Assembly (NCBI RefSeq): GCF_001050375.1 | Contig: NZ_KQ130488.1 | Location: forward strand, 1 to 64,000 | Reading direction: 5' to 3' | Origin: Catenovulum maritimum | GTDB lineage: Bacteria; Pseudomonadota; Gammaproteobacteria; Enterobacterales; Alteromonadaceae | Length of the DNA: 64,000 bases | Part shown: positions 1 to 64,000 of the stretch, in pieces | How the letters are laid out: each line of letters begins with the position of its first letter | Numbering within the stretch: position 1 is the stretch's first letter | Translations under genes and position numbers: made by a program | The notes under the pieces: model-generated | What the model saw: the letters and a program-made list of their open reading frames with translations, nothing else | Databases searched by the model: none | What the model was told of the DNA's origin: nothing

Positions 1-61
1 TGTTCGATTAAAAAACAATCAAAAAAGTCTATTTTGGTACGTTTGTTCTAATTTTAGAGAT

Positions 62-84
62 AAAAAAAGCCTCATAAGAGGCTT
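62..84 (-). terminator. Rho-independent terminator of rpoS
   Basis: Read on the minus strand, a 7-bp stem (AAGCCTC / GAGGCTT) with a 4-nt loop is followed directly by a run of T. It lies about 20 bases beyond the rpoS stop codon, so it is the expected end of the nlpD-rpoS transcript. Confidence 0.85.
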
Positions 85-102
85 CATAGATAAGGATTAA
101 AA

Positions 103-1068
103 CTACATCTGAAAGAGAGATTCCATCGATAAGCCTTCATGAGATAGAATATCTCTTAATCTTCTTAACGCTTCAACCTGAATTTGGCGTACACGCTCGC
201 GCGTCAAACCAATTTCTTTGCCCACATCTTCTAGTGTAGAAGCTTCGTAACCTAACAAGCCAAAGCGTCTTGCTAATACTTCTCTTTGCTTGGCATTAAG
301 TTCACTTAACCAATGTACAATATTATTTTTAATATCGTTGTCTTGAAGTGACTCTTCAGGTCCATCACTACGCTCATCAGATAAAATATCTAACAAGCCT
401 TTTTCAGAGTCCCCACCGATTGGTGTGTCTACTGAACTAATTTTTTCATTTAAGCGAAGCATCTTACTAACTTCAGAAACTGGCTTATCTAGCTTTTCTG
501 CAATTTCTTCAGCTGTAGGTTCATGATCTAATTTTTGGGCTAATTCTCTCGCGGTTCTTAAGTATACATTTAGTTCTTTCACTACATGTATAGGTAGGCG
601 AATCGTTCTAGTTTGATTCATAATGGCACGTTCAATCGTTTGACGTATCCACCATGTAGCATATGTAGAGAATCTAAAACCGCGTTCAGGATCGAATTTC
701 TCAACAGCTCTGATTAAACCTAAGTTACCTTCTTCTATTAAGTCTAATAAAGCTAGTCCGCGATTGTTGTAACGTCGAGCAATTTTTACAACTAATCTTA
801 AGTTGCTTTCGATCATACGCTTTCTTGAAGCTTCACAACCTTTCAATGCCTTTCTTGCAAAAAAGACTTCTTCTTCAGCAGACAATAAAGGCGAAAAACC
901 GATTTCACTTAAGTATATTTGAGTGGCATCTAACGTTTTTGTGACTTCTTCGGCTGCGAATACTTCTTCCATCGCAGCTTCTTTTTCAATATCTTCAACC
1001 GAGGCATCAACACTAACTTCAGACTCTTCAACAAACTCTTGGTTTTTACTAGTATTTACTTGGCTCAT
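103..1068 (-). CDS. rpoS: RNA polymerase sigma factor RpoS (sigma-38)
   Basis: Stationary-phase and general-stress sigma factor. The 321-aa product carries the sigma-70 regions in order: region 1.2 ([12 protein letters not shown]), region 2 with the core-binding and -10 recognition helices ([31 protein letters not shown]), region 3, and region 4 with the -35-binding helix-turn-helix ([20 protein letters not shown]). Length fits the family (about 330 aa in E. coli). The reading frame extends 22 codons upstream, but the start at 1068 is preceded by a GGGAGA ribosome site and gives the usual RpoS N-terminus, so I chose it. It follows nlpD, the classic arrangement in which the main rpoS promoter lies inside nlpD; that promoter was not located here. 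Confidence 0.97.
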
Positions 1069-1142
1069 ATATTGTCTCCCATTAACAACATTAGAATTTC
1101 TCGTTCCCACTATAATCAACCTAGAATGTTTCAACCTGCTTA

Positions 1143-1955
1143 TTATTTAGGAAGAAACTTTTCAGGATTAACTGTATTTCCTTTAAACCGAATCTCGAAT
1201 CTCAATTTAACGGTATCACTTTCTGAATTTCCCATTTCAGCAATTTTTTGCCCAACGTGAATCCATTGTAATTCTTTAACCAGTATGCGTTTGTTATGAG
1301 CATAAGCGCTTAAATAGTCATCGGAGTGTTTTATTATTATTAAATTCCCGTAACCACGAAGTGCATTACCAGCATAAACGACTTTACCTGAGTTAGCAGC
1401 CAAGATTGGTGTACCTTCTTTAGCTGATATCTCTAACCCTTTATTACCTAAGTCTTTATTTGAAAATCGAGCAATAATTTTGCCTTCAGCTGGCCATTGC
1501 CAATTTTTAATATTAAATGTAGAAGTGTTATTTTTATTATTGTTAATTTCTGTAACAACTTGTTTACCTTGATTAACAACATACTCCTCTTGCTTTTTAT
1601 GTTCAACTATTTTTTTAGTTAATTTCGTAGTTTTTTTATTGGATTTCTTACCTCTATTTTTATTACCAATCACCAAATTCAATTTTTGACCGGGATAGAT
1701 ATTTGAAGATAACGAAATCCCATTCATTTGCGCTAATTTCCGATAATCCACACCCGCTCTGAAAGCTATGCTATATAAGGTGTCGCCCTTTTGAACGATA
1801 TACTGACTGGAATTCAATGATTTAGGTTTGTAATCATGAATGGTGTTACCCCGGTACACTGAGGTAACAGGGGCTGGACCTGTTCTTTTAGCACAGGCAG
1901 TTAGAAATAAAGAACTAATTAAAATAAGGTTAAGAACTTTTTGCTCTTTTGCCAT
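1143..1955 (-). CDS. nlpD: NlpD-like murein hydrolase activator lipoprotein
   Basis: Envelope lipoprotein that in E. coli activates the amidase AmiC at the division septum. The N-terminus has a lipoprotein signal with lipobox LTAC (Cys about residue 21). A LysM peptidoglycan-binding domain spans residues about 50-95 ([17 protein letters not shown]). A LytM/M23 domain fills residues about 150-268 ([17 protein letters not shown]). The M23 metal ligands are degenerate (KGLEI where an active enzyme has HxGxD), as in E. coli NlpD, so it should be an activator and not a peptidase. At 270 aa it is shorter than the 379-aa E. coli protein, mainly in the linker. AAGGAG lies 10 bases before the start. 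Confidence 0.95.
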
Positions 1956-1997
1956 TATTATTTAGCTCCTTTTATAATAACGAAAAATATTCTATGG

Positions 1998-2942
1998 CTA
2001 CTTTTTAAGTAACTCGGCTAATTTTTCAGTGGAAACGACAAGCATTAAACCTAGTAAACTGAAAATACATACTGATATAAACAAACTATCATTGCCTGTA
2101 ATTTGTATATAACTATCAGGTAGCACATTTTGCTGTACAATTGGAATTTCTTCCCCATGCCTATTTACTGTTGTTTGAATAACTTGTTTCCACGGCCATG
2201 TCACATTAAGCGAGCCAACTAAAAATCCAGTCAGAACAGCTACAGTTACTGAGTAGTATTTAGCTAATAACCAGTGTAGAAATTTTGAAAATACGAGTAG
2301 GCCTGTAAAGCAACCTGCGCCAAAACTAGCTAATGACACTATATCAAAGTCATTTATCGCATTTAAAAACACAGGATATAGGCCGACAAGTAAAAGGATA
2401 AAGCTTCCTGATATGCCAGGCAATATCATCGCGCATATAGCCACGAAACCACCAAGAAACAAAATCCACCAATCTCCAGCCAATTGTCCTGGGGATGATA
2501 TGGATATCGCATAAACGAGTGAAGCACCGATCAACAAGCCAAGCCATTCCTTTACCCTAAAACTTGGGTTTGATTTGTATAGTAAATAGATTGAAGCAAG
2601 GATTAACCCTGAAAAAAAGCCCCATACTTGCAAAGGGTGTGATTCAAGTGCAACCATGATCAATGCAGCGAAGGTTTTTAAGCTAATTAAAATACCACCA
2701 AAAACAGCGACTAAAAACCAACCATTAATGTGCTGCCAAAACGGATTAAATCCTTGCTTAATTAAGATAGATAACGCTGAAGGGCCTAAATTTTTAAGTG
2801 AACCAAGTAACTCATCGTAGATTCCAGTAATAAATGCTATCGTTCCACCAGAAACGCCAGGAACAACATCAGCCGCCCCCATAGCCATACCTTTGGCAGT
2901 TAACAATGCATAGTCTTTAGCACTTCTTATTTTTTTTTGCAT
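1998..2942 (-). CDS. DUF368 membrane protein, probable undecaprenyl-phosphate translocase (PopT-type)
   Basis: A 314-aa polytopic inner-membrane protein with about eight hydrophobic segments and the DUF368 signature near the N-terminus (GAADVVPGVSGGTIAFITGIY), echoed in the second half by ILPGISGSFILLLVGLYPVF. DUF368 proteins have been shown in other bacteria (PopT) to recycle undecaprenyl phosphate across the membrane for cell-wall and surface-polymer synthesis. Function here is inferred from the family. It sits between pcm and nlpD, 3 bases from pcm and 42 from nlpD, inside a block that in E. coli has no such gene. The link to NlpD and FtsB (cell-wall division) fits a peptidoglycan lipid-carrier role. 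Confidence 0.85.
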   Translation of the reverse strand: MQKKIRSAKDYALLTAKGMAMGAADVVPGVSGGTIAFITGIYDELLGSLKNLGPSALSILIKQGFNPFWQHINGWFLVAVFGGILISLKTFAALIMVALESHPLQVWGFFSGLILASIYLLYKSNPSFRVKEWLGLLIGASLVYAISISSPGQLAGDWWILFLGGFVAICAMILPGISGSFILLLVGLYPVFLNAINDFDIVSLASFGAGCFTGLLVFSKFLHWLLAKYYSVTVAVLTGFLVGSLNVTWPWKQVIQTTVNRHGEEIPIVQQNVLPDSYIQITGNDSLFISVCIFSLLGLMLVVSTEKLAELLKK

Positions 2943-2945
2943 AAA

Positions 2946-3593
2946 TTACTCTATGTCACCTGCAACCAATGGTACAAATTTAACATTCGCTACATCAGAT
3001 ATTTGAAAATCATCACCACTGCGTTTGATCACTTTTAATACCTGATCTTCGACACCCACTGGAATAACCATAATGCCGTTATCTGCAATTTGCGCCAATA
3101 GTTTTTGAGGTACAGATGCAGCTGCCGCTGTGACTATAATGGCATCAAAAGGCGCTTTACTTGCCCACCCTTTCCAACCATCACCGTGTTTTAAACTGAT
3201 ATTATGTAAATCTAGTTGACGTAAAACACGTCTTGCTTGAAATTGTAATGACGAAATTCGTTCAACAGAAAAAACCTTATCGACAAGCTGAGCTAATACG
3301 GCCGTTTGATAACCGCAACCCGTACCTATTTCTAGCACATTCGAAAGTTCAGGATGATGATCTAAAACGATTTCTGTCATTCTGGCTACAATTGCAGGTT
3401 GAGAGATAGTTTGCCCTTTGCCAATTGGCAAAGCTGTATTTTCATAAGCTTTATGGGCTAAAGCTGGTTGAATAAAAGCATGTCTTGGTACTCTTGATAC
3501 AGCTTCTAGTACTTGTTGATTTTTGATTCCTTCTTGAATCAAGATTTGAGTTAAACGCTCACCACTGCGAGCGAAATTTAGACCAATAGACAT
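2946..3593 (-). CDS. pcm: Protein-L-isoaspartate O-methyltransferase
   Basis: A 215-aa SAM-dependent repair enzyme that methylates L-isoaspartyl residues in damaged proteins. The family motifs are clear: [17 protein letters not shown] near residue 58 and the SAM-binding motif [16 protein letters not shown] near residue 88. Length equals the usual 208-215 aa. It lies downstream of surE, as in E. coli and many gammaproteobacteria, with an 83-base gap, and is followed within 3 bases by the DUF368 gene, suggesting co-transcription. Both pcm and surE are linked to stationary-phase survival, matching their placement upstream of rpoS. Confidence 0.96.
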
Positions 3594-3676
3594 ATTATTT
3601 TTATAACACCACTATAGAAATTTAATTATTAATATTTAATCAGAACATAGAAGATACGAAATTCGATGATATGGTA

Positions 3677-4429
3677 TCAAATTTTCATCTCTGTAAACCA
3701 GCTATCCAGTAAATTTATACTCTCTTTTGCTGTCATATCCACACTAATGGGAGTAACGGACACATATCCTTGAGTAATTGCATAAAAATCAGTGCCTGCG
3801 GAAGCATCCTTTATTTCTCCCACTGGCCCATACCAATATATCTCTCGGCCATGTTGGTCTTTTGATTTAACCATAGTCTCGGCTTGATGACGACGACCAC
3901 ATCTTGTAGCAGCTATCCCTTGAATCTCATTTTTGGGTAAAGCTGGTATATTGATATTTAGAATTTGATCATTTGGGATAGGATGACTTTCTATTTGTTC
4001 CAATATAGAAGCTATGATAGTTGCAGCGTAAAAAAAATCCTGACTATCATAATCAGCTAAAGAAGCCGCAATTGCAGGTAATCCCATATATCTGCCTTCT
4101 GTTGCAGCCGCCACAGTACCAGAATAAATAACATCATCACCTAAATTAGGTCCATGATTAATACCTGAAATAACTATATCAGGTTTTTCATGCATTAACT
4201 GGTTAATACCGATATGGACACAATCGGTTGGCGTACCGTTAACGGAATAAAATCCATTGTCCAATTGCTTAACCCTTAAGGGATTGACTAGGGTTAAACT
4301 ATTACTCGCCCCGCTGCAATTTCGGTCAGGCGCAATAACTGTGACTTGATGCGCTTTTGACAACACTTCATACAGCGTTTTTAGCCCAATTGCATCTACG
4401 CCATCATCATTGCTTAATAAAATTCTCAA
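3677..4429 (-). CDS. surE: 5'/3'-nucleotidase SurE
   Basis: A 250-aa metal-dependent nucleoside monophosphate phosphatase of the SurE family. The N-terminal metal site (LLSNDDGVDAIG) and the second conserved block (ISGINHGPNLGDDVIYSGTV, residues about 87-106) are both intact. The start overlaps the truD stop by 4 bases, a sign of translational coupling. It belongs to the ispD-ispF-truD-surE-pcm gene order conserved across gammaproteobacteria. Confidence 0.96.
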   Translation of the reverse strand: MRILLSNDDGVDAIGLKTLYEVLSKAHQVTVIAPDRNCSGASNSLTLVNPLRVKQLDNGFYSVNGTPTDCVHIGINQLMHEKPDIVISGINHGPNLGDDVIYSGTVAAATEGRYMGLPAIAASLADYDSQDFFYAATIIASILEQIESHPIPNDQILNINIPALPKNEIQGIAATRCGRRHQAETMVKSKDQHGREIYWYGPVGEIKDASAGTDFYAITQGYVSVTPISVDMTAKESINLLDSWFTEMKI

Positions 4430-5460
4430 CTAGGCTTCCTTGTCACATCTTGATATTGCACAACTTCTCTTAACACTGAGGTTGCAAAACTACCAGCTGA
4501 TAACACAAATGATAAAACCAAGGCCTGATTATCTTGTTTGTCTATCAACTCCCAAGATAAATCTTCGACAGGTAACTGTAAAGATCTTCTGTCTTGCTTT
4601 AAACCTGCCTCTACCAAACCATCAGCTATAACTTTATTCACTTCAATTACTTCTTGTTCTAGCTGTAAGATTTGACCCTGTGTTATGCTTTCGCCTTCAC
4701 CAAACATTAACCCACTCAATAAAATATCGCCTGAGTTAAAACGCTGAATAATTGCATCATCAATCTCTTCTGCAACAAAGAATGAATTAGAGCCAGATAA
4801 CATAAAAGCATCGCCTAAAGTTGGCTGAAATAAATTACGCTCAATTCGTTTGTTTAAAACTTGGTTAAAAATTTCTGAACGAGCTGCAGATAAAAACATG
4901 CCACGTAGCTTTCTATCGAAAACTTTTTTCTCTCCAGTAAACATTTTAATGGCTGAATCGACATTATCTCCATCACGGCCAAATCTTTGTTCACCAAAAT
5001 AATTAGCAACACCTAAATTCGCAATTGAAGTAAGACGGCTTTCTACTGAGTTAAGATCGCCACTATTTAGCTGAATTTTAATCTTAAACTTATTTTTTTT
5101 ATGTGTACCAATTTTTAATTTTTTGCTATGGCGGCCACATCGTAAAATTTTACAAGTCTCTAAACTTAAGATTGGATCTGCTTTTTTGATTGGCCAAGGC
5201 AAGCAAATCCATTGACGAGTAATCGCATATTTATCTTTCATGCCTGAATAGCCAATTTTTTTGGCCTGAACACCCGTTTTACGGGCGAACTCTTTAATTA
5301 CAGCGTTAGTTGTTTGGCCTTCTTTTTCAATCCAGTACCAAATATGCTCTCCTTGCCCATCTAATTCAAAGCCAAGTACTTCTTCGACTTGGAAATCCTG
5401 ATTAGCATTACGTATGCTGCCTTGTAATTCAGGCTTGCCGTGGATGTAAGCTAAATCCAT
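4426..5460 (-). CDS. truD: tRNA pseudouridine synthase D (U13)
   Basis: A 344-aa enzyme that makes pseudouridine at position 13 of tRNA-Glu and a few other RNAs. The catalytic loop GYSGMKDKYAITRQW contains the family aspartate (in MKDK), and the TruD insert follows, with NYFGEQRFGRDGDN near residue 157. Length is typical of the family (349 aa in E. coli). The start codon overlaps the ispF stop by one base and the stop overlaps surE by four, so the three genes are tightly coupled. Confidence 0.96.
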   Translation of the reverse strand: MDLAYIHGKPELQGSIRNANQDFQVEEVLGFELDGQGEHIWYWIEKEGQTTNAVIKEFARKTGVQAKKIGYSGMKDKYAITRQWICLPWPIKKADPILSLETCKILRCGRHSKKLKIGTHKKNKFKIKIQLNSGDLNSVESRLTSIANLGVANYFGEQRFGRDGDNVDSAIKMFTGEKKVFDRKLRGMFLSAARSEIFNQVLNKRIERNLFQPTLGDAFMLSGSNSFFVAEEIDDAIIQRFNSGDILLSGLMFGEGESITQGQILQLEQEVIEVNKVIADGLVEAGLKQDRRSLQLPVEDLSWELIDKQDNQALVLSFVLSAGSFATSVLREVVQYQDVTRKPS

Positions 5461-5939
5461 TATGCTTTATCCAATAAAACAACTGAATGAACGGCAATGC
5501 CTTCTTTACGGCCGGCATAACCTAATTTCTCGGTCGTAGTCGCTTTTACATTAATTTGATCAATCTCTGATTGAAAATCTTGTGCTAAAATGGCTCTCAT
5601 ATTTTGAATATGCGGTGCCATTTTAGGCGCTTGCGCGATAATAGTGACATCTAAATTGCCTAGTTTATAACCTTTTTCTGTCATTAACTTGAGGACATGA
5701 CGTAACAAAATCCGGCTATCTATATTTTCAAAATCGGCACTGGTATCGGGGAAGTGATTGCCGATATCACCTAAAGCCAGTGCGCCTAAAACCGCATCAC
5801 ATATTGCATGAATAGCGACATCGCCGTCAGAATGTGCAATGAAACCAAACTCATGCTCTATCGATACCCCAGCTAGAATAATAGGTCCATTACCACCAAA
5901 TTTATGTACATCAAAGCCATGGCCAATTCTAATATTCAT
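5460..5939 (-). CDS. ispF: 2-C-methyl-D-erythritol 2,4-cyclodiphosphate synthase
   Basis: Fifth step of the MEP isoprenoid pathway. The 159-aa product has the zinc-binding D-x-H of [10 protein letters not shown] at the N-terminus, [19 protein letters not shown] (residues about 34-52) and the C-terminal [16 protein letters not shown] that closes the CDP-binding site. Length matches the 159-aa E. coli enzyme. It starts 3 bases after ispD, and the two consecutive pathway enzymes are adjacent as in most gammaproteobacteria. Confidence 0.97.
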
Positions 5940-5942
5940 TGA

Positions 5943-6650
5943 TTACTCTTTATTACTTTCAATTGATTTTTGTAAAAAAAATTCAGCCAAAGCTAAATCA
6001 TCGGGTCGAGTAACCTTTATATTGCAGTTATTACTCTCAACTAACAATACAGGTTTACCGATATACTCCATAGCAGAGGCTTCGTCTGTTATTTCTGCCT
6101 GATTTGCTAAGCCTTTTGATATAGCTTGTTTTAACTCTAGCAATTTAAACATTTGTGGTGTGTATGCATGCCACATACCTTTTCGCTGTTCCGTTTTCGA
6201 AATATTTAAATTGCCATCATCGCGTTTCATAGTATCAGCAACTGGAGACGCTAAAATCCCGCCCCGCTCTAATTTAATACATTGGCTGATTAAATTATTT
6301 ATATCCGCAGTTAATACGCACGGCCGAGCGGCATCATGAACCAATACCCATGTATTTGCACTAGCTTCTATAGCGTTAAGTCCAGCTAAAACCGAGTCTG
6401 CTCTTTCTTGTCCACCTTCAACTAAAGTAATTACATCAGAATAAGGTTTAATTATATCTGCGATGTAAGGATCTGATTTGGATGCTGCAACTACAATACG
6501 GCTGATTTGTTTTACACTGATTAACTTTAAAATAGTATGTTCTAAAATCGTTTTACCTAATATTTTTAAATATTGTTTAGGTAAATTAGCGCCCATTCGA
6601 CGACCGACGCCAGCTGCAGGAATAACTGCAATAATATTTTGTGTTGTCAC
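5943..6650 (-). CDS. ispD: 2-C-methyl-D-erythritol 4-phosphate cytidylyltransferase
   Basis: Third step of the MEP pathway, forming CDP-methylerythritol. The 235-aa protein opens with the nucleotide-binding loop IPAAGVGRRMGANLPKQYL and carries WVLVHDAARPC near residue 102 and ITDEASAMEY near residue 185, all characteristic of IspD. It is separated from ftsB by a single base and from ispF by three, so it lies in the same operon. Confidence 0.97.
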   Translation of the reverse strand: MTTQNIIAVIPAAGVGRRMGANLPKQYLKILGKTILEHTILKLISVKQISRIVVAASKSDPYIADIIKPYSDVITLVEGGQERADSVLAGLNAIEASANTWVLVHDAARPCVLTADINNLISQCIKLERGGILASPVADTMKRDDGNLNISKTEQRKGMWHAYTPQMFKLLELKQAISKGLANQAEITDEASAMEYIGKPVLLVESNNCNIKVTRPDDLALAEFFLQKSIESNKE

Positions 6651-6651
6651 T

Positions 6652-6933
6652 TTATTTACTATCTGTTGGTGCTATTCGGTAAAAGGTTTCATTACTTTTA
6701 ATTAAACCTAATTCATTTCTGGCTCTTTCTTCTATCGCTTCTAAGCCTGATTTTAAATCTTGGATATCTGCCATCATGACTTTATTTCGCGTTGCTAACT
6801 GTTCATTTTCTTTATTCAATTTTGTAACTTTATCACTCATTTTCAAATGTTCTGGATAAGCATTTTCACCAAACCAAAGCCGGTATTGAAGACTGATAAA
6901 AATAATGATTAGTCCTAAACGAAATAATTTCAT
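6652..6933 (-). CDS. ftsB: Cell division protein FtsB
   Basis: A small bitopic protein of the FtsQ-FtsB-FtsL divisome subcomplex. The 93-aa product has one N-terminal membrane helix (LFRLGLIIIFISLQYRLWFG), the conserved start of the periplasmic part, a heptad-rich coiled coil at residues about 30-70 (VTKLNKENEQLATRNKVMMA) and the LGLIKSNETFYRI tail that binds FtsQ. It starts 2 bases after the uncharacterised 210-aa gene and ends 1 base before ispD, the ftsB-ispD linkage seen in E. coli. Confidence 0.95.
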   Translation of the reverse strand: MKLFRLGLIIIFISLQYRLWFGENAYPEHLKMSDKVTKLNKENEQLATRNKVMMADIQDLKSGLEAIEERARNELGLIKSNETFYRIAPTDSK

Positions 6934-6935
6934 AA

Positions 6936-7568
6936 TTAATGTGCTAGCAGCATAGGCTTATTTAAATTGGTCCAATTAATCACTGTGGTTAGTAATAATT
7001 CTCGCAATGTTAATGTTCTTGGAAATGTAGTATCAGTTCCGATCCACTGATGCCCACATGCCGCAGCAGTCATCACTTCCCTCGTTGCTTTGTATATGGC
7101 CTTATGCGGTTTAGGGGTATCAGATAATTGTTGGCCATCAAACGTAAACCAACCATGTTCGTTAAGTCGAATCCGACCCTCTTTAATCAAATCAATACAG
7201 TCTAAGCGAAAATGACAATGGCCATGTTCAATAATAACGACAGGCACGATCAAGCCTACTTGGGCATAATCAGTTAACCATTTTTGATTCATTTCTATAG
7301 TGATTTTTTCGGTCGGAGATTTACGTTTTTGTTTGGCCGACCAAGTGCCGTTCTGAGTATCGAGCGATAGTGGATTTTCTAAAGATAATAATGATTCAGC
7401 AGCGCGTTTAATATAAAAAGGCAGGCTATTAAGTCGTTTTTTTAGCATGTCCGGCTTGTAATCACAGGCCGTTAATAAACGCAATTCTCGCTCATAAAAA
7501 ACGTTACACAGTTGAGCATAAGACAAAAGTCTTGAGCTATCATTGGCAAAATCTTGTTGCTCTAGCAT
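6936..7568 (-). CDS. Hypothetical protein upstream of ftsB
   Basis: A 210-aa soluble protein that I do not recognise. It has no signal peptide or membrane segment. It is rich in aromatic residues and contains short conserved-looking blocks such as HGHCHFRLDCIDLI (about residues 116-129) and TAAACGHQWIGTD (about 166-178). The His/Cys-containing blocks could be a metal or structural site, but nothing proves it. The stop is 2 bases from the ftsB start, so it is almost surely the first gene of the ftsB-ispD-ispF-truD-surE-pcm transcript, just after the eno terminator. It may be a lineage-specific partner of that block. Confidence 0.7.
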   Translation of the reverse strand: MLEQQDFANDSSRLLSYAQLCNVFYERELRLLTACDYKPDMLKKRLNSLPFYIKRAAESLLSLENPLSLDTQNGTWSAKQKRKSPTEKITIEMNQKWLTDYAQVGLIVPVVIIEHGHCHFRLDCIDLIKEGRIRLNEHGWFTFDGQQLSDTPKPHKAIYKATREVMTAAACGHQWIGTDTTFPRTLTLRELLLTTVINWTNLNKPMLLAH

Positions 7569-7603
7569 TTATTATTATTTGGCTTTAGCCATACTCCAGA
7601 TAT

Positions 7604-7655
7604 AAAAAAGGTGCTTTAATTGGTCGATATATTTAAATATCTCAATTAAAACACC
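7604..7655 (-). terminator. Rho-independent terminator of eno
   Basis: On the minus strand the arms GGTGTTTTAATTG and CAATTAAAGCACC pair around an inner GATAT/ATATC stem and are followed by six T residues. It lies about 70 bases after the eno stop and separates pyrG-eno from the ftsB transcript. Confidence 0.85.
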
Positions 7656-7673
7656 ATATTTACCAGATTATGC

Positions 7674-7716
7674 GCGACAATCAAGTTTTCGCTAAGAAAA
7701 CTTGATATATGGTCGC
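7674..7716 (-). repeat. Hairpin immediately downstream of eno
   Basis: A perfect 10-bp inverted repeat (TCAAGTTTTC / GAAAACTTGA, loop of 5) is flanked by a further GCGAC/GTCGC pairing. It starts 11 bases after the eno stop and precedes the stronger terminator at 7604-7655. It may protect the mRNA 3' end or act as a first, weaker terminator. Confidence 0.6.
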
Positions 7717-7727
7717 AGGTTCAGCAA

Positions 7728-9038
<1,311 letters not shown>

Positions 9039-9096
9039 TTAATATATAAGTTGCGATTATTTCGCTGTTTTAATATCTATATTTATTTTAAATCAA

Positions 9097-10800
<1,704 letters not shown>

Positions 10801-11195
10801 TGTAGAGTGATAGAATTATCATAAAAATAAATTATGCTAATCATCTAGTGCAGGTTATTTGTTAAAACGCTTACCCTTTACGATGTTTTGCCGACTTTTA
10901 TGTAACACAATTTATACAAATTAAATTTAAACCCAGCTATTCCCTGTATTAAATTTGTCTACAATCACCTAAATTAATTAATTTAAAAATAATTGAAAAT
11001 AATGCTTTTTTTTTTTCAAAAAACTGTTTTAATTCGCAAAAAATAAGCAAGCTTAATTACTGCTTATTATTTTTTAGTTTGCTAGTACCATAAAGTATTG
11101 AAGCAGCAAACAACAATGTCTTTTTTTTGTTTTGATTAATGAAAGAATAGATAGCCCAAATTGTTTTAGCCAAACTCAAAATCTCGGTCTAAAAC
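10801..11195. other. Intergenic region between pyrG and paeA, no gene seen
   Basis: A very AT-rich stretch between divergent genes with no convincing open frame. The only structure I see is an AT-rich hairpin at 11042-11068 (AATAAGCA / TGCTTATT, loop 11) flanked by A and T runs, which could end transcription in either direction. Confidence 0.5.
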
Positions 11196-11197
11196 AG

Positions 11198-11222
11198 CTC
11201 CTAAGCTAACTTTCTTTAGGAG
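11198..11222 (+). promoter_or_regulatory. Hairpin sequestering the ribosome-binding site of the PaeA-like gene
   Basis: CTCCTAA (11198-11204) pairs with TTAGGAG (11216-11222) around an 11-nt unpaired segment; a G-C or G-T pair can extend the stem. The 3' arm contains the whole AGGAG Shine-Dalgarno, 5 bases before the ATG at 11228, and is followed by five T. It could block translation or act as a short attenuator. This is a structural reading by eye, not a computed fold. Confidence 0.5.
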
Positions 11223-11227
11223 TTTTT

Positions 11228-12514
11228 ATGAACCAAGATTTCATTTGGATTTGCCTACTTATTATCGCCAGCGCATTCTTTGCAATCGCAGAGATTTCTC
11301 TTGCTGCTGCTCGTCAAATTAAACTTAACGTTTTAGTTGACGAAGGTAATCAACAAGCAAAATTAGTGCTTGCATTACAAGCAAACTCAGGTGCTTTCAT
11401 TGCCGCAATTCAAATTGCTTTAAATGCAATTGCTATCCTTGGCGGTATTATTGGTGAAGCCGCATTTACGCCTATGATTAAGGAACTCATTGCGTACTTT
11501 TATCAAGGCGATTTTTTACATCCAATTAGCTTTACTTTATCTTTCTTTTTCGTCACCAGTTTATTCATTTTATTTGCCGATTTAATTCCAAAACGGATTG
11601 GCATGGCATTGCCTGAAACAATCGCACTTAAAGTCGCTAAACCTATGATGTTTTGCGTCACTATACTTAAACCTTTTGTGGTTTTATTTGATGGGCTATC
11701 CAATTTAATTATGAAGCTATGCCGGCTTCCTACTGAAAGAGTCGATATTGTCACAGCACAAGATATAGTCGCCATGATGGATGCAGGTGCTGCTAGTGGT
11801 TCTATTCAAAGCCATGAATACGAAATGATAGGTAATGTATTTGAGCTAGAAAACCGAAGCTTAATGTCGGTTATGACAGTTAGAGATGACATTATTTATT
11901 TTGATGATCAGGATACAAGCCAAGATATCAGCGCAAAAATTATTAACCATCCGCATAATTTTTATCTTATGTGTGACAATAATTTAGATCAAATTGTCGG
12001 TATTGTAGAGTCTAAAGCATTACTAAAAAAAGTATTAGCTGGCTATCAAGCTGAAATCACGCCAGACATGATAGAAAAGGATGTGTTTTTTTTACCTGAT
12101 TCACTTAGTTTATCTGAAGCGCTTGAGGCTTTTAAACACCATACGCAACCAGTCGCGATTGTACTTAACGAATACTCATTGGTCGTCGGCTTAGTAACAA
12201 TTAAAGACGTTATCAATGTCGTAGTTGATGGCTTTAACGGTCAAATGACTGAACAATTGATTCTAAAAAGAGACGCAAATTCATGGTTAATGGATGGTAG
12301 CGCTGCAATTATTGATGTGTCTCGAGTCTTAGATGTCGCTGAAATGTCTGATCCAGAAAATTATGAAACTTTATCTGGATTCATCATGCATAAATTAAAA
12401 AAACTACCACAATTAACCGATAGTGTTCTATTTTCTAACTATCGATTTGAAGTCGTCGACATGGATAAACTGAGAATCAGTAAATTACTTGTCACAAAAA
12501 TAACGAATACTTAA
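11228..12514 (+). CDS. paeA: DUF21/CBS-domain transporter, PaeA (YtfL)-like polyamine exporter
   Basis: A 428-aa inner-membrane protein of the CNNM/CorC (UPF0053) superfamily. Four hydrophobic segments form the DUF21 domain (residues 1-165), including SAFFAIAEISLAAARQIKLN and FADLIPKRIGMALPE, which read like E. coli YtfL. Two CBS domains follow (about 205-325), and a CorC_HlyC-type C-terminal domain (about 340-420). E. coli and Salmonella YtfL is PaeA, which exports cadaverine and putrescine. The function here is by homology, and the next gene, 42 bases on, makes such a diamine. A magnesium/cobalt role, known for other CorC-like proteins, is the alternative. Confidence 0.85.
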   Translation: MNQDFIWICLLIIASAFFAIAEISLAAARQIKLNVLVDEGNQQAKLVLALQANSGAFIAAIQIALNAIAILGGIIGEAAFTPMIKELIAYFYQGDFLHPISFTLSFFFVTSLFILFADLIPKRIGMALPETIALKVAKPMMFCVTILKPFVVLFDGLSNLIMKLCRLPTERVDIVTAQDIVAMMDAGAASGSIQSHEYEMIGNVFELENRSLMSVMTVRDDIIYFDDQDTSQDISAKIINHPHNFYLMCDNNLDQIVGIVESKALLKKVLAGYQAEITPDMIEKDVFFLPDSLSLSEALEAFKHHTQPVAIVLNEYSLVVGLVTIKDVINVVVDGFNGQMTEQLILKRDANSWLMDGSAAIIDVSRVLDVAEMSDPENYETLSGFIMHKLKKLPQLTDSVLFSNYRFEVVDMDKLRISKLLVTKITNT

Positions 12515-12556
12515 TTAAATAACCCTAACTTAATCTTTATAAAAGGAATAATGCCA

Positions 12557-14812
12557 ATGAAATTTCGCTTTCCAATCGTCGTCATTGATGAAGATTTCAG
12601 AGCAGAAAATATATCCGGTTCTAGTATCCGAGATCTTGCTGAATCTATCGGTAACGAAGGTATGGAAGTTATCGGCTTTACCAGTTACGTCGATTTAACT
12701 GCATTTGCACAGCAAGCTAGTAGAGCTTCTTGCTTTATCGTTTCAATTGACGATGAAGAATTTGGCGATGGTTCAACTGAAGCAGTTGAAAATGCCATTG
12801 CGCCATTACGTGCATTTATCAGAGCGGTGCGTAACCGAAATGCTGATATTCCGATTTTTTTATATGGCGAAACTAAAACCTCGCAACACATTCCAAATGA
12901 CGTACTGAGAGAACTACATGGCTTTATTCATATGTTTGAGGATACGCCAGAGTTTGTTGCAAAGCATATTATTAGAGAAGCTAAAAAATATTTAGATTCA
13001 TTAGCACCGCCGTTTTTTAATGCGTTAATGGATTATGCAAGTGATAGCTCTTACTCTTGGCATTGTCCTGGACACTCTGGTGGCGTCGCATTTTTAAAAA
13101 GCCCAGTTGGACAAATGTTTCACCAATTTTTTGGTGAAAATATGTTACGTGCGGATGTTTGTAATTCAGTAGATGAACTTGGGCAATTACTTGATCACAC
13201 AGGTCCTGTCGCTGCAAGCGAACAGAATGCGGCTCGCATATTTAATAGCGACCATCTATTTTTTGTGACGAATGGTACATCAACGTCTAATAAAATCGTT
13301 TGGCATTCAACTGTTGCCCCTGGAGATATAGTGGTGGTTGATCGTAACTGCCATAAATCTATTTTACATTCGATCATCATGACAGGTGCTATTCCAGTAT
13401 TTTTAATGCCAACACGAAATCATTACGGCATCATAGGCCCAATTCCTAAATCGGAATTTAGTCCTGAGTCGATTCAAAAGAAAATCGAAGCGAATCCATT
13501 TGCACGTAATGCTAAAAACAAAAAACCAAGGATTTTAACCATCACTCAAAGTACTTATGATGGCATCCTTTATAATGTTGAAGAAATTAAAGATATCTTA
13601 GGTAACACTATAGATACGTTACATTTTGACGAAGCTTGGTTACCACATGCCACCTTCCATGATTTTTACAAAAATATGCATGCTATAGGTACTGATAGAC
13701 CGAGATCTGATGACACTTTAGTGTTTTCAACTCAATCAACACATAAGTTGCTTGCTGGCTTGTCACAAGCATCACAAATTTTGGTACAAAATGGTAATAA
13801 TCGTAAATTAGATACACATAGATTTAATGAATCATACTTAATGCATTCATCTACTAGCCCGCAATACTCTATTATTGCCTCATGCGATGTCGCAGCCGCA
13901 ATGATGGAAGCCCCTGGTGGTAGAGCCTTGGTAGAAGAATCCTTGCTAGAAGCAATGGATTTTCGTCGTGCGATGCGTAAAGTTGATGACGAATTTGGGG
14001 ACGACGATTGGTGGTTTAAAGTTTGGGGACCAGACACAATTGCAGAGGAAGGTGTTGGTGAGCGCGAAGACTGGGTAATCCGCCAAGGTGATAACTGGCA
14101 TGATTTTGGTGATATTGAGACTGGTTTCAACATGCTTGATCCAATCAAAGCAACCATAATCACCCCAGGACTCAATGTGAAAGGTGATTTTGACGACACA
14201 GGCATACCTGCGGCGATTGTCAGCAAGTATCTTGCAGAGCATGGCATCATCATTGAAAAAACCGGTCTATATTCATTCTTTATCATGTTTACTATCGGCA
14301 TTACCAAAGGCCGTTGGAACTCCATGGTGACAGAGTTACAGCAGTTTAAAGATGACTACGACCAAAATTTACCTTTATGGCGAGTGTTACCTGAGTTTGT
14401 GAGCAAACATAAACAATATGAAAGAGTTGGTTTAAGAGATTTATGTCAAAGCATTCATTCTATGTATAAAAAATACAATGTCGCAAAAATTACGACTGAT
14501 ATGTATTTGTCTAACATAGAGCCAGCTATGACACCAGCGGATGCTTGGGCGAAAATGGCGCATAGAGAAATTGAGCGAGTTTCAATTGATGAGATAGAAG
14601 GCAGAATCACTGCAATGTTAGTTACGCCTTATCCTCCAGGTATACCATTAATGGTACCGGGAGAGCGATTCAACAAAACCATTATTAGCTACTTACAGTT
14701 TGCCCGTGATTTTAATTCTGAATTTCCTGGGTTTGAAACTGACGTGCATGGTTTAGTAAAAGAAACAATAAATGGCGTTGAAGGTTATTATATTGATGTT
14801 GTAAAAGATTAA
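12557..14812 (+). CDS. ldcA: Orn/Lys/Arg decarboxylase, LdcA-like (fold type I, PLP)
   Basis: A 751-aa decarboxylase with an N-terminal receiver-like wing domain (about residues 1-145), a PLP-binding core with the Schiff-base lysine in STQSTHKLLAGLSQAS, and a C-terminal domain ending TPYPPGIPLMVPGERF. Length and sequence resemble the Pseudomonas lysine decarboxylase LdcA (751 aa, cadaverine-forming) more than CadA/AdiA of enterics. Lysine is the favoured substrate, but arginine or ornithine cannot be excluded by eye. The ATG at 12557 is 9 bases from AAGGA; an ATG two codons earlier is only 3 bases away, so the later start is chosen. Coupling to the upstream PaeA-like exporter suggests a make-and-export diamine module. 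Confidence 0.88.
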   Translation: MKFRFPIVVIDEDFRAENISGSSIRDLAESIGNEGMEVIGFTSYVDLTAFAQQASRASCFIVSIDDEEFGDGSTEAVENAIAPLRAFIRAVRNRNADIPIFLYGETKTSQHIPNDVLRELHGFIHMFEDTPEFVAKHIIREAKKYLDSLAPPFFNALMDYASDSSYSWHCPGHSGGVAFLKSPVGQMFHQFFGENMLRADVCNSVDELGQLLDHTGPVAASEQNAARIFNSDHLFFVTNGTSTSNKIVWHSTVAPGDIVVVDRNCHKSILHSIIMTGAIPVFLMPTRNHYGIIGPIPKSEFSPESIQKKIEANPFARNAKNKKPRILTITQSTYDGILYNVEEIKDILGNTIDTLHFDEAWLPHATFHDFYKNMHAIGTDRPRSDDTLVFSTQSTHKLLAGLSQASQILVQNGNNRKLDTHRFNESYLMHSSTSPQYSIIASCDVAAAMMEAPGGRALVEESLLEAMDFRRAMRKVDDEFGDDDWWFKVWGPDTIAEEGVGEREDWVIRQGDNWHDFGDIETGFNMLDPIKATIITPGLNVKGDFDDTGIPAAIVSKYLAEHGIIIEKTGLYSFFIMFTIGITKGRWNSMVTELQQFKDDYDQNLPLWRVLPEFVSKHKQYERVGLRDLCQSIHSMYKKYNVAKITTDMYLSNIEPAMTPADAWAKMAHREIERVSIDEIEGRITAMLVTPYPPGIPLMVPGERFNKTIISYLQFARDFNSEFPGFETDVHGLVKETINGVEGYYIDVVKD

Positions 14813-14835
14813 TCTAACCTAGTTTTGAGAATCAT

Positions 14836-14865
14836 AGCAGGCGGATAGCCATGTCCCCTGCTTTA
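14836..14865 (+). terminator. Possible terminator after ldcA
   Basis: GCAGG (14837-14841) pairs with CCTGC (14857-14861), extended by GGA/TCC inside, then a T-rich tail. It lies 24 bases after the decarboxylase stop and would separate it from the TonB receptor. Confidence 0.5.
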
Positions 14866-15003
14866 TCTTTAACCAGCCTAAAGCTGACCCAATCAACATA
14901 AAAGATCACCAATAAAAAAGTTAGATAAAACTTAACTTAAGCTATTCATTTCCTTTATAGTTCACCCACCTTAATTTAAAGTAAACGAACAGAAGCTTTC
15001 TTT

Positions 15004-17160
15004 ATGCACTCTACTTACTCCATTTTACTCTTGTGTTTTTGCATTCCATCTCAGGTGCTCGCCAGTTTATCCACGCAGCAAACTGAGCAAGAAACACCCA
15101 CCAATATAGACAACCAAGTGAAAATGAACAAACTAGAACTTGATCACATTTCTATAACCGCGCAAAGACAGCCAATTGTCAGCTCAAAACTGATAGGTAA
15201 CAGTCATCTGATCACCAATAGACAAATCAATCAAATATCCGCTCAGCATTTAAATCAACTATTTAATCAATCAGCAGGAACTTGGTTAAGCCGCGGCAAT
15301 GGTCAAGAGTCCTTACTCGCGATTCGATCGCCTGTATTTACTGGAACAGGCAGCTGCGGTGAATTTTTAACCGCAGAAAATGGTGTACCACTAAGAGCAA
15401 AAGGCTTTTGTAATGTAAACCAAACTTTTGATTATCATTACTTCAATGCAAGTAATATCGAAGTGATCAAAGGCACGCACTCTGCTCGATATGGCGCAAA
15501 TGCGCTACATGGTTTAATTAATTTATCCAGTCCATTAATTGGCATAAATGAAGTAGCAAATCAAGCTAGCCTAATAATTGGGCCTAACCAATATGCCAAC
15601 TTAAAAATACACAATACTAAAATGCTTGATTATGCCAATGAGTATGCTGTCGGGTTAAGTCTTAAACACGACGGTGGATACCAAGAGAGCTCAGGCTATA
15701 AAGAATTAAAATTAAATGCGCAATTTGCTACTCAAGGTGAACAATTCAAAGTTACCCACATAGCCAGTATTAATTATTTAGATCAACAAACGGCTGGTTA
15801 TCTGCAAGCAGGTAAAAATGCGTATCAAGATAGAAGCATCACAAAGCAAAATGACCATCCTCAGGCTTTTCGTAAAGCGAAAGCCCTGCGCTACCAAGCG
15901 AAAATAGAAGCACAAACTGATCACTATGCATGGACATTAACACCTTATTTAAGAGCTAATGATATGTCCTTTTTAATGCATTTTTTACCTGGTACGCCGG
16001 TTGAAGAAAATGGACATTCTAGTATTGGCTTTTCTGGTCAGTTCACCAATTTAGATCAAACTAACAGCAGTTGGCTGATTGGTTTAGACACTGAATACAC
16101 GCAAGGCTACTTAAAACAAACGCAAGCCAATCAAACTAATACAAGCTCAAATTTTCTAAATAGCATCTTACCTAAAGGTAAGCATTATGATTACCAAGTC
16201 AACAGTCTAAACCAAGCTATTTACGCTCAGCTCAGTTACCCTATTACAACTAATACCGTCATAAACAGCGCGATACGCTATGACCAAATTAGTTATGATT
16301 ATGATAACCAGATGAACTCAGGCAATACGCAAGAAAATGGCGAAAATTGTCAGATCGCCAACTGTCGTTATACCCGCCCAGCAGATAGAAAAGATACATT
16401 TCAGCATGTTTCTTACAACTTAGAGCTAGGGTATCAATTTAACTCAAACTTATTTGGTTATGCTAAATTTGATCATGGATTCAGAGCGCCGCACAATACC
16501 GAATTGTACAAATTGCAAAATGGCCAGTTAAAACCAGATATTACAGATCAAACAATAGACACACTCGAAACTGGGATACATTTCTTATCTGACAAATACC
16601 GCTTAGATGTCAGCTTATATACAGCCAAAAAATCCAATGTGATTTTTTTCGACAGTAATAGAAACTATGTTAATCATGCTAAAACTGAACATGAAGGCAT
16701 AGAAGTAGAAAGTAGTATTGAAGTATCGCCATCCTTTAGTATCCAAGCTAACTTTAGCTGGGCTAAACATAGGTATGCCAATGACATCAATCAAACGGAT
16801 CTCGACGGCAATGAATCCTTAGCTGATTTAACCGATAATGATATAGATACGGCACCTAGGTTTATGGCAGGAATAAACCTAGACTGGCAACTAACTGAAA
16901 ACTTAAAAACGCAGTTAGCAACCAAGCATTTATCCAACTATTACCTTGACCCAGAAAATCAACATGAATATTCAGGGCACACGATATTTGATTTAATGAC
17001 TGCTTATCAAATCAATTCAAATATCGAGTTGAAACTCAATATATTCAATTTATTGGATAAAACTTATGCGGAAAGGGCTGACTTTGCATTTGGCCAATAC
17101 AGATATTTTGTTGGCAGACCGAGAGAAGTATTTATCGGTGTTAGTTATTGGCCTGATTGA
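15004..17160 (+). CDS. TonB-dependent outer-membrane receptor
   Basis: A 718-aa receptor. There is a signal peptide (cleavage near residue 20, QVLA-SL), a TonB box-like DHISITAQ at residues 47-54, a plug domain (NQLFNQSAGTWLSRGNGQES; NIEVIKGTHSARYGANALHG) and a 22-strand-type barrel ending in an aromatic terminal segment (YFVGRPREVFIGVSY). The plug has an unusual cysteine pair (GSCGEF, GFCNV, about residues 117 and 137) and the barrel another (ENCQIANCR), suggesting disulfides in loops. The substrate is unknown. No Fur box or ligand genes are adjacent, so siderophore, vitamin and oligosaccharide uptake all remain possible. Confidence 0.92.
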   Translation: MHSTYSILLLCFCIPSQVLASLSTQQTEQETPTNIDNQVKMNKLELDHISITAQRQPIVSSKLIGNSHLITNRQINQISAQHLNQLFNQSAGTWLSRGNGQESLLAIRSPVFTGTGSCGEFLTAENGVPLRAKGFCNVNQTFDYHYFNASNIEVIKGTHSARYGANALHGLINLSSPLIGINEVANQASLIIGPNQYANLKIHNTKMLDYANEYAVGLSLKHDGGYQESSGYKELKLNAQFATQGEQFKVTHIASINYLDQQTAGYLQAGKNAYQDRSITKQNDHPQAFRKAKALRYQAKIEAQTDHYAWTLTPYLRANDMSFLMHFLPGTPVEENGHSSIGFSGQFTNLDQTNSSWLIGLDTEYTQGYLKQTQANQTNTSSNFLNSILPKGKHYDYQVNSLNQAIYAQLSYPITTNTVINSAIRYDQISYDYDNQMNSGNTQENGENCQIANCRYTRPADRKDTFQHVSYNLELGYQFNSNLFGYAKFDHGFRAPHNTELYKLQNGQLKPDITDQTIDTLETGIHFLSDKYRLDVSLYTAKKSNVIFFDSNRNYVNHAKTEHEGIEVESSIEVSPSFSIQANFSWAKHRYANDINQTDLDGNESLADLTDNDIDTAPRFMAGINLDWQLTENLKTQLATKHLSNYYLDPENQHEYSGHTIFDLMTAYQINSNIELKLNIFNLLDKTYAERADFAFGQYRYFVGRPREVFIGVSYWPD

Positions 17161-17212
17161 AGCAATAAGTGATACAGCTAAACTAGCTTAAAATATCTAA
17201 AAAGAAGACGAA

Positions 17213-17719
17213 TTACTCGTCTTCTTCAATTTCTTCATCAAAGTGAATAAGCTCAGGCGATAATACGATACCTGTTGAATCTGCGTAGATATAATCTTCA
17301 GGCAAAAAAGTAACGCTTGCAAAATTAACCGCGACATCTAATTCACCAATATTTTCATCTTCAGCACCTACCGGAATAGCAGAGATAGCTTGTATACCAA
17401 TTTCAACGTCTTCAAGTTCATCGACATCTCTCACTGCGCCATAACAAATAATGCCTTCCCAGTTATTTGCTTCGGCTAATTCTGCAAGCTCAGCGTCAAT
17501 TAGAGCTCGGCGTTTAGAGCCACCACCATCAATCAAAAGGACTAAACCAGCACCATCTTGCTCTAATACTGAACGAATTAAACCATTATGTTCAAAGCAT
17601 TTAATGGTTTTTATACAACCTGAAAAGGATGAAATTCCACCATAAGAGAGAAATATAGGCTCAGCAACATCTACTAAGTCAGTATAAGTGTCGCATATAT
17701 AAGAGGTCGAAAATTCCAT
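17213..17719 (-). CDS. rraA: Ribonuclease E activity regulator RraA
   Basis: A small protein that binds RNase E and damps mRNA decay in E. coli. The 168-aa product has the family core [27 protein letters not shown] and [24 protein letters not shown]. The first possible ATG is at 17734, but a GGAG lies 9 bases before the ATG at 17719, giving the usual N-terminus [12 protein letters not shown], so this start is preferred. The acidic C-terminal tail (FDEEIEEDE) is common in RraA. It is transcribed away from sapA. Confidence 0.93.
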
Positions 17720-17886
17720 AGCCAAAGGCTCCATATAAATAAACTATCTTGATTATACCCAGACAGTATTAAATTTATAGTGGGAATATGACAATTTAAG
17801 GTTGAGTTAAAGTGCAGAACTATTCAGTCTAAGGTATCATTGCGATAAATCTGTCATAAAAAATTATAATAGTGAGTCAACTGCAA

Positions 17887-19500
17887 ATGATTGACATAAA
17901 GTTGTTAAACCTATTTATCATGGTTTTAACTTGCTTTATCACCTTAGGTTGTGAACAAAAGTCTAATGATACGCTTAAAAGCGGTTTGATATATTGTTCA
18001 GAAGGAAGTCCTGAAAATTTTAATCCCCAAACAACCACATCTTCCATCACAATAGATGCAAGTGGTCGGCAAATTTATGACAGGTTGTTGGAGTTAAACC
18101 CCATCACGCATGAAATAGTCCCATCCCTTGCTAAAAATTGGACAAGCAATCCTGAAGGCACAGTTTATAACTTTTTTTTACGCGATGACGTTAGCTTTCA
18201 TAATACACAATATTTTACGCCAAACAGAAATTTAAACTCGGATGATATTATATTTAGTTTTAATCGCTGGCGGGTTAAGTCGCACCCTTTTCATGACGTT
18301 GCTGACAGTTATCCGTACATGCAAACTCAGCAACTCAATTTATTAATTGAAGATATAATTAGGATATCAGATCATCAAATACAAATTAGACTTGTACAGC
18401 CATCGAATAGCTTTATCGAGCAATTAGCAACAGATTATATGGTAATACTCTCTGCTGAATACGGTGCTCAATTAAGTTTAAAAGAAGAAAAACAACTAAT
18501 AGATACTCAACCTGTAGGCACAGGCCCCTTTAAATTCCAAGAGTACATAAAAGACCAATACATTAGGTTTAAAGTGCATGAAAATTATTGGGGGGATAAG
18601 CCTAAATTATCTCAACTAGTCTATGACATTACGCCACAAAGCTCGACTAGATTAGCCAAATTATTAAGCGCAGAATGTGATGTCATTAGCTATCCTACTG
18701 CAAGTGAAATGCTCATTTTGCAAGACAAAGACGGGATAAATGTTCAATCTAAAACACCTGAAAATACTTCATATTGGGCATTTAATACGCTTAAGCCACC
18801 ATTTGATCAAAAAATCGTCCGTCAAGCATTAGCACTAGCAATAGACAAACAGCAAATTTACAAAACCATCTATTACGGCACTGCTTTCCCGGCAGACTCC
18901 CTACTACCTCCAAGCTCTTGGGCTTATAACAATAAATTGACACAATATGAATATGACCCAGTTAAAGCCAAAGAGCTACTGATTCAAGCAGGAATAAAAT
19001 CAGGGTTTGAAATGGAAATTTGGGCGCCAAACATTGAAAGAGCCTATAACCCCAATGCGATAAAAATGGCCGAGGTCATTAAAGCCAATTTAGCCTTGGT
19101 TGGTATATCTGTCACAATAATAGATTTTGAATGGACGGCACTTCGTAAAAAATTATCAATGAATGAACACGATAGCGTTTTATTTGGTTGGAATGCTGAT
19201 ATGTCTGACCCTGATAATTATTTAAGGCCGGTACTCAGTTGCTCTGCTGCAATAATTGGTATTAATAGAGCAGCGTGGTGCGAACCTAAATTTGATGAAC
19301 TACTCGTAAACGCAGAATTATCAGATTCATTAGAAAAACGTAAAGCTTATCTCATCCAAGCCCAAGAAGTTTTAAATACGGAGCTGCCACTTTTTCCAAT
19401 TGCTCATTCACTTAGCTTTATTGCAAAGCAAGATAATATCCACAATGTTAGATTTGAAGCTTTCTCTGCTATATCTTTTAAATATGCGGAGAAGAATTAA
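17887..19500 (+). CDS. sapA: SapA-like periplasmic peptide-binding lipoprotein
   Basis: Solute-binding component of the Sap ABC transporter (SBP family 5). The protein has a lipoprotein signal with lipobox TLGC, the family-5 start YCSEGSPENFNPQTT, the signature block near residue 95 and the GTGPFKFQEY motif near residue 215. Family members bind peptides and, in Haemophilus, heme and antimicrobial peptides. A GTG at 17872 gives five more residues; I prefer the ATG because it leaves a compact signal peptide, but neither has a clear Shine-Dalgarno. Stop and sapB start overlap by 1 base. Confidence 0.92.
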   Translation: MIDIKLLNLFIMVLTCFITLGCEQKSNDTLKSGLIYCSEGSPENFNPQTTTSSITIDASGRQIYDRLLELNPITHEIVPSLAKNWTSNPEGTVYNFFLRDDVSFHNTQYFTPNRNLNSDDIIFSFNRWRVKSHPFHDVADSYPYMQTQQLNLLIEDIIRISDHQIQIRLVQPSNSFIEQLATDYMVILSAEYGAQLSLKEEKQLIDTQPVGTGPFKFQEYIKDQYIRFKVHENYWGDKPKLSQLVYDITPQSSTRLAKLLSAECDVISYPTASEMLILQDKDGINVQSKTPENTSYWAFNTLKPPFDQKIVRQALALAIDKQQIYKTIYYGTAFPADSLLPPSSWAYNNKLTQYEYDPVKAKELLIQAGIKSGFEMEIWAPNIERAYNPNAIKMAEVIKANLALVGISVTIIDFEWTALRKKLSMNEHDSVLFGWNADMSDPDNYLRPVLSCSAAIIGINRAAWCEPKFDELLVNAELSDSLEKRKAYLIQAQEVLNTELPLFPIAHSLSFIAKQDNIHNVRFEAFSAISFKYAEKN

Positions 19501-20528
19501 TGTTTGTTTATTTAATCAGACGACTCAATTTACTCATTACCACACTATTTTTAATTAGTTTATTTTCTTTTTCGCTCGGCCATTTTTTCCCGGGCGACCC
19601 TGTTATCAATTTTAGCGGTCAGCAAAGTTTAGACTACGATGAATATGAAGCCTTAAGTCAAACTTTAGGCATGAATCAATCCTACTTTGAGCAGTACATT
19701 ATTTATCTAAGGCGTATTTTAGATGGCGACTTAGGGTTATCTTTCTCGACTCAAACGCCATTAATAGATGATGTTATTCGCGTTATGCCAGCCTCAATTG
19801 AGTTAAGCTTTTACGCCTTGCTCTTAACTCTGGTTTTAGGCTTACCACTTGGCTTATGGGCTGGTATTAAGCAGCATAAGTTAGTCGACAAGATTATTTT
19901 TACCTTAGCGACTATGGCTAACTCTGTACCTATATTCTGGTCAGGTTTAATATTTATTTTGATTTTTTCATTGAATAACCAAATTTTCCCTATGTCTGGC
20001 AGATTAAATCTTTTATATGAAGTGCCGAGCCAAACTGGTTTTCTACTAATGGATATTTTTTTAGCTGACATGCCTAATAAACTTGCCGTTTATCAAGATG
20101 CATTAACACATTTAGTACTTCCTACTTTAACCCTAGCGATTCTACCAACGACCTTGTTAATTGGTATGATGAGAAGTTCAGTCGTTAACGTTATGCGATC
20201 TCCTTACATTAAAGCTGCATTAACCAAAGGGCTAAGCACAAGAGAGCTCATTTCAAGGCATGTTTTTAGAAATGCAATAGTACCTATCATTCCTCAGTTT
20301 TCTCTGCTATTCAATATATTAATGACAAGTACTATGATAACTGAAATTATATTTTCTTGGCCCGGTATTGGCCACTGGCTCATAGAGGCGATATACCAAA
20401 GAGATTACCCGGCAATACAAGCAACCTTATTGTTAGTTGCTTCAATTATGATCATGATTACCGTCGTGCTGGATATACTTCATATGTTAGTCAACCCTCT
20501 AGCGAGACAAACATTACATGCAAAATAA
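19500..20528 (+). CDS. sapB: Sap ABC transporter permease SapB
   Basis: A 342-aa inner-membrane permease of the DppB/OppB class, about six membrane helices, with the ABC coupling (EAA) loop AALTKGLSTRELISRHVFRNA near residue 240. In E. coli SapBCDF has been reported as a putrescine exporter, and in other bacteria as an uptake system for antimicrobial peptides. The start overlaps the sapA stop (TAATG), and the 3' end overlaps sapC by 11 bases, so the operon is tightly coupled. Confidence 0.94.
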   Translation: MFVYLIRRLNLLITTLFLISLFSFSLGHFFPGDPVINFSGQQSLDYDEYEALSQTLGMNQSYFEQYIIYLRRILDGDLGLSFSTQTPLIDDVIRVMPASIELSFYALLLTLVLGLPLGLWAGIKQHKLVDKIIFTLATMANSVPIFWSGLIFILIFSLNNQIFPMSGRLNLLYEVPSQTGFLLMDIFLADMPNKLAVYQDALTHLVLPTLTLAILPTTLLIGMMRSSVVNVMRSPYIKAALTKGLSTRELISRHVFRNAIVPIIPQFSLLFNILMTSTMITEIIFSWPGIGHWLIEAIYQRDYPAIQATLLLVASIMIMITVVLDILHMLVNPLARQTLHAK

Positions 20529-21408
20529 CCAAATCTATAAAGAAGTTCAGTATCCTGGACCATACCAAATAGCTTGGTCTAGATTCAAATCAGACCATAT
20601 TTCTTGGGTAAGTTTTTGTTTAGTCGCAACTTTTATTTTTGTTGCGGTTTTTGCCCCTGTTATTGCGCCTTATTCACCATACGCTCAGCATAATGAAAAC
20701 ATTTTGCATCCCCCATCTTGGCAAACCGCAGGTAATGTTTATTTTTTACTCGGTACAGATGATTTAGGCAGAGATGTTTTTTCTCGTTTATTACATGGTA
20801 CACAAGTTACTTTCGGCATTAGTTTAATTGTCGCTCTAGTCGCTATGTTAGTCGGCTGTGCATTAGGCGCTATGGCAGGTATGAGTCGTGGATTACGTGC
20901 GAGCTTTTTCAATCATTTGTTAGATACGATTTTATCTATCCCATCTTTACTACTTGCTATTATCATAGTAGCGATTTTAGGACCCGGATTAGAGAATACA
21001 ATTTGGGCTGTATTTTCCGTATTAATTCCACAATTTGTGCACAGAACCCGGATTGCAATTAAGATTGAGTTAGAAAAAGAGTATGTCACAGCAGCTCGTT
21101 TAGATGGTGCCAGTGATTTTCATATTTTAACTAACACTATCTTGCCAAATATTATAGAAACTATCATTTTACAATACAGTTTAGCAGTTTCGGCAGCTAT
21201 GCTAGATATAGCTGCGTTAGGCTTCTTAGGCTTAGGTGCTCAACATGGTTCGCCCGAATGGGGCGCTATGCTAGCCGATAGTATAGACTTAATTTATCGT
21301 GCTTCTTGGCTAGCTACACTGCCTGGAATCACTATGTTCATCTGCTTACTGTCGGTGCATACCATGGGGCATGGCATACGTAACACACTTAAGCAAAGGA
21401 GTGAATAA
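20518..21408 (+). CDS. sapC: Sap ABC transporter permease SapC
   Basis: A 296-aa permease partner of SapB, DppC/OppC class. It has an N-terminal OppC_N-like helix followed by the conserved HPPSWQTAGNVYFLLGTDDLGRDVFSRLLHG, five further helices and the coupling loop EYVTAARLDGASDFHILTNTILPN. It overlaps sapB by 11 bases and sapD by one (TAATG). Confidence 0.94.
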   Translation: MQNNQIYKEVQYPGPYQIAWSRFKSDHISWVSFCLVATFIFVAVFAPVIAPYSPYAQHNENILHPPSWQTAGNVYFLLGTDDLGRDVFSRLLHGTQVTFGISLIVALVAMLVGCALGAMAGMSRGLRASFFNHLLDTILSIPSLLLAIIIVAILGPGLENTIWAVFSVLIPQFVHRTRIAIKIELEKEYVTAARLDGASDFHILTNTILPNIIETIILQYSLAVSAAMLDIAALGFLGLGAQHGSPEWGAMLADSIDLIYRASWLATLPGITMFICLLSVHTMGHGIRNTLKQRSE

Positions 21409-22394
21409 TGTTACTTGATGTCAGAAATTTAACCGTACAATTAAAAACCGAAAGTTTAGATGTCAGCGCGATAGATAAAATGAGCCTATCTATGAGGGAT
21501 GGTTCAATCCATGCGTTAGTCGGCGAAACCGGCTCAGGTAAATCATTATTTGCTCGAGCATTAACCGGCACCCTATCAGATAAATGGCATGTAAAAGCAG
21601 ATCGCTTCTTTTGGCAAGGTGAAGATTTATTAAGAAAATCGGAAGAGCAAAGACGACAAATCATCAGCAAAGACATTGCTATGATTTTTCAAGAACCAAA
21701 ATTAAGTTTAGACCCGACAGCACGAATCGGTGAACAAATAGAAGAAGTCATACCAAAATCAGATTTTACCGGTTCATTCTGGACTAGAAGACAAGAGCGC
21801 AAAACCCTAGTCAATAAGCTATTGCTAAAAGTTGGCATTAAACATTACGACTTCTGTTCTAACAGTTATGCTCATGAACTTTCTGAAGGCCTTTGCCAAA
21901 AAGTGAACATAGCTATGGCTATTGTACGTCATCCAAAATTGCTTATTGCTGATGAGCCCACCGATGCGATGGAAAGTACAACCAAAATTCAAATTTTACG
22001 CCTGCTGCAAAAACTAAATGAAAGTAAAGATATGTCGGTGTTACTAATCACGCATGATTTAGAGTCTGTGGTGCAATATGCAGATGAAATGACCCTACTC
22101 TACAACGGCCAATCAGTAGAATCGGGTTCGGTAAAAAGATTACTTAAAAGACCTTTTCATCCTTACACCGAGACCTTATTTAAAAGCATCCCAAAATTTA
22201 ACACTGAAATAGCGCCAAAATCACGATTAGAGACATTAAAAGGTTCCACCCCACCACTTCAACATCTTCCTATCGGATGTCGACTTGGCCCTCGTTGCCC
22301 AAGAGCGCAAAAAGAATGTGTTGTAACGCCTAAAAGTGTTAAGTATAAAGGCCAAGTGTTTAGCTGCCATTACCCGATTAATATGGAGTCTTAA
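21408..22394 (+). CDS. sapD: Sap ABC transporter ATP-binding protein SapD
   Basis: A 328-aa nucleotide-binding subunit with Walker A GETGSGKS, Q-loop IFQEPKLSLDP, an intact Walker B (LLIADEPTDAMES, with the catalytic Glu) and H-loop LLITHD. The signature sequence is degenerate, LSEGLCQK in place of LSGGQ, similar to the LTEGECQK of E. coli SapD. The C-terminal oligopeptide-transporter domain has the cysteine cluster (RLGPRCPRAQKECVV ... FSCHYP) often linked to an iron-sulfur site in this class. It pairs with SapF to make the ATPase dimer. Confidence 0.93.
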   Translation: MLLDVRNLTVQLKTESLDVSAIDKMSLSMRDGSIHALVGETGSGKSLFARALTGTLSDKWHVKADRFFWQGEDLLRKSEEQRRQIISKDIAMIFQEPKLSLDPTARIGEQIEEVIPKSDFTGSFWTRRQERKTLVNKLLLKVGIKHYDFCSNSYAHELSEGLCQKVNIAMAIVRHPKLLIADEPTDAMESTTKIQILRLLQKLNESKDMSVLLITHDLESVVQYADEMTLLYNGQSVESGSVKRLLKRPFHPYTETLFKSIPKFNTEIAPKSRLETLKGSTPPLQHLPIGCRLGPRCPRAQKECVVTPKSVKYKGQVFSCHYPINMES

Positions 22395-23177
22395 GTGCTT
22401 TTAGAAGTTAACGAATTATCTAAAGAATATAAGCAAAGCGTTTTACCTTGGAAAACCAAAAAGACGACAGCACTACACAAAGTTAGCTTTTCTTTAGACC
22501 ATTACCAAACCTTAGCCATTTTAGGGGAAACAGGCTCGGGCAAATCTACGCTCGCTAAGCTCCTAGCTGGCGCAGAAAAACCCTCATCAGGTCAAATCCT
22601 GTTAAACGGTAATCCAATAGAAAATACCTCAGCTAAAGAAAGATGTCGGCAAATTAGAATGATTTTCCAAGATCCGGCGACTTCCCTAAATCCGAATCTA
22701 TCAATTGGTAAAATACTAGACGAGCCTTTAAAGCTAAACACCAATTTAAATCAAGCTGAACGACAAGAAAAAATAGAAAAAATTCTCAATCGCGTTGGTT
22801 TATTATCAGATTATGTTTGGCATTACCCGCATATGCTTTCAAATGGACAAAAACAGCGTATTGCCTTAGCTAGAGCACTTATGCTAGATCCTAAAATTAT
22901 CGTTGCTGATAAACCTTTTGCCGCAATGGATCCATCCACTCGTTCGCAAATGGTTAATTTATTTATGGAATTACAGCAAACTTTTGGCCTTGCCTATATC
23001 TTCGTTTCTCATAACCTCAACATAGTGAAGCACATCAGCGACTATGTTTTTGTGATGCACAACGGTATGGTAGTTGAACAAGGAAAAACCTCAGAAGTAT
23101 TAACAAATCCAAGACATGTGCTGACAAAAAAATTACTATATTCACAGCAGATGTTGAAATCTAAAAATATTATATAA
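22395..23177 (+). CDS. sapF: Sap ABC transporter ATP-binding protein SapF
   Basis: A 260-aa nucleotide-binding subunit, GTG start directly after the sapD stop. It has Walker A (GETGSGKS), Q-loop (IFQDPATSLNP), a near-consensus signature (LSNGQKQR) and H-loop (FVSHN). The Walker B motif is IIVADKPFAAMD: the residue that is the catalytic glutamate in active ATPases is Lys173. SapF should therefore not hydrolyse ATP at the site it forms with the also degenerate SapD signature. The composite site built from SapD Walker motifs and the SapF signature looks intact. Confidence 0.93.
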   Translation: MLLEVNELSKEYKQSVLPWKTKKTTALHKVSFSLDHYQTLAILGETGSGKSTLAKLLAGAEKPSSGQILLNGNPIENTSAKERCRQIRMIFQDPATSLNPNLSIGKILDEPLKLNTNLNQAERQEKIEKILNRVGLLSDYVWHYPHMLSNGQKQRIALARALMLDPKIIVADKPFAAMDPSTRSQMVNLFMELQQTFGLAYIFVSHNLNIVKHISDYVFVMHNGMVVEQGKTSEVLTNPRHVLTKKLLYSQQMLKSKNII

Positions 23178-23186
23178 ACCTAAATC

Positions 23187-23206
23187 TGCTAGCTAATTAG
23201 CTAGCA
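23187..23206. repeat. Perfect 20-bp palindrome between sapF and argR
   Basis: TGCTAGCTAATTAGCTAGCA reads the same on both strands. It lies 9 bases after the sapF stop and directly before the argR ribosome site. No T run follows, so it is a poor terminator. It does not resemble an ARG box. It may be an operator, or an RNA hairpin that affects argR translation. Confidence 0.7.
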
Positions 23207-23218
23207 CAGGATATACAC

Positions 23219-23686
23219 GTGAGTTACCAAGATAAACAAGAGCCTTTGATTCGTAGTTTTAAAAGCATTTTAAAGGATGAAATTTGCTCTTCTCAAGCAG
23301 ATATAGTTGAAGAGTTAAAGCGCCAAGGCTATGACAACATTAGTCAGTCTAAAGTATCCAGACTTCTAACTCGATTTGGTGCAGTTAGAACTCGTAATGC
23401 AAAGCAAGAAATGGTTTACTGCCTACCTCCTGAGCTGGCAATGCCACACACCGAAAGTCCATTAAAAAACTTAGTTTCGGACGTTAGCTACAATCAAGCT
23501 ATGATCATTGTTCGAACGTCACCTGGTGCTGCTCAGCTTATCGCTCGCATGCTAGATTCGTTAAACAAATCACATGGTGTGTTAGGAACAATAGCAGGAG
23601 ACGATACTATTTTTATTGCGCCTGTCGATACCAGCAAAATATTAGAAACCAAACAAGAAATCGAATCATTTTTTGAAGATGTGTAA
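23219..23686 (+). CDS. argR: Arginine repressor ArgR
   Basis: A 155-aa transcription factor that represses arginine biosynthesis with L-arginine as corepressor. The N-terminal winged helix (residues about 15-75, with [27 protein letters not shown]) binds DNA. The C-terminal domain (about 85-150) has the hexamerisation and arginine-binding block [16 protein letters not shown] and [13 protein letters not shown] with the double Asp. Start is GTG. In enterics argR sits next to mdh; here it is between sapF and mtnN, 41 bases after sapF. Confidence 0.96.
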
Positions 23687-23717
23687 CTTTAATTAAGCCA
23701 AAGGTAAAAGCTAGCAA

Positions 23718-24413
23718 ATGACAATCGGTATTATCGGCGCTATGGCGCAAGAAGTTGCGATTTTAAAATCTCAAATTACTCATTTACAAACTCAACAACA
23801 TGGCCCTTGCCAAATATTCATTGGGCAAATTGAAGGTAAAGAAATTGTACTCGTGCAATCGGGTGTGGGTAAAACCGCAGCGGCCATGGCTACCAGTATT
23901 TTACTCGACAACTTTAAACCAGACCTTGTGTTAAATACAGGCTCAGCTGGTGGCTTTGCCAGTCATTTAAATATAGGCGACCTCGTCATTTCTAGCGAAG
24001 TGAGACATCACGACGTTGATTTAACCGCATTTGGCTTTGAAATAGGCCAAGGCTTTAATTTTCCAGCTGCATTTAAATCATCTCTAGAATTAATCGAAAA
24101 AGCATTACTAGCCGCAAGAGAACAAAGTGAACTACAAGCCGAAGTTGGTTTAATCTGCTCGGGCGACAGTTTTATGGCATGTCCAGATAAAGTCGCAACC
24201 GCTCGTCATCATTTCCCACAAATGATAGCGGTGGAAATGGAAGCAGCAGCAATTGCTCAAGTTTGCGTTCAATTTGAAACCCCATTTGTTGTCGTGAGAG
24301 CCTTGTCAGATATTGCAGGCAAGTCTTCTCATTTAAGTTTTGAAACCTTTCTAGAACAAGCAGCTAAACATTCATCAAAATTAGTCACTGATTTTATCAA
24401 GCTTTGTGATTAA
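23718..24413 (+). CDS. mtnN: 5'-methylthioadenosine/S-adenosylhomocysteine nucleosidase
   Basis: Hydrolyses MTA, the by-product of spermidine synthesis, and SAH. The 231-aa protein shows the Pfs motifs: IGAMAQEVAILK, the glycine-rich NTGSAGGFA near residue 75, AVEMEAAAIAQVC near residue 174 and the catalytic Asp in VRALSDIAGK. It starts 31 bases after argR. With ahcY further on, the organism has two ways to remove SAH. Confidence 0.96.
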   Translation: MTIGIIGAMAQEVAILKSQITHLQTQQHGPCQIFIGQIEGKEIVLVQSGVGKTAAAMATSILLDNFKPDLVLNTGSAGGFASHLNIGDLVISSEVRHHDVDLTAFGFEIGQGFNFPAAFKSSLELIEKALLAAREQSELQAEVGLICSGDSFMACPDKVATARHHFPQMIAVEMEAAAIAQVCVQFETPFVVVRALSDIAGKSSHLSFETFLEQAAKHSSKLVTDFIKLCD

Positions 24414-24428
24414 GGCGTTTTGATCTCA

Positions 24429-25409
24429 ATGGACTTGATTAACTTACCCGAGCTCCCCGAATATGCAGTTAGGTGCATCAGCATAATTTTAGTCATGACA
24501 TTAGACTATTTTTTACCTATGGGAGAAAAATTTCATCCGCTGTACTTTTTCCGCTTAGTGGCGATTAGATTGGCAGATAAAGTTAATCCAGATCCGAATC
24601 GGCATAGCTCTCAACTCATTATTTCTGGCGCTTTAGCTGCGCTAGCTTGGGTGTTACCTTTAGTCTTAATTGGTATATTTTTTATGCCACTCATCGAGTT
24701 TCCCTATGTATTTGAAGGTTTTTTATTTTGGCTATGCTTAAGCCTCTACCCTTGTATTTATGATCATAAACGAGTTGCTAAAGCCTTAACAAAGCAACAA
24801 AAAATGCTGGCTCGAGATAGACTTGATAAATGGGTACTAAGGGACACTACTTCGTTATCTGAATTAGGCATAACCAAAGCCTCAATTGAATCTTTAACTT
24901 TAAGAAATAGCTATTACACCCATGGTTTAATTTTTTGGTTTTTGTTAGGTGGCGTTTGGATAGCGCTAAGCTACCGACTTCTGCTTGAACTAAGCCAAGT
25001 GTGGAACACCAAAAACTCCAGCTTTAAACATTTTGGTTTACCTGTAAGAAGCTGTGTCAATGTTTTAGCTTATCTACCACTCAAGCTATCAGGCTTTAGC
25101 TACTGTCTAGGTAAAGGCATTTCAGGCTGGATAAAATTAGAAGAATCTGTCACCAAAGATTGGCCTTTTTCGCTTTCAGTTTCACCCTTAGCAGGTATGA
25201 GCCAAGCATTAAAAGTACAGCTAGGTGGTGCAGTTAAATATAGCAATCGTAAAATACGCAGGCCGCAAATCAGCCAATATCGACAAGTTCAAGTGAAAGA
25301 TATTCAAGATGCAATTAAACAAATTTATCAATCTAACCTTATTTGGCTAATAATGATTGTAATTAGCGTCAGCATAGTTATGATCTGCAACCAATTTTTA
25401 TCTGTATAA
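24429..25409 (+). CDS. CbiB/CobD-family membrane protein
   Basis: A membrane protein of about 326 aa, similar to adenosylcobinamide-phosphate synthase (CbiB/CobD), which attaches aminopropanol to the corrin ring. Family-like features are the early DYFLP, the HP and HS segments in the first loop (KFHPLYFF, NRHSSQLII) and the VKDIQDAIKQIYQSNLIWL tail. There are about five hydrophobic segments. No other cobalamin genes are near, and this member follows mtnN as in Vibrio-type genomes, so its role in corrinoid synthesis or salvage is uncertain. TTG at 24420 is an alternative start closer to the AAGG. Confidence 0.75.
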   Translation: MDLINLPELPEYAVRCISIILVMTLDYFLPMGEKFHPLYFFRLVAIRLADKVNPDPNRHSSQLIISGALAALAWVLPLVLIGIFFMPLIEFPYVFEGFLFWLCLSLYPCIYDHKRVAKALTKQQKMLARDRLDKWVLRDTTSLSELGITKASIESLTLRNSYYTHGLIFWFLLGGVWIALSYRLLLELSQVWNTKNSSFKHFGLPVRSCVNVLAYLPLKLSGFSYCLGKGISGWIKLEESVTKDWPFSLSVSPLAGMSQALKVQLGGAVKYSNRKIRRPQISQYRQVQVKDIQDAIKQIYQSNLIWLIMIVISVSIVMICNQFLSV

Positions 25410-25422
25410 CTTCGCGGATCGG

Positions 25423-25457
25423 TTAAATTTTAGCTATAACTTACAACTAAAATTTAA
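25423..25457. repeat. AT-rich inverted repeat before the adenosine kinase gene
   Basis: Arms TTAAATTTTAG and CTAAAATTTAA are perfect over 11 bp with a 13-nt loop. It lies just after the CbiB-like gene and about 75 bases before the kinase start. It lacks a T run; it may mark the end of the upstream transcript or an operator for the adenosine kinase-ahcY pair. Confidence 0.5.
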
Positions 25458-25533
25458 AATCGACCTTTGCGTATAGTTTTTAGAGTGAAACGATACAAAA
25501 ACACGACCAAATATCACAATACAAGAGAATAAA

Positions 25534-26529
25534 ATGCGTAAATACCAAGTTTATGGCCTAGGAAATGCTCTAGTCGACAAAGAGTTTGAAGTAACAGATT
25601 CATTTTTAGCTGCCGCAGGCATAGAAAAAGGCTTAATGACCTTATTAGACGAACAGCAACACTTAGATTTATTAGCTAAATTAAAAGCTGAATTCGGTTT
25701 AATCAAACGAGTTGGCGGTGGTTCAGCAGCTAACAGCATGGTTGGTATTGCTCAATTTGGCGGTGATGTATTTTATGCTTGTAAAGTTGGCGATGACGAA
25801 ACGGGTGAATTTTACGTAGATAACCTAAAACAAGCTGGCGTTAATATCCGAGTTAACGAGTTAAGCTTAACCGGTCAAACTGGTAAGTGCATGGTGATGG
25901 TTACGCCTGACGCAGAGCGTACTATGAATACTTATTTAGGCATTACAGCTGATTTGTCTGAAGATGAATTATTTTTAGAAGAACTAGCTGAATCTGATTA
26001 CCTATATATTGAAGGTTACCTAGTTACATCTGAAACCGCTAAAGCAGCGATTCAAAAAGCTAAAGCGCAAGCAAAAGCTAACCAGTGTAAAATTGCGATG
26101 ACTTTTTCTGACCCTTCTATGGTTAAATATTTTAAAGATGGTTTAACTGAGTTATTAGGTGATGAAAAAATCGATTTATTATTCTGTAACGAAGAAGAAG
26201 CACTGACCTATACTGATGAAACAGATTTAGCTAAAGCTGCAGCGAAACTGCTCGATAAAGCTAAACAAGTCGCTATCACCCAAGGTGCAAATGGCGCAAG
26301 TGTTTATACCCAAGATTCAGTAACTCAAGTAGAATCACCAAAAGTGACAGCTGTAGATACCAACGGTGCTGGTGATATGTTTGCTGGTGCATTTTTATAC
26401 GGTGCAGCACAAGGTTGGGACGCTGAAAAATCTGCCACACTAGCCTGTGCAGCAGCCGCCGAAGTAGTTACCCAATTTGGCCCAAGAATTTCTAAAGCAG
26501 CGCAACAAGCGCTGTTAGCAAAAGTATAA
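25534..26529 (+). CDS. PfkB-family sugar kinase, probable adenosine kinase
   Basis: A 331-aa ribokinase-fold kinase. The substrate-binding N-terminus is YGLGNALVDKEFEV, the glycine pair is KRVGGGSAANSMVGIAQFGG, and the anion hole/catalytic base motif is DTNGAGDMFAGAFLYG near residue 277. The neighbouring ahcY releases adenosine from SAH, so an adenosine kinase role (adenosine to AMP) is the best fit and would pull the SahH reaction forward. Inosine/guanosine kinase or another PfkB activity is possible. The 67-base gap to ahcY has no terminator, suggesting one transcript. Confidence 0.85.
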   Translation: MRKYQVYGLGNALVDKEFEVTDSFLAAAGIEKGLMTLLDEQQHLDLLAKLKAEFGLIKRVGGGSAANSMVGIAQFGGDVFYACKVGDDETGEFYVDNLKQAGVNIRVNELSLTGQTGKCMVMVTPDAERTMNTYLGITADLSEDELFLEELAESDYLYIEGYLVTSETAKAAIQKAKAQAKANQCKIAMTFSDPSMVKYFKDGLTELLGDEKIDLLFCNEEEALTYTDETDLAKAAAKLLDKAKQVAITQGANGASVYTQDSVTQVESPKVTAVDTNGAGDMFAGAFLYGAAQGWDAEKSATLACAAAAEVVTQFGPRISKAAQQALLAKV

Positions 26530-26596
26530 GTTTACTTAAATTTAAATTACTGCGGTGTTAGGCCCAGTAAAACTCAACAAACTGGAGTTAATCTAA

Positions 26597-27961
26597 ATGA
26601 CAGATTACAAAGTAGCAGATATCAGCCTAGCTGATTACGGCCGTAAAGAATTAACTATCGCAGAAAGCGAAATGCCTGCATTAATGGCAATTAGAGCTAA
26701 ATATAAAGCAGAGCAACCATTAAAAGGTGCAAAAATCTTAGGTTGTATTCACATGACAATTCAAACTGGTGTGTTAATTGAAACACTTGTTGAATTAGGT
26801 GCTGAAGTACGCTGGTCATCTTGTAATATTTTCTCAACTCAAGATCATGCTGCTGCGGCAATCGCTGCTGCTGGTGTACCTGTGTTCGCTTGGAAAGGTG
26901 AAACAGAAGAAGAGTACGAATGGTGTATCGAACAAACTATCAATAAAGACGGTAAAGTTTGGGACGCAAACATGGTATTAGACGACGGTGGCGACTTAAC
27001 TCAAATCTTACACGACAAATACCCAGAGCTACTAGATAACATACATGGCGTAACTGAAGAAACAACTACGGGTGTTCACCGTTTACAAGAAATGTTAGCA
27101 AAGGGCGAATTAAAAGTACCAGCTATCAATGTAAATGACTCTGTTACTAAGTCTAAAAACGATAATAAATATGGTTGTCGTCACAGCTTAAACGACGCGA
27201 TTAAACGTGGTACTGATCACTTATTATCTGGTAAAAAAGCGCTAGTAATTGGTTACGGCGATGTAGGTAAAGGCTCTGCACAAAGCTTACGTCAAGAAGG
27301 CATGATAGTGTGTGTAACAGAAGTTGACCCTATCTGTGCAATGCAAGCTTGTATGGACGGCTTTGAAGTTGTATCAACATACAGCAATGGTATCAATACA
27401 GGTAAATTAGAAGACGTTAACACAGCTATTTTAGGCAAAACTGACTTAATCGTTACTACAACAGGTAATGTTAACGTATGTGACAAGAACGTGTTACAAG
27501 CGCTTAAATCTGGCGCTGTTGTTTCTAACATTGGTCACTTCGATAACGAAATCGATACAGCTTTCATGCGTGAAAACTGGAAATGGGAAGAAATTAAACC
27601 ACAGGTTCACAAAATTTACCGCAGCGACGATGTTAACGACTGCTTAATTTTATTATCTGAAGGTCGATTAGTTAACTTAGGTAACGCAACAGGTCACCCA
27701 TCACGTATTATGGATGGCTCGTTTGCGAACCAAGTTTTAGCTCAAATTCACTTATTCGGTGAAAAATTTGCTGATTTACCAGCGGCAGAAAAAGCAGCTA
27801 AAATTACAGTTGAAGTATTACCTAAACAATTAGATGAAGAAGTTGCAGCTTACATGGTTGCTGGTTTCGGTGGTGTTGTTACTAAACTAACTGAAAAACA
27901 AGCAGACTATATTGGTGTAACAGTAGAAGGTCCATTTAAACCTGAGACATACCGCTACTAA
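26597..27961 (+). CDS. ahcY: Adenosylhomocysteinase (SAH hydrolase)
   Basis: Reversibly splits S-adenosylhomocysteine into adenosine and homocysteine using bound NAD. The 454-aa protein carries [33 protein letters not shown], the NAD-binding loop [15 protein letters not shown] (about residue 218), [11 protein letters not shown] and the C-terminal KPETYRY that completes the NAD site. The length is in the family range (430-470 aa). It is followed by a strong terminator. Confidence 0.97.
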
Positions 27962-28000
27962 TGGATAGCTGATTTAAACTATCAAAATGACATCTTAAAA

Positions 28001-28031
28001 ACCTTGGCGCTGTTAGCGCCAAGGTTTTTTT
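28001..28031 (+). terminator. Rho-independent terminator of ahcY
   Basis: ACCTTGGCGC and GCGCCAAGGT pair perfectly around a 5-nt loop (TGTTA) and run into six T residues, 40 bases after the ahcY stop. Confidence 0.93.
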
Positions 28032-28112
28032 ATAGCCCCTACAATTTTCCTTAACTCCATATAAGAAATTAACCAACCCCATTAAATCATTGATGTTATT
28101 GTTTTCTTTCTT

Positions 28113-28235
28113 GAGAAGTATTTTCTTAGAACAAAGCTAATTTACGTACCTAGTAGCTGGTTATTAGGCGAATCCAACTCAGTTATCGGCAAAAGGCGAT
28201 TAAAAAGCAAGTTGTTACCCCAAGTTGGTGTTAAC
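28113..28235 (-). repeat. Degenerate copy of the MITE-like element at 35465-35661
   Basis: Read on the plus strand, this stretch aligns with the reverse complement of the 35.5-kb element. Shared blocks include TTCTTAGA-CAA, TAGCTGG-TATTA, GCGAAT-CAAC-CAGTTAT and AAGCAAGTTGTTA-CC, in the same order with small gaps. The distal end is less conserved. It overlaps the last codons of the alpha/beta hydrolase gene and supplies its TAA stop. The alignment was made by eye. Confidence 0.65.
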
Positions 28236-29205
28236 TACCTTTTATCAAACTTATCTGCTGTTGTAAAAATTGGTCTATCTTACCGACAGAATCAGACAAC
28301 CAAGGTTCAAATAGCCAAAAAGTATGAATTACATCATTATAAAAATAAGTTTTATGAGCGATTTTGAATTTATCTAACGCCTTAAATAAATTTTCACGTC
28401 CCGCCTGAAACCTAAGTTGGCCACTACTCAAATAAAGCATTGCGGGTGTTTTATTTGAAACATGAGTCAAAGCTGAAGCTTGCCGCCATATATGAGGAAG
28501 CTCTTGGTATGAACCGCCTAACCAAAGTGCTGCGGCCGAGTGACCCGCTTTTTTATTTTCATACAATAATGCAAGTGGATCAGTAAAATCTATCACACCA
28601 TCTAACACAATAACGGCAAATAGATCCGTGTTATCAGTGTCATTTTTATAAAGCCCTGTTTGACTTGTAGTTGCTAGTAAGGCGGCCATTTGTCCTCCAG
28701 ATGAACCACCAGCGATAGCAACGAGTTTAGGGTTAATATTATAAGAATGAGCATTTTGTTTTACCCAGCTAATCGCTCTGTTAATGTCGCGTAACCCTGT
28801 CGGGTAAGTAGACTCAGGTGATAGCCTGTATTCAACCGGTATGGTGACATAACCCATATTAGCAAGCTTAATTGCCAGTCCATACATATGCGATTTATTA
28901 CCAGACATCCAACCACCACCGTGAATTAAAACAATAGCTGGTTTAAGCTCATTAGATTTGCTCGCAGGCCTAAAAATATCAAGGTGTAGTTCTCGCTTAC
29001 CCTCTTTAGCATAACGAAGATCAAAATACATCTGAGCTCCCTGATTTAATTCTAATTTAGGCAAAACCAAATCAGGCTGTAACTTTTTATACTTTTCATA
29101 TCGCTGGGACACGGTATAACTATCATTTACCTCGTAGGCAAATGCATTTAAGCAAAGGGCAGTCAAGACCGTCGCTAAGTTTGCTAGTTGGAAAATTTTA
29201 ATCAT
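28231..29205 (-). CDS. Exported alpha/beta hydrolase (BD-FAE/esterase-like)
   Basis: A secreted serine hydrolase of 324 aa. The start at 29205 gives a clean signal peptide (cleavage near LNAFA-YE) and a GCGAGA site; an upstream extension of 34 codons is unlikely. The core has the oxyanion loop IVLIHGGGWMSGNK, the nucleophile elbow AIAGGSSGGQMA, an Asp region (FAVIVLDGVIDF) and the catalytic His in VIHTFWLFEPW. Such proteins are carboxylesterases, often acting on acetyl or feruloyl groups of plant polysaccharides. Divergent orientation to the GH28-CE12-GH43 genes supports a role in pectin deacylation, which is inference. Confidence 0.82.
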   Translation of the reverse strand: MIKIFQLANLATVLTALCLNAFAYEVNDSYTVSQRYEKYKKLQPDLVLPKLELNQGAQMYFDLRYAKEGKRELHLDIFRPASKSNELKPAIVLIHGGGWMSGNKSHMYGLAIKLANMGYVTIPVEYRLSPESTYPTGLRDINRAISWVKQNAHSYNINPKLVAIAGGSSGGQMAALLATTSQTGLYKNDTDNTDLFAVIVLDGVIDFTDPLALLYENKKAGHSAAALWLGGSYQELPHIWRQASALTHVSNKTPAMLYLSSGQLRFQAGRENLFKALDKFKIAHKTYFYNDVIHTFWLFEPWLSDSVGKIDQFLQQQISLIKGS

Positions 29206-29390
29206 AAATTTCTCGCTAAAATGTGTTGCAGCTTTGTTAGTGCTTATTACTAAATAATAGAGAAAGTATATTATAATGATAAATCTAAAATATGCCACCG
29301 GTAGCATTTGTGTTTTTTATCAGTTAAAATACAATTAATGTTAACAAGATGTAGTCTTCACTATACATCCTAAAATATCTAAGGCTTTAT

Positions 29391-31001
29391 ATGTCCATTA
29401 AAACCAAACAGCTAACTTCCTTATTATTCATTTTAGGACTTACCGCTTGTTCAAATTCAGCAGCACCGGTAAAAAATATGACCCAATATACTGAGTTAGA
29501 TGCCCTGCTCCCGGATGAACCTAAGTTACCCACAAACGTCTGCATAAACTTATCTGCAAAACTAAAATATTCTAATTGGGTTTTAGCGGACGAAGTTGAT
29601 CAAGACCCTAAAGATTCATCACCCGATTCAAACCGATTACAACAAGCATTAAATAACTGCCCTGCTGGTTCCGCGGTTAAACTTGTTAAAGATCAGCAAG
29701 GCAATAACGCCTTTTTATCTGGCCCTTTCACCATACCTTCTGGAGTGACATTGTGGGTAGATAAAGAAGTAAAACTATTCGCGTCTCGCAGCCCAGCTGA
29801 TTACGACTTAGGCGATGGCGTTTGCGGTGACGCCCTGCCAAAAATTAAAAATCGATGTAAACCTTGGATCTATGCCAAAAATACAGTGAATAGCGGCATT
29901 GTTGGTGAAGGTACACTCGATGCTAGAGGCGGATCGGTTTTAACCTCTGGTAACAGGGCATATCAAACAACTTGGTGGGATCTTTCAATGCAAAGTAAAG
30001 CCAAAGTCAAACTTGAGCAAAACAATCCAAGAATGATCCAAATTGACGACAGTAAAGACTTTACTTTTTATAAAATAAACCTACAAAATGCGGCTAAGTT
30101 TCACGTAGGCAGCAAACGCGTAGATGGCTTAATCGCTTGGGGTGTTAAATTATTAACGCCTTCACTCGCTTATACCAACCCAGGTTACCAATGCGCAGAA
30201 GAAGATTTACCTCGCCCAGGAAAACTGGATAAACCGAGCACCTGTTTTATCCCTGAGTTGGTTAAAAATACCGATGGTATTGATCCAGGAACCAGCAAAA
30301 ATGTCACCTTAGCTTATTCCTTTGTCAGCACAGGTGATGACAATGTCGCGATAAAATCAGGCAAAGAATCTAATCGTCCCGCGACCGAAAACCACTTATA
30401 CGCACACAACTACTTTTATTACGGTCATGGTATGTCAATTGGTAGTGAAACCGACGCTGGTGTTCATAATATAAAAGTATGGAATTTAGTGCTAGATGGC
30501 CAAGACAGTGGTCATGGCGTTGGCATCAGAATTAAATCGGATGGCAAGCGAGGTGGCAATATTAGTAATGTTTTATATCAAGATGTTTGTATGCGTAGAA
30601 CCAAAGATTCTTTAGTTTTTAGCCCATATTATAGCTCAACTAAAAAGACTAATTTACCTCCAAATATGTTCGATATAAAAGTCAAAAACTTCCATTACGT
30701 TGATTACCCTGGTGCAAAATACAATAAGGCAAAAATTAACTTTAGTGGTTATAAAAATAACCAATTGGTCAACCCACTAAAAATTACACTCGACAATATT
30801 GTCTTTGATACTCAACCTATTGTACGCGATAAGCATCATCACAACATAGAATACACAATTGGTACAAGGGGCACAGTTAACTTCCCATTTATTGAATCAG
30901 ACTCAATCAGCGTAACAGATAACTCAAGCCTGCCTGCAGAAGCAATCGCTTGCCCAGAAGCTAAATTTATAAAATTTCCAGCCCCAGACTCCCCTATTTA
31001 A
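29391..31001 (+). CDS. GH28 polygalacturonase-like lipoprotein
   Basis: A 536-aa lipoprotein (lipobox LTAC, Cys20) with a right-handed beta-helix glycoside hydrolase family 28 domain. All four GH28 motifs are visible: NTDGID (from residue 293), GDDNVAI (315), GHGMSIGSE (345) and RIKSD (about 379). They supply the three catalytic Asp residues and the His/Arg/Lys of the substrate site. The likely substrate is a galacturonan or rhamnogalacturonan chain of pectin; exo versus endo action cannot be told. It heads a plus-strand group with a CE12 esterase and a GH43 enzyme. Confidence 0.92.
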   Translation: MSIKTKQLTSLLFILGLTACSNSAAPVKNMTQYTELDALLPDEPKLPTNVCINLSAKLKYSNWVLADEVDQDPKDSSPDSNRLQQALNNCPAGSAVKLVKDQQGNNAFLSGPFTIPSGVTLWVDKEVKLFASRSPADYDLGDGVCGDALPKIKNRCKPWIYAKNTVNSGIVGEGTLDARGGSVLTSGNRAYQTTWWDLSMQSKAKVKLEQNNPRMIQIDDSKDFTFYKINLQNAAKFHVGSKRVDGLIAWGVKLLTPSLAYTNPGYQCAEEDLPRPGKLDKPSTCFIPELVKNTDGIDPGTSKNVTLAYSFVSTGDDNVAIKSGKESNRPATENHLYAHNYFYYGHGMSIGSETDAGVHNIKVWNLVLDGQDSGHGVGIRIKSDGKRGGNISNVLYQDVCMRRTKDSLVFSPYYSSTKKTNLPPNMFDIKVKNFHYVDYPGAKYNKAKINFSGYKNNQLVNPLKITLDNIVFDTQPIVRDKHHHNIEYTIGTRGTVNFPFIESDSISVTDNSSLPAEAIACPEAKFIKFPAPDSPI

Positions 31002-31029
31002 CCCCTTTGAATAGGCGAGTCCTAACGAC

Positions 31030-31067
31030 CCAGAGTGATGCCCTGCTCTGGGGTTGTCATAACAACA
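31030..31067 (+). repeat. Tandem hairpins between the GH28 and CE12 genes
   Basis: CCCAGAG/CTCTGGG (31030-31053) is followed at once by GTTGT/ACAAC (31054-31067). No T run follows, so they more likely shape mRNA processing or differential stability within the operon than end it. Confidence 0.5.
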
Positions 31068-31082
31068 AATGGAATCCGGATA

Positions 31083-31832
31083 ATGACTAAATCCATATTT
31101 AAAATTATATTCACTCTGATTTGCTTAACCCAATCAATACAAGTCTCTGCTACTACTTTATTTTTAGCAGGAGACTCAACTATGCAAGACGTAGATCCCG
31201 AGCGAGGGCCTGATTTTGGCTGGGGGCAATTGCTTCCCATTTATCTCTCGGATAACTCAGCGCTAAAAATAGAAAATCATGCCAAAGGGGGACGCAGCAC
31301 TAAAACTTTTCTCTCAGAAAAAAGATGGCAAACCATATTAGATAAGCTCAAGAAAGACGACTGGGTATTAATTCAATTTGGTCATAATGATGCCTCATAC
31401 CAAAAACAAGAAAGGTATACCGCACCTGTAGATTACAAGGCAAACTTAATAAGATTTACTCAAGAGGTAAAAGCTAAAGGCGCTCATCCAGTGCTGATTA
31501 CACCTGTGATGCGACGCTACTTCGACAACCAAGGTAAACTGAAAGATGCTCATGGTATATACCCAAGTTTAGTGCGTGAAGCGGCAGTAGAAACTAACAC
31601 ACCTTTAATCGATTTGTTTAAAACCAGCTGTGCTTTATTACTAGAATATGGCCCTGAAAAATCGGCTGTATTATATATGAGTGTGAAACCGGGCGAACAT
31701 CCTAGATATCCCGAAGGTAAAATAGATAAAACCCATTTTTCAAAAACAGGCGCCATTGAAGTAGCTAAACTCGTCGTTACCGAGTTACAACAAAAATCCA
31801 TCCAGCCTCTGGCTAACTTTTTTCAACTTTAA
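31083..31832 (+). CDS. CE12 rhamnogalacturonan acetylesterase (SGNH hydrolase)
   Basis: A secreted 249-aa esterase. The start at 31083 gives a signal peptide (cleavage near QVSA-TT); the frame extends 16 codons upstream but without signal character. The SGNH blocks are present: FLAGDSTMQ (Ser nucleophile), NHAKGGRST (Gly), IQFGHNDAS (Asn) and DKTHFSKTGA (Asp and His). Family CE12 enzymes remove acetyl groups from rhamnogalacturonan so that GH28 and others can cut. It lies 81 bases after the GH28 gene and is probably co-transcribed. Confidence 0.9.
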   Translation: MTKSIFKIIFTLICLTQSIQVSATTLFLAGDSTMQDVDPERGPDFGWGQLLPIYLSDNSALKIENHAKGGRSTKTFLSEKRWQTILDKLKKDDWVLIQFGHNDASYQKQERYTAPVDYKANLIRFTQEVKAKGAHPVLITPVMRRYFDNQGKLKDAHGIYPSLVREAAVETNTPLIDLFKTSCALLLEYGPEKSAVLYMSVKPGEHPRYPEGKIDKTHFSKTGAIEVAKLVVTELQQKSIQPLANFFQL

Positions 31833-32107
31833 AATAAAATGCAAACTGCTTGCATGAACAGAGTGGAGACGCCTGTTCATGCCCTACTCAATAACATTCT
31901 GTAATTTAGTATATTTCCTGCCATCAAACCTCAATCACACACGAGCATTCAGTTCATTTCAAAGCCACGAGCAGTAATACATCCAATAAAAATAACACTT
32001 TCACCTTGATAAATAATAATACTATAGTATCTTATTATTGTTTTTAACATTAAAAACATATTTCTTACAACCTTAATCCTATAATCATAAAAGTTTTTGG
32101 AGGCTCC

Positions 32108-33523
32108 ATGCACTCAGCACGCAATACAATGTTTGGTTTCGCTTGTGGTTTATTATCATTCGCGAGCTGGCAATCTTGTGCAATAGACAGCGGCGTTTAC
32201 ACAATATCTTCAAAACATACAGGGCAGTTAGTAGAAGTTGGCGGCGCAAACGCAAGTGACGGCGCAAATATTAATCAGTGGCCAAGTAATGGTCACGACA
32301 CTCAAAAATGGTTGGTTACCCCAACAGATGACGGTTACTACTCACTTATTAATTTAAGCAGTGGTAAAGCGATGGAAATTTATAACTTCGACACAGAGAA
32401 TGGCGGAAATGTTACCCAATGGGAATACTGGGGTGGTGATGCGCAAAAGTGGGAAGTGAATGATCTAGGTAATAATGAATATTACTTAGTCAATAAAAAT
32501 AGTGGTAAGGCCTTAGATTTACTAGGCTTTTCGACTGATAACGGCGCTAATATAGGCCAATGGCAATATTCAGGTAATAATGCCCAACGTTGGACTATGA
32601 CTAAAGTCGGCAGCATAGAAAATGCACCTTGGGACCCTTCAACAACCAATGGCGCTGCTAACCACTGGGCATTATCAGGTAATCTTGTTACCCATGACCC
32701 AACAATTGGTTATGAAAATGGTACTTGGTGGTTATTTCAAACTGGACCTGGCATTTATGGAAAGTGGTCTTCTGACGGTGTAAATTGGAATGGCGCAGCT
32801 CCCATTTTTCCAAATGGTTTAAACTGGTGGCAACAATATGTACCTGAGCATGATGGTATGGATATTTGGGCTCCAGAGCTCAAACACTATAATGGACGTG
32901 CTTACTTGTATTACTCGGTTTCAACTTTTGGTTCTCGCGTATCTGCTATTGGTTTAGCTTCAGCATCTAGTGTTTCTGCTGGTGATTGGCAAGACGAAGG
33001 TGTCGTTGTTAATACTACAAATAGTAACAATTATAACGCTATTGATCCCGATTTAGTGCTAGATAAAAACGGGGCTCCTTGGCTAGTTTTTGGTTCATGG
33101 AACTCTGGGATAAAGCTCAAGCGTATTAATCCCATAACAATGAAACCTTATGGTTCTTTGTATTCTTTAGCAAGCCGTTCTGGCGGTATTGAAGCGCCGA
33201 CCGTTATTTACCGACAAGGTTATTACTATCTATTTGTGTCTATTGGAAAATGTTGTGCTGGTGTCGATAGTACATACCAAATTGCCTACGGTCGTTCGAC
33301 AGACATTAGAGGCCCATATTTAGATAAAAACGGGGTAGATATGATGAGCAGCGGCGGCTCTATTTTAGATGCGGGTAACAATGTTTGGGTTGGTCCTGGA
33401 GGCCAAGACATCTTAAACACAGACGTTATTGTTCGTCATGCTTACGATGCAAATGATAATGGCACACCTAAGCTATTGATTAGCACATTAAACTGGGATT
33501 CTAGCGGCTGGCCACGCTATTAA
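32108..33523 (+). CDS. CBM13-like lectin domain plus GH43 arabinanase-like enzyme
   Basis: A secreted 471-aa enzyme with GGAGG 5 bases before the ATG. After the signal peptide (SCAIDSG region) a ricin-type beta-trefoil (residues about 24-160) has three QxW repeats (QWPSNGHDTQKW, QWEYWGGDAQKW, QWQYSGNNAQRW). The five-bladed propeller of GH43 (about 175-471) has the three catalytic acids in VTHDPTIGY, AIDPDLVL and GIEAPTVIY. The sequence resembles endo-alpha-1,5-L-arabinanases that cut the arabinan side chains of pectin. It has its own 275-base upstream region and a strong terminator. Confidence 0.9.
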   Translation: MHSARNTMFGFACGLLSFASWQSCAIDSGVYTISSKHTGQLVEVGGANASDGANINQWPSNGHDTQKWLVTPTDDGYYSLINLSSGKAMEIYNFDTENGGNVTQWEYWGGDAQKWEVNDLGNNEYYLVNKNSGKALDLLGFSTDNGANIGQWQYSGNNAQRWTMTKVGSIENAPWDPSTTNGAANHWALSGNLVTHDPTIGYENGTWWLFQTGPGIYGKWSSDGVNWNGAAPIFPNGLNWWQQYVPEHDGMDIWAPELKHYNGRAYLYYSVSTFGSRVSAIGLASASSVSAGDWQDEGVVVNTTNSNNYNAIDPDLVLDKNGAPWLVFGSWNSGIKLKRINPITMKPYGSLYSLASRSGGIEAPTVIYRQGYYYLFVSIGKCCAGVDSTYQIAYGRSTDIRGPYLDKNGVDMMSSGGSILDAGNNVWVGPGGQDILNTDVIVRHAYDANDNGTPKLLISTLNWDSSGWPRY

Positions 33524-33542
33524 TTTAGGCTATAAACTGACT

Positions 33543-33566
33543 GGGCACATATTATGTGCCCTTTTT
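33543..33566 (+). terminator. Rho-independent terminator of the GH43 gene
   Basis: GGGCACAT and ATGTGCCC form a perfect 8-bp stem with a 3-nt loop and are followed by five T residues, 20 bases after the stop codon. Confidence 0.92.
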
Positions 33567-33612
33567 CTCTCGGTGTTTTTTACTATTAATCTAGCTAAAT
33601 AAACACATCAAG

Positions 33613-34863
33613 TTAAATGCATCTTATTTTGGGAATATCCAACCATCGAGTTGTATATTGAGGCGATAATAAAGCCCTACGCATTTTCCATTGACTCACT
33701 TGCTCTGCGCTTGAAATATATAAAGTACCTTGCCCATATTTATGGTTAATTGCATCATAAGAACGCATCAACAAATCTTTTTCTCTACTCAATTCGAATA
33801 AATCAAACTGAGTGAAACTAGCATTAACTAACTCTAGTGCTCCCAAGCCGCACTTATAAAATTGAATGTTAGGCAAATAAATTTGATCGACCAAGGCTGA
33901 AACTGCATTGGCAATATTTAAACTGTCACTGGTTGGTGTAACGAAATCGTGTATATATTCTCGCTTTATATAGGCAGGATCAAACCGAGAGGTATGAGCA
34001 AATATTAATAACCTTTTCACCTTTGAATTTTGTTGTCTTAATTTTCGTCCAATAATATCAGCATGGGTAATTAATGCTGAGTTAAGGTTAAATTTATCCG
34101 TAACTCTTTGGCCAAAGCTTCGTGTTGAAAAGATTTCTTTTTTGGGTTGTTTAACTTCGTCCCAACTAAAACAAACTTCGCCATTCAGCTCTCGTACCGT
34201 TTTTTCTAATACCACAGAATGGAAATCTCGCATTTTTTTAGCGCTTTGTTGAGCAAGCTCCCACGCATTAGATAAACCAAGTAAAGCTAAGCGTTTAGAT
34301 AACCTGGAACCAATTCCCCAAATATCTGCCAGCTTCATTTGTTTCAATATGTATTCAGCTTGTTCCAAGTTATCAATAACAGCAACTCCATTAAAGCCAA
34401 CTAACTTTTTAGCGGCATGGTTAGCGACTTTAGCCAAAGTTGGAGTCATGCCAAAACCAACGCCTACAGGTAACTTAGTTTCGCGCCATACCGTGCTGCG
34501 GATCAGCTCACCGTATTCACGCCAATTACCTAATTTTTGACTAAATAATAAAAAGGATTCATCAATTGAGTAAACATGTTGCTCCGAACAGAATCGTCCA
34601 ATCACAGCCATCATTCGGGCGGATAAATCAGCATAGAGTTCATAATTTGAAGAACGCACCACAACATTATGCTGATCTAAATACTTTTTTAACTTAAAGT
34701 AAGGCTCAAATTTTGGGATATTTAAAGTTTTAGCAATTGGGCAGACCGCGCAGATACAGCCATCGTTGTTTGTGAGCACAACAACAGGTTTATGACGTAT
34801 GCTTGGATCAAATACTTTTTCAGCTGAAGCGTAAAAAGAGACAGCGTCGACTAACGCATACAT
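33613..34863 (-). CDS. umuC: DNA polymerase V catalytic subunit UmuC
   Basis: Y-family translesion polymerase, 416 aa. The catalytic acids are in MYALVDAVSFYAS (Asp6) and VYSIDESFLLFS (Asp/Glu near residue 100), with the steric-gate region SFYAS and the thumb helix-hairpin-helix ADIWGIGSRLSKRLALLG. The C-terminal little-finger domain and the UmuC-specific tail (about 360-416) are present. The start overlaps the end of umuD by 13 bases, so the pair is translationally coupled. Induced through the LexA box in front of umuD. Confidence 0.95.
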   Translation of the reverse strand: MYALVDAVSFYASAEKVFDPSIRHKPVVVLTNNDGCICAVCPIAKTLNIPKFEPYFKLKKYLDQHNVVVRSSNYELYADLSARMMAVIGRFCSEQHVYSIDESFLLFSQKLGNWREYGELIRSTVWRETKLPVGVGFGMTPTLAKVANHAAKKLVGFNGVAVIDNLEQAEYILKQMKLADIWGIGSRLSKRLALLGLSNAWELAQQSAKKMRDFHSVVLEKTVRELNGEVCFSWDEVKQPKKEIFSTRSFGQRVTDKFNLNSALITHADIIGRKLRQQNSKVKRLLIFAHTSRFDPAYIKREYIHDFVTPTSDSLNIANAVSALVDQIYLPNIQFYKCGLGALELVNASFTQFDLFELSREKDLLMRSYDAINHKYGQGTLYISSAEQVSQWKMRRALLSPQYTTRWLDIPKIRCI

Positions 34864-35279
34864 TCGGTTAACTCATGAAATGGCATATCGTGATTTCTAA
34901 TTGAACATACAACGACGCCTTCTATTCTAAACTCATCTATTTCAGAAATAGAAACTGGCTTATAAACTGTATTCGCCGATAGTAAAACACGACGGTTTTT
35001 ATCTAATAACTTACAAATAAACTCCCCGTTGTAATTGGCGACAATCACACTCATTTGCTTAGTATTAACTGCTCTATCAACTATCAGTAAATCCTTATCG
35101 AAAATTCCAACCCCTTGCATTGAATCACCGCAGGCAATGCCGATAAAGGTAGCTTCTGGATGCTTAATCAGTAGTTGATCTAAAGACAAACCTAACTGAG
35201 TGTATTCAGCTGCCGGCGATTCAAAACCAACAATGCCAGCACTCGCATAAATAGGAACGACTTTCATTTTACCCGCCAA
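34851..35279 (-). CDS. umuD: UmuD-like autoprotease subunit of DNA polymerase V
   Basis: A 142-aa LexA/UmuD-family serine protease that self-cleaves with RecA help to form the active Pol V subunit. The Ser53 of CGDSMQG and Lys90 of GEFICKLL keep the 37-residue spacing of E. coli Ser60/Lys97. By alignment with the E. coli site (Cys24-Gly25, followed by FPSPAADY) the scissile bond is Val17-Gly18 before FESPAAEY, instead of the usual Cys/Ala-Gly. The N-terminal arm is 7 residues shorter. It overlaps umuC by 13 bases. Confidence 0.94.
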   Translation of the reverse strand: MAGKMKVVPIYASAGIVGFESPAAEYTQLGLSLDQLLIKHPEATFIGIACGDSMQGVGIFDKDLLIVDRAVNTKQMSVIVANYNGEFICKLLDKNRRVLLSANTVYKPVSISEIDEFRIEGVVVCSIRNHDMPFHELTECMR

Positions 35280-35284
35280 ATTAA

Positions 35285-35300
35285 CTGTATATAAAAACAG
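35285..35300 (-). promoter_or_regulatory. LexA (SOS) box of umuDC
   Basis: CTGTATATAAAAACAG fits CTGT-N8-ACAG exactly and sits within a longer AACTGT...ACAGTA palindrome. It ends 6 bases upstream of the umuD start and lies next to a TATTAT -10-like hexamer, so bound LexA would block transcription. Confidence 0.92.
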
Positions 35301-35384
35301 TATAATAGCAAAGAAGATTTATTTCACCTAAACTTGCTGCAGGTATAAATAAATAGCCCCAATGTGGAATAATAACTTGCTTGC

Positions 35385-35408
35385 TTGATTGATTGATTGA
35401 TTGATTGA
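35385..35408. repeat. Tetranucleotide repeat (TTGA)6
   Basis: Six perfect TTGA units, preceded by two TTGC units at 35377-35384. They lie in non-coding DNA about 85 bases upstream of the umuDC LexA box. Such tracts slip in number, but no reading frame is affected here. Confidence 0.85.
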
Positions 35409-35464
35409 GGGACATTTTTAATAACTTCGTTGAAGTTAAATATTTTACTGTGGGGAAGCTAAAA

Positions 35465-35661
35465 AACCTGAACTCTGGATAACAACTTGCTTTCTATGGG
35501 CTATTTATCCTTATAACTGCGTTGAATTCGCTAGTAATAGCCAGCTATTACGTACACAAATTCGCCTTGCTCTAAGAATAATTACCTCCATAGAAGAGTT
35601 ATGAATAAACTTTGTTATAAATTACAAAGTATTAGCTAACTTGTTATCCAGAGTTCAGGTT
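35465..35661. mobile_element. MITE-like element with 21-bp terminal inverted repeats
   Basis: The ends (35465-35485 and 35641-35661) are a perfect 21-bp inverted repeat containing GAACTCTGGATAACAA. Inside are nested inverted repeats: TTCTATGG/CCATAGAA (35492-35499, 35588-35595) and the central GTAATAGC/GCTATTAC (35534-35541, 35544-35551). The 197-bp unit has no coding capacity. The flanks are A runs, so a target duplication cannot be read. A degenerate partial copy lies at 28113-28235. It could be a non-autonomous transposon or a large palindromic repeat family. Confidence 0.75.
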
Positions 35662-35738
35662 AAAAAGGAATTAAGAGATTAGCCTAAATACTGGAAAAGG
35701 ATTACCTCTCGTCATTACTAAATTCAAGTGTTAAATTT

Positions 35739-35766
35739 ACTGCCCTACAAAGACTTATAGGGCAGT
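35739..35766 (-). terminator. Terminator-like hairpin after the 1485-aa gene
   Basis: ACTGCCCTA and TAGGGCAGT form a perfect 9-bp stem with a 10-nt loop just beyond the stop codon. The following minus-strand sequence is AT-rich, without a long T run. Confidence 0.7.
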
Positions 35767-35775
35767 AAGGTAAGC

Positions 35776-38700
35776 TTAATTATTCGCAATTAATACAAAA
35801 TCATCTGCGTAATAATCACCGCCTTGGTTATTCCACATAAAGATATTATGCGTTTGCTCAGCATTACCCGTCGTGAAAGTTAAAGTATATAACTGATAAC
35901 CACCAGCATTGTTTACCTGTGCATTATCTAAGGTTGCACCTGTCGCTAAGTTGGTCACACCTAACCAGAAGCTTTGGCCGTTATTAGCTACTCGAGCATT
36001 AACTGTTAATGTGTATTGAGTATTAGCGGCTAAAGTAACATTGTAGTTAAAGCTCCCTGCTCCATCGACAAAGGCAACATTGTTACCACTATCCGCTTGT
36101 ACACTAGCTGCACCGTTTAATGTCCAGCCAGCTGAGCCATTACTAAAGTCTGAATTACCAATTAAATTATCTGTCACTATATCTAAAACAACTGAGTCAG
36201 ATAAATTATTCACTGTCGTCGCTGTAATGGTAACACTTCCTTCTGCTATGGCTGTGACAACCCCATTCGCATTAACTGTTGCAATATTATTGTTACTTGA
36301 TGTGTAGGTGACTGTATCATCGTCCACATTATTTGGCGTTACGTTTGCATTTAACTGAAGCGTGTCGCCAATCGTTAAACCTGCTTGTGATGAAGTTAGC
36401 TCAATTTGTGCTGGTAAACTAGCCTGCTCTCCAGCTACCAAGACAAAATCATCTGCATAATAATCGCCACCACCATTATTCCAAATAAAAATATTGTGCA
36501 ATCTTTGTGAACCTGCGGTTGTAAATGTCAGGGTATGCGTTTGATAACCTGTATTAGTCACACTTGTGCTCACTAAATTATTTGGTGCCGCGGCATTAGA
36601 TATATCCGTTACGCCAAGGTAAAAACTATCACCTTGGTTACCAACTCTAGCATTAACCGTTAGCGTATATTGAGTGTTTGCAGCTAGCGTAATATTGTAG
36701 TTAAAACTCCCCGCACCATCGACATACGCAACATTGTCGCCATTGTCATTTTGTACGCTTGCTGCACCATTTAACATCCAACCATTGGCGTTTGTTTCAA
36801 AGCCTGAATTAGCAATTAAATTTTCTGGGTGAAGGTTAATCACAACTGAATCCGACAGCTCAGGCGCTGCGACAGAAGTAGCTGTAATGGTTACTGCCTG
36901 AGTTGATGAAGTGGCGTGAGCAGTGACTAAACCATTCGCATTAACCGATAATAAGGCTGAATTACTAGATGTATAAGTCACTGAAGTATCTGTCGTATTA
37001 TTCGGTGTAAGATTAACATTCAGCTGAGCTGTTTCATTTAAACTTAAATCAGTCACAGGTGAAGTCAGCTCAATTTCCGTTGGTAACACAGGTCCAATTG
37101 TCTGCCCTACAAGATCAAAGTCATAAGCATAATAATCACCACCACCATTATTCCAAATAAAGATATTATGGTTTCTTTCACCAGCATAATTGGCCGTGGT
37201 AAAAGTTAAAGTCTGCAATTGATAGCTAGTATCAGTAATTGGTGTATTACCTAGATTTGTCGTGCTGACTAAGTCAGTCACACCAAGCCAGAAGCTCTCA
37301 CCTTGATTCGCAACTCGTGCCATTGCGGTTAAGGTATACTGTGTATTGCCCGACAGAGCTAGGTTCAAATTAAAGCTACCTGCACCGTCAATATGAGCAA
37401 CATTATTGTATCCATTATCTGTGATCACATTAGTATTACCAGCAGTTGTCCATTCTGCGCTGCCAGGTTGTGGCAGTGAAGCATCTGAATCACAAGGATC
37501 ACATGGACTACAAGGTTGGCAACCACCACCTCCATTATCATTGTCATTACCAGGTTCTCCCTCAGGTAAAATTAAATTATCGATATTAAAACCTTGAGGT
37601 GGTGCAACAAAAGCTTGGGCTGGTATGCCCTGACCTAACCAGTTTTCAGGAATATTACCAAACACTAAAGCATCAGGCTGCATAGGCTGACGACGTCGAT
37701 CATCTGGTGCATTAACCGAATTATCTAATGTTAAAGCGGCAATACTAAGTGTCGGGCGCTCATTAACTGGTTCCATGTGACAACTTAAACAAAATGCATT
37801 TTGCGATGAATCAGGTCTAGGATGGTTTCTTAACAAAGGGCCTTCAGGAAAGTTAATACTTTCACGTACACTAACAAGACCATTTGGAATATTGCCTAAA
37901 TGCGCTGCGTAATCAGCAGTATAGTCATGGTAGCAAACATATTCTGGGTAACTAGTTTCGTTGTTATCAGCTAGCGTATTAGTAATTTCAGCATGTGTAC
38001 TAGCAGGATAACTTGCTGCCATATTTTGCCAATTATTTTCAGCATTTGCTGTCACACCGGTTAAAGTACCATTAGCATGATTACACGCCACTTCCGCATT
38101 CACCTCTTCCGCTAAAATTTTAAATTCATCAATCCAGCCTCTAAAACCAGTCGCATCACCTTGCCCAACTAATAAATTACCTGGTGTTAATTGAAATAGC
38201 GCTAAATTGTTGGCGGTTGAAAAAGTATCAATCGTCATACCGTTTATATAAGTACGAATATCTGTATTGCCATTCGTTAACTGGAACGCAATATGCGACC
38301 AAGCATTGGCTGAAATTTCAATTGGTGAAGTAATGACATGTAATTGAGCACCCGCAGCATTAAAAAATACAATTTGATCATTACCACGTAAACGAATTTC
38401 ACTACCATCAGGGAATGACATCAAGTTACGCGTACCACCTGTATCTCTAGGGTCAACAAAAATGCTGTAATACCAGTTTGAGGCTAAAACATTACGATTT
38501 TGAGCCGCAATCGTAAATTCAATACCATCGTTTTGTCCATCTAACCACAAGCCTTTACCATGAATACCACCATTGCTAATAGGTTCAACCCTTGCATCTG
38601 AGTTGTTCACGTTTTCTAATAAACGCCCGCGATCAGGAATAATCCACTCATTAGTTGGAATTGTTCCATTTAAATTAGGTCGACCACCTGTCGCTGCGTT

Positions 38701-40233
38701 TTGCACATGATTATGAGATTCACCACGAACATTATTATCTGCAACGTTCACAGCATAAGTCATATTGGCATTAATAAAGCTATTCGGATTCAAATAATCA
38801 TCAAAACGAACCTCATCAGTACTTCGGCCTGTACTCATTAACCAAGTCACATCCGCAGGAGAAACAGGACGCATATTAAAGTGATAGTTAAATCTATGTT
38901 CATTGGTATCAAAAAAATTAGTGTTAGCAGAGTTACTTGCAGGCATCAAAGAATACTCACGTTGACGACCCATCCCCACTCGCTTGGGCACGCCATCATC
39001 GTATAAATTGAAATTACGCTGCTGAGTTAGCATAAAATCTGAGTGGTTAAGTTGATTATCCAGTACCACCATTTTACCGCGCGTCCATAAGCCCATCATT
39101 GAACGACCTTGGAAGTTAGATCCTTCTTCCATAGAAACGCCATTAAAACGAGGACCACATACCTCACCGGCAACACAAGAAGCTTGAATACCCGTGCGAC
39201 TTCTAAAATCGTTTAAAGAATCAAAGTAACCAGTAAACGCAATATTTGCACCGTCTTTATCCATCCAAGGGTAACTACCAAACTCATAGTTTTCACCGAT
39301 TAAATCACCTTCAGCATCTCGAAATGGCTGCATAGCTAGGCCATAACGAGTATTGATAGTGTCATCATAAGGCGCATGTGCCATTGGACGAATATCACTC
39401 GCTTGCCATTGTCTAACATCGCATGGACCATAAGCCGGATTATCAATATTTTCTGGCACTATATAAGTGATATCAGAATGGCCATTATTGCGTTGGTTAC
39501 CGTTATTATCAAACCATCTATAGTTACTATTATTACCAACACGCATTACCATCATACGACCATCGCTGGTGATGGTTGGCTCAAAAAATGATGCTAAACC
39601 ATTAATCGTTGGTCCAGTAATTTGATTTGTGACTGTGACATCAGCAATTTGTGCATCAACAGTTTTTGGACTTTGTACTCGTACTCGAACATCAATGCCA
39701 TAAATAGTACGCGAGGCACCGTTATTATTACCACTACCTCTGATAAGCGTTAAATCATAGCAATCAAAAACCCCGTTATTTTGTTCTACCCCGTTAGCGT
39801 TACACGCGTAAGGGTTATTACGGCCTGGATTGTCAGGCGCTAAAGTCGCATCACATAAACCAGCATGAGCTTGACCACCACTACCTAAAATTTGGGCAGT
39901 GGGTATAGTCGCTTGATCAGGCGCATCTTGATTAGGAAAAGCAAGAATTTCTGTACCTGCTGCTGAATTCATAAATGGTGTATTCAATTTTTCAGGTACT
40001 AATAAGCGAAATGCTACACGTGCGTCAGTTGTTAAATTTTGTGGTCTATGTGCTACACCAATTCTACCATCGGCGCTCGTTTGTAAAGGTGGGATAGTCG
40101 GAGCAATGTATTGAGGCTCACCTTGAATAGTCTCTTGCATATGTACGTCACGATCTATTGTTGGACGCTCTGGTAATGCGACAGCTTGCGAGCTAGCAAG
40201 TGCGAGCAGCAGTGCTGATTTAATGATCTTCAT
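35776..40233 (-). CDS. Large secreted modular protein: LamG-like domain, c-type heme motif, Big2 domains and repeated beta modules
   Basis: A 1485-aa exported protein (signal peptide cleaved near QAVA-LP). Residues 30-530 are a long domain with propeller-like segments that I cannot name. Residues about 555-720 look like a LamG/concanavalin-type lectin domain (GIHGKGLWLDGQNDGIEF; NAWSHIAFQL). A single c-type heme motif CLSCH (Cys815, Cys818, His819) follows. A Pro/Cys/Gly linker (about 895-920) has the repeat CQPCSPCDPC. The C-terminal third alternates three carbohydrate-binding-like modules with two Big2 domains. Heme attachment, if real, makes it a periplasmic or surface redox/sensor protein. 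A hydrazine-synthase-alpha-like architecture is one untested idea. Confidence 0.75.
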   Translation of the reverse strand: MKIIKSALLLALASSQAVALPERPTIDRDVHMQETIQGEPQYIAPTIPPLQTSADGRIGVAHRPQNLTTDARVAFRLLVPEKLNTPFMNSAAGTEILAFPNQDAPDQATIPTAQILGSGGQAHAGLCDATLAPDNPGRNNPYACNANGVEQNNGVFDCYDLTLIRGSGNNNGASRTIYGIDVRVRVQSPKTVDAQIADVTVTNQITGPTINGLASFFEPTITSDGRMMVMRVGNNSNYRWFDNNGNQRNNGHSDITYIVPENIDNPAYGPCDVRQWQASDIRPMAHAPYDDTINTRYGLAMQPFRDAEGDLIGENYEFGSYPWMDKDGANIAFTGYFDSLNDFRSRTGIQASCVAGEVCGPRFNGVSMEEGSNFQGRSMMGLWTRGKMVVLDNQLNHSDFMLTQQRNFNLYDDGVPKRVGMGRQREYSLMPASNSANTNFFDTNEHRFNYHFNMRPVSPADVTWLMSTGRSTDEVRFDDYLNPNSFINANMTYAVNVADNNVRGESHNHVQNAATGGRPNLNGTIPTNEWIIPDRGRLLENVNNSDARVEPISNGGIHGKGLWLDGQNDGIEFTIAAQNRNVLASNWYYSIFVDPRDTGGTRNLMSFPDGSEIRLRGNDQIVFFNAAGAQLHVITSPIEISANAWSHIAFQLTNGNTDIRTYINGMTIDTFSTANNLALFQLTPGNLLVGQGDATGFRGWIDEFKILAEEVNAEVACNHANGTLTGVTANAENNWQNMAASYPASTHAEITNTLADNNETSYPEYVCYHDYTADYAAHLGNIPNGLVSVRESINFPEGPLLRNHPRPDSSQNAFCLSCHMEPVNERPTLSIAALTLDNSVNAPDDRRRQPMQPDALVFGNIPENWLGQGIPAQAFVAPPQGFNIDNLILPEGEPGNDNDNGGGGCQPCSPCDPCDSDASLPQPGSAEWTTAGNTNVITDNGYNNVAHIDGAGSFNLNLALSGNTQYTLTAMARVANQGESFWLGVTDLVSTTNLGNTPITDTSYQLQTLTFTTANYAGERNHNIFIWNNGGGDYYAYDFDLVGQTIGPVLPTEIELTSPVTDLSLNETAQLNVNLTPNNTTDTSVTYTSSNSALLSVNANGLVTAHATSSTQAVTITATSVAAPELSDSVVINLHPENLIANSGFETNANGWMLNGAASVQNDNGDNVAYVDGAGSFNYNITLAANTQYTLTVNARVGNQGDSFYLGVTDISNAAAPNNLVSTSVTNTGYQTHTLTFTTAGSQRLHNIFIWNNGGGDYYADDFVLVAGEQASLPAQIELTSSQAGLTIGDTLQLNANVTPNNVDDDTVTYTSSNNNIATVNANGVVTAIAEGSVTITATTVNNLSDSVVLDIVTDNLIGNSDFSNGSAGWTLNGAASVQADSGNNVAFVDGAGSFNYNVTLAANTQYTLTVNARVANNGQSFWLGVTNLATGATLDNAQVNNAGGYQLYTLTFTTGNAEQTHNIFMWNNQGGDYYADDFVLIANN
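35779..37460 (-). repeat. Three tandem repeats coding the C-terminal modules
   Basis: Three copies of a roughly 400-bp unit encode modules sharing AHIDGAGSFN/AYVDGAGSFN/AFVDGAGSFN, QYTLT-ARV and HNIFIWNNGGGDYYADDF-like blocks. They are centred near 35980, 36620 and 37270 and separated by Big2-coding segments. DNA identity is high in places (for example around 35797, 36441 and 37112), so slippage or recombination could change copy number. Confidence 0.85.
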
Positions 40234-40246
40234 TAATTTTCCCCAA

Positions 40247-40267
40247 ACTCAACGCGAGTCGTTGAGT
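40247..40267 (-). promoter_or_regulatory. Hairpin next to the ribosome site of the 1485-aa gene
   Basis: ACTCAACG and CGTTGAGT form a perfect 8-bp stem with a 5-nt loop, ending 1-2 bases upstream of the GGGGA Shine-Dalgarno. It could be an operator or a translation-control element. Confidence 0.55.
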
Positions 40268-40346
40268 AATAATTTAATTATGTATTAATGCTTGTTTTAG
40301 ATTTATTTACGTTAATCTGGGGAAGAATATACAAAAAATTTACACT

Positions 40347-40399
40347 CAACACAATAAACCTACATAAACATAACATGTTTATGTAGGTTTGTTGTATTG
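40347..40399. repeat. Near-perfect 25-bp inverted repeat upstream of the 1485-aa gene
   Basis: Arms 40347-40371 and 40375-40399 match at 23 of 25 positions around a 3-nt loop (AAC); the inner 15 bp (AACCTACATAAACAT and complement) are perfect. It lies about 115 bases upstream of the gene. No T run follows in either direction. Confidence 0.85.
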
Positions 40400-40730
40400 G
40401 CATTTTGAGTTATACCTTTGAATTAAAAATAAAAAATGCCGATGTGAATTTTTTACTAAAAAATATGAAGTACAGAATTATCGAGCTAATGCTTAAACAC
40501 AAAAGGTCAATTAACTAAATGAAGACCTTATAGTGCGCAAAATGCTGAATATAAAATATGGTTAGACTCTCTAGAGCATGAGAGAATTGTATTACTTTTA
40601 AGTAAAAAGAGGTTTTTTTATAAGAATTTTTATAAAACGAATGTTTACAACAAATGTAAGTATTTAGGGTATCTAAGATAAATGATAAGCAAGAATGAGT
40701 ATTAGAAATGATTTATTTTGTTAGGACCTA
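40400..40730. other. Non-coding AT-rich stretch between the large gene and tRNA-Trp
   Basis: No open frame with coding character and no recognised RNA. Only A/T runs are seen, which may include the promoter of the 1485-aa gene. Confidence 0.4.
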
Positions 40731-40747
40731 CCAGTATTAGATACTGG
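40731..40747 (-). terminator. Hairpin at the 3' end of tRNA-Trp
   Basis: CCAGTAT and ATACTGG pair around TAG. On the minus strand it begins inside the encoded CCA end, so it may be a processing or termination structure. No T run follows. Confidence 0.45.
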
Positions 40748-40821
40748 CAGGGGCGGAGGGATTCGAACCCCCAACCGTCGGTTTTGGAGACCGCTGTTCT
40801 ACCAATTGGAACTACGCCCCT
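40745..40821 (-). tRNA. tRNA-Trp (anticodon CCA)
   Basis: Minus strand: acceptor stem AGGGGCG/CGCCCCT, D-arm GTTC...GAAC, anticodon loop CTCCAAA with anticodon CCA, T-arm GGGGGTTCGAATCCCTC, discriminator G and encoded CCA. It is 77 nt with the CCA, one base longer in the D-loop than the E. coli tRNA. It stands alone, with its own consensus promoter. Confidence 0.97.
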
Positions 40822-40836
40822 AACGAGTTGTGCTGA

Positions 40837-40864
40837 ATTATACATAGGCTTTTGCGACTGTAAA
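40837..40864 (-). promoter_or_regulatory. Sigma-70 promoter of tRNA-Trp
   Basis: Minus strand TTTACA (40859-40864), 16-bp spacer and TATAAT (40837-40842). Transcription would start about 8 bases before the tRNA 5' end. Confidence 0.85.
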
Positions 40865-40893
40865 GCATAAAATTCAACAATTTAACTGTTTGC

Positions 40894-41739
40894 TTAATTT
40901 ATGTTCGACCTTACTGTTTCAATCACATAATCTAGCTCACCGTCGTCTATTTTCAGAAACTCTAGAATCGGATCTCGGACCGCTTCCCATTCAGGCGAAA
41001 CGTCCTTGCCTTGTTGCAAATCAACAACAATATGCCTTGAAATTTTCAAAATGGCTAACAACCATAAACCAACTTTACTTAATTCAGTTGAGCTAAATAA
41101 TGTGCTGCAATCATGCTGGTAATAAATGACCTCGATTAAATCTTTGGCTAACTTCCATCTCTGACCAAGCAAGGCTCCTATAGTAGTGTGGTTGGTTTGG
41201 CATAATAGATTCTCTTGCTCAAGTAGTTCATCACTCCAACCTTCGGATTCTGCTTGATGCATTATCTTTGCATAATCTTGGAAGTTTAAAAACATCACCG
41301 GAATACCAGCAGCGTGAAACAAGCCTAGCATGTATGCATTGTCACCTAATTGTGGCTTGTCGAGCTGGTTGGATACAAGCGCACAAACATTCGCTATATC
41401 GGTTGAATCCTGCCAAAATTGATTTAGCTCATCGCTGGCAGACATCGCACTTTTAAGCGCGACGGCTTTAACAATCGGAAATACTCGTTTCAGCCCTAGC
41501 ACCATAACGGCTTGGTCAATCGATTTAATTTCTCGAGTTCGTCGAAATGCAGCGGAATTGACCACTTGTAACACAGCGGCTGAAATGCCAATGTCACTTG
41601 CTATCGCTTTAGCTATTTCAGCTACATCCGGTTCAGGTTGTTTTGCTTCTTGACTCACTTTCAGTAAAGCCTCAGGTCGAGGCGGAATAGTGACATCTTG
41701 TAAAATTTTCTTTTCAGCAGCAGTAATACGTATTGCCAT
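40894..41739 (-). CDS. HDOD-domain signalling protein
   Basis: A 281-aa cytoplasmic protein filled by one HDOD domain (residues about 15-215). Features are the opening LPPRPE-like TIPPRPEALLKVSQEA, the mid-domain VVNSAAFRRTREIKSIDQAVMVLGLKRV and YMLGLFHAAGIPVMFL, where an active HD phosphohydrolase would have HD pairs. HDOD proteins are regulatory relatives of HD-GYP enzymes, lacking the metal-binding His/Asp, and act in motility, biofilm or cyclic-di-GMP networks. No partner is adjacent. It lies 83 bases from thiF and is transcribed in the same direction, but I see no sign that it belongs to the thiamine operon. Confidence 0.85.
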   Translation of the reverse strand: MAIRITAAEKKILQDVTIPPRPEALLKVSQEAKQPEPDVAEIAKAIASDIGISAAVLQVVNSAAFRRTREIKSIDQAVMVLGLKRVFPIVKAVALKSAMSASDELNQFWQDSTDIANVCALVSNQLDKPQLGDNAYMLGLFHAAGIPVMFLNFQDYAKIMHQAESEGWSDELLEQENLLCQTNHTTIGALLGQRWKLAKDLIEVIYYQHDCSTLFSSTELSKVGLWLLAILKISRHIVVDLQQGKDVSPEWEAVRDPILEFLKIDDGELDYVIETVRSNIN

Positions 41740-41822
41740 GACACAACCTTAAATTTTATATAATTAACTCATGGTGTTTCTATATTAAAAGATAGCTGAA
41801 AGCACCAAACGATGCGAACACT

Positions 41823-42608
41823 TTATGCCATAGTGGCACAAATTTTACATTCGGGATCGGCAGATAAATTAAATTGGTTGAAACTAAGCTGCCATGCATC
41901 AAAACATAAGAGTTTATTATTGAGATATTCAGCCGGATTTAATAGCAGTTTAATGCATTCTAATGCTTGCATACTCCCCATAATGCCAAGGAGTGGACTT
42001 AGTACACCACTATTACTACAAGTTAAGCCAGCGTCATTATCGGTTAAATCCGGAAATACACAGTGATAACATGGACTAGTCTGCTGTTTATAGTTAAACA
42101 CCATTAATTGACCTTCGCCACGAATTGCTGCGGCCGTTATCAATGGTACTTTTGCATTTACACAAGCTGTATTTACAAAATAACGAGTCTTAGCATTATC
42201 GGTACAGTCTAGAACAGCATCCGCAGCCTTGATTAACGCTGAAAAATTGGCTTTTTCAACTTCGGCAACTATAGCTTGGATTTGAATTTCAGGATTTAAG
42301 GCTTGTAATTGTTGGGCTGCAACTTGCGCCTTTTCTCGTTTTACGTGGTTAGTTTTATATAAAACCTGTCTTTGCAAGTTTGATATTTCAATTTTATCCG
42401 GGTCGATTATGGTTATTTTACCAATCCCGGACGCAGCTAAATACAAGGCGCTCGGGCTGCCTAATCCACCCGCGCCTACTATCACCACATGTGCATTTTT
42501 AAGTTTTAATTGGCCCGACTCACCAACCTTACCTAGTAATAAGTGACGACTATAACGTAAACTTTCTTGACCCGATAAACCTGTTGAGTCAGAACCAATA
42601 TGAGACAT
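41823..42608 (-). CDS. thiF: Sulfur-carrier adenylyltransferase ThiF
   Basis: A 261-aa E1-like enzyme that adenylates the C-terminal glycine of ThiS so that sulfur can be added for thiazole synthesis. It has the nucleotide-binding loop VVIVGAGGLGSPSALYLAASG, the RQVLYKTNHV arginine block, the adenylation Asp in DCTDNAKTRY, and two zinc-binding Cys pairs (CYHC, CKIC). The active-site cysteine region is DAGLTCSNSGVLSPLLGIMGS. MoeB is the close alternative, but the neighbouring thiS and thiG settle it. Confidence 0.93.
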   Translation of the reverse strand: MSHIGSDSTGLSGQESLRYSRHLLLGKVGESGQLKLKNAHVVIVGAGGLGSPSALYLAASGIGKITIIDPDKIEISNLQRQVLYKTNHVKREKAQVAAQQLQALNPEIQIQAIVAEVEKANFSALIKAADAVLDCTDNAKTRYFVNTACVNAKVPLITAAAIRGEGQLMVFNYKQQTSPCYHCVFPDLTDNDAGLTCSNSGVLSPLLGIMGSMQALECIKLLLNPAEYLNNKLLCFDAWQLSFNQFNLSADPECKICATMA

Positions 42609-42610
42609 AG

Positions 42611-44140
42611 TTAAACCATAATTTGATTAAAAGACTGAATTGCACCGACGGGATCTTCCGCTTCCGTAATGGCAGTCACAACAGCAATTGACCCAACCCC
42701 AGTTTGCCAAACTTTTTCAGCTCGCGCTAAATTAATTCCACCTATGGCAACCATAGGTAAATCAGTTTGCAATTTTAAATAACGAGATAAACGTAAAGTA
42801 CCCTGAATTTGACCTGTCATATCTTTGGTTTTGGTCGGGTAAATAGCCCCTACTGCAATATAACTAGGCTTAATTGCCATTGCGCTAAGCAACTCATATT
42901 CACCATGTGTACTTATACCTAATCTTAATCCTGCCTGTTTAATTTGGATCAAATTTGCTGCAGTTAAGTCTTCTTGGCCTAAATGAACCCCATATGCTTT
43001 ATGCTTAATCGCTAATTGCCAGTAGTCATTTATAAACAAACGCGCTTGGTATTTATTACCTAGCTCAATCGCTGCAATAATCTGCTGTTCAACTTCTTCA
43101 AGTGGTAAATTCTTAACTCTTAGCTGCAAGGTTTTAATCCCCTGCTCTAACAAGAATTCAATCCACTTGAGTTCGCCAACGACAGGATAAAGACCTAGCG
43201 ATTGGGTATCACAACTGGCAAAGTCAGAGCTCCACTCGTATTCTTCATCTAAGTCCCAATCTAATTTTTGCGCAATAGGTGAGTTAGCGAGTATCACTTC
43301 TGGGTAATACTTTTTCTCTAGCGGCCAAGGCCCCTGCCAAATTGGACCATAAACACCATCAAATTTAGCCGATTCAACTAAGCCTTGGTTAATATAAGCT
43401 TTTGCGACTGTAATTGCATCGCGCAATAAATAGCCTTGTGCCAAACAAGCAGCAACCGCAGATGCATAAGTACAGCCACTGCCATGGCTATGTTCAGTAT
43501 CAATTCTTTCTGACGCTAACCAATAAGCTTGGTCACCATTATTAGCAAGATCAACACTATAATCTTCATTTATATCAACATGGCCGCCTTTTAAAATAAC
43601 AGCGCCAATGCCCATAGCCAGCAACTCATTAGTGGCATCCAACATACTCTGCCAGCTAATAATATAAACCCCAGAAAGGCGCTGCGCTTCATTTGCATTA
43701 GGCGTTAAAACATCAACAAGTGGGAATAATTTAGTTTTTATGGTCTCTGTTATATCTTCTTCGGTTAAACCGCCACCAGCAGACGAAATAGCAACAGGAT
43801 CATAAACCACAACAGGCGCATGTTCCCATTCGCTTTGACAACGCAAAATCCAATCGGCAACTGCTTCTACTTGCCTTTTATTGGCCAGCATACCAATTTT
43901 TATCACTTTAGCTGGTTTATGTTGCTGTAACGAGTGTAGTTGAGACCATAAAACATCCTCACTCACAGCATTTATTTCTTGTACACCCAAGTTATTTTGA
44001 GCCGTATTAGCGGTAATAATAGAGCAAACTTCGCAGCCTAGGTTATGTGCTGTTTTGATATCAGCTTGAATCCCAGCTCCACCACTACAATCTGATCCTG
44101 CAATTGTCCATACTACAGGTTTAGTATTCACTTCTGACAT
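42611..44140 (-). CDS. thiDE: Bifunctional ThiD-ThiE: HMP-P kinase / thiamine-phosphate synthase
   Basis: A 509-aa fusion. Residues 1-270 are the ribokinase-like ThiD ([41 protein letters not shown]), which phosphorylates hydroxymethylpyrimidine phosphate. Residues about 305-505 are the TIM-barrel ThiE ([54 protein letters not shown]), which joins the pyrimidine and thiazole halves. Fusing the two consecutive steps is known in several marine gammaproteobacteria. It is 2 bases from thiF and 128 from thiG. Confidence 0.95.
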
Positions 44141-44268
44141 TGAGTTATTTTCTCGAGTTGATTTTTGCGCTAGTTTGAAATTAGACTAAGAACCCCCTTC
44201 AAATTCAGAGGGGATTTTAATAACAGCTTGGTTTTTTCAGCCGCTATATAAAACTTAAGAAAAACTGA

Positions 44269-45081
44269 CTAGCTATTTTCTTGATGCCAAAAAGGCATAC
44301 CTAAGGTTGGCGTACTTGGATTAGCGACATCTTTCTCCGGCATGCTTCCAGCCATATAACCATAACGACCCGCTTCAACCGCAGCCTTAAATGCTTTTGC
44401 CATTAATACAGGATCTTGCGCTTGGGCGACTGCCGAATTTAATAAGACCGCATCATAACCTAACTCTAAAGCCTGCACAGCATGAGATGGCATGCCTAAA
44501 CCAGCATCAACAATTAAAGTCGTTTGCGGAAATCTGTGACGAATAGCGCTCAGTGCATAAGGGTTAAGCAGACCTTTTCCTGTACCAATTGGTGCACCCC
44601 ATGGCATTAAAACTTCGCAGCCTAATTCCACTAAATGACGACAGATAACTAAATCATCTGTGCAATATGGCAAGACCTTAAATCCATCATTAATTAAAAT
44701 TTCTGTCGCTTTGACTAAATCAATCGGATCCGGTTGTAAATTATATTCATCACCAACCAGTTCTAATTTAACCCAATCTGTTTCAAAAATTTCTCGCGAC
44801 ATTTGCGCTAAGGTCACAGCTTCTTGAATTGAATGGCAACCAGCTGTGTTAGGTAAAATCTTCATACCTAAATCTTTAATGTGCTGCCAAAATGCATTAC
44901 CCCCACCAGATTCAGGTGACTGACGACGCAAAGACAAAGTAACAACTTCTGCACCTGAGGATTTAATCGAATCTTCCATAATGCTAGGTGAAGGATACAA
45001 AGCACTACCAATTAATAATCGGCTTGAAATTTCAGTGCCATATATATTCCAAGTATCTTGCTTATTTTGCACATCAGACAT
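44269..45081 (-). CDS. thiG: Thiazole synthase ThiG
   Basis: A 270-aa TIM-barrel enzyme that condenses dehydroglycine, DXP and ThiS-carried sulfur into the thiazole. Motifs seen are [46 protein letters not shown] and the phosphate site [24 protein letters not shown]. It follows thiS at 2 bases. Confidence 0.97.
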
Positions 45082-45083
45082 AA

Positions 45084-45281
45084 CTAACCGCCTTGAACTG
45101 GTGATAAAACATCGATTAAATCGCCCTCGTCAACAAGATACTTATCATGTTGACTTTTAGGCACAAATTGACCATTCACTGCTAGAGCAAAAGGTGCAGT
45201 TGCACCAAATTGTTTAACTAATGTAATTAAGGATTTTTCACCTTGGGTATCAATTAACTGACCATTAATTTTAATATTCAT
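45084..45281 (-). CDS. thiS: Sulfur carrier protein ThiS
   Basis: A 65-aa ubiquitin-fold protein. The C-terminal SPVQGG ends in the Gly-Gly that ThiF adenylates and that then carries the thiocarboxylate sulfur. Central [28 protein letters not shown] is typical. It sits between thiO and thiG. Confidence 0.96.
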
Positions 45282-45310
45282 ATTGATAGAATCTGTCTTG
45301 TATTTTTATC

Positions 45311-46405
45311 TTAAATGATTGCTTCAAGTACATTGAGTTCTTTCACCACATTGCGGTTTAATTCAACTACATGCGTAAAGTAACTGTGACTTAACTGGTT
45401 AGCTTGATTAAATAAAGTAAGCGCTTGTTCAACAATAGCTGGTGCTAGTAAATATCCGTGCCGATATAATCCATTTAATCTAATCGTGTTACCCTCTAAA
45501 TAAACCTTAGGTTCATTATCAGGTAAACTAGGTCTCAAGCCACTTTCTAGTTCTAATATTTCAGCTTCGGCAAAACCAGTATGTACGCTATACGCCGCAG
45601 ATAATAATTCTAAAGCGGAACGAACAGTTACCGGCTTATCGCTTTCCGATTCAATTTCTGTTGCACCAATCACATACTGATTATTTGGTTTAGGTGCGAT
45701 ATAAATAGGGTATCTTGGGTGCATTAACCTAACAGGCCGAGTTAAATTAACCTGAGGCGCATAAACTCGAGCAACTTCGCCTCTAACACCTCGTAGCGAT
45801 TTAATCTGGGGTTTAGCCCCTATGCCGCGACAGTCAAAAATCCAGTCATAATCAATTTTTGCGCCACTCGCAGTCAGGGTATTACCATCAATTTCAACAT
45901 GGGTGTTGGCAAAAACTTCAACTTGGCTCGCCATGATCTGCTGGTTTAACGCAATATATAAAGCGCGATTGTCGAGTTGACCTTCAGTTGGTAAATATAA
46001 ACCCTGATGAAAACGACCTGCAATTTCAGGTTCTAAATCGGTAATTTGACGACTAGTAACAAATTCAAAATTTTTCGCTTTTAGTCGCTGAGAAAAACTA
46101 TGTAAGTCGCCTCTATCTTGGTTATGCGCCAAAATAAGACTACCCGTTTGTTGATAAAAAACTGCATGAGGTAATTTTTTAAGTATTTCGGGCCAGAGTG
46201 TCATGGAATGACAACCTAGTTCAACAACCAACTCACTAGAAATAACGGACTCGGCTGTAGGTGCCAGCATAGCAGCGGCAATATAACCGGCACTTTTGTC
46301 AGCTTTTAAACTCGTTTGTTCATATAAATCGACTTGATGAAATCGACTTAATTGAACTGCTAACAACTTTCCTAATAACCCAGCGCCGACGACTGCAAGT
46401 TTCAT
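45311..46405 (-). CDS. thiO: Glycine oxidase ThiO
   Basis: A 364-aa FAD-dependent amine oxidase that makes the dehydroglycine needed by ThiG. The N-terminal dinucleotide loop is VVGAGLLGKLLAVQLSRF, the DYDWIFDCRGIGAKP block is in the middle, and YVIGATEIESE and RLNGLYRHGYLLAPAI close the substrate site. Its presence in place of ThiH points to the oxygen-dependent thiazole branch. Confidence 0.92.
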   Translation of the reverse strand: MKLAVVGAGLLGKLLAVQLSRFHQVDLYEQTSLKADKSAGYIAAAMLAPTAESVISSELVVELGCHSMTLWPEILKKLPHAVFYQQTGSLILAHNQDRGDLHSFSQRLKAKNFEFVTSRQITDLEPEIAGRFHQGLYLPTEGQLDNRALYIALNQQIMASQVEVFANTHVEIDGNTLTASGAKIDYDWIFDCRGIGAKPQIKSLRGVRGEVARVYAPQVNLTRPVRLMHPRYPIYIAPKPNNQYVIGATEIESESDKPVTVRSALELLSAAYSVHTGFAEAEILELESGLRPSLPDNEPKVYLEGNTIRLNGLYRHGYLLAPAIVEQALTLFNQANQLSHSYFTHVVELNRNVVKELNVLEAII

Positions 46406-46491
46406 TTGTTTACCTCAAAGTTAACCTAGGGCGCTAAATTAACTTAAATACTCTGCTAATTATTTGATCATAAACAATAAGCTTAAATAAA

Positions 46492-46526
46492 AGTTCAAGC
46501 TTGATTAATTCAATCAAGCTTGAACT
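46492..46526 (-). terminator. 15-bp hairpin with T-rich tail between thiC and thiO
   Basis: Arms AGTTCAAGCTTGATT (46492-46506) and AATCAAGCTTGAACT (46512-46526) are perfect, loop AATTC. On the minus strand the stem runs into TTTTATTT, so it looks like a terminator or partial attenuator that sets thiC above the rest of the operon. Confidence 0.8.
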
Positions 46527-46547
46527 GAGCGCTCAAAAAAGCGTTCT

Positions 46548-48572
<2,025 letters not shown>

Positions 48573-48612
48573 TTAAGCTTAAATCGTTTTTAGCAGAGAA
48601 CATTTAGATGTT

Positions 48613-48702
48613 TACTCTTGTTTCCTACGCTGGTTTTACCCAGATCAGGTTCGACGGATCCCACTTACGCGATCTCAGCCCTACGGCACTCCGACAAGTT
48701 TC
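48613..48702 (-). promoter_or_regulatory. TPP riboswitch (THI box) upstream of thiC
   Basis: Minus strand: P1 arm CTTGTCGGAGTGCC, the CTGAGATCGC pyrimidine-sensing block, GGATCCGTCGAACCTGATC and the closing CCAGCGTAGGAAACAAGAG, in the canonical order. The 5' CTTGT and 3' ACAAG ends close the helix. It lies about 150 bases before thiC, with room for an expression platform. When TPP is bound it should switch off the operon. Confidence 0.97.
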
Positions 48703-48917
48703 GAGCAAAGTATATCGATTTCGCAAAAATTTAAAAGCATTAAATCAATTATAAGTCTTTATTTGATTAAGCCTGCAAGCTAGATATTTGCTCAAAATGT
48801 CTAAAATAGCGTTAAAAAATAATTTATTAGACATGAGTTAACTTGTAATTCTGATAGATTAAATTAATAATCCTTTAATGGACTTAAAATTAAAATGACA
48901 ACCATCTAGCAATCTAA
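48703..48917. other. Divergent intergenic region, no gene seen
   Basis: AT-rich region between the thiC riboswitch and the receiver-TPR gene. It must hold promoters for both directions, but none is clear enough to call. Confidence 0.4.
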
Positions 48918-50543
48918 ATGAATAGAGAAATGCTCAAATATGCGAAAGTGCTAATCATAGATGATCAACCACTCGCACAAATATTTTTAAAACAATCCCT
49001 AGAGAAAATAGGCTTTGAGCTAATTCAAATTGCAGAAAGTGCTAAGCATGCTTTGCGTTTAGCAAAAGAGACTCAGTTCAACTTATATATTTGCTCATTT
49101 AATTTAAGCCGAGATAGAGATGGTTATCACTTATTTGAAGAGCTTAAGTCGAAAGGTTTAGTCAAACTCACCACAACATTTATTTTTACCAGTGCAGATA
49201 CAGATGCGGCCTTAGTCAATAGTGTCGTTGAACTACAACCTGATGACTTTTTAGTTAAACCCTTTACCGCAAAAGAATTAAATGAGCGGTTAAGCCGCGT
49301 GTTAAACCGAAAGCAAAAGTTAAATAAAATTTACTGGGCATTAGACAGTCAAGATTATGCTAAAGCGCTCGAGCATATGGATAAAGCTTTGAGTGATACC
49401 AATCAATCTAATCTGTTTCCTTTTATTATGCGCTTAAAAGGAGATGTATTACTCGCAGATAAACAATTTGAAGCCGCCGCCCAGTTTTATTATGAAGTAT
49501 TAAACCTGCAAAAATTTACTTGGGCTATGGTGGGTCTCGCCAAAGCTTACCTTGGGCTAAATCAAGAAACTAAAGCCAAACAAATTTTAGAAAAACTAGT
49601 TAGAAAACCTGAAACAAAATTGGCAGCGCTTGATTTATTAGCCAATTATTATATTGAACACGATGAATATGAAAAAGCACTCAAACAATTTAAAAGTGCC
49701 AGCAGCTTATCACCTCGCAACATAAATCGGCACAAAAATGTCATCAACTTAGCGCGTTTAGTTCATGATCATGAAAACCAATACGAAGCCGCTAAAACCA
49801 TGGCGAAATTCGCCAAACGTTCATTACATGAAACACCAGATTTATACCTATCGGTTGCCCGTGCAGGCATAGATTACGCACTGACATTAACCGATAACGA
49901 AGCATTCAGTGTGATTAAGCAATCCGAAAGATATCTAGAAACACTAAAAGAAGAATTTGCACAAAACCCAGAGTCAAAAGATCAAGTAACCGTTGTTCAA
50001 GCTAGGCTACATTACTTAAAAGACGAAAATGAAAAAGCTAAACAGTTAATCGAAACTGTTAAGCAACATAGTTTCACCGATAATTTAGAAGACTGCTTAG
50101 ATAAAGCTAAGGCATACCATGAGCTAGGTTATCAAGAAGAGGCGCTAGTTATACTTAATAGTATAGATGAGTTAATCGAAGAAAATGAGATAGGCAATAA
50201 GGTATTACAAGAGTATTTAAATCAAGAGAAACAAGAAAAAAGAGATATTCCTTTTTCTCCTAAAGAACTCAATAACATGGCAGTACAGTTTTATAACCAA
50301 AAACAGCTGCTCCCTTCGATCCAAGCTTTTAGTGATGCCATCAGGCTTATGCCAAATAATCACAGAATCGCACTTAACTTATTTCAAGCCCTAATTGAGC
50401 AAAATTTAAGGGCTCCGTTAGCACAAGAGCACACCGAGATATTAACCAAAGTGAATAAGCAATTAGAGCAAGCTAACTTAGATGACGTTCAACAAGAAAG
50501 ATATGATAAATTGATCGAAAGGAACAAGCGAATACAAAGGTAG
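48918..50543 (+). CDS. Receiver-like (degenerate) plus TPR-repeat protein
   Basis: A 541-aa cytoplasmic protein. The first 130 residues are a CheY-like receiver: LIIDDQP (Asp15, Asp16), a final Lys in FLVKPFT and the fold's hydrophobic strands. The position that should be the phosphoacceptor Asp is Ser60 (LYICSFNL). The rest is TPR repeats (about residues 140-540; AALDLLANYYIEHDEYEKAL). It may signal through protein contacts without phosphorylation. A GAF protein follows 35 bases downstream, so they are probably co-transcribed. Confidence 0.85.
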   Translation: MNREMLKYAKVLIIDDQPLAQIFLKQSLEKIGFELIQIAESAKHALRLAKETQFNLYICSFNLSRDRDGYHLFEELKSKGLVKLTTTFIFTSADTDAALVNSVVELQPDDFLVKPFTAKELNERLSRVLNRKQKLNKIYWALDSQDYAKALEHMDKALSDTNQSNLFPFIMRLKGDVLLADKQFEAAAQFYYEVLNLQKFTWAMVGLAKAYLGLNQETKAKQILEKLVRKPETKLAALDLLANYYIEHDEYEKALKQFKSASSLSPRNINRHKNVINLARLVHDHENQYEAAKTMAKFAKRSLHETPDLYLSVARAGIDYALTLTDNEAFSVIKQSERYLETLKEEFAQNPESKDQVTVVQARLHYLKDENEKAKQLIETVKQHSFTDNLEDCLDKAKAYHELGYQEEALVILNSIDELIEENEIGNKVLQEYLNQEKQEKRDIPFSPKELNNMAVQFYNQKQLLPSIQAFSDAIRLMPNNHRIALNLFQALIEQNLRAPLAQEHTEILTKVNKQLEQANLDDVQQERYDKLIERNKRIQR

Positions 50544-50578
50544 CTACCCACTGAAAATAGCATGATTTGGAATTTAAC

Positions 50579-50989
50579 ATGTCAATAAAACACTTACTCA
50601 GTCAACTTAGATTAGAACTTAATATGGAAACAGCAATATTAGCTCAGATCTCTGATAATCAATATAAAATTGAAGATATTAGCTCAACAATGGATATTTT
50701 TAATCCTGGAGATACTTTTGATTTAACTCAAACCTATTGTGAAGCTGTGATCCAAAGTCAAAAGCTTGTGACTTACACTAACGTAGGTAAGATTCAAAAA
50801 ATGCGTCTGCACCCAGTTTATACCTTGCTTCAACTAGAGTCTTATATAGGCTATCCCATTATAATTAATGACCAAGTCTGGGGCACATTAAACTTATCGT
50901 CTACCGATATTCGTGGTTCAGAATTTACCCTAGCTGAGATAGAGAAAGTAAAAAATACCGCAGTTCAAATTACCAGAGAGCTAACTTAA
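50579..50989 (+). CDS. GAF-domain protein
   Basis: A 136-aa protein that is essentially one GAF sensory domain (LETAILAQI start region; YIGYPIIINDQVWGTLNLSS; FTLAEIEKVKNTAVQI). The ligand cannot be told from sequence; one Cys (YCEAV) is present. The ATG at 50579 is used; a TTG 12 bases earlier is less likely. With no output domain it may act as a ligand-sensing partner of the upstream TPR protein. Confidence 0.8.
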   Translation: MSIKHLLSQLRLELNMETAILAQISDNQYKIEDISSTMDIFNPGDTFDLTQTYCEAVIQSQKLVTYTNVGKIQKMRLHPVYTLLQLESYIGYPIIINDQVWGTLNLSSTDIRGSEFTLAEIEKVKNTAVQITRELT

Positions 50990-51016
50990 ACTGCGGTAAA
51001 CGGGAATAGATTTAAA

Positions 51017-51379
51017 TTATTCAATCAGCCAATTATAGTATTCGGCAAAGCCTTGCTTAATCGACTGGCTTTGCTCGATTAAGTTATCAAAGTGACGAAA
51101 TAAACCACCTCTACTAACCAATTGAGCTGTACCATCAAAGCAATCTTCAACACTCCAACTGTCATAACCGCCATTAACAGTATCGACCAAGGTTACACCA
51201 GTAGTGGCATGTTTAATATAAAATCGACCATGCTCTTCCGCTGGTTGGAATAACCAATCCAGCATATTTTCAGCAGCTGATTGTTGTAGTTTTACCTCTC
51301 CACCTTCAACGCTCAGAAATCGTCCATCTGAAGTTTTTATCTTCCAAGTCTTTGTTGGCATTTGCTTTTGATGATGCAT
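51017..51379 (-). CDS. Hypothetical protein, possibly beta-trefoil-like
   Basis: A 120-aa protein of unknown family with a GAGG ribosome site 6 bases before the ATG. The first half resembles lectin/fascin-type beta-trefoil repeats (WKIKTSDGRFLSVEGGEVKLQ; GRFYIKHATTGVTLV), and the C-terminal part looks helical. No signal peptide. It is convergent with the GAF gene, with only 27 bases between stops. No function can be assigned. Confidence 0.6.
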   Translation of the reverse strand: MHHQKQMPTKTWKIKTSDGRFLSVEGGEVKLQQSAAENMLDWLFQPAEEHGRFYIKHATTGVTLVDTVNGGYDSWSVEDCFDGTAQLVSRGGLFRHFDNLIEQSQSIKQGFAEYYNWLIE

Positions 51380-51786
51380 TAACAACCTCGTAGAGCTTAT
51401 TTAACCCAAACCTGCTTGTGTCTGATTAAAATGATGGGGCTCAATGCCTTTTCATTTCAAGCAACACGTTAAAAATCATCCACTGAATACCTATGTAACA
51501 TTTTTGTTACTAAATTAAGCATAGACAAGTATTCTACTTTTGAAGAAAGTTAGTTGGAGCAAATTACATATGACCAGGGGTTATTTATAAGCGGGAATTG
51601 GAATGCTTATTTTTTCATCAACTTAGAGGTAAAAAGAGCCAATGAATCTAACTTTTTGAAATAAGTAATAACAAAAAGGAATTAACTAAGGTGGAATTTA
51701 TTTATTAATGACTAAAGGTTCAACTCAAATAATCGAGCTTATCGCTAAATTGTGAGATTAAAACACGACTTTTAGCAGTTTTGAAG
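51380..51786. other. Non-coding stretch, no gene seen
   Basis: About 400 bases of AT-rich DNA without a coding frame. A short inverted repeat GTAACA/TGTTAC (51495-51510) is the only structure noticed; it could be an operator. Confidence 0.4.
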
Positions 51787-51817
51787 TCAGACTCAATGCT
51801 CTGTCCATTGAGTCTGA
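51787..51817. terminator. 12-bp hairpin after the transglycosylase-like gene
   Basis: TCAGACTCAATG and CATTGAGTCTGA pair perfectly around 7 nt, 10 bases beyond the stop of the gene on the minus strand. The tail is AT-rich without a long T run. Confidence 0.65.
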
Positions 51818-51826
51818 TAAATTAAA

Positions 51827-52447
51827 TTAAGCAAAAAATAAGCGCCACAACCAACTGCTGTTTAAGTCGTCTTCGCATCTTTTCAACTGTGCGCCATACT
51901 TACTCGCCCTACTTTTTACTTTGAGCGCAACTTTTTTAAGCCATGGTTTCTTATTGTAGCTTTTATTACGATAACCACCCCAGCCTTCGTGGTAATTTAA
52001 ATACTGGTTGTAAGCATCCCACTTGGATACTTTATTAATTTTATGCGTTTTAGAAACAAACCATCCCATAAAATCAATGGCGTCATCAAAATCATCTCGA
52101 TCCGCCCCACTATTATCGGTTTCACGGATATAATCTTCCCAAGTCATAGTTTTAGCTTGAGAGTAGCCGTACGCGCTACTGGCTCGACCAATAGGAATAA
52201 ACCCAAGAAAATATTGCATTGGCGGAGCTGCATCAGACCTAAATGAACTTTCTTGATACATCATAGCCATGGAAACATGCAAAGGTGCACCCCACCTATC
52301 TTGTGCGTCTTTAGCATCGTGATACCAGTCTCTATGCTCAAAAAAAATCTCACAGATATTATCTGGGTTTTTAGGCGGCGGCGTTGCACAGCCACTGACA
52401 AACAAAGCAACGGCTAGGGTAAAAGTTATGGTTAATTTATTCATCAT
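51827..52447 (-). CDS. Transglycosylase SLT-like lipoprotein
   Basis: A 206-aa lipoprotein (lipobox VSGC) with a lysozyme-like fold. SMAMMYQESSF carries a candidate catalytic Glu, and SSAYGYSQAKTMTWEDYI matches the AYG-x-x-Q motif of soluble lytic transglycosylases; the C-terminal YHEGWGGYRNKSY also fits. It may trim peptidoglycan or anchor to it in the outer membrane. It starts 2 bases after the gshA stop, so the two are likely co-transcribed. Confidence 0.8.
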   Translation of the reverse strand: MMNKLTITFTLAVALFVSGCATPPPKNPDNICEIFFEHRDWYHDAKDAQDRWGAPLHVSMAMMYQESSFRSDAAPPMQYFLGFIPIGRASSAYGYSQAKTMTWEDYIRETDNSGADRDDFDDAIDFMGWFVSKTHKINKVSKWDAYNQYLNYHEGWGGYRNKSYNKKPWLKKVALKVKSRASKYGAQLKRCEDDLNSSWLWRLFFA

Positions 52448-52449
52448 GT

Positions 52450-54012
52450 TTAATCTGCAAAATAGGCTTGTAAAAAGTCCGTAAAGTCCAATTTATCTGA
52501 AGCTTCAATACTAACCTGTTTATCGAAACTTTTTTGCGTTTCTTGGTTTAAATATTCGGGGTCAAATTGATAAAAACCTCTTGTATTTGCTTCCGCTTGG
52601 TATTGCTTAGCTAACTGCATGCCCAAAGCACCATTATCAATATTCTGCTCAAGCAATTGATTAATAATTTTAGCTGATGGCGTTAAATCAGAGTTATTAA
52701 TTTTTGCCAATTGTTTTTCTAAAGCAAGTTGATAGGCTTTATTAGTTGAATCCTGATCGAATATTTCTGCAATTATTTTTAATTCAGCAAATATATCTAA
52801 CGCCCAATCGGTTAAGCTAATATCTTGATCATCACGTTTTAATTTTACATTTGGCTTACGGCCATAAAGCAAGGTTTGTTGCATATTGGCTGTGTTTAAA
52901 AATTCATCACTTGCATGTAATTCAGGCGATTCAACTAAAGCACACCAAGTTAAAAATAAATCTAAAAATTTAACTTGGTCTTCGGATACACCAGCTGGTG
53001 AAAATGGGTCAATATCCAATGCTCTAATTTCGATATACTGAATGCCATCTCTTTCTAACGCCTCACTTGGCTTTTCTCCAGACAAAGTGACTCTTTTAGG
53101 CCTAACTGGTGAATAATATTCATTCTCAATTTGTAATACATTGTTATTGAGCTGCTTATAATCACCATTTTTACCATAAGGAATATGCGCAAAATCAGCA
53201 GAAGGCATTTTGATCGCTTTCTTAATACCCGCAATATATTCATCTAACTGATTATAGCGAATACCTAATGAAGACTGAGCTTTATTGGTGTAGCCTAGGT
53301 CGCTCATTCTTAACGATGTCGCGTAAGGTAAATATAAGGTACCTTTACCTATTTTCTCAAAAGGGAAATTTGATTTTTTGTCTTTTAAAAAAGAAGAACA
53401 CAAAGCTGGAGAAGCACCAAACAAATAAGCTAAAACCCATAAGTGACGTTTCACATTTCTTAAGACACTTAAATAACCGCAAGAAATCATATCCTTACAG
53501 CAATCTTGCCCTTTATCTTTTGCCCAAGCTTGCCAAAAACTAATCGGAAACGAAAAATTAAAATGAACACCAGAAATAACTTGCATATAACTACCGTATC
53601 TATGCTTTAGCCCTTCTCTGTATAACGTCTTCATTTTTCCAATATTAGATTCGCCGTAATAGGCTAGCTGAATATCATCTTCTTTGCCGACAAAACAAGG
53701 CATGCTCATAGGCCAAAGTAATTCATTTGGGTGTTGCTGATAAGAAAATTTATGTAAATCCAGTAGTTGTTCTATACTTTTTTTGGTGTTTTGCTCAACC
53801 GGAGTAATAAACTCTAATAAACTTTCTGAGTAATCTGTAGTGATATAACTATGGGTTAATGCAGATCCTAAATTTTTAGGGTGTGGAGAGTCGGCTAACT
53901 GACCATTGGGCTTTATTCTTAGCGCTTCTTTTTCGATTCCTCGGCTAAGTTGAGCAGAAAAACCAGCGGGTTGCATTCGCAAAAAGTCGATTAAGTGTTT
54001 TGATAGATTCAC
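52450..54012 (-). CDS. gshA: Glutamate-cysteine ligase
   Basis: First step of glutathione synthesis, proteobacterial type 1 GshA. The 520-aa product (518 in E. coli) has LSRGIEKEALRIKPNGQLADSPHP at the active-site N-terminus, the ITTDYSESLLEFITP block and VQYIEIRALDIDPFSPAG-like IQYIEIRALDIDPFSPAG near residue 325. It is divergent from the hybrid kinase gene. Confidence 0.97.
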   Translation of the reverse strand: MNLSKHLIDFLRMQPAGFSAQLSRGIEKEALRIKPNGQLADSPHPKNLGSALTHSYITTDYSESLLEFITPVEQNTKKSIEQLLDLHKFSYQQHPNELLWPMSMPCFVGKEDDIQLAYYGESNIGKMKTLYREGLKHRYGSYMQVISGVHFNFSFPISFWQAWAKDKGQDCCKDMISCGYLSVLRNVKRHLWVLAYLFGASPALCSSFLKDKKSNFPFEKIGKGTLYLPYATSLRMSDLGYTNKAQSSLGIRYNQLDEYIAGIKKAIKMPSADFAHIPYGKNGDYKQLNNNVLQIENEYYSPVRPKRVTLSGEKPSEALERDGIQYIEIRALDIDPFSPAGVSEDQVKFLDLFLTWCALVESPELHASDEFLNTANMQQTLLYGRKPNVKLKRDDQDISLTDWALDIFAELKIIAEIFDQDSTNKAYQLALEKQLAKINNSDLTPSAKIINQLLEQNIDNGALGMQLAKQYQAEANTRGFYQFDPEYLNQETQKSFDKQVSIEASDKLDFTDFLQAYFAD

Positions 54013-54181
54013 TATATCTTTCCATTTTGATGATTAAATACTGTTTATTTCAGTATGTTGAAGAAAAAATACGATTATTTTTTACAATTATTCAAACTCA
54101 ACTAATTGCATGTTACATTTATAAGTCATATAAAGTTTGCGCTTTGACATCATGCGTTGAATGATCTACTTAGAGTAAAAT

Positions 54182-57100
54182 ATGTTAATTAATTTTGGCT
54201 CCAGCCTTTTTGTACGCTTACTATCTAGCTTTATTATTGTTGCTTTAATCCCGATCGTATTCACTATTTACCGTGACGCAACGGAAACTAAACAAGCAAT
54301 CAATAAAAGTAATTATCTATCACTTCGCGCTTCATCATTGAAAGTAAATCAAACTATAGATCACTTTATAAATCAACAAGTGGATAGAATAACTTTATTT
54401 TCTCATCTCATAATCGAGAAAAAACTGAAAGCAAGCTGGATAGATGAGGCACCTAGAGCAAAATTTCAAGCTTTGTTAACAGATTTCTCAAATATAAAGG
54501 TTAACCAAATAACCCCAAATAGCGTCGCTATCTATAATAACAAAGGCCAAATAATTGTTGCTAGTACAGAAGATATTGACAACAACATTAGCTCAAATCC
54601 TATTTTCAACCAATTATTTCACACTAACAACCATTACAAGATAGGGTTTAATCAAAATAAATTACAATTCGTAGTAAAAATCTTTGATGCTGCTGGTATA
54701 AGTTCAATTCTATTAGTTGATTTTTTAGCTGACGACCTTAAAAGTCTCATTCCGTTAACGGCTGATACTGGGCTGATTCATATTTTGATTAATGAGAAGT
54801 ATCAAAGCCTAATTAATATTTCTGACAATGGTCACAAGATAACTCAAATATCCACTGAACAAGCCTATAACTTAAATAAGCATACAAAAAACACCCCATA
54901 CTTTATTCAGCTAGATCAGGAAAAATTTCAAACTGAATATGCCGCCCACTTAACACCTATTTCACATAATAATTGGGCAGTCGTAACTTTAGAAAATTCT
55001 GAAAGTTTTCTAAAGCCTATGAGTGATATTTTCCGTACTAGCATTTGGCTGATACTGATTACCCTAGGTTTAGTTATCTTAGTCGCGAGTGCAGCCGCTA
55101 GCTTATTTGCCCAGCCGATTGTCGACATGACCAAGCTCGCTCTCAAAATGGCGCATGGTAATCTAACCTTAAGAGTAGAAACCCCATCTAAAGATGAAAT
55201 AGGTACATTAGCAAAAGCCTTTAATTATATGGCTGAGAGGCTAGCAAGAAGAAACCAAGAACTTAAGCGAAAACAGCAGCAACTCAAACGTGCACAAACT
55301 TTGGCTAAATGTGGTAGCTTTGAATTGTCCAATGAAAAATTAATGTTTTGGTCAGATGAATTATTTACTATTTTAGAGTTAGAAAAAGACAACAGCCGCC
55401 CCAAACTTGCAACATTAATCAAAAGCCTAGGTGACAAATTTGGTCATGAGTTTGAAAAACAACTAACCCACCTCACCACTTCAAGTACACAAGAATCATG
55501 CATGCTGGAATCATGGCTAACTTTGCCAAGTGGCATTGAAAAATATCTTGTCATCAAAATAGAAAAAGATAGCACAGGTGAAGACTTTATCTTAATGGGG
55601 ACTATCAATGACGTCACAGAAGAGAAACTAGCTCAAGCTGAACTAAAACAGAGTCAAGAAAGACTCAGCTATGCACTAGAAGCAACAAATGATGGGATGT
55701 GGGATTGGAATTTAATAACCAATCAAGTTTATTTTAGTCCGAGATGGTTTGAGATGCTCGGTTATAAAGCAAACGAACTGCCCGCCACACTAGAAACTTT
55801 CCAATTTTTAATCGATCCACAAGACAAGAGTGAATTAGAAGAAATAATAACCAAAATTATAACAGGGGAAAGCTTTGAAATAGATCATGAGTTTAGAATG
55901 ATCAATAAATCAGGCACCTCAGTTTGGATCCATTCTAGAGGGACGACAGTAGAGTTCAGTAATGACAATACTACCACTCGAATGGTCGGGACTCATACCA
56001 ATGTCACGGAAAGAAAAAATATAGAACAAAAGTTAACCAAGTTGAACGAAGAGCTAGAAAATCGTGTTAATGAAAGAACCCAACAGTTAGAAGCTAGCCA
56101 TGAAAAATTAACCAGTGCAAAAAATAAAGCAGAACTGGCGAATAAAACTAAAAGTGACTTTTTAGCGAATATGAGTCACGAGATCAGAACACCATTGAAT
56201 GCGATTGTCGGTTTAAGTAACTTATTAACCAAAACAACACTCAACCCAATACAAAAAAGGCATGTCAAAAACATAGAAAAGTCGTCTGAAAATCTACTTT
56301 CTATCATTAACGACATACTCGATTTCTCAAAAATCGAAGCCGGTAAACTAACGATAGAAAACGTCAGCTTTAACTTATCAGAAATTTTATCGAATATATC
56401 TGATATCTTTGCGCACAAGGCACACCAAAAGGGCTTAGAATTTATCGTCAATATAGATCCTAGTGTGCCGACTTATTTAATTGGTGACCCTTACAGACTC
56501 AATCAAATTATCACTAACCTCTTGAGTAACTCACTAAAATTTACTCATCAGGGACAAATAGAGATTCAAATAAGAATCGTTATGGCGACAGATTATAAAG
56601 TAACGATAAAATTCTCGGTAACCGATACGGGTATAGGTTTAACCGAAAGCCAAAAAACAAAATTATTCAATTCATTCACTCAAGCCGATACCTCGACAAC
56701 TAGAGAGTATGGTGGTACAGGTTTAGGCTTAACGATTTGCCGCCAACTCTGCCATTTAATGGATGGAGAAATCAATATTGAAGACAAGCAAACTTCAGGC
56801 TCAACATTTTCTTTTATTATACCGTTTAAAATAGATTCAACACCTAAAGCTGTATTAGAGCTAACAGTTGCGGAGCATAAAAACAGCCGAGTATTAGTCA
56901 TTGACGACAACTGCACCAACGCAGACATGATAACCAGTATGCTGACAACTTTTGGCTTAAAAGCCACATGTGGCTACTCTGGTGAAGATGCCATTAGTAT
57001 TTGCGATACCGCTCAAGACTATTTCGATATTTGTATTCTCGATTGGCAAATGCCGTCTGGTCTAACTGGTAAAGAAACAATCCACGCACTGCAACAGCAT

Positions 57101-58396
57101 GATCAGTGTAAAAACGCTCAATTTATCATAATGCATAATACTGAAATAAGCCCGAGCATAGCCAAAGAGTTAAATGACGAGACACTCATTAGCCTGTATA
57201 AACCGATTAATAGCTCGCAACTGTTTAAAATTATTACCCGAATTTTAAACAACCAGCCTATCCACCAAAAACACGAAGTGGAAATAACGCCAATCTCGAG
57301 TGATAAATTTACCCAAATCAAAGTATTACTCGTTGAAGACAATGAAATAAATCAAGAGATAGCTCAAGCCCTTTTAAGTTACCACGGTATGGCTGTGACC
57401 ATAGCTGAAAATGGGCAAGTTGCAGTTGATATGTTGAACAAAGCTTTAGTCGACCATTTTAAATTTGATATTGTGTTAATGGATATTCAAATGCCGGTTA
57501 TGGATGGTTATGAAGCAACCAAGCAAATCAGGCAAATTCCAGAATATACATCCCTACCAATTATAGCCATGACAGCCAACGCCATGACTCAAGATAAAGA
57601 CCTTTGCCTAGCTTCAGGCATGAATGATCATATAGGCAAACCGATAAATGAAAAACTATTATTAGATAGCATTTCAGATTGGTTAGGACGGGACTGTATT
57701 TCACCTGAACTAAAAGAGGCACAAGAGATAAGTCTAGAACAGGTAAAAATTACCAATGAAATCAAACCAAATGAGTCTATCGATAAGCAATATCAGGGCT
57801 TTGAAACATTTGATATAGAATTCGCTAAAAATCAGTTGGCCGGTAATATCAATTTATTATTGAAAATGATGAATCGATTTAATGACGAATTTTCAACCTA
57901 CGCATCTCAAATAGCTAAAGACCTAGCCGAAAATGAAACTGATAATGCAAAAAATAAGCTACACACATTAAAAGGGGTTGCGGGCAATCTAGGTTTACAA
58001 AAACTACATCATATTTGTAAAGACTTTGAACATGAAATAAAACAAAACCAAGTTGAAGAATTAGATTATTACTTAGCTCAACTTAATGAGATCATTGTCA
58101 TCAGTTTGCAGGCATCTGAAGATTTTTGCCAAGACAATAACGTAGAGGATAAATCGAGGATAAAATTAGCCGAGATAGAAGCAACAAGACTGACCCAAAT
58201 AAAACAACAGATCGCCACTTTAAAAACCATGCTAGCGAATGACGAATTTATCAGCGAGGATGATTTATCAATATTACAACCCCTTGCGCAAACAGAGCAT
58301 AACCAGATTTATCAAACCTTACTTGACGCAATAGAAAACTTTGAAGGGCAAGCGGCCAATGAAGCGTTAGCAGAAATAATGAAACTATTAGAATAA
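54182..58396 (+). CDS. Hybrid sensor histidine kinase with two receivers and an HPt domain
   Basis: A 1404-aa membrane kinase. Domain order: membrane helix (about 10-28), a periplasmic sensor of about 250 residues (Cache-like, not identified further), membrane helix (about 286-308), HAMP (to about 362), two PAS domains (about 375-475 and 495-610), coiled coil, HisKA with His666 (FLANMSHEIRTPLNAIVG), HATPase (about 770-880), receiver 1 (VIDD, Asp in ILDWQMPSG about 953), receiver 2 (VEDN, Asp in LMDIQMPVMDG about 1101) and HPt (LHTLKGVAGNLG, about 1261). No response regulator is adjacent, so its target is unknown. Confidence 0.93.
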   Translation: MLINFGSSLFVRLLSSFIIVALIPIVFTIYRDATETKQAINKSNYLSLRASSLKVNQTIDHFINQQVDRITLFSHLIIEKKLKASWIDEAPRAKFQALLTDFSNIKVNQITPNSVAIYNNKGQIIVASTEDIDNNISSNPIFNQLFHTNNHYKIGFNQNKLQFVVKIFDAAGISSILLVDFLADDLKSLIPLTADTGLIHILINEKYQSLINISDNGHKITQISTEQAYNLNKHTKNTPYFIQLDQEKFQTEYAAHLTPISHNNWAVVTLENSESFLKPMSDIFRTSIWLILITLGLVILVASAAASLFAQPIVDMTKLALKMAHGNLTLRVETPSKDEIGTLAKAFNYMAERLARRNQELKRKQQQLKRAQTLAKCGSFELSNEKLMFWSDELFTILELEKDNSRPKLATLIKSLGDKFGHEFEKQLTHLTTSSTQESCMLESWLTLPSGIEKYLVIKIEKDSTGEDFILMGTINDVTEEKLAQAELKQSQERLSYALEATNDGMWDWNLITNQVYFSPRWFEMLGYKANELPATLETFQFLIDPQDKSELEEIITKIITGESFEIDHEFRMINKSGTSVWIHSRGTTVEFSNDNTTTRMVGTHTNVTERKNIEQKLTKLNEELENRVNERTQQLEASHEKLTSAKNKAELANKTKSDFLANMSHEIRTPLNAIVGLSNLLTKTTLNPIQKRHVKNIEKSSENLLSIINDILDFSKIEAGKLTIENVSFNLSEILSNISDIFAHKAHQKGLEFIVNIDPSVPTYLIGDPYRLNQIITNLLSNSLKFTHQGQIEIQIRIVMATDYKVTIKFSVTDTGIGLTESQKTKLFNSFTQADTSTTREYGGTGLGLTICRQLCHLMDGEINIEDKQTSGSTFSFIIPFKIDSTPKAVLELTVAEHKNSRVLVIDDNCTNADMITSMLTTFGLKATCGYSGEDAISICDTAQDYFDICILDWQMPSGLTGKETIHALQQHDQCKNAQFIIMHNTEISPSIAKELNDETLISLYKPINSSQLFKIITRILNNQPIHQKHEVEITPISSDKFTQIKVLLVEDNEINQEIAQALLSYHGMAVTIAENGQVAVDMLNKALVDHFKFDIVLMDIQMPVMDGYEATKQIRQIPEYTSLPIIAMTANAMTQDKDLCLASGMNDHIGKPINEKLLLDSISDWLGRDCISPELKEAQEISLEQVKITNEIKPNESIDKQYQGFETFDIEFAKNQLAGNINLLLKMMNRFNDEFSTYASQIAKDLAENETDNAKNKLHTLKGVAGNLGLQKLHHICKDFEHEIKQNQVEELDYYLAQLNEIIVISLQASEDFCQDNNVEDKSRIKLAEIEATRLTQIKQQIATLKTMLANDEFISEDDLSILQPLAQTEHNQIYQTLLDAIENFEGQAANEALAEIMKLLE

Positions 58397-58470
58397 ATCT
58401 AGCGGCTACGGCTTACATAATTTAGATAAGTCGTTAAAATAGTCGCATTATAGAATTATTGGAAACACTT

Positions 58471-58896
58471 ATGAGAGCTTGTGGCGTCGAAATTAAAGGT
58501 AGTGAAGCATTTATATGCATTTTAGAATTAGAGGACGGTCTATTTGATATCCCTGATTGCAGAGCACAAAAATTTATTTATCGCAGCAGCCCAGATCAAA
58601 ATGAAATAAAAGACTTTCAGTTCGAATTTCAAAAATTGATGGAGGACTATCGCGTTGATGTAGTAGTCATCAAAGAAAGACCATTAAAGGGTAAATTTGC
58701 TGGTAGTTCGGTTGGTTTTAAAATGGAAGCAGCCATCCAATTACTAGACACAGTTGATGTAATCTTACAATCAAATGTAACTGAAAAAGAATATTTAAAA
58801 GAAAATCCAATCCCAGTCGATTTTAAAGAAACAGGTTTAAAGATGTTTCAACAATCGGCTTTCTCAACGGCTTACAGTTATTTAATTTCTAGGTAA
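58471..58896 (+). CDS. DUF3010 family protein
   Basis: A 141-aa conserved protein of unknown function found in marine gammaproteobacteria. The pattern CGVEIKGSEAFICILELEDG, VDVVVIKERPLKGKFAGSS and FKMEAAIQLLD is typical, and the layout suggests an RNase H-like fold. The ATG at 58471 with GGAAA upstream is used; a TTG four codons earlier is less likely. Confidence 0.8.
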   Translation: MRACGVEIKGSEAFICILELEDGLFDIPDCRAQKFIYRSSPDQNEIKDFQFEFQKLMEDYRVDVVVIKERPLKGKFAGSSVGFKMEAAIQLLDTVDVILQSNVTEKEYLKENPIPVDFKETGLKMFQQSAFSTAYSYLISR

Positions 58897-58918
58897 TTAA
58901 ATCCCTTAGCTTTGAACA

Positions 58919-58944
58919 AAATAAGGGCCTTGCCGCCCTTATTT
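58919..58944. terminator. Bidirectional terminator between DUF3010 and motY
   Basis: AAATAAGGGC and GCCCTTATTT form a perfect 10-bp stem with a 6-nt loop between two convergent genes; A and T runs on either side serve both strands. Confidence 0.85.
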
Positions 58945-58975
58945 GTATTCGCTCAAACTTGAATCTGAACCACCC

Positions 58976-59845
58976 TTAATCATTTTTATCCATTCTAATA
59001 ACAACACGTCTATTTTTAGCTCTTTCAATCACATTAGAATTACTTGCGATATGGCGTTTTTCACCAAAGCCTTGGGTCTCCACCCTAGCTGCATCAACAC
59101 CTGCTTCTGTAAAAAAAGTCTTAATTGTCTGGGCTCGTTTTTTGGATAGCTCTTGGTTGTGCCAACGTCCACCATAACTATCGGTAAACGCATCAACGAG
59201 AACCAGCTCCAAACTAGGATCTTGCTTTAAGTATTCAGCTATCATGTTTAAACGTTTTTGCGACGATTTACTCAGTTGCGCTGTGTTAGATTGATAAGTT
59301 AGTACAGTAAAGGAAATATCGTCAAAACTGTATGGCAATAAATTATCTAGACAAACTAAAAATTCATCGTAGGCTTTATGGAAGTTAGCTGAATTAATCG
59401 AAACTGATATCTTATCAAAATCGCTGTACCAATCCTGATAGTAAAAAGTAGGATTAAAGCCCTTCTCTAGCTCAGAGATCATAGTCCAAGCGGCTTTTTT
59501 TTCTAATTCACCATCAAACTGCTTTAACAATTGCATTTGCGAAATTTGCTTTGCGGCAACGCCAGGCTTGAAACTAGGCGCGACAGATTCAACCTTTGCG
59601 AAACTATAATTATCGGGCAGCTTAAACATATCCAGAGCAAAGTTTAAATTGAGTGACTTGCTTGCCCTACTGACAAATAAAGCTTTCCCATATCGAGGAA
59701 TATTATGTTCCAACTGACATTCTAGCCTTGCAGTATTAGATGCTTTCCACATAGAGGAATCTAAATCGGCAGAATACTGCCTCACGGCTGAATGAGCCGA
59801 GCAGCTGAGACTGATTAAAATGCCTAGAGGTAAATATTTCTTCAT
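58976..59845 (-). CDS. motY: Sodium-driven flagellar motor protein MotY
   Basis: A 289-aa secreted protein with signal peptide (cleavage near SAHS-AV). Its start VRQYSADLDSSMW and the middle NLLPYSFDDISFTVLTYQSN resemble Vibrio MotY. The C-terminal OmpA-like peptidoglycan-binding domain spans about 165-289 (LSKKRAQTIKTFF; NRRVVIRM). In Vibrio it forms the T ring that holds PomA/PomB stators. No other flagellar genes are in the window. Confidence 0.9.
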   Translation of the reverse strand: MKKYLPLGILISLSCSAHSAVRQYSADLDSSMWKASNTARLECQLEHNIPRYGKALFVSRASKSLNLNFALDMFKLPDNYSFAKVESVAPSFKPGVAAKQISQMQLLKQFDGELEKKAAWTMISELEKGFNPTFYYQDWYSDFDKISVSINSANFHKAYDEFLVCLDNLLPYSFDDISFTVLTYQSNTAQLSKSSQKRLNMIAEYLKQDPSLELVLVDAFTDSYGGRWHNQELSKKRAQTIKTFFTEAGVDAARVETQGFGEKRHIASNSNVIERAKNRRVVIRMDKND

Positions 59846-59986
59846 AATTAATATGCCTAGCAACAAATTTTTGGCGTTAGTGAAACTTTATTAGGAATAT
59901 TAGCAATAAACAGACCAAGAGATAGCTTTATCTGGCATAATACACGCCATTATCTGCCCTATAACTAAATAGCTTAAATCATATAT

Positions 59987-60652
59987 ATGGCTCATACAAA
60001 ATTAAAACAAAGATTTCGGGGTTATTACCCGGTCGTTATTGATGTCGAAACAGCTGGTTTTGATGCCCAAAACAACGCTTTACTAGAAATAGCCGCCACT
60101 ATGATAGAAATGAAAGAAGATGGCGAGATGTATTGTGGCGAAACGATACAGTTCAATATTGAGCCTTTCGAAGGTTCAACTCTAGTTCAAGCTGCACTTG
60201 AATTTAACGGTATTGATCCAACCAATCCGTTAAGAAATGCAGTCTCAGAAAAAGAAGCCCTGAGTGAAATATTTAAACTCGTGAGAAAAAGGCAAAAATT
60301 TTATCAATGCCAACGCTCAGTCATGGTTGCTCACAATTCTGCTTTTGATATGTCATTTTTTAATGCCGCTATTGCAAGAACTGCGATAAAAAGAACGCCT
60401 TTTCATCCATTCGTTTCTTTTGATACTACGAGTTTAGCTGGGTTAACACTAGGTCAAACCGTGCTCATTAAAGCCTGCCAAGCTGCTGGAATAGAATTTG
60501 ATAACAAAGAAGCCCATTCTGCACTGTACGATACGCAAAAAACAGCTGAATTATTCTGTTATATGGTCAATAAATGGAAAAATTTAGGTGGTTGGCAAGA
60601 TGCCGAAGAAGCGTCAGAGGCCGGTGACAGTGAAAATGATAATACCGATTAA
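59987..60652 (+). CDS. rnt: Ribonuclease T
   Basis: DEDDh-family 3'-5' exoribonuclease that trims tRNA and other stable RNA ends. The 221-aa protein shows all Exo motifs: [25 protein letters not shown] and [14 protein letters not shown]. Length is close to the E. coli enzyme (215 aa). Confidence 0.96.
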
Positions 60653-60670
60653 ACTAAATTAAACGGTAAA

Positions 60671-60705
60671 AAAAATGCCACAAGCAAATACTTGTGGCAT
60701 TTATT
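60671..60705. terminator. Bidirectional terminator between rnt and the peroxiredoxin gene
   Basis: AAATGCCACAAG and CTTGTGGCATTT pair perfectly around a 6-nt loop, with an A run before and a T-rich sequence after. Convergent genes end on either side. Confidence 0.9.
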
Positions 60706-60726
60706 CAAATCTTTAACAGCTAAAAA

Positions 60727-61332
60727 TTATAAGCTATCTGAATTCTCAGCTAAGTACTTAGCAACGCCCTCTGGGCTTGCGTCCATACCTTTATCACCTT
60801 CTTGCCAACCTGCAGGACATACTTCACCGTGCTCTTGGTGGAATGCTAATGCATCAATAGTACGTAGCATTTCATCAATGTTACGGCCTAAAGGTAAATC
60901 ATTTACTACTTGGTGACGAACAACACCGTCTTCATCAATTAAGAATGAACCACGGAAAGCAACACCAACTTCTGGATGCTCAACATCGTATGCTTGACAG
61001 ATTTCATGCTTCATATCTGCAACTAATGCATATTGAACTGGACCGATACCGCCTTCATTGATAGGAGTATTACGCCATGCGTTGTGTGAGAACATTGAAT
61101 CGATAGATACACCAATCACTTCAACACCACGTTTTTGGAATTCAGCGTAACGCTTGTCAAATGCAATTAGCTCAGAAGGACATACGAAAGTGAAATCTAA
61201 TGGGTAAAAGAAAACAACCGCTTTTTTACCTTTAATTGCATCACTTAAAGTGAAATTATCAACGATTTCACCATTACCAAGAACAGCAGCAGCTGTGAAA
61301 TCAGGGGCTTGACGGCCTACTAATACAGACAT
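60727..61332 (-). CDS. 2-Cys peroxiredoxin (AhpC/Prx1 type)
   Basis: A 201-aa thiol peroxidase. The peroxidatic Cys is in FYPLDFTFVCPSE and the resolving Cys in HGEVCPAGW, the Prx1-type pair. It keeps the GVGIG-like GGIGP motif linked to sensitivity to overoxidation, and a C-terminal extension. An SD GGAGA lies 6 bases before the start at 61332. No AhpF is adjacent, so it is probably reduced by thioredoxin. Confidence 0.93.
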   Translation of the reverse strand: MSVLVGRQAPDFTAAAVLGNGEIVDNFTLSDAIKGKKAVVFFYPLDFTFVCPSELIAFDKRYAEFQKRGVEVIGVSIDSMFSHNAWRNTPINEGGIGPVQYALVADMKHEICQAYDVEHPEVGVAFRGSFLIDEDGVVRHQVVNDLPLGRNIDEMLRTIDALAFHQEHGEVCPAGWQEGDKGMDASPEGVAKYLAENSDSL

Positions 61333-61344
61333 GATTTTCTCCAT

Positions 61345-61600
61345 TCATTTATTTTGAATTATATGTGTTAGTTAGACTTAACACTAACTGAAACAGAGTA
61401 TATAGGCAGTTTTTGAAAAACCAAGTACCTTAGTCAACTATTTATAGTACATTTTGAATTTCGTGCCGAACAAGTCACCACAAACGCAAATATCAGATTG
61501 AACTAATCCAGGCTCTAGCTTAAATGCGGTTTTCAAAAAGCAAATGACACTGAGTAAACGAGCTTTATACTAGATATAAAAATTAATTATTAAATTTTTA
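61345..61600. other. Divergent region upstream of the peroxiredoxin and bfd genes, no gene seen
   Basis: About 260 bases without a coding frame between the two genes. No OxyR site can be called with confidence. Confidence 0.4.
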
Positions 61601-61605
61601 TTGCT

Positions 61606-61624
61606 AATGCGAATATTTCTCATT
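61606..61624 (+). promoter_or_regulatory. Candidate Fur box upstream of bfd
   Basis: AATGCGAATATTTCTCATT is a 19-bp imperfect 9-1-9 palindrome resembling the Fur consensus, about 37 bases before the bfd start. Seven of nine positions pair. Confidence 0.65.
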
Positions 61625-61660
61625 TATAATAGCCTTACTTTCATAAATAAGGTTTTAGTT

Positions 61661-61858
61661 ATGTACGTATGCTTGTGTAATGGTGTTACAGACAGAGAAA
61701 TAAAAAAAGAAGTGCACAATGGCTGTGACAGTGTAGCTGCGTTACAATGCAAAATGGCAATCGCTAACCAATGCGGTAGATGCAGTCAACATGCAAAAGA
61801 CATTATTAATGAAACCCGAATTGAGAAGAACAGTCAACTTATCGCTTCATTCGCTTAA
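61661..61858 (+). CDS. bfd: Bacterioferritin-associated ferredoxin
   Basis: A 65-aa [2Fe-2S] protein that reduces bacterioferritin to release stored iron. The four Cys ligands are in MYVCLCNGVTD and NQCGRCSQH. The ATG at 61661 gives the standard MYVCLCNGVTD start; the frame also extends 20 codons upstream across the Fur-like box, which is unlikely to be coding. No bacterioferritin gene is adjacent in this window. A Fur box fits its expected induction by iron shortage. Confidence 0.93.
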   Translation: MYVCLCNGVTDREIKKEVHNGCDSVAALQCKMAIANQCGRCSQHAKDIINETRIEKNSQLIASFA

Positions 61859-62159
61859 CCTCACAGATTTTTAACTCCACTTACTTTTTCTTTTTCTTTT
61901 TCTTCGCTATTTTGATAATAGCTTCACCTCGAATAACAAGTTGATTGTGTTTTTTTTATACAATTAAATCGAAAAAACCTTTACAAGCGCTAATAAATCT
62001 ATACTATGCCCTCAGCTTAAAAGAAAAGCGTTTTTATATTTCAGTTTGTGTTACTCCTTCGTAGTTAGACCTTCCTAAAATTTTTAATAACATCTTTGCT
62101 TTATAGCTTGCGAGCCTGATAACAGGCAATTTATATATTTCAATTTTTAGGTAATAATT
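61859..62159 (+). other. Leader region of the cold-shock gene, with pyrimidine tract
   Basis: Contains a (CTTTTT)n pyrimidine tract just after bfd, then the csp promoter at 61980-62007, then a leader of about 146 nt with a small GCCTG/CAGGC hairpin (about 62114-62127). Long leaders are usual for cold-shock mRNAs. No other gene is seen. Confidence 0.5.
61980..62007 (+). promoter_or_regulatory. Sigma-70 promoter of the cold-shock gene
   Basis: TTTACA (61980-61985), a 16-bp spacer and TACTAT (62002-62007), which places the start about 62014 and gives a long 5' leader. Confidence 0.6.
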
Positions 62160-62366
62160 ATGTCTACAACTACTGGTACAGTAAAATGGTTTAACGAAAC
62201 TAAAGGTTTTGGTTTTATCGAGCAAGAAAATGGTCCAGACCTTTTCGCACATTTCAGCGCAATCCAAAGCTCAGGTTTCAAAACTTTAGCTGAAGGTCAA
62301 AAAGTACAGTTTACTGTTGCTCAAGGCCAAAAAGGTCCTCAAGCTGAAAATATCGTTTGTATCTAA
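62160..62366 (+). CDS. Cold-shock protein (CspA family)
   Basis: A 68-aa OB-fold nucleic-acid chaperone. RNP1 is KGFGFIEQ and RNP2 is LFAHFSAI (usual VFVHFS). Preceded by a long leader that could form the cold-sensing structure known in cspA. The start ATG is used without an obvious alternative. Confidence 0.95.
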
Positions 62367-62387
62367 TTTACAAAAGATAGCTTGAAT

Positions 62388-62414
62388 AAATCACCTAGTT
62401 CTCTAGGTGATTTA
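62388..62414 (+). terminator. Terminator of the cold-shock gene
   Basis: AAATCACCTAG and CTAGGTGATTT pair perfectly around TTCT, 22 bases after the stop; the tail is AT-rich. Confidence 0.8.
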
Positions 62415-62673
62415 TAAATACAAAATAACAACAATTCATCCCCATAACACATCAATAAACACTGCTTAATTCCAACAATTTACCACAAGTATTTACACTT
62501 CAACCTAGCAAATTTAAATAGATGACAAAAGTCATTAAAATCTCTTTCTAAAAGCTTCTAATCCAGTATATTAAAACTAAATTTTATTTTTCTTTATTTT
62601 AAAGCCGACTACAATAAAAACTGCGCTTAAATCAAGATCTTGATTCACATAATAAATAATAGATGACTGGACT
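62415..62673. other. AT-rich intergenic region upstream of the GH15-like gene
   Basis: About 260 bases without a coding frame; presumed to contain the promoter of the GH15-like gene, none clear. Confidence 0.35.
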
Positions 62674-64000
62674 ATGAGAAATACCGAACTTTTAAATCGA
62701 CTTTACCATGATATTTCTGACATTATTTTACAACGTCAGCACCCTGTAACGGGGCTATTGCCTGCAAGTACAGCAATCACTAACCATGGTAATTACACTG
62801 ACGCTTGGGTACGGGACAATGTTTATTCCATTTTGAGTGTTTGGTCACTTGGAATTGCCTATAAACATACAGGTGAAACGGAGCGAAGCGATCAACTTAG
62901 CCAATCAACTATCAAGTTAATGCGTGGCTTATTACAATCTATGATGCGCCAAGCACCTAAAGTAGAAAAATTTAAACACACACTTGAAGCAATAGATTCG
63001 CTCCACGCAAAATATGATACCGCGACAGGCTTACCTGTCGTTGCAGATGATGCTTGGGGTCATTTACAAATTGACGCGACTTCAATTTTCTTGCTGATGA
63101 TTGCACAGATGACAGCTTCTGGACTAAGAATTATCAAAACTTACGATGAAGTAGATTTTGTCCAGAACCTTGTTTATTACATCGCTTTTGCTTATCGAAT
63201 TCCTGACTTTGGTATTTGGGAGCGTGGTAATAAAATTAATAACGGTAAAACTGAAATCAATGCAAGCTCAGTCGGTATGGCAAAAGCAGCATTACAAGCC
63301 TTAGATGGTTTTAATTTGTTTGGCGAAAACGCCTCTAAAAGAGCCGTAGTACATACGATTCCTGATGCGGTATCACGAGCAAGGAATACGCTTGCCAGAT
63401 TGCTACCAAGAGAATCTATATCTAAAGAAGTTGATAGTGCATTATTAAGCGTTATCGGCTTCCCAGCTTTTGCTGTCGGTGACCAAACCCTAGTCAAAAA
63501 AACCAGAGATAAAATTCTAACTGAACTGGGTGGCGATTACGGCTGCAAACGCTTTTTGTGGGATGGCCATCAAACTATGGTAGAAGACCATAGCCGCATT
63601 CATTACGAACATAATGAGCTTGCAAATTTTGAAGATATTGAATCTGAGTGGCCATTATTTTATACCTACCTATACATACAAGCATTGTTTGATAATGATA
63701 CTGACGCTGCAAAAAACTACCGTCAAAAAATTGAAAATGTAATGGTAGAAGTAGACGGTAAAAATTTAATACCAGAACTGTATTTTGTTGAAGCTGACAA
63801 AGTTTCAGCCGAACGTGAAAATCCAGGCAGCCAGCCTAGAGTACCAAACGAGAACCTACCACTTGTTTGGGCACAAAGTATGTATTACACAGGCTTAATG
63901 TTGGATGAAGGCTTAATCTCAGCGGACGATTTAGATCCTTTACGCTTACGTAAACGCTCCACCAATAATACTGAAACCCAAATCGCACTTGTCGTTTTAA
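62674..64000 (+). CDS. GH15 / phosphorylase-kinase alpha-like protein, partial (5' end)
   Basis: The open frame starts at 62674 and runs off the window after 442 codons, without a stop. The sequence has the alpha/alpha-toroid features of glycoside hydrolase family 15 and its phosphorylase-kinase-like relatives: NYTDAWVRDNVYSILSVWSLG, the DDAWGHLQIDATSIFLL block and DFGIWERGNKINNGKTEINASSVGMAKAAL. Enzymatic activity cannot be judged, since the relatives include catalytic glucoamylase-like and non-catalytic regulatory proteins, and the C-terminal half is missing. No signal peptide, so likely cytoplasmic. Confidence 0.85.
   Translation, partial: MRNTELLNRLYHDISDIILQRQHPVTGLLPASTAITNHGNYTDAWVRDNVYSILSVWSLGIAYKHTGETERSDQLSQSTIKLMRGLLQSMMRQAPKVEKFKHTLEAIDSLHAKYDTATGLPVVADDAWGHLQIDATSIFLLMIAQMTASGLRIIKTYDEVDFVQNLVYYIAFAYRIPDFGIWERGNKINNGKTEINASSVGMAKAALQALDGFNLFGENASKRAVVHTIPDAVSRARNTLARLLPRESISKEVDSALLSVIGFPAFAVGDQTLVKKTRDKILTELGGDYGCKRFLWDGHQTMVEDHSRIHYEHNELANFEDIESEWPLFYTYLYIQALFDNDTDAAKNYRQKIENVMVEVDGKNLIPELYFVEADKVSAERENPGSQPRVPNENLPLVWAQSMYYTGLMLDEGLISADDLDPLRLRKRSTNNTETQIALVVL

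Follow-up and report, generated by a model that had tools for sequence, protein, structure and literature searches.

Sequence analysis of a 64,000-nucleotide stretch of DNA from Catenovulum maritimum, a bacterium that degrades seaweed, (referred to as the window, at its full length) revealed an exported protein in which a single heme c motif stands between lectin-like and adhesion-like modules. Does this motif bind heme, and what would a redox centre do on such a scaffold? The initial annotation considered extracellular electron transfer, a role in polysaccharide oxidation or sensing, and a fold like that of hydrazine synthase alpha. We compared the protein with its relatives, with known domains and structures, and with the genes around each family member.

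Domain organization and family

The initial annotation described a secreted-type protein of 1485 aa, which agrees with the open frame and the signal-like start found here (Table 1). Its order of domains, with LamG, one CLSCH motif, three repeated modules and two Big_2 domains, was reproduced by profile scans and repeat comparison. The Laminin_G_3 match (PF13385, E = 2.7e-11, 44.3 bits, above the curated cut-off of 27.6) was obtained by scanning residues 20-905 without the tail, and a scan of the full-length protein listed no LamG even at E ≤ 10. In the Pfam scan of the family, LamG was present in 12 of 13 members at E ≤ 1. The pairwise identities of the three C-terminal modules were 60, 61 and 66%, and the third module matched a solved chain of 169 aa. 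Phage-type Ig matches in PHROGs fell mostly in the Big_2 region. A phage origin was rejected, as two profiles had no match in viral contigs, and so was a plasmid origin, as two members had no match in plasmids.

Table 1. Positions in the window of the gene and the features of its product.
Feature	Position	Strand	Basis or remark
Whole coding sequence, 1485 aa, stop included	35776..40233	minus	Open frame, ATG start
Signal-peptide-like N-terminus, residues 1-19	40177..40233	minus	Boundary by eye, from sequence
N-terminal region, residues 20-555, no known family	38569..40176	minus	Conserved across relatives
LamG domain (Laminin_G_3), residues 580-713	38095..38496	minus	Pfam profile match
Heme-motif domain, residues 714-893	37555..38094	minus	Family alignment
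CLSCH, predicted heme c attachment motif, residues 815-819	37777..37791	minus	15/15 members
H747, candidate second axial ligand	37993..37995	minus	Invariant, 15/15 members
Cys/Pro linker CQPCSPCDPC, residues 905-914	37492..37521	minus	Family without it
Carbohydrate-binding-like module 1, about residues 916-1050	37084..37488	minus	60-61% identity to modules 2 and 3
Big_2 domain 1, residues 1052-1120	36874..37080	minus	Pfam match
Carbohydrate-binding-like module 2, about residues 1136-1270	36424..36828	minus	Repeat comparison
Big_2 domain 2, residues 1276-1341	36211..36408	minus	Pfam match
Carbohydrate-binding-like module 3, residues 1351-1485	35779..36183	minus	Repeats; PDB 8xmz, E = 1.1e-7

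The family is patchily distributed, with members in 2 of 8 genomes of the genus and 9 of 295 genomes of the family Alteromonadaceae. Matches to LamG only were not counted as members; these made up the hits in 2 of 4, 4 of 6 and 4 of 7 genomes in three separate searches. By eye, all members with an intact start have signal-like N-termini; the reading frame at locus L040 begins inside the N-terminal region. Scans with Pfam and NCBIfam gave no match in the family beyond LamG, Big_2 and other tail domains, and no paper on this protein was found among open-licence PubMed Central papers.

The first 500 residues had been reported to resemble nothing nameable. Consistently, the N-terminal ~535 residues gave nothing above chance in Pfam, NCBIfam or PDB, and a profile of the region found no sequence match in PDB. 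Six cysteines of this region are common to most members, and 13 residues are invariant in 15 members (K190, D272, D306, W323, D325, W383, K387, D392, E445, D478, D479, R548 and E550). Some DG strands look propeller-like by eye.

The Cys/Pro linker does exist in the window protein, but it is not part of the conserved protein, being seen in only 1 of 15 aligned sequences. The other members have no CxxC apart from CxxCH. A functional metal site in the linker was rejected because the linker is found in the window protein only. By sequence comparison, the conserved unit of the family is the N-terminal region, LamG and the heme domain, and the adhesion modules do not belong to this common core. This bears on the idea that the protein is a surface adhesin or glycan sensor, in which the modules would attach cells to algae and a heme or metal at CxxCH would be structural or redox-sensing. 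Parts such as LamG, Big_2 and repeated modules are typical of adhesion proteins, and the C-terminal tails vary freely, being nearly absent from two members at L036. However, family members can do without the tails but not without the heme motif and the N-terminal region, and we regard such a role as unlikely.

Conservation of the heme motif

The window protein has one CxxCH, compared with 0.0023 expected from its own composition. Both cysteines and the histidine are invariant in 15 of 15 members, at identities down to 30%, and the two intervening residues differ (LS, LG, LT, TS, LV or HS). The fixation of Cys, Cys and His while the residues between them change indicates that the motif is no accident. 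Loss of the motif in homologues, which the initial annotation had named as evidence against its reading, was thus not observed; all 15 proteins keep the CxxCH, on a scaffold that is exported and lectin-like.

The invariant residues of the ~180-aa heme-motif domain are C717, H747, C767, C815, C818 and H819, together with an RRQPxQ motif. Eight of the 15 proteins have exactly ten cysteines, i.e. eight plus the two of CxxCH. As a second histidine, H747, is invariant together with C717 and C767, a bis-His heme c would be the simplest reading of this domain. M851 was rejected as an axial ligand, since it is Met in nine of 15 members and Leu, Phe or Ile in the rest.

Known cytochromes were hardly recognizable in the domain. 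When 177635 PDB sequences were searched with its profile, no cytochrome matched at E ≤ 10, and the only cytochrome matches in Pfam were PSCyt1 (E = 0.12) and Cytochrome_CBB3 (E = 0.19), each in one of 13 members. PSCyt1 (PF07635) is a short single-CxxCH domain of large secreted planctomycete proteins, which sometimes have LamG-like parts; its match here is not significant. Two AlphaFold2 runs with four sequences gave mean pLDDT values of 27.7 and 32.2, so they lend no structural support to the fold or to ligation by H747.

The lack of a recognized cytochrome fold in the Pfam and PDB profile searches would suit a CxxCH without heme, e.g. one that binds zinc or forms a disulfide, in an otherwise ordinary LamG lectin. 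We consider this improbable. The exact motif is kept in every member along with the second invariant histidine, and the genome that encodes this exported protein also has the gene for CcmE, a component of heme c maturation (E = 2e-32), which was found when maturation genes were looked for, as the initial annotation had advised. Judging from these features, the protein very probably binds heme and is exported.

Comparison with known systems

In the excerpts of two papers considered here (PMC12542752, PMC8981238), Cbp2D and Cbp2E of Cellvibrio japonicus carry CBM2 and a YceI-like X158, Cbp2D also has X183 and an X132 with CxxCH, and both are important for growth on insoluble polysaccharide. As described there, they are, like the window protein, secreted modular proteins in which carbohydrate-binding parts are joined to a single-CxxCH domain. 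Unlike them, the window protein has no match to CBM2, YceI or X183: neither the whole protein nor its tail matched CBM2, CBM10 or YceI-like X158 in Pfam, and the heme-domain profile met no X183 in PDB, assuming that X183 entries are in that PDB copy. In addition, the context is carrageenan here and cellulose there, and this genome has no LPMO_10, the only LPMO family searched. Electron donation to LPMO_10 was therefore rejected for this genome, which thus lacks the acceptor best known for proteins of this kind. The best reading is that the window protein may be an analogue of Cbp2D; homology is not claimed.

TERTU_2913 and TERTU_3803 of Teredinibacter turnerae, in the part of their description that we used (PMC10916295), are large and extracellular; their jelly-roll lectin-like X122 adjoins the c-type cytochrome X183, and this type also has an X132 with a CxxCH of novel sequence. 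They resemble the window protein in size, location and the placing of a lectin-like domain beside a CxxCH domain. In contrast, the heme of X183 is ligated by His and Met, but the closest Met that could play this part in the present family varies between members, and TERTU_2913 has several hemes against one predicted here. DUF1687, given in the Fig. 1 legend of that paper (PMC10916295), is absent from the Pfam matches here.

Hydrazine synthase alpha is likewise a large secreted protein with heme c, but the suggested fold like that of this subunit found no support and was rejected: there was no signature match in Pfam (13 members) or in PDB with the N-region and heme-domain profiles, and the protein has one CxxCH, not several hemes.

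Carrageenan genes near family members

GH16 genes lay within 20 kb of six of 14 members, compared with 0.53 expected (P = 5e-6 if members are independent). After removal of one neighbouring copy and one near-identical genus mate, the count was four of 12 (P = 7e-4); the test takes no account of contig ends and assumes that members are independent. Five neighbouring enzymes were compared with PDB. Three GH16 neighbours best matched kappa-carrageenases (L032, E = 6e-60; L035, E = 5e-54; L038, E = 2.5e-57), another GH16 in L032 had 9ijc, an entry not labelled a carrageenase, as its best match, and the member at L017 is flanked by a DauB-like gene. These four loci with carrageenan-specific enzymes belong to separate clades of the family tree. 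At the four most divergent loci (L040, L041, L055 and L056), the genes inspected included no neighbour of this kind.

The same kinds of enzymes as in the carrageenan clusters of Zobellia and Colwellia (kappa-carrageenase, DauA/DauB) surround several family members. The words cytochrome and LamG are absent from the main text of the two papers on these clusters, so the family protein is not discussed there under such words. The anhydrogalactose dehydrogenase gene of C. agarivorans QM50 overlaps the cycloisomerase gene (PMC6952198), and the corresponding pair at L017 overlaps by 4 bases.

The window gene itself is flanked by tRNA-Trp and umuDC, with thiamine genes nearby; it has no carrageenan-specific enzyme beside it, and no carbohydrate gene was recognised among the adjoining genes. 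Thus, the link to polysaccharides is supported by the neighborhoods of relatives but not by that of the window gene. For most members in Alteromonadaceae, a role in red-algal galactan use is likely. Genes for periplasmic molybdenum aldehyde oxidoreductases were also seen near two relatives.

Octaheme TPR cytochrome genes lie near two members, 271 bp upstream at L036 and less than 7 kb away at L037. An octaheme cytochrome was rejected as a general partner, since only these two loci have one. These neighbours would fit a terminal part of respiratory electron transfer to insoluble acceptors that also holds cells on algae. However, the protein has only one heme motif, only two loci have such a neighbour, and no porin-cytochrome genes were seen among the scanned neighbours. 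The window gave the proposal no direct support, and we consider it highly improbable.

Possible functions

We tentatively propose, at slightly less than even chances for the whole chain, an exported, carbohydrate-targeted monoheme c-type cytochrome that relays electrons at the carrageenan surface. One heme c would be attached to C815/C818 by the Ccm system, its proximal ligand being H819 and its distal ligand H747, and C717 and C767 might form a disulfide. LamG and the C-terminal modules would hold the heme against a red-algal galactan of the carrageenan type. As in the proposal for Cbp2D in cellulose degradation, the heme could then pass electrons between an acceptor and a partner enzyme that oxidises sugar or uses oxygen. 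The molybdenum aldehyde oxidoreductases mentioned above are candidate partners.

It is also possible, though rather unlikely, that the heme is catalytic, with a five-coordinate or labile-ligand heme attacking the galactan or its 3,6-anhydro sugar, or acting as a peroxidase. The invariant residues of the N-terminal region exceed the needs of a mere spacer, and the genome offers no LPMO_10 to take electrons. However, none of the known heme enzymes was matched by sequence in the Pfam and PDB profile searches, and the invariant second histidine suggests six-coordination, i.e. electron transfer. On the whole, we lean towards electron transfer rather than catalysis. A further reading, which we consider very unlikely, takes the family members as extracellular heme c enzymes of a new class that attack carrageenan or its 3,6-anhydrogalactose units oxidatively; the N-terminal region would then be the catalytic domain and LamG a substrate clamp, and the enzymes would stand in for lytic polysaccharide monooxygenases in the breakdown of red-algal galactans.

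Implications

The carrageenan pathway described for Zobellia and Colwellia comprises hydrolases, sulfatases and cytoplasmic anhydrosugar enzymes. As relatives of the window gene repeatedly stand beside carrageenan-degradation genes, they point to a redox step undescribed for carrageenan breakdown. A conserved exported heme protein recurring there would add an extracellular redox step to the pathway. The family is small. Through it, a polysaccharide-bound cytochrome of the Cbp2D kind would be paralleled on a second polysaccharide by a protein that differs in sequence.

Domain layout and conservation of the heme domain

The family gene comprises 1485 codons uninterrupted from its ATG, and the product has a signal-like N-terminus of the export type. 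The initial annotation had described a secreted protein with one CLSCH motif, a LamG-like domain, two Big2 domains and three repeated modules, and each of these was recovered. The single CLSCH occupies residues 815-819 (0.0023 such motifs are expected by chance at the composition of the protein). Residues 580-713 matched Laminin_G_3 (E = 2.7e-11) in a Pfam scan of residues 20-905; this domain was not recovered when the protein was scanned at full length. C-terminal to CLSCH, we found the two Big_2 domains and three modules with mutual identities of 60-66%, the third of which matched the solved chain 8xmz (E = 1.1e-7). The first 500 residues, previously called nameless, stayed so: searches of the ~535 residues that follow the signal against Pfam, NCBIfam and the PDB gave no match better than chance.

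We aligned the protein with 14 others at 87 to 30% identity to it. Both Cys and the His of CxxCH were kept in all 15 members, and its two X positions were variable. The residues invariant in all 15 were C717, H747, C767, C815, C818 and H819; the heme domain also conserved R806, P807, N812, F814, D845 and R847-R848-Q849-P850-x-Q852. Besides H819, H747 was the only invariant His of this domain. M851 was considered as an axial ligand, a role that is unlikely since Met was present in just nine of the 15 members and was replaced by Leu, Phe or Ile in the other six. Exactly ten Cys were counted in eight of the 15 proteins, a number that would fit four disulfides plus the heme pair. A search for cytochrome c maturation genes revealed CcmE in the C. 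maritimum genome.

Variation of the tails

The Cys/Pro linker (CQPCSPCDPC), taken earlier as part of the layout, was found in the C. maritimum protein alone and in none of the other 14 members. Following the heme domain, this protein carries its three modules and two Big_2 domains, the relatives at loci L033 and L017 carry Big_2, and that at L040 carries PKD and Fn3. The tails of L035, L037 and L041 had no matched domain, and the two L036 members had almost no tail. The L055 protein ends with GGG, a hydrophobic stretch and then Arg residues, which we take to resemble a GlyGly-CTERM anchor; the N-terminus of L056 looked lipobox-like by eye. Because the core is conserved while the tails vary, the sequences indicate that the functional unit is the N-region, LamG and heme domain, to which interchangeable parts for anchoring and adhesion are joined.

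Distribution of the family

Searches for relatives used profiles as well as a query of the first 935 residues. Matches at E ≤ 0.001 occurred in four of 60 relatives, two of them LamG-only. Two of the eight genomes of the genus have a family gene, in different surroundings. Matches were found in 9 of 295 genomes of the taxonomic family, 6 of 394 in the order (full-length in two) and 7 of 369 in the class (full-length in three); the phylum-wide scan gave 2 of 398, both inside the same taxonomic family. With the heme domain alone as query, 3 of 340 genomes of the class matched, each with the full architecture. One single-sequence scan of genome contigs, the one scan that extended to other phyla, returned three close relatives. 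Genomes G000 and G114 have two members apiece, which fall in two clades of the tree. The L040 ORF (G071:C123) lacks the first ~165 profile residues.

Gene neighborhoods

Pfam scans of chosen neighboring genes revealed GH16 near the members at L032 (two genes), L035 (with a sulfatase) and L038 (three), alpha-amylase at L033, GH31 at L034, GH127 at L036, GH42 at L037 and GH2 at L039. GH16 lay within 20 kb of six of 14 members, compared with 0.53 expected (P = 5e-6 if members are independent); in a reduced set, it was four of 12 (P = 7e-4). Five neighbor enzymes were compared with the PDB. The top matches were kappa-carrageenases for GH16 of L032 (E = 6e-60), L035 (5e-54) and L038 (2.5e-57); for the other L032 GH16, it was 9ijc, named no further than GH16. 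At L017, the family gene is followed at 315 bp by an MR_MLE gene with 5olc as its top match (E = 2.8e-99); passages of PMC5698469 identify 5olc as DauB, a carrageenan-pathway enzyme. The MR_MLE gene shares a 4-base overlap with an aldehyde dehydrogenase gene, an arrangement also described for Colwellia (passages of PMC6952198). These four loci are spread over different clades of the tree. Among the genes inspected at L040, L041, L055 and L056, no carrageenan-type link was found. The solitary setting of the C. maritimum gene, between tRNA-Trp and umuDC with thiamine genes near, counts against this recurrent carrageenan company. Given how patchily the family is distributed in the genus, this tRNA-Trp may mark a site of insertion.

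Molybdenum oxidoreductases lay within 2.2 kb (L034) and 0.8 kb (L037) of the family gene, and no cytochrome subunit was found beside them among ORFs of at least 150 aa. LPMO_10 was not found in the C. maritimum genome. The L032 SGL gene belongs to PF08450, also a part of TERTU_3803 according to passages of PMC10916295. This gene and the 3-keto-disaccharide hydrolase gene of L032 possibly serve a 3-keto-glycoside route within a carrageenan cluster.

Coordinates of the family gene and of features in the window and at related loci
Sequence	Feature	Position	Strand	Remark
Window	UmuD/UmuC-like error-prone polymerase pair	33613-35279	-	directly downstream of family gene
Window	Family gene	35776-40233	-	
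Window	tRNA-Trp	40745-40821	-	about 0.5 kb upstream of family gene
Window	thiC	46548-48521		downstream of TPP riboswitch; thiamine gene run continues to 41823
Window	TPP riboswitch	48605-48703	-	upstream of thiC
Window	Hybrid histidine kinase	54182-58396	+	1404 aa, BarA/TorS-like
Window	cspA thermoregulator RNA match	61997-62417	+	82.6 bits
L032	3-keto-disaccharide hydrolase and SGL genes	12768-15001	-	adjoin paralog and two GH16 genes
L034	Molybdenum oxidoreductase	2922-5611		xanthine-dehydrogenase type, TAT signal
L037	Molybdenum oxidoreductase	11720-14523		xanthine-dehydrogenase type, TAT signal
L036	Octaheme TPR cytochrome	12108-14291		near a member; CxxCH spacing like that of L037
L037	Octaheme TPR cytochrome	17539-19770		near a member; CxxCH spacing like that of L036

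Possible role

Modular secreted redox proteins offer a comparison. Passages of PMC12542752 describe Cbp2D/E as required by Cellvibrio for growth on insoluble cellulose, and those of PMC10916295 describe the X183 domains of the Teredinibacter turnerae TERTU proteins as c-type cytochromes, which in the conditions of that study did not supply an LPMO with electrons. The comparison with our family concerns proposed function and layout. No CBM2 or YceI match was found in the C. maritimum protein, and the heme-domain profile gave no X183 match in the PDB. What the data show directly is an N-terminus of the export type, one conserved CxxCH, a lectin-type domain and repeated proximity to carrageenan genes. 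In the most likely mode of action, a heme, probably bound covalently at CxxCH with H819 and H747 as ligands, would relay electrons to or from a partner enzyme, and the protein would be anchored to carrageenan or the algal surface.
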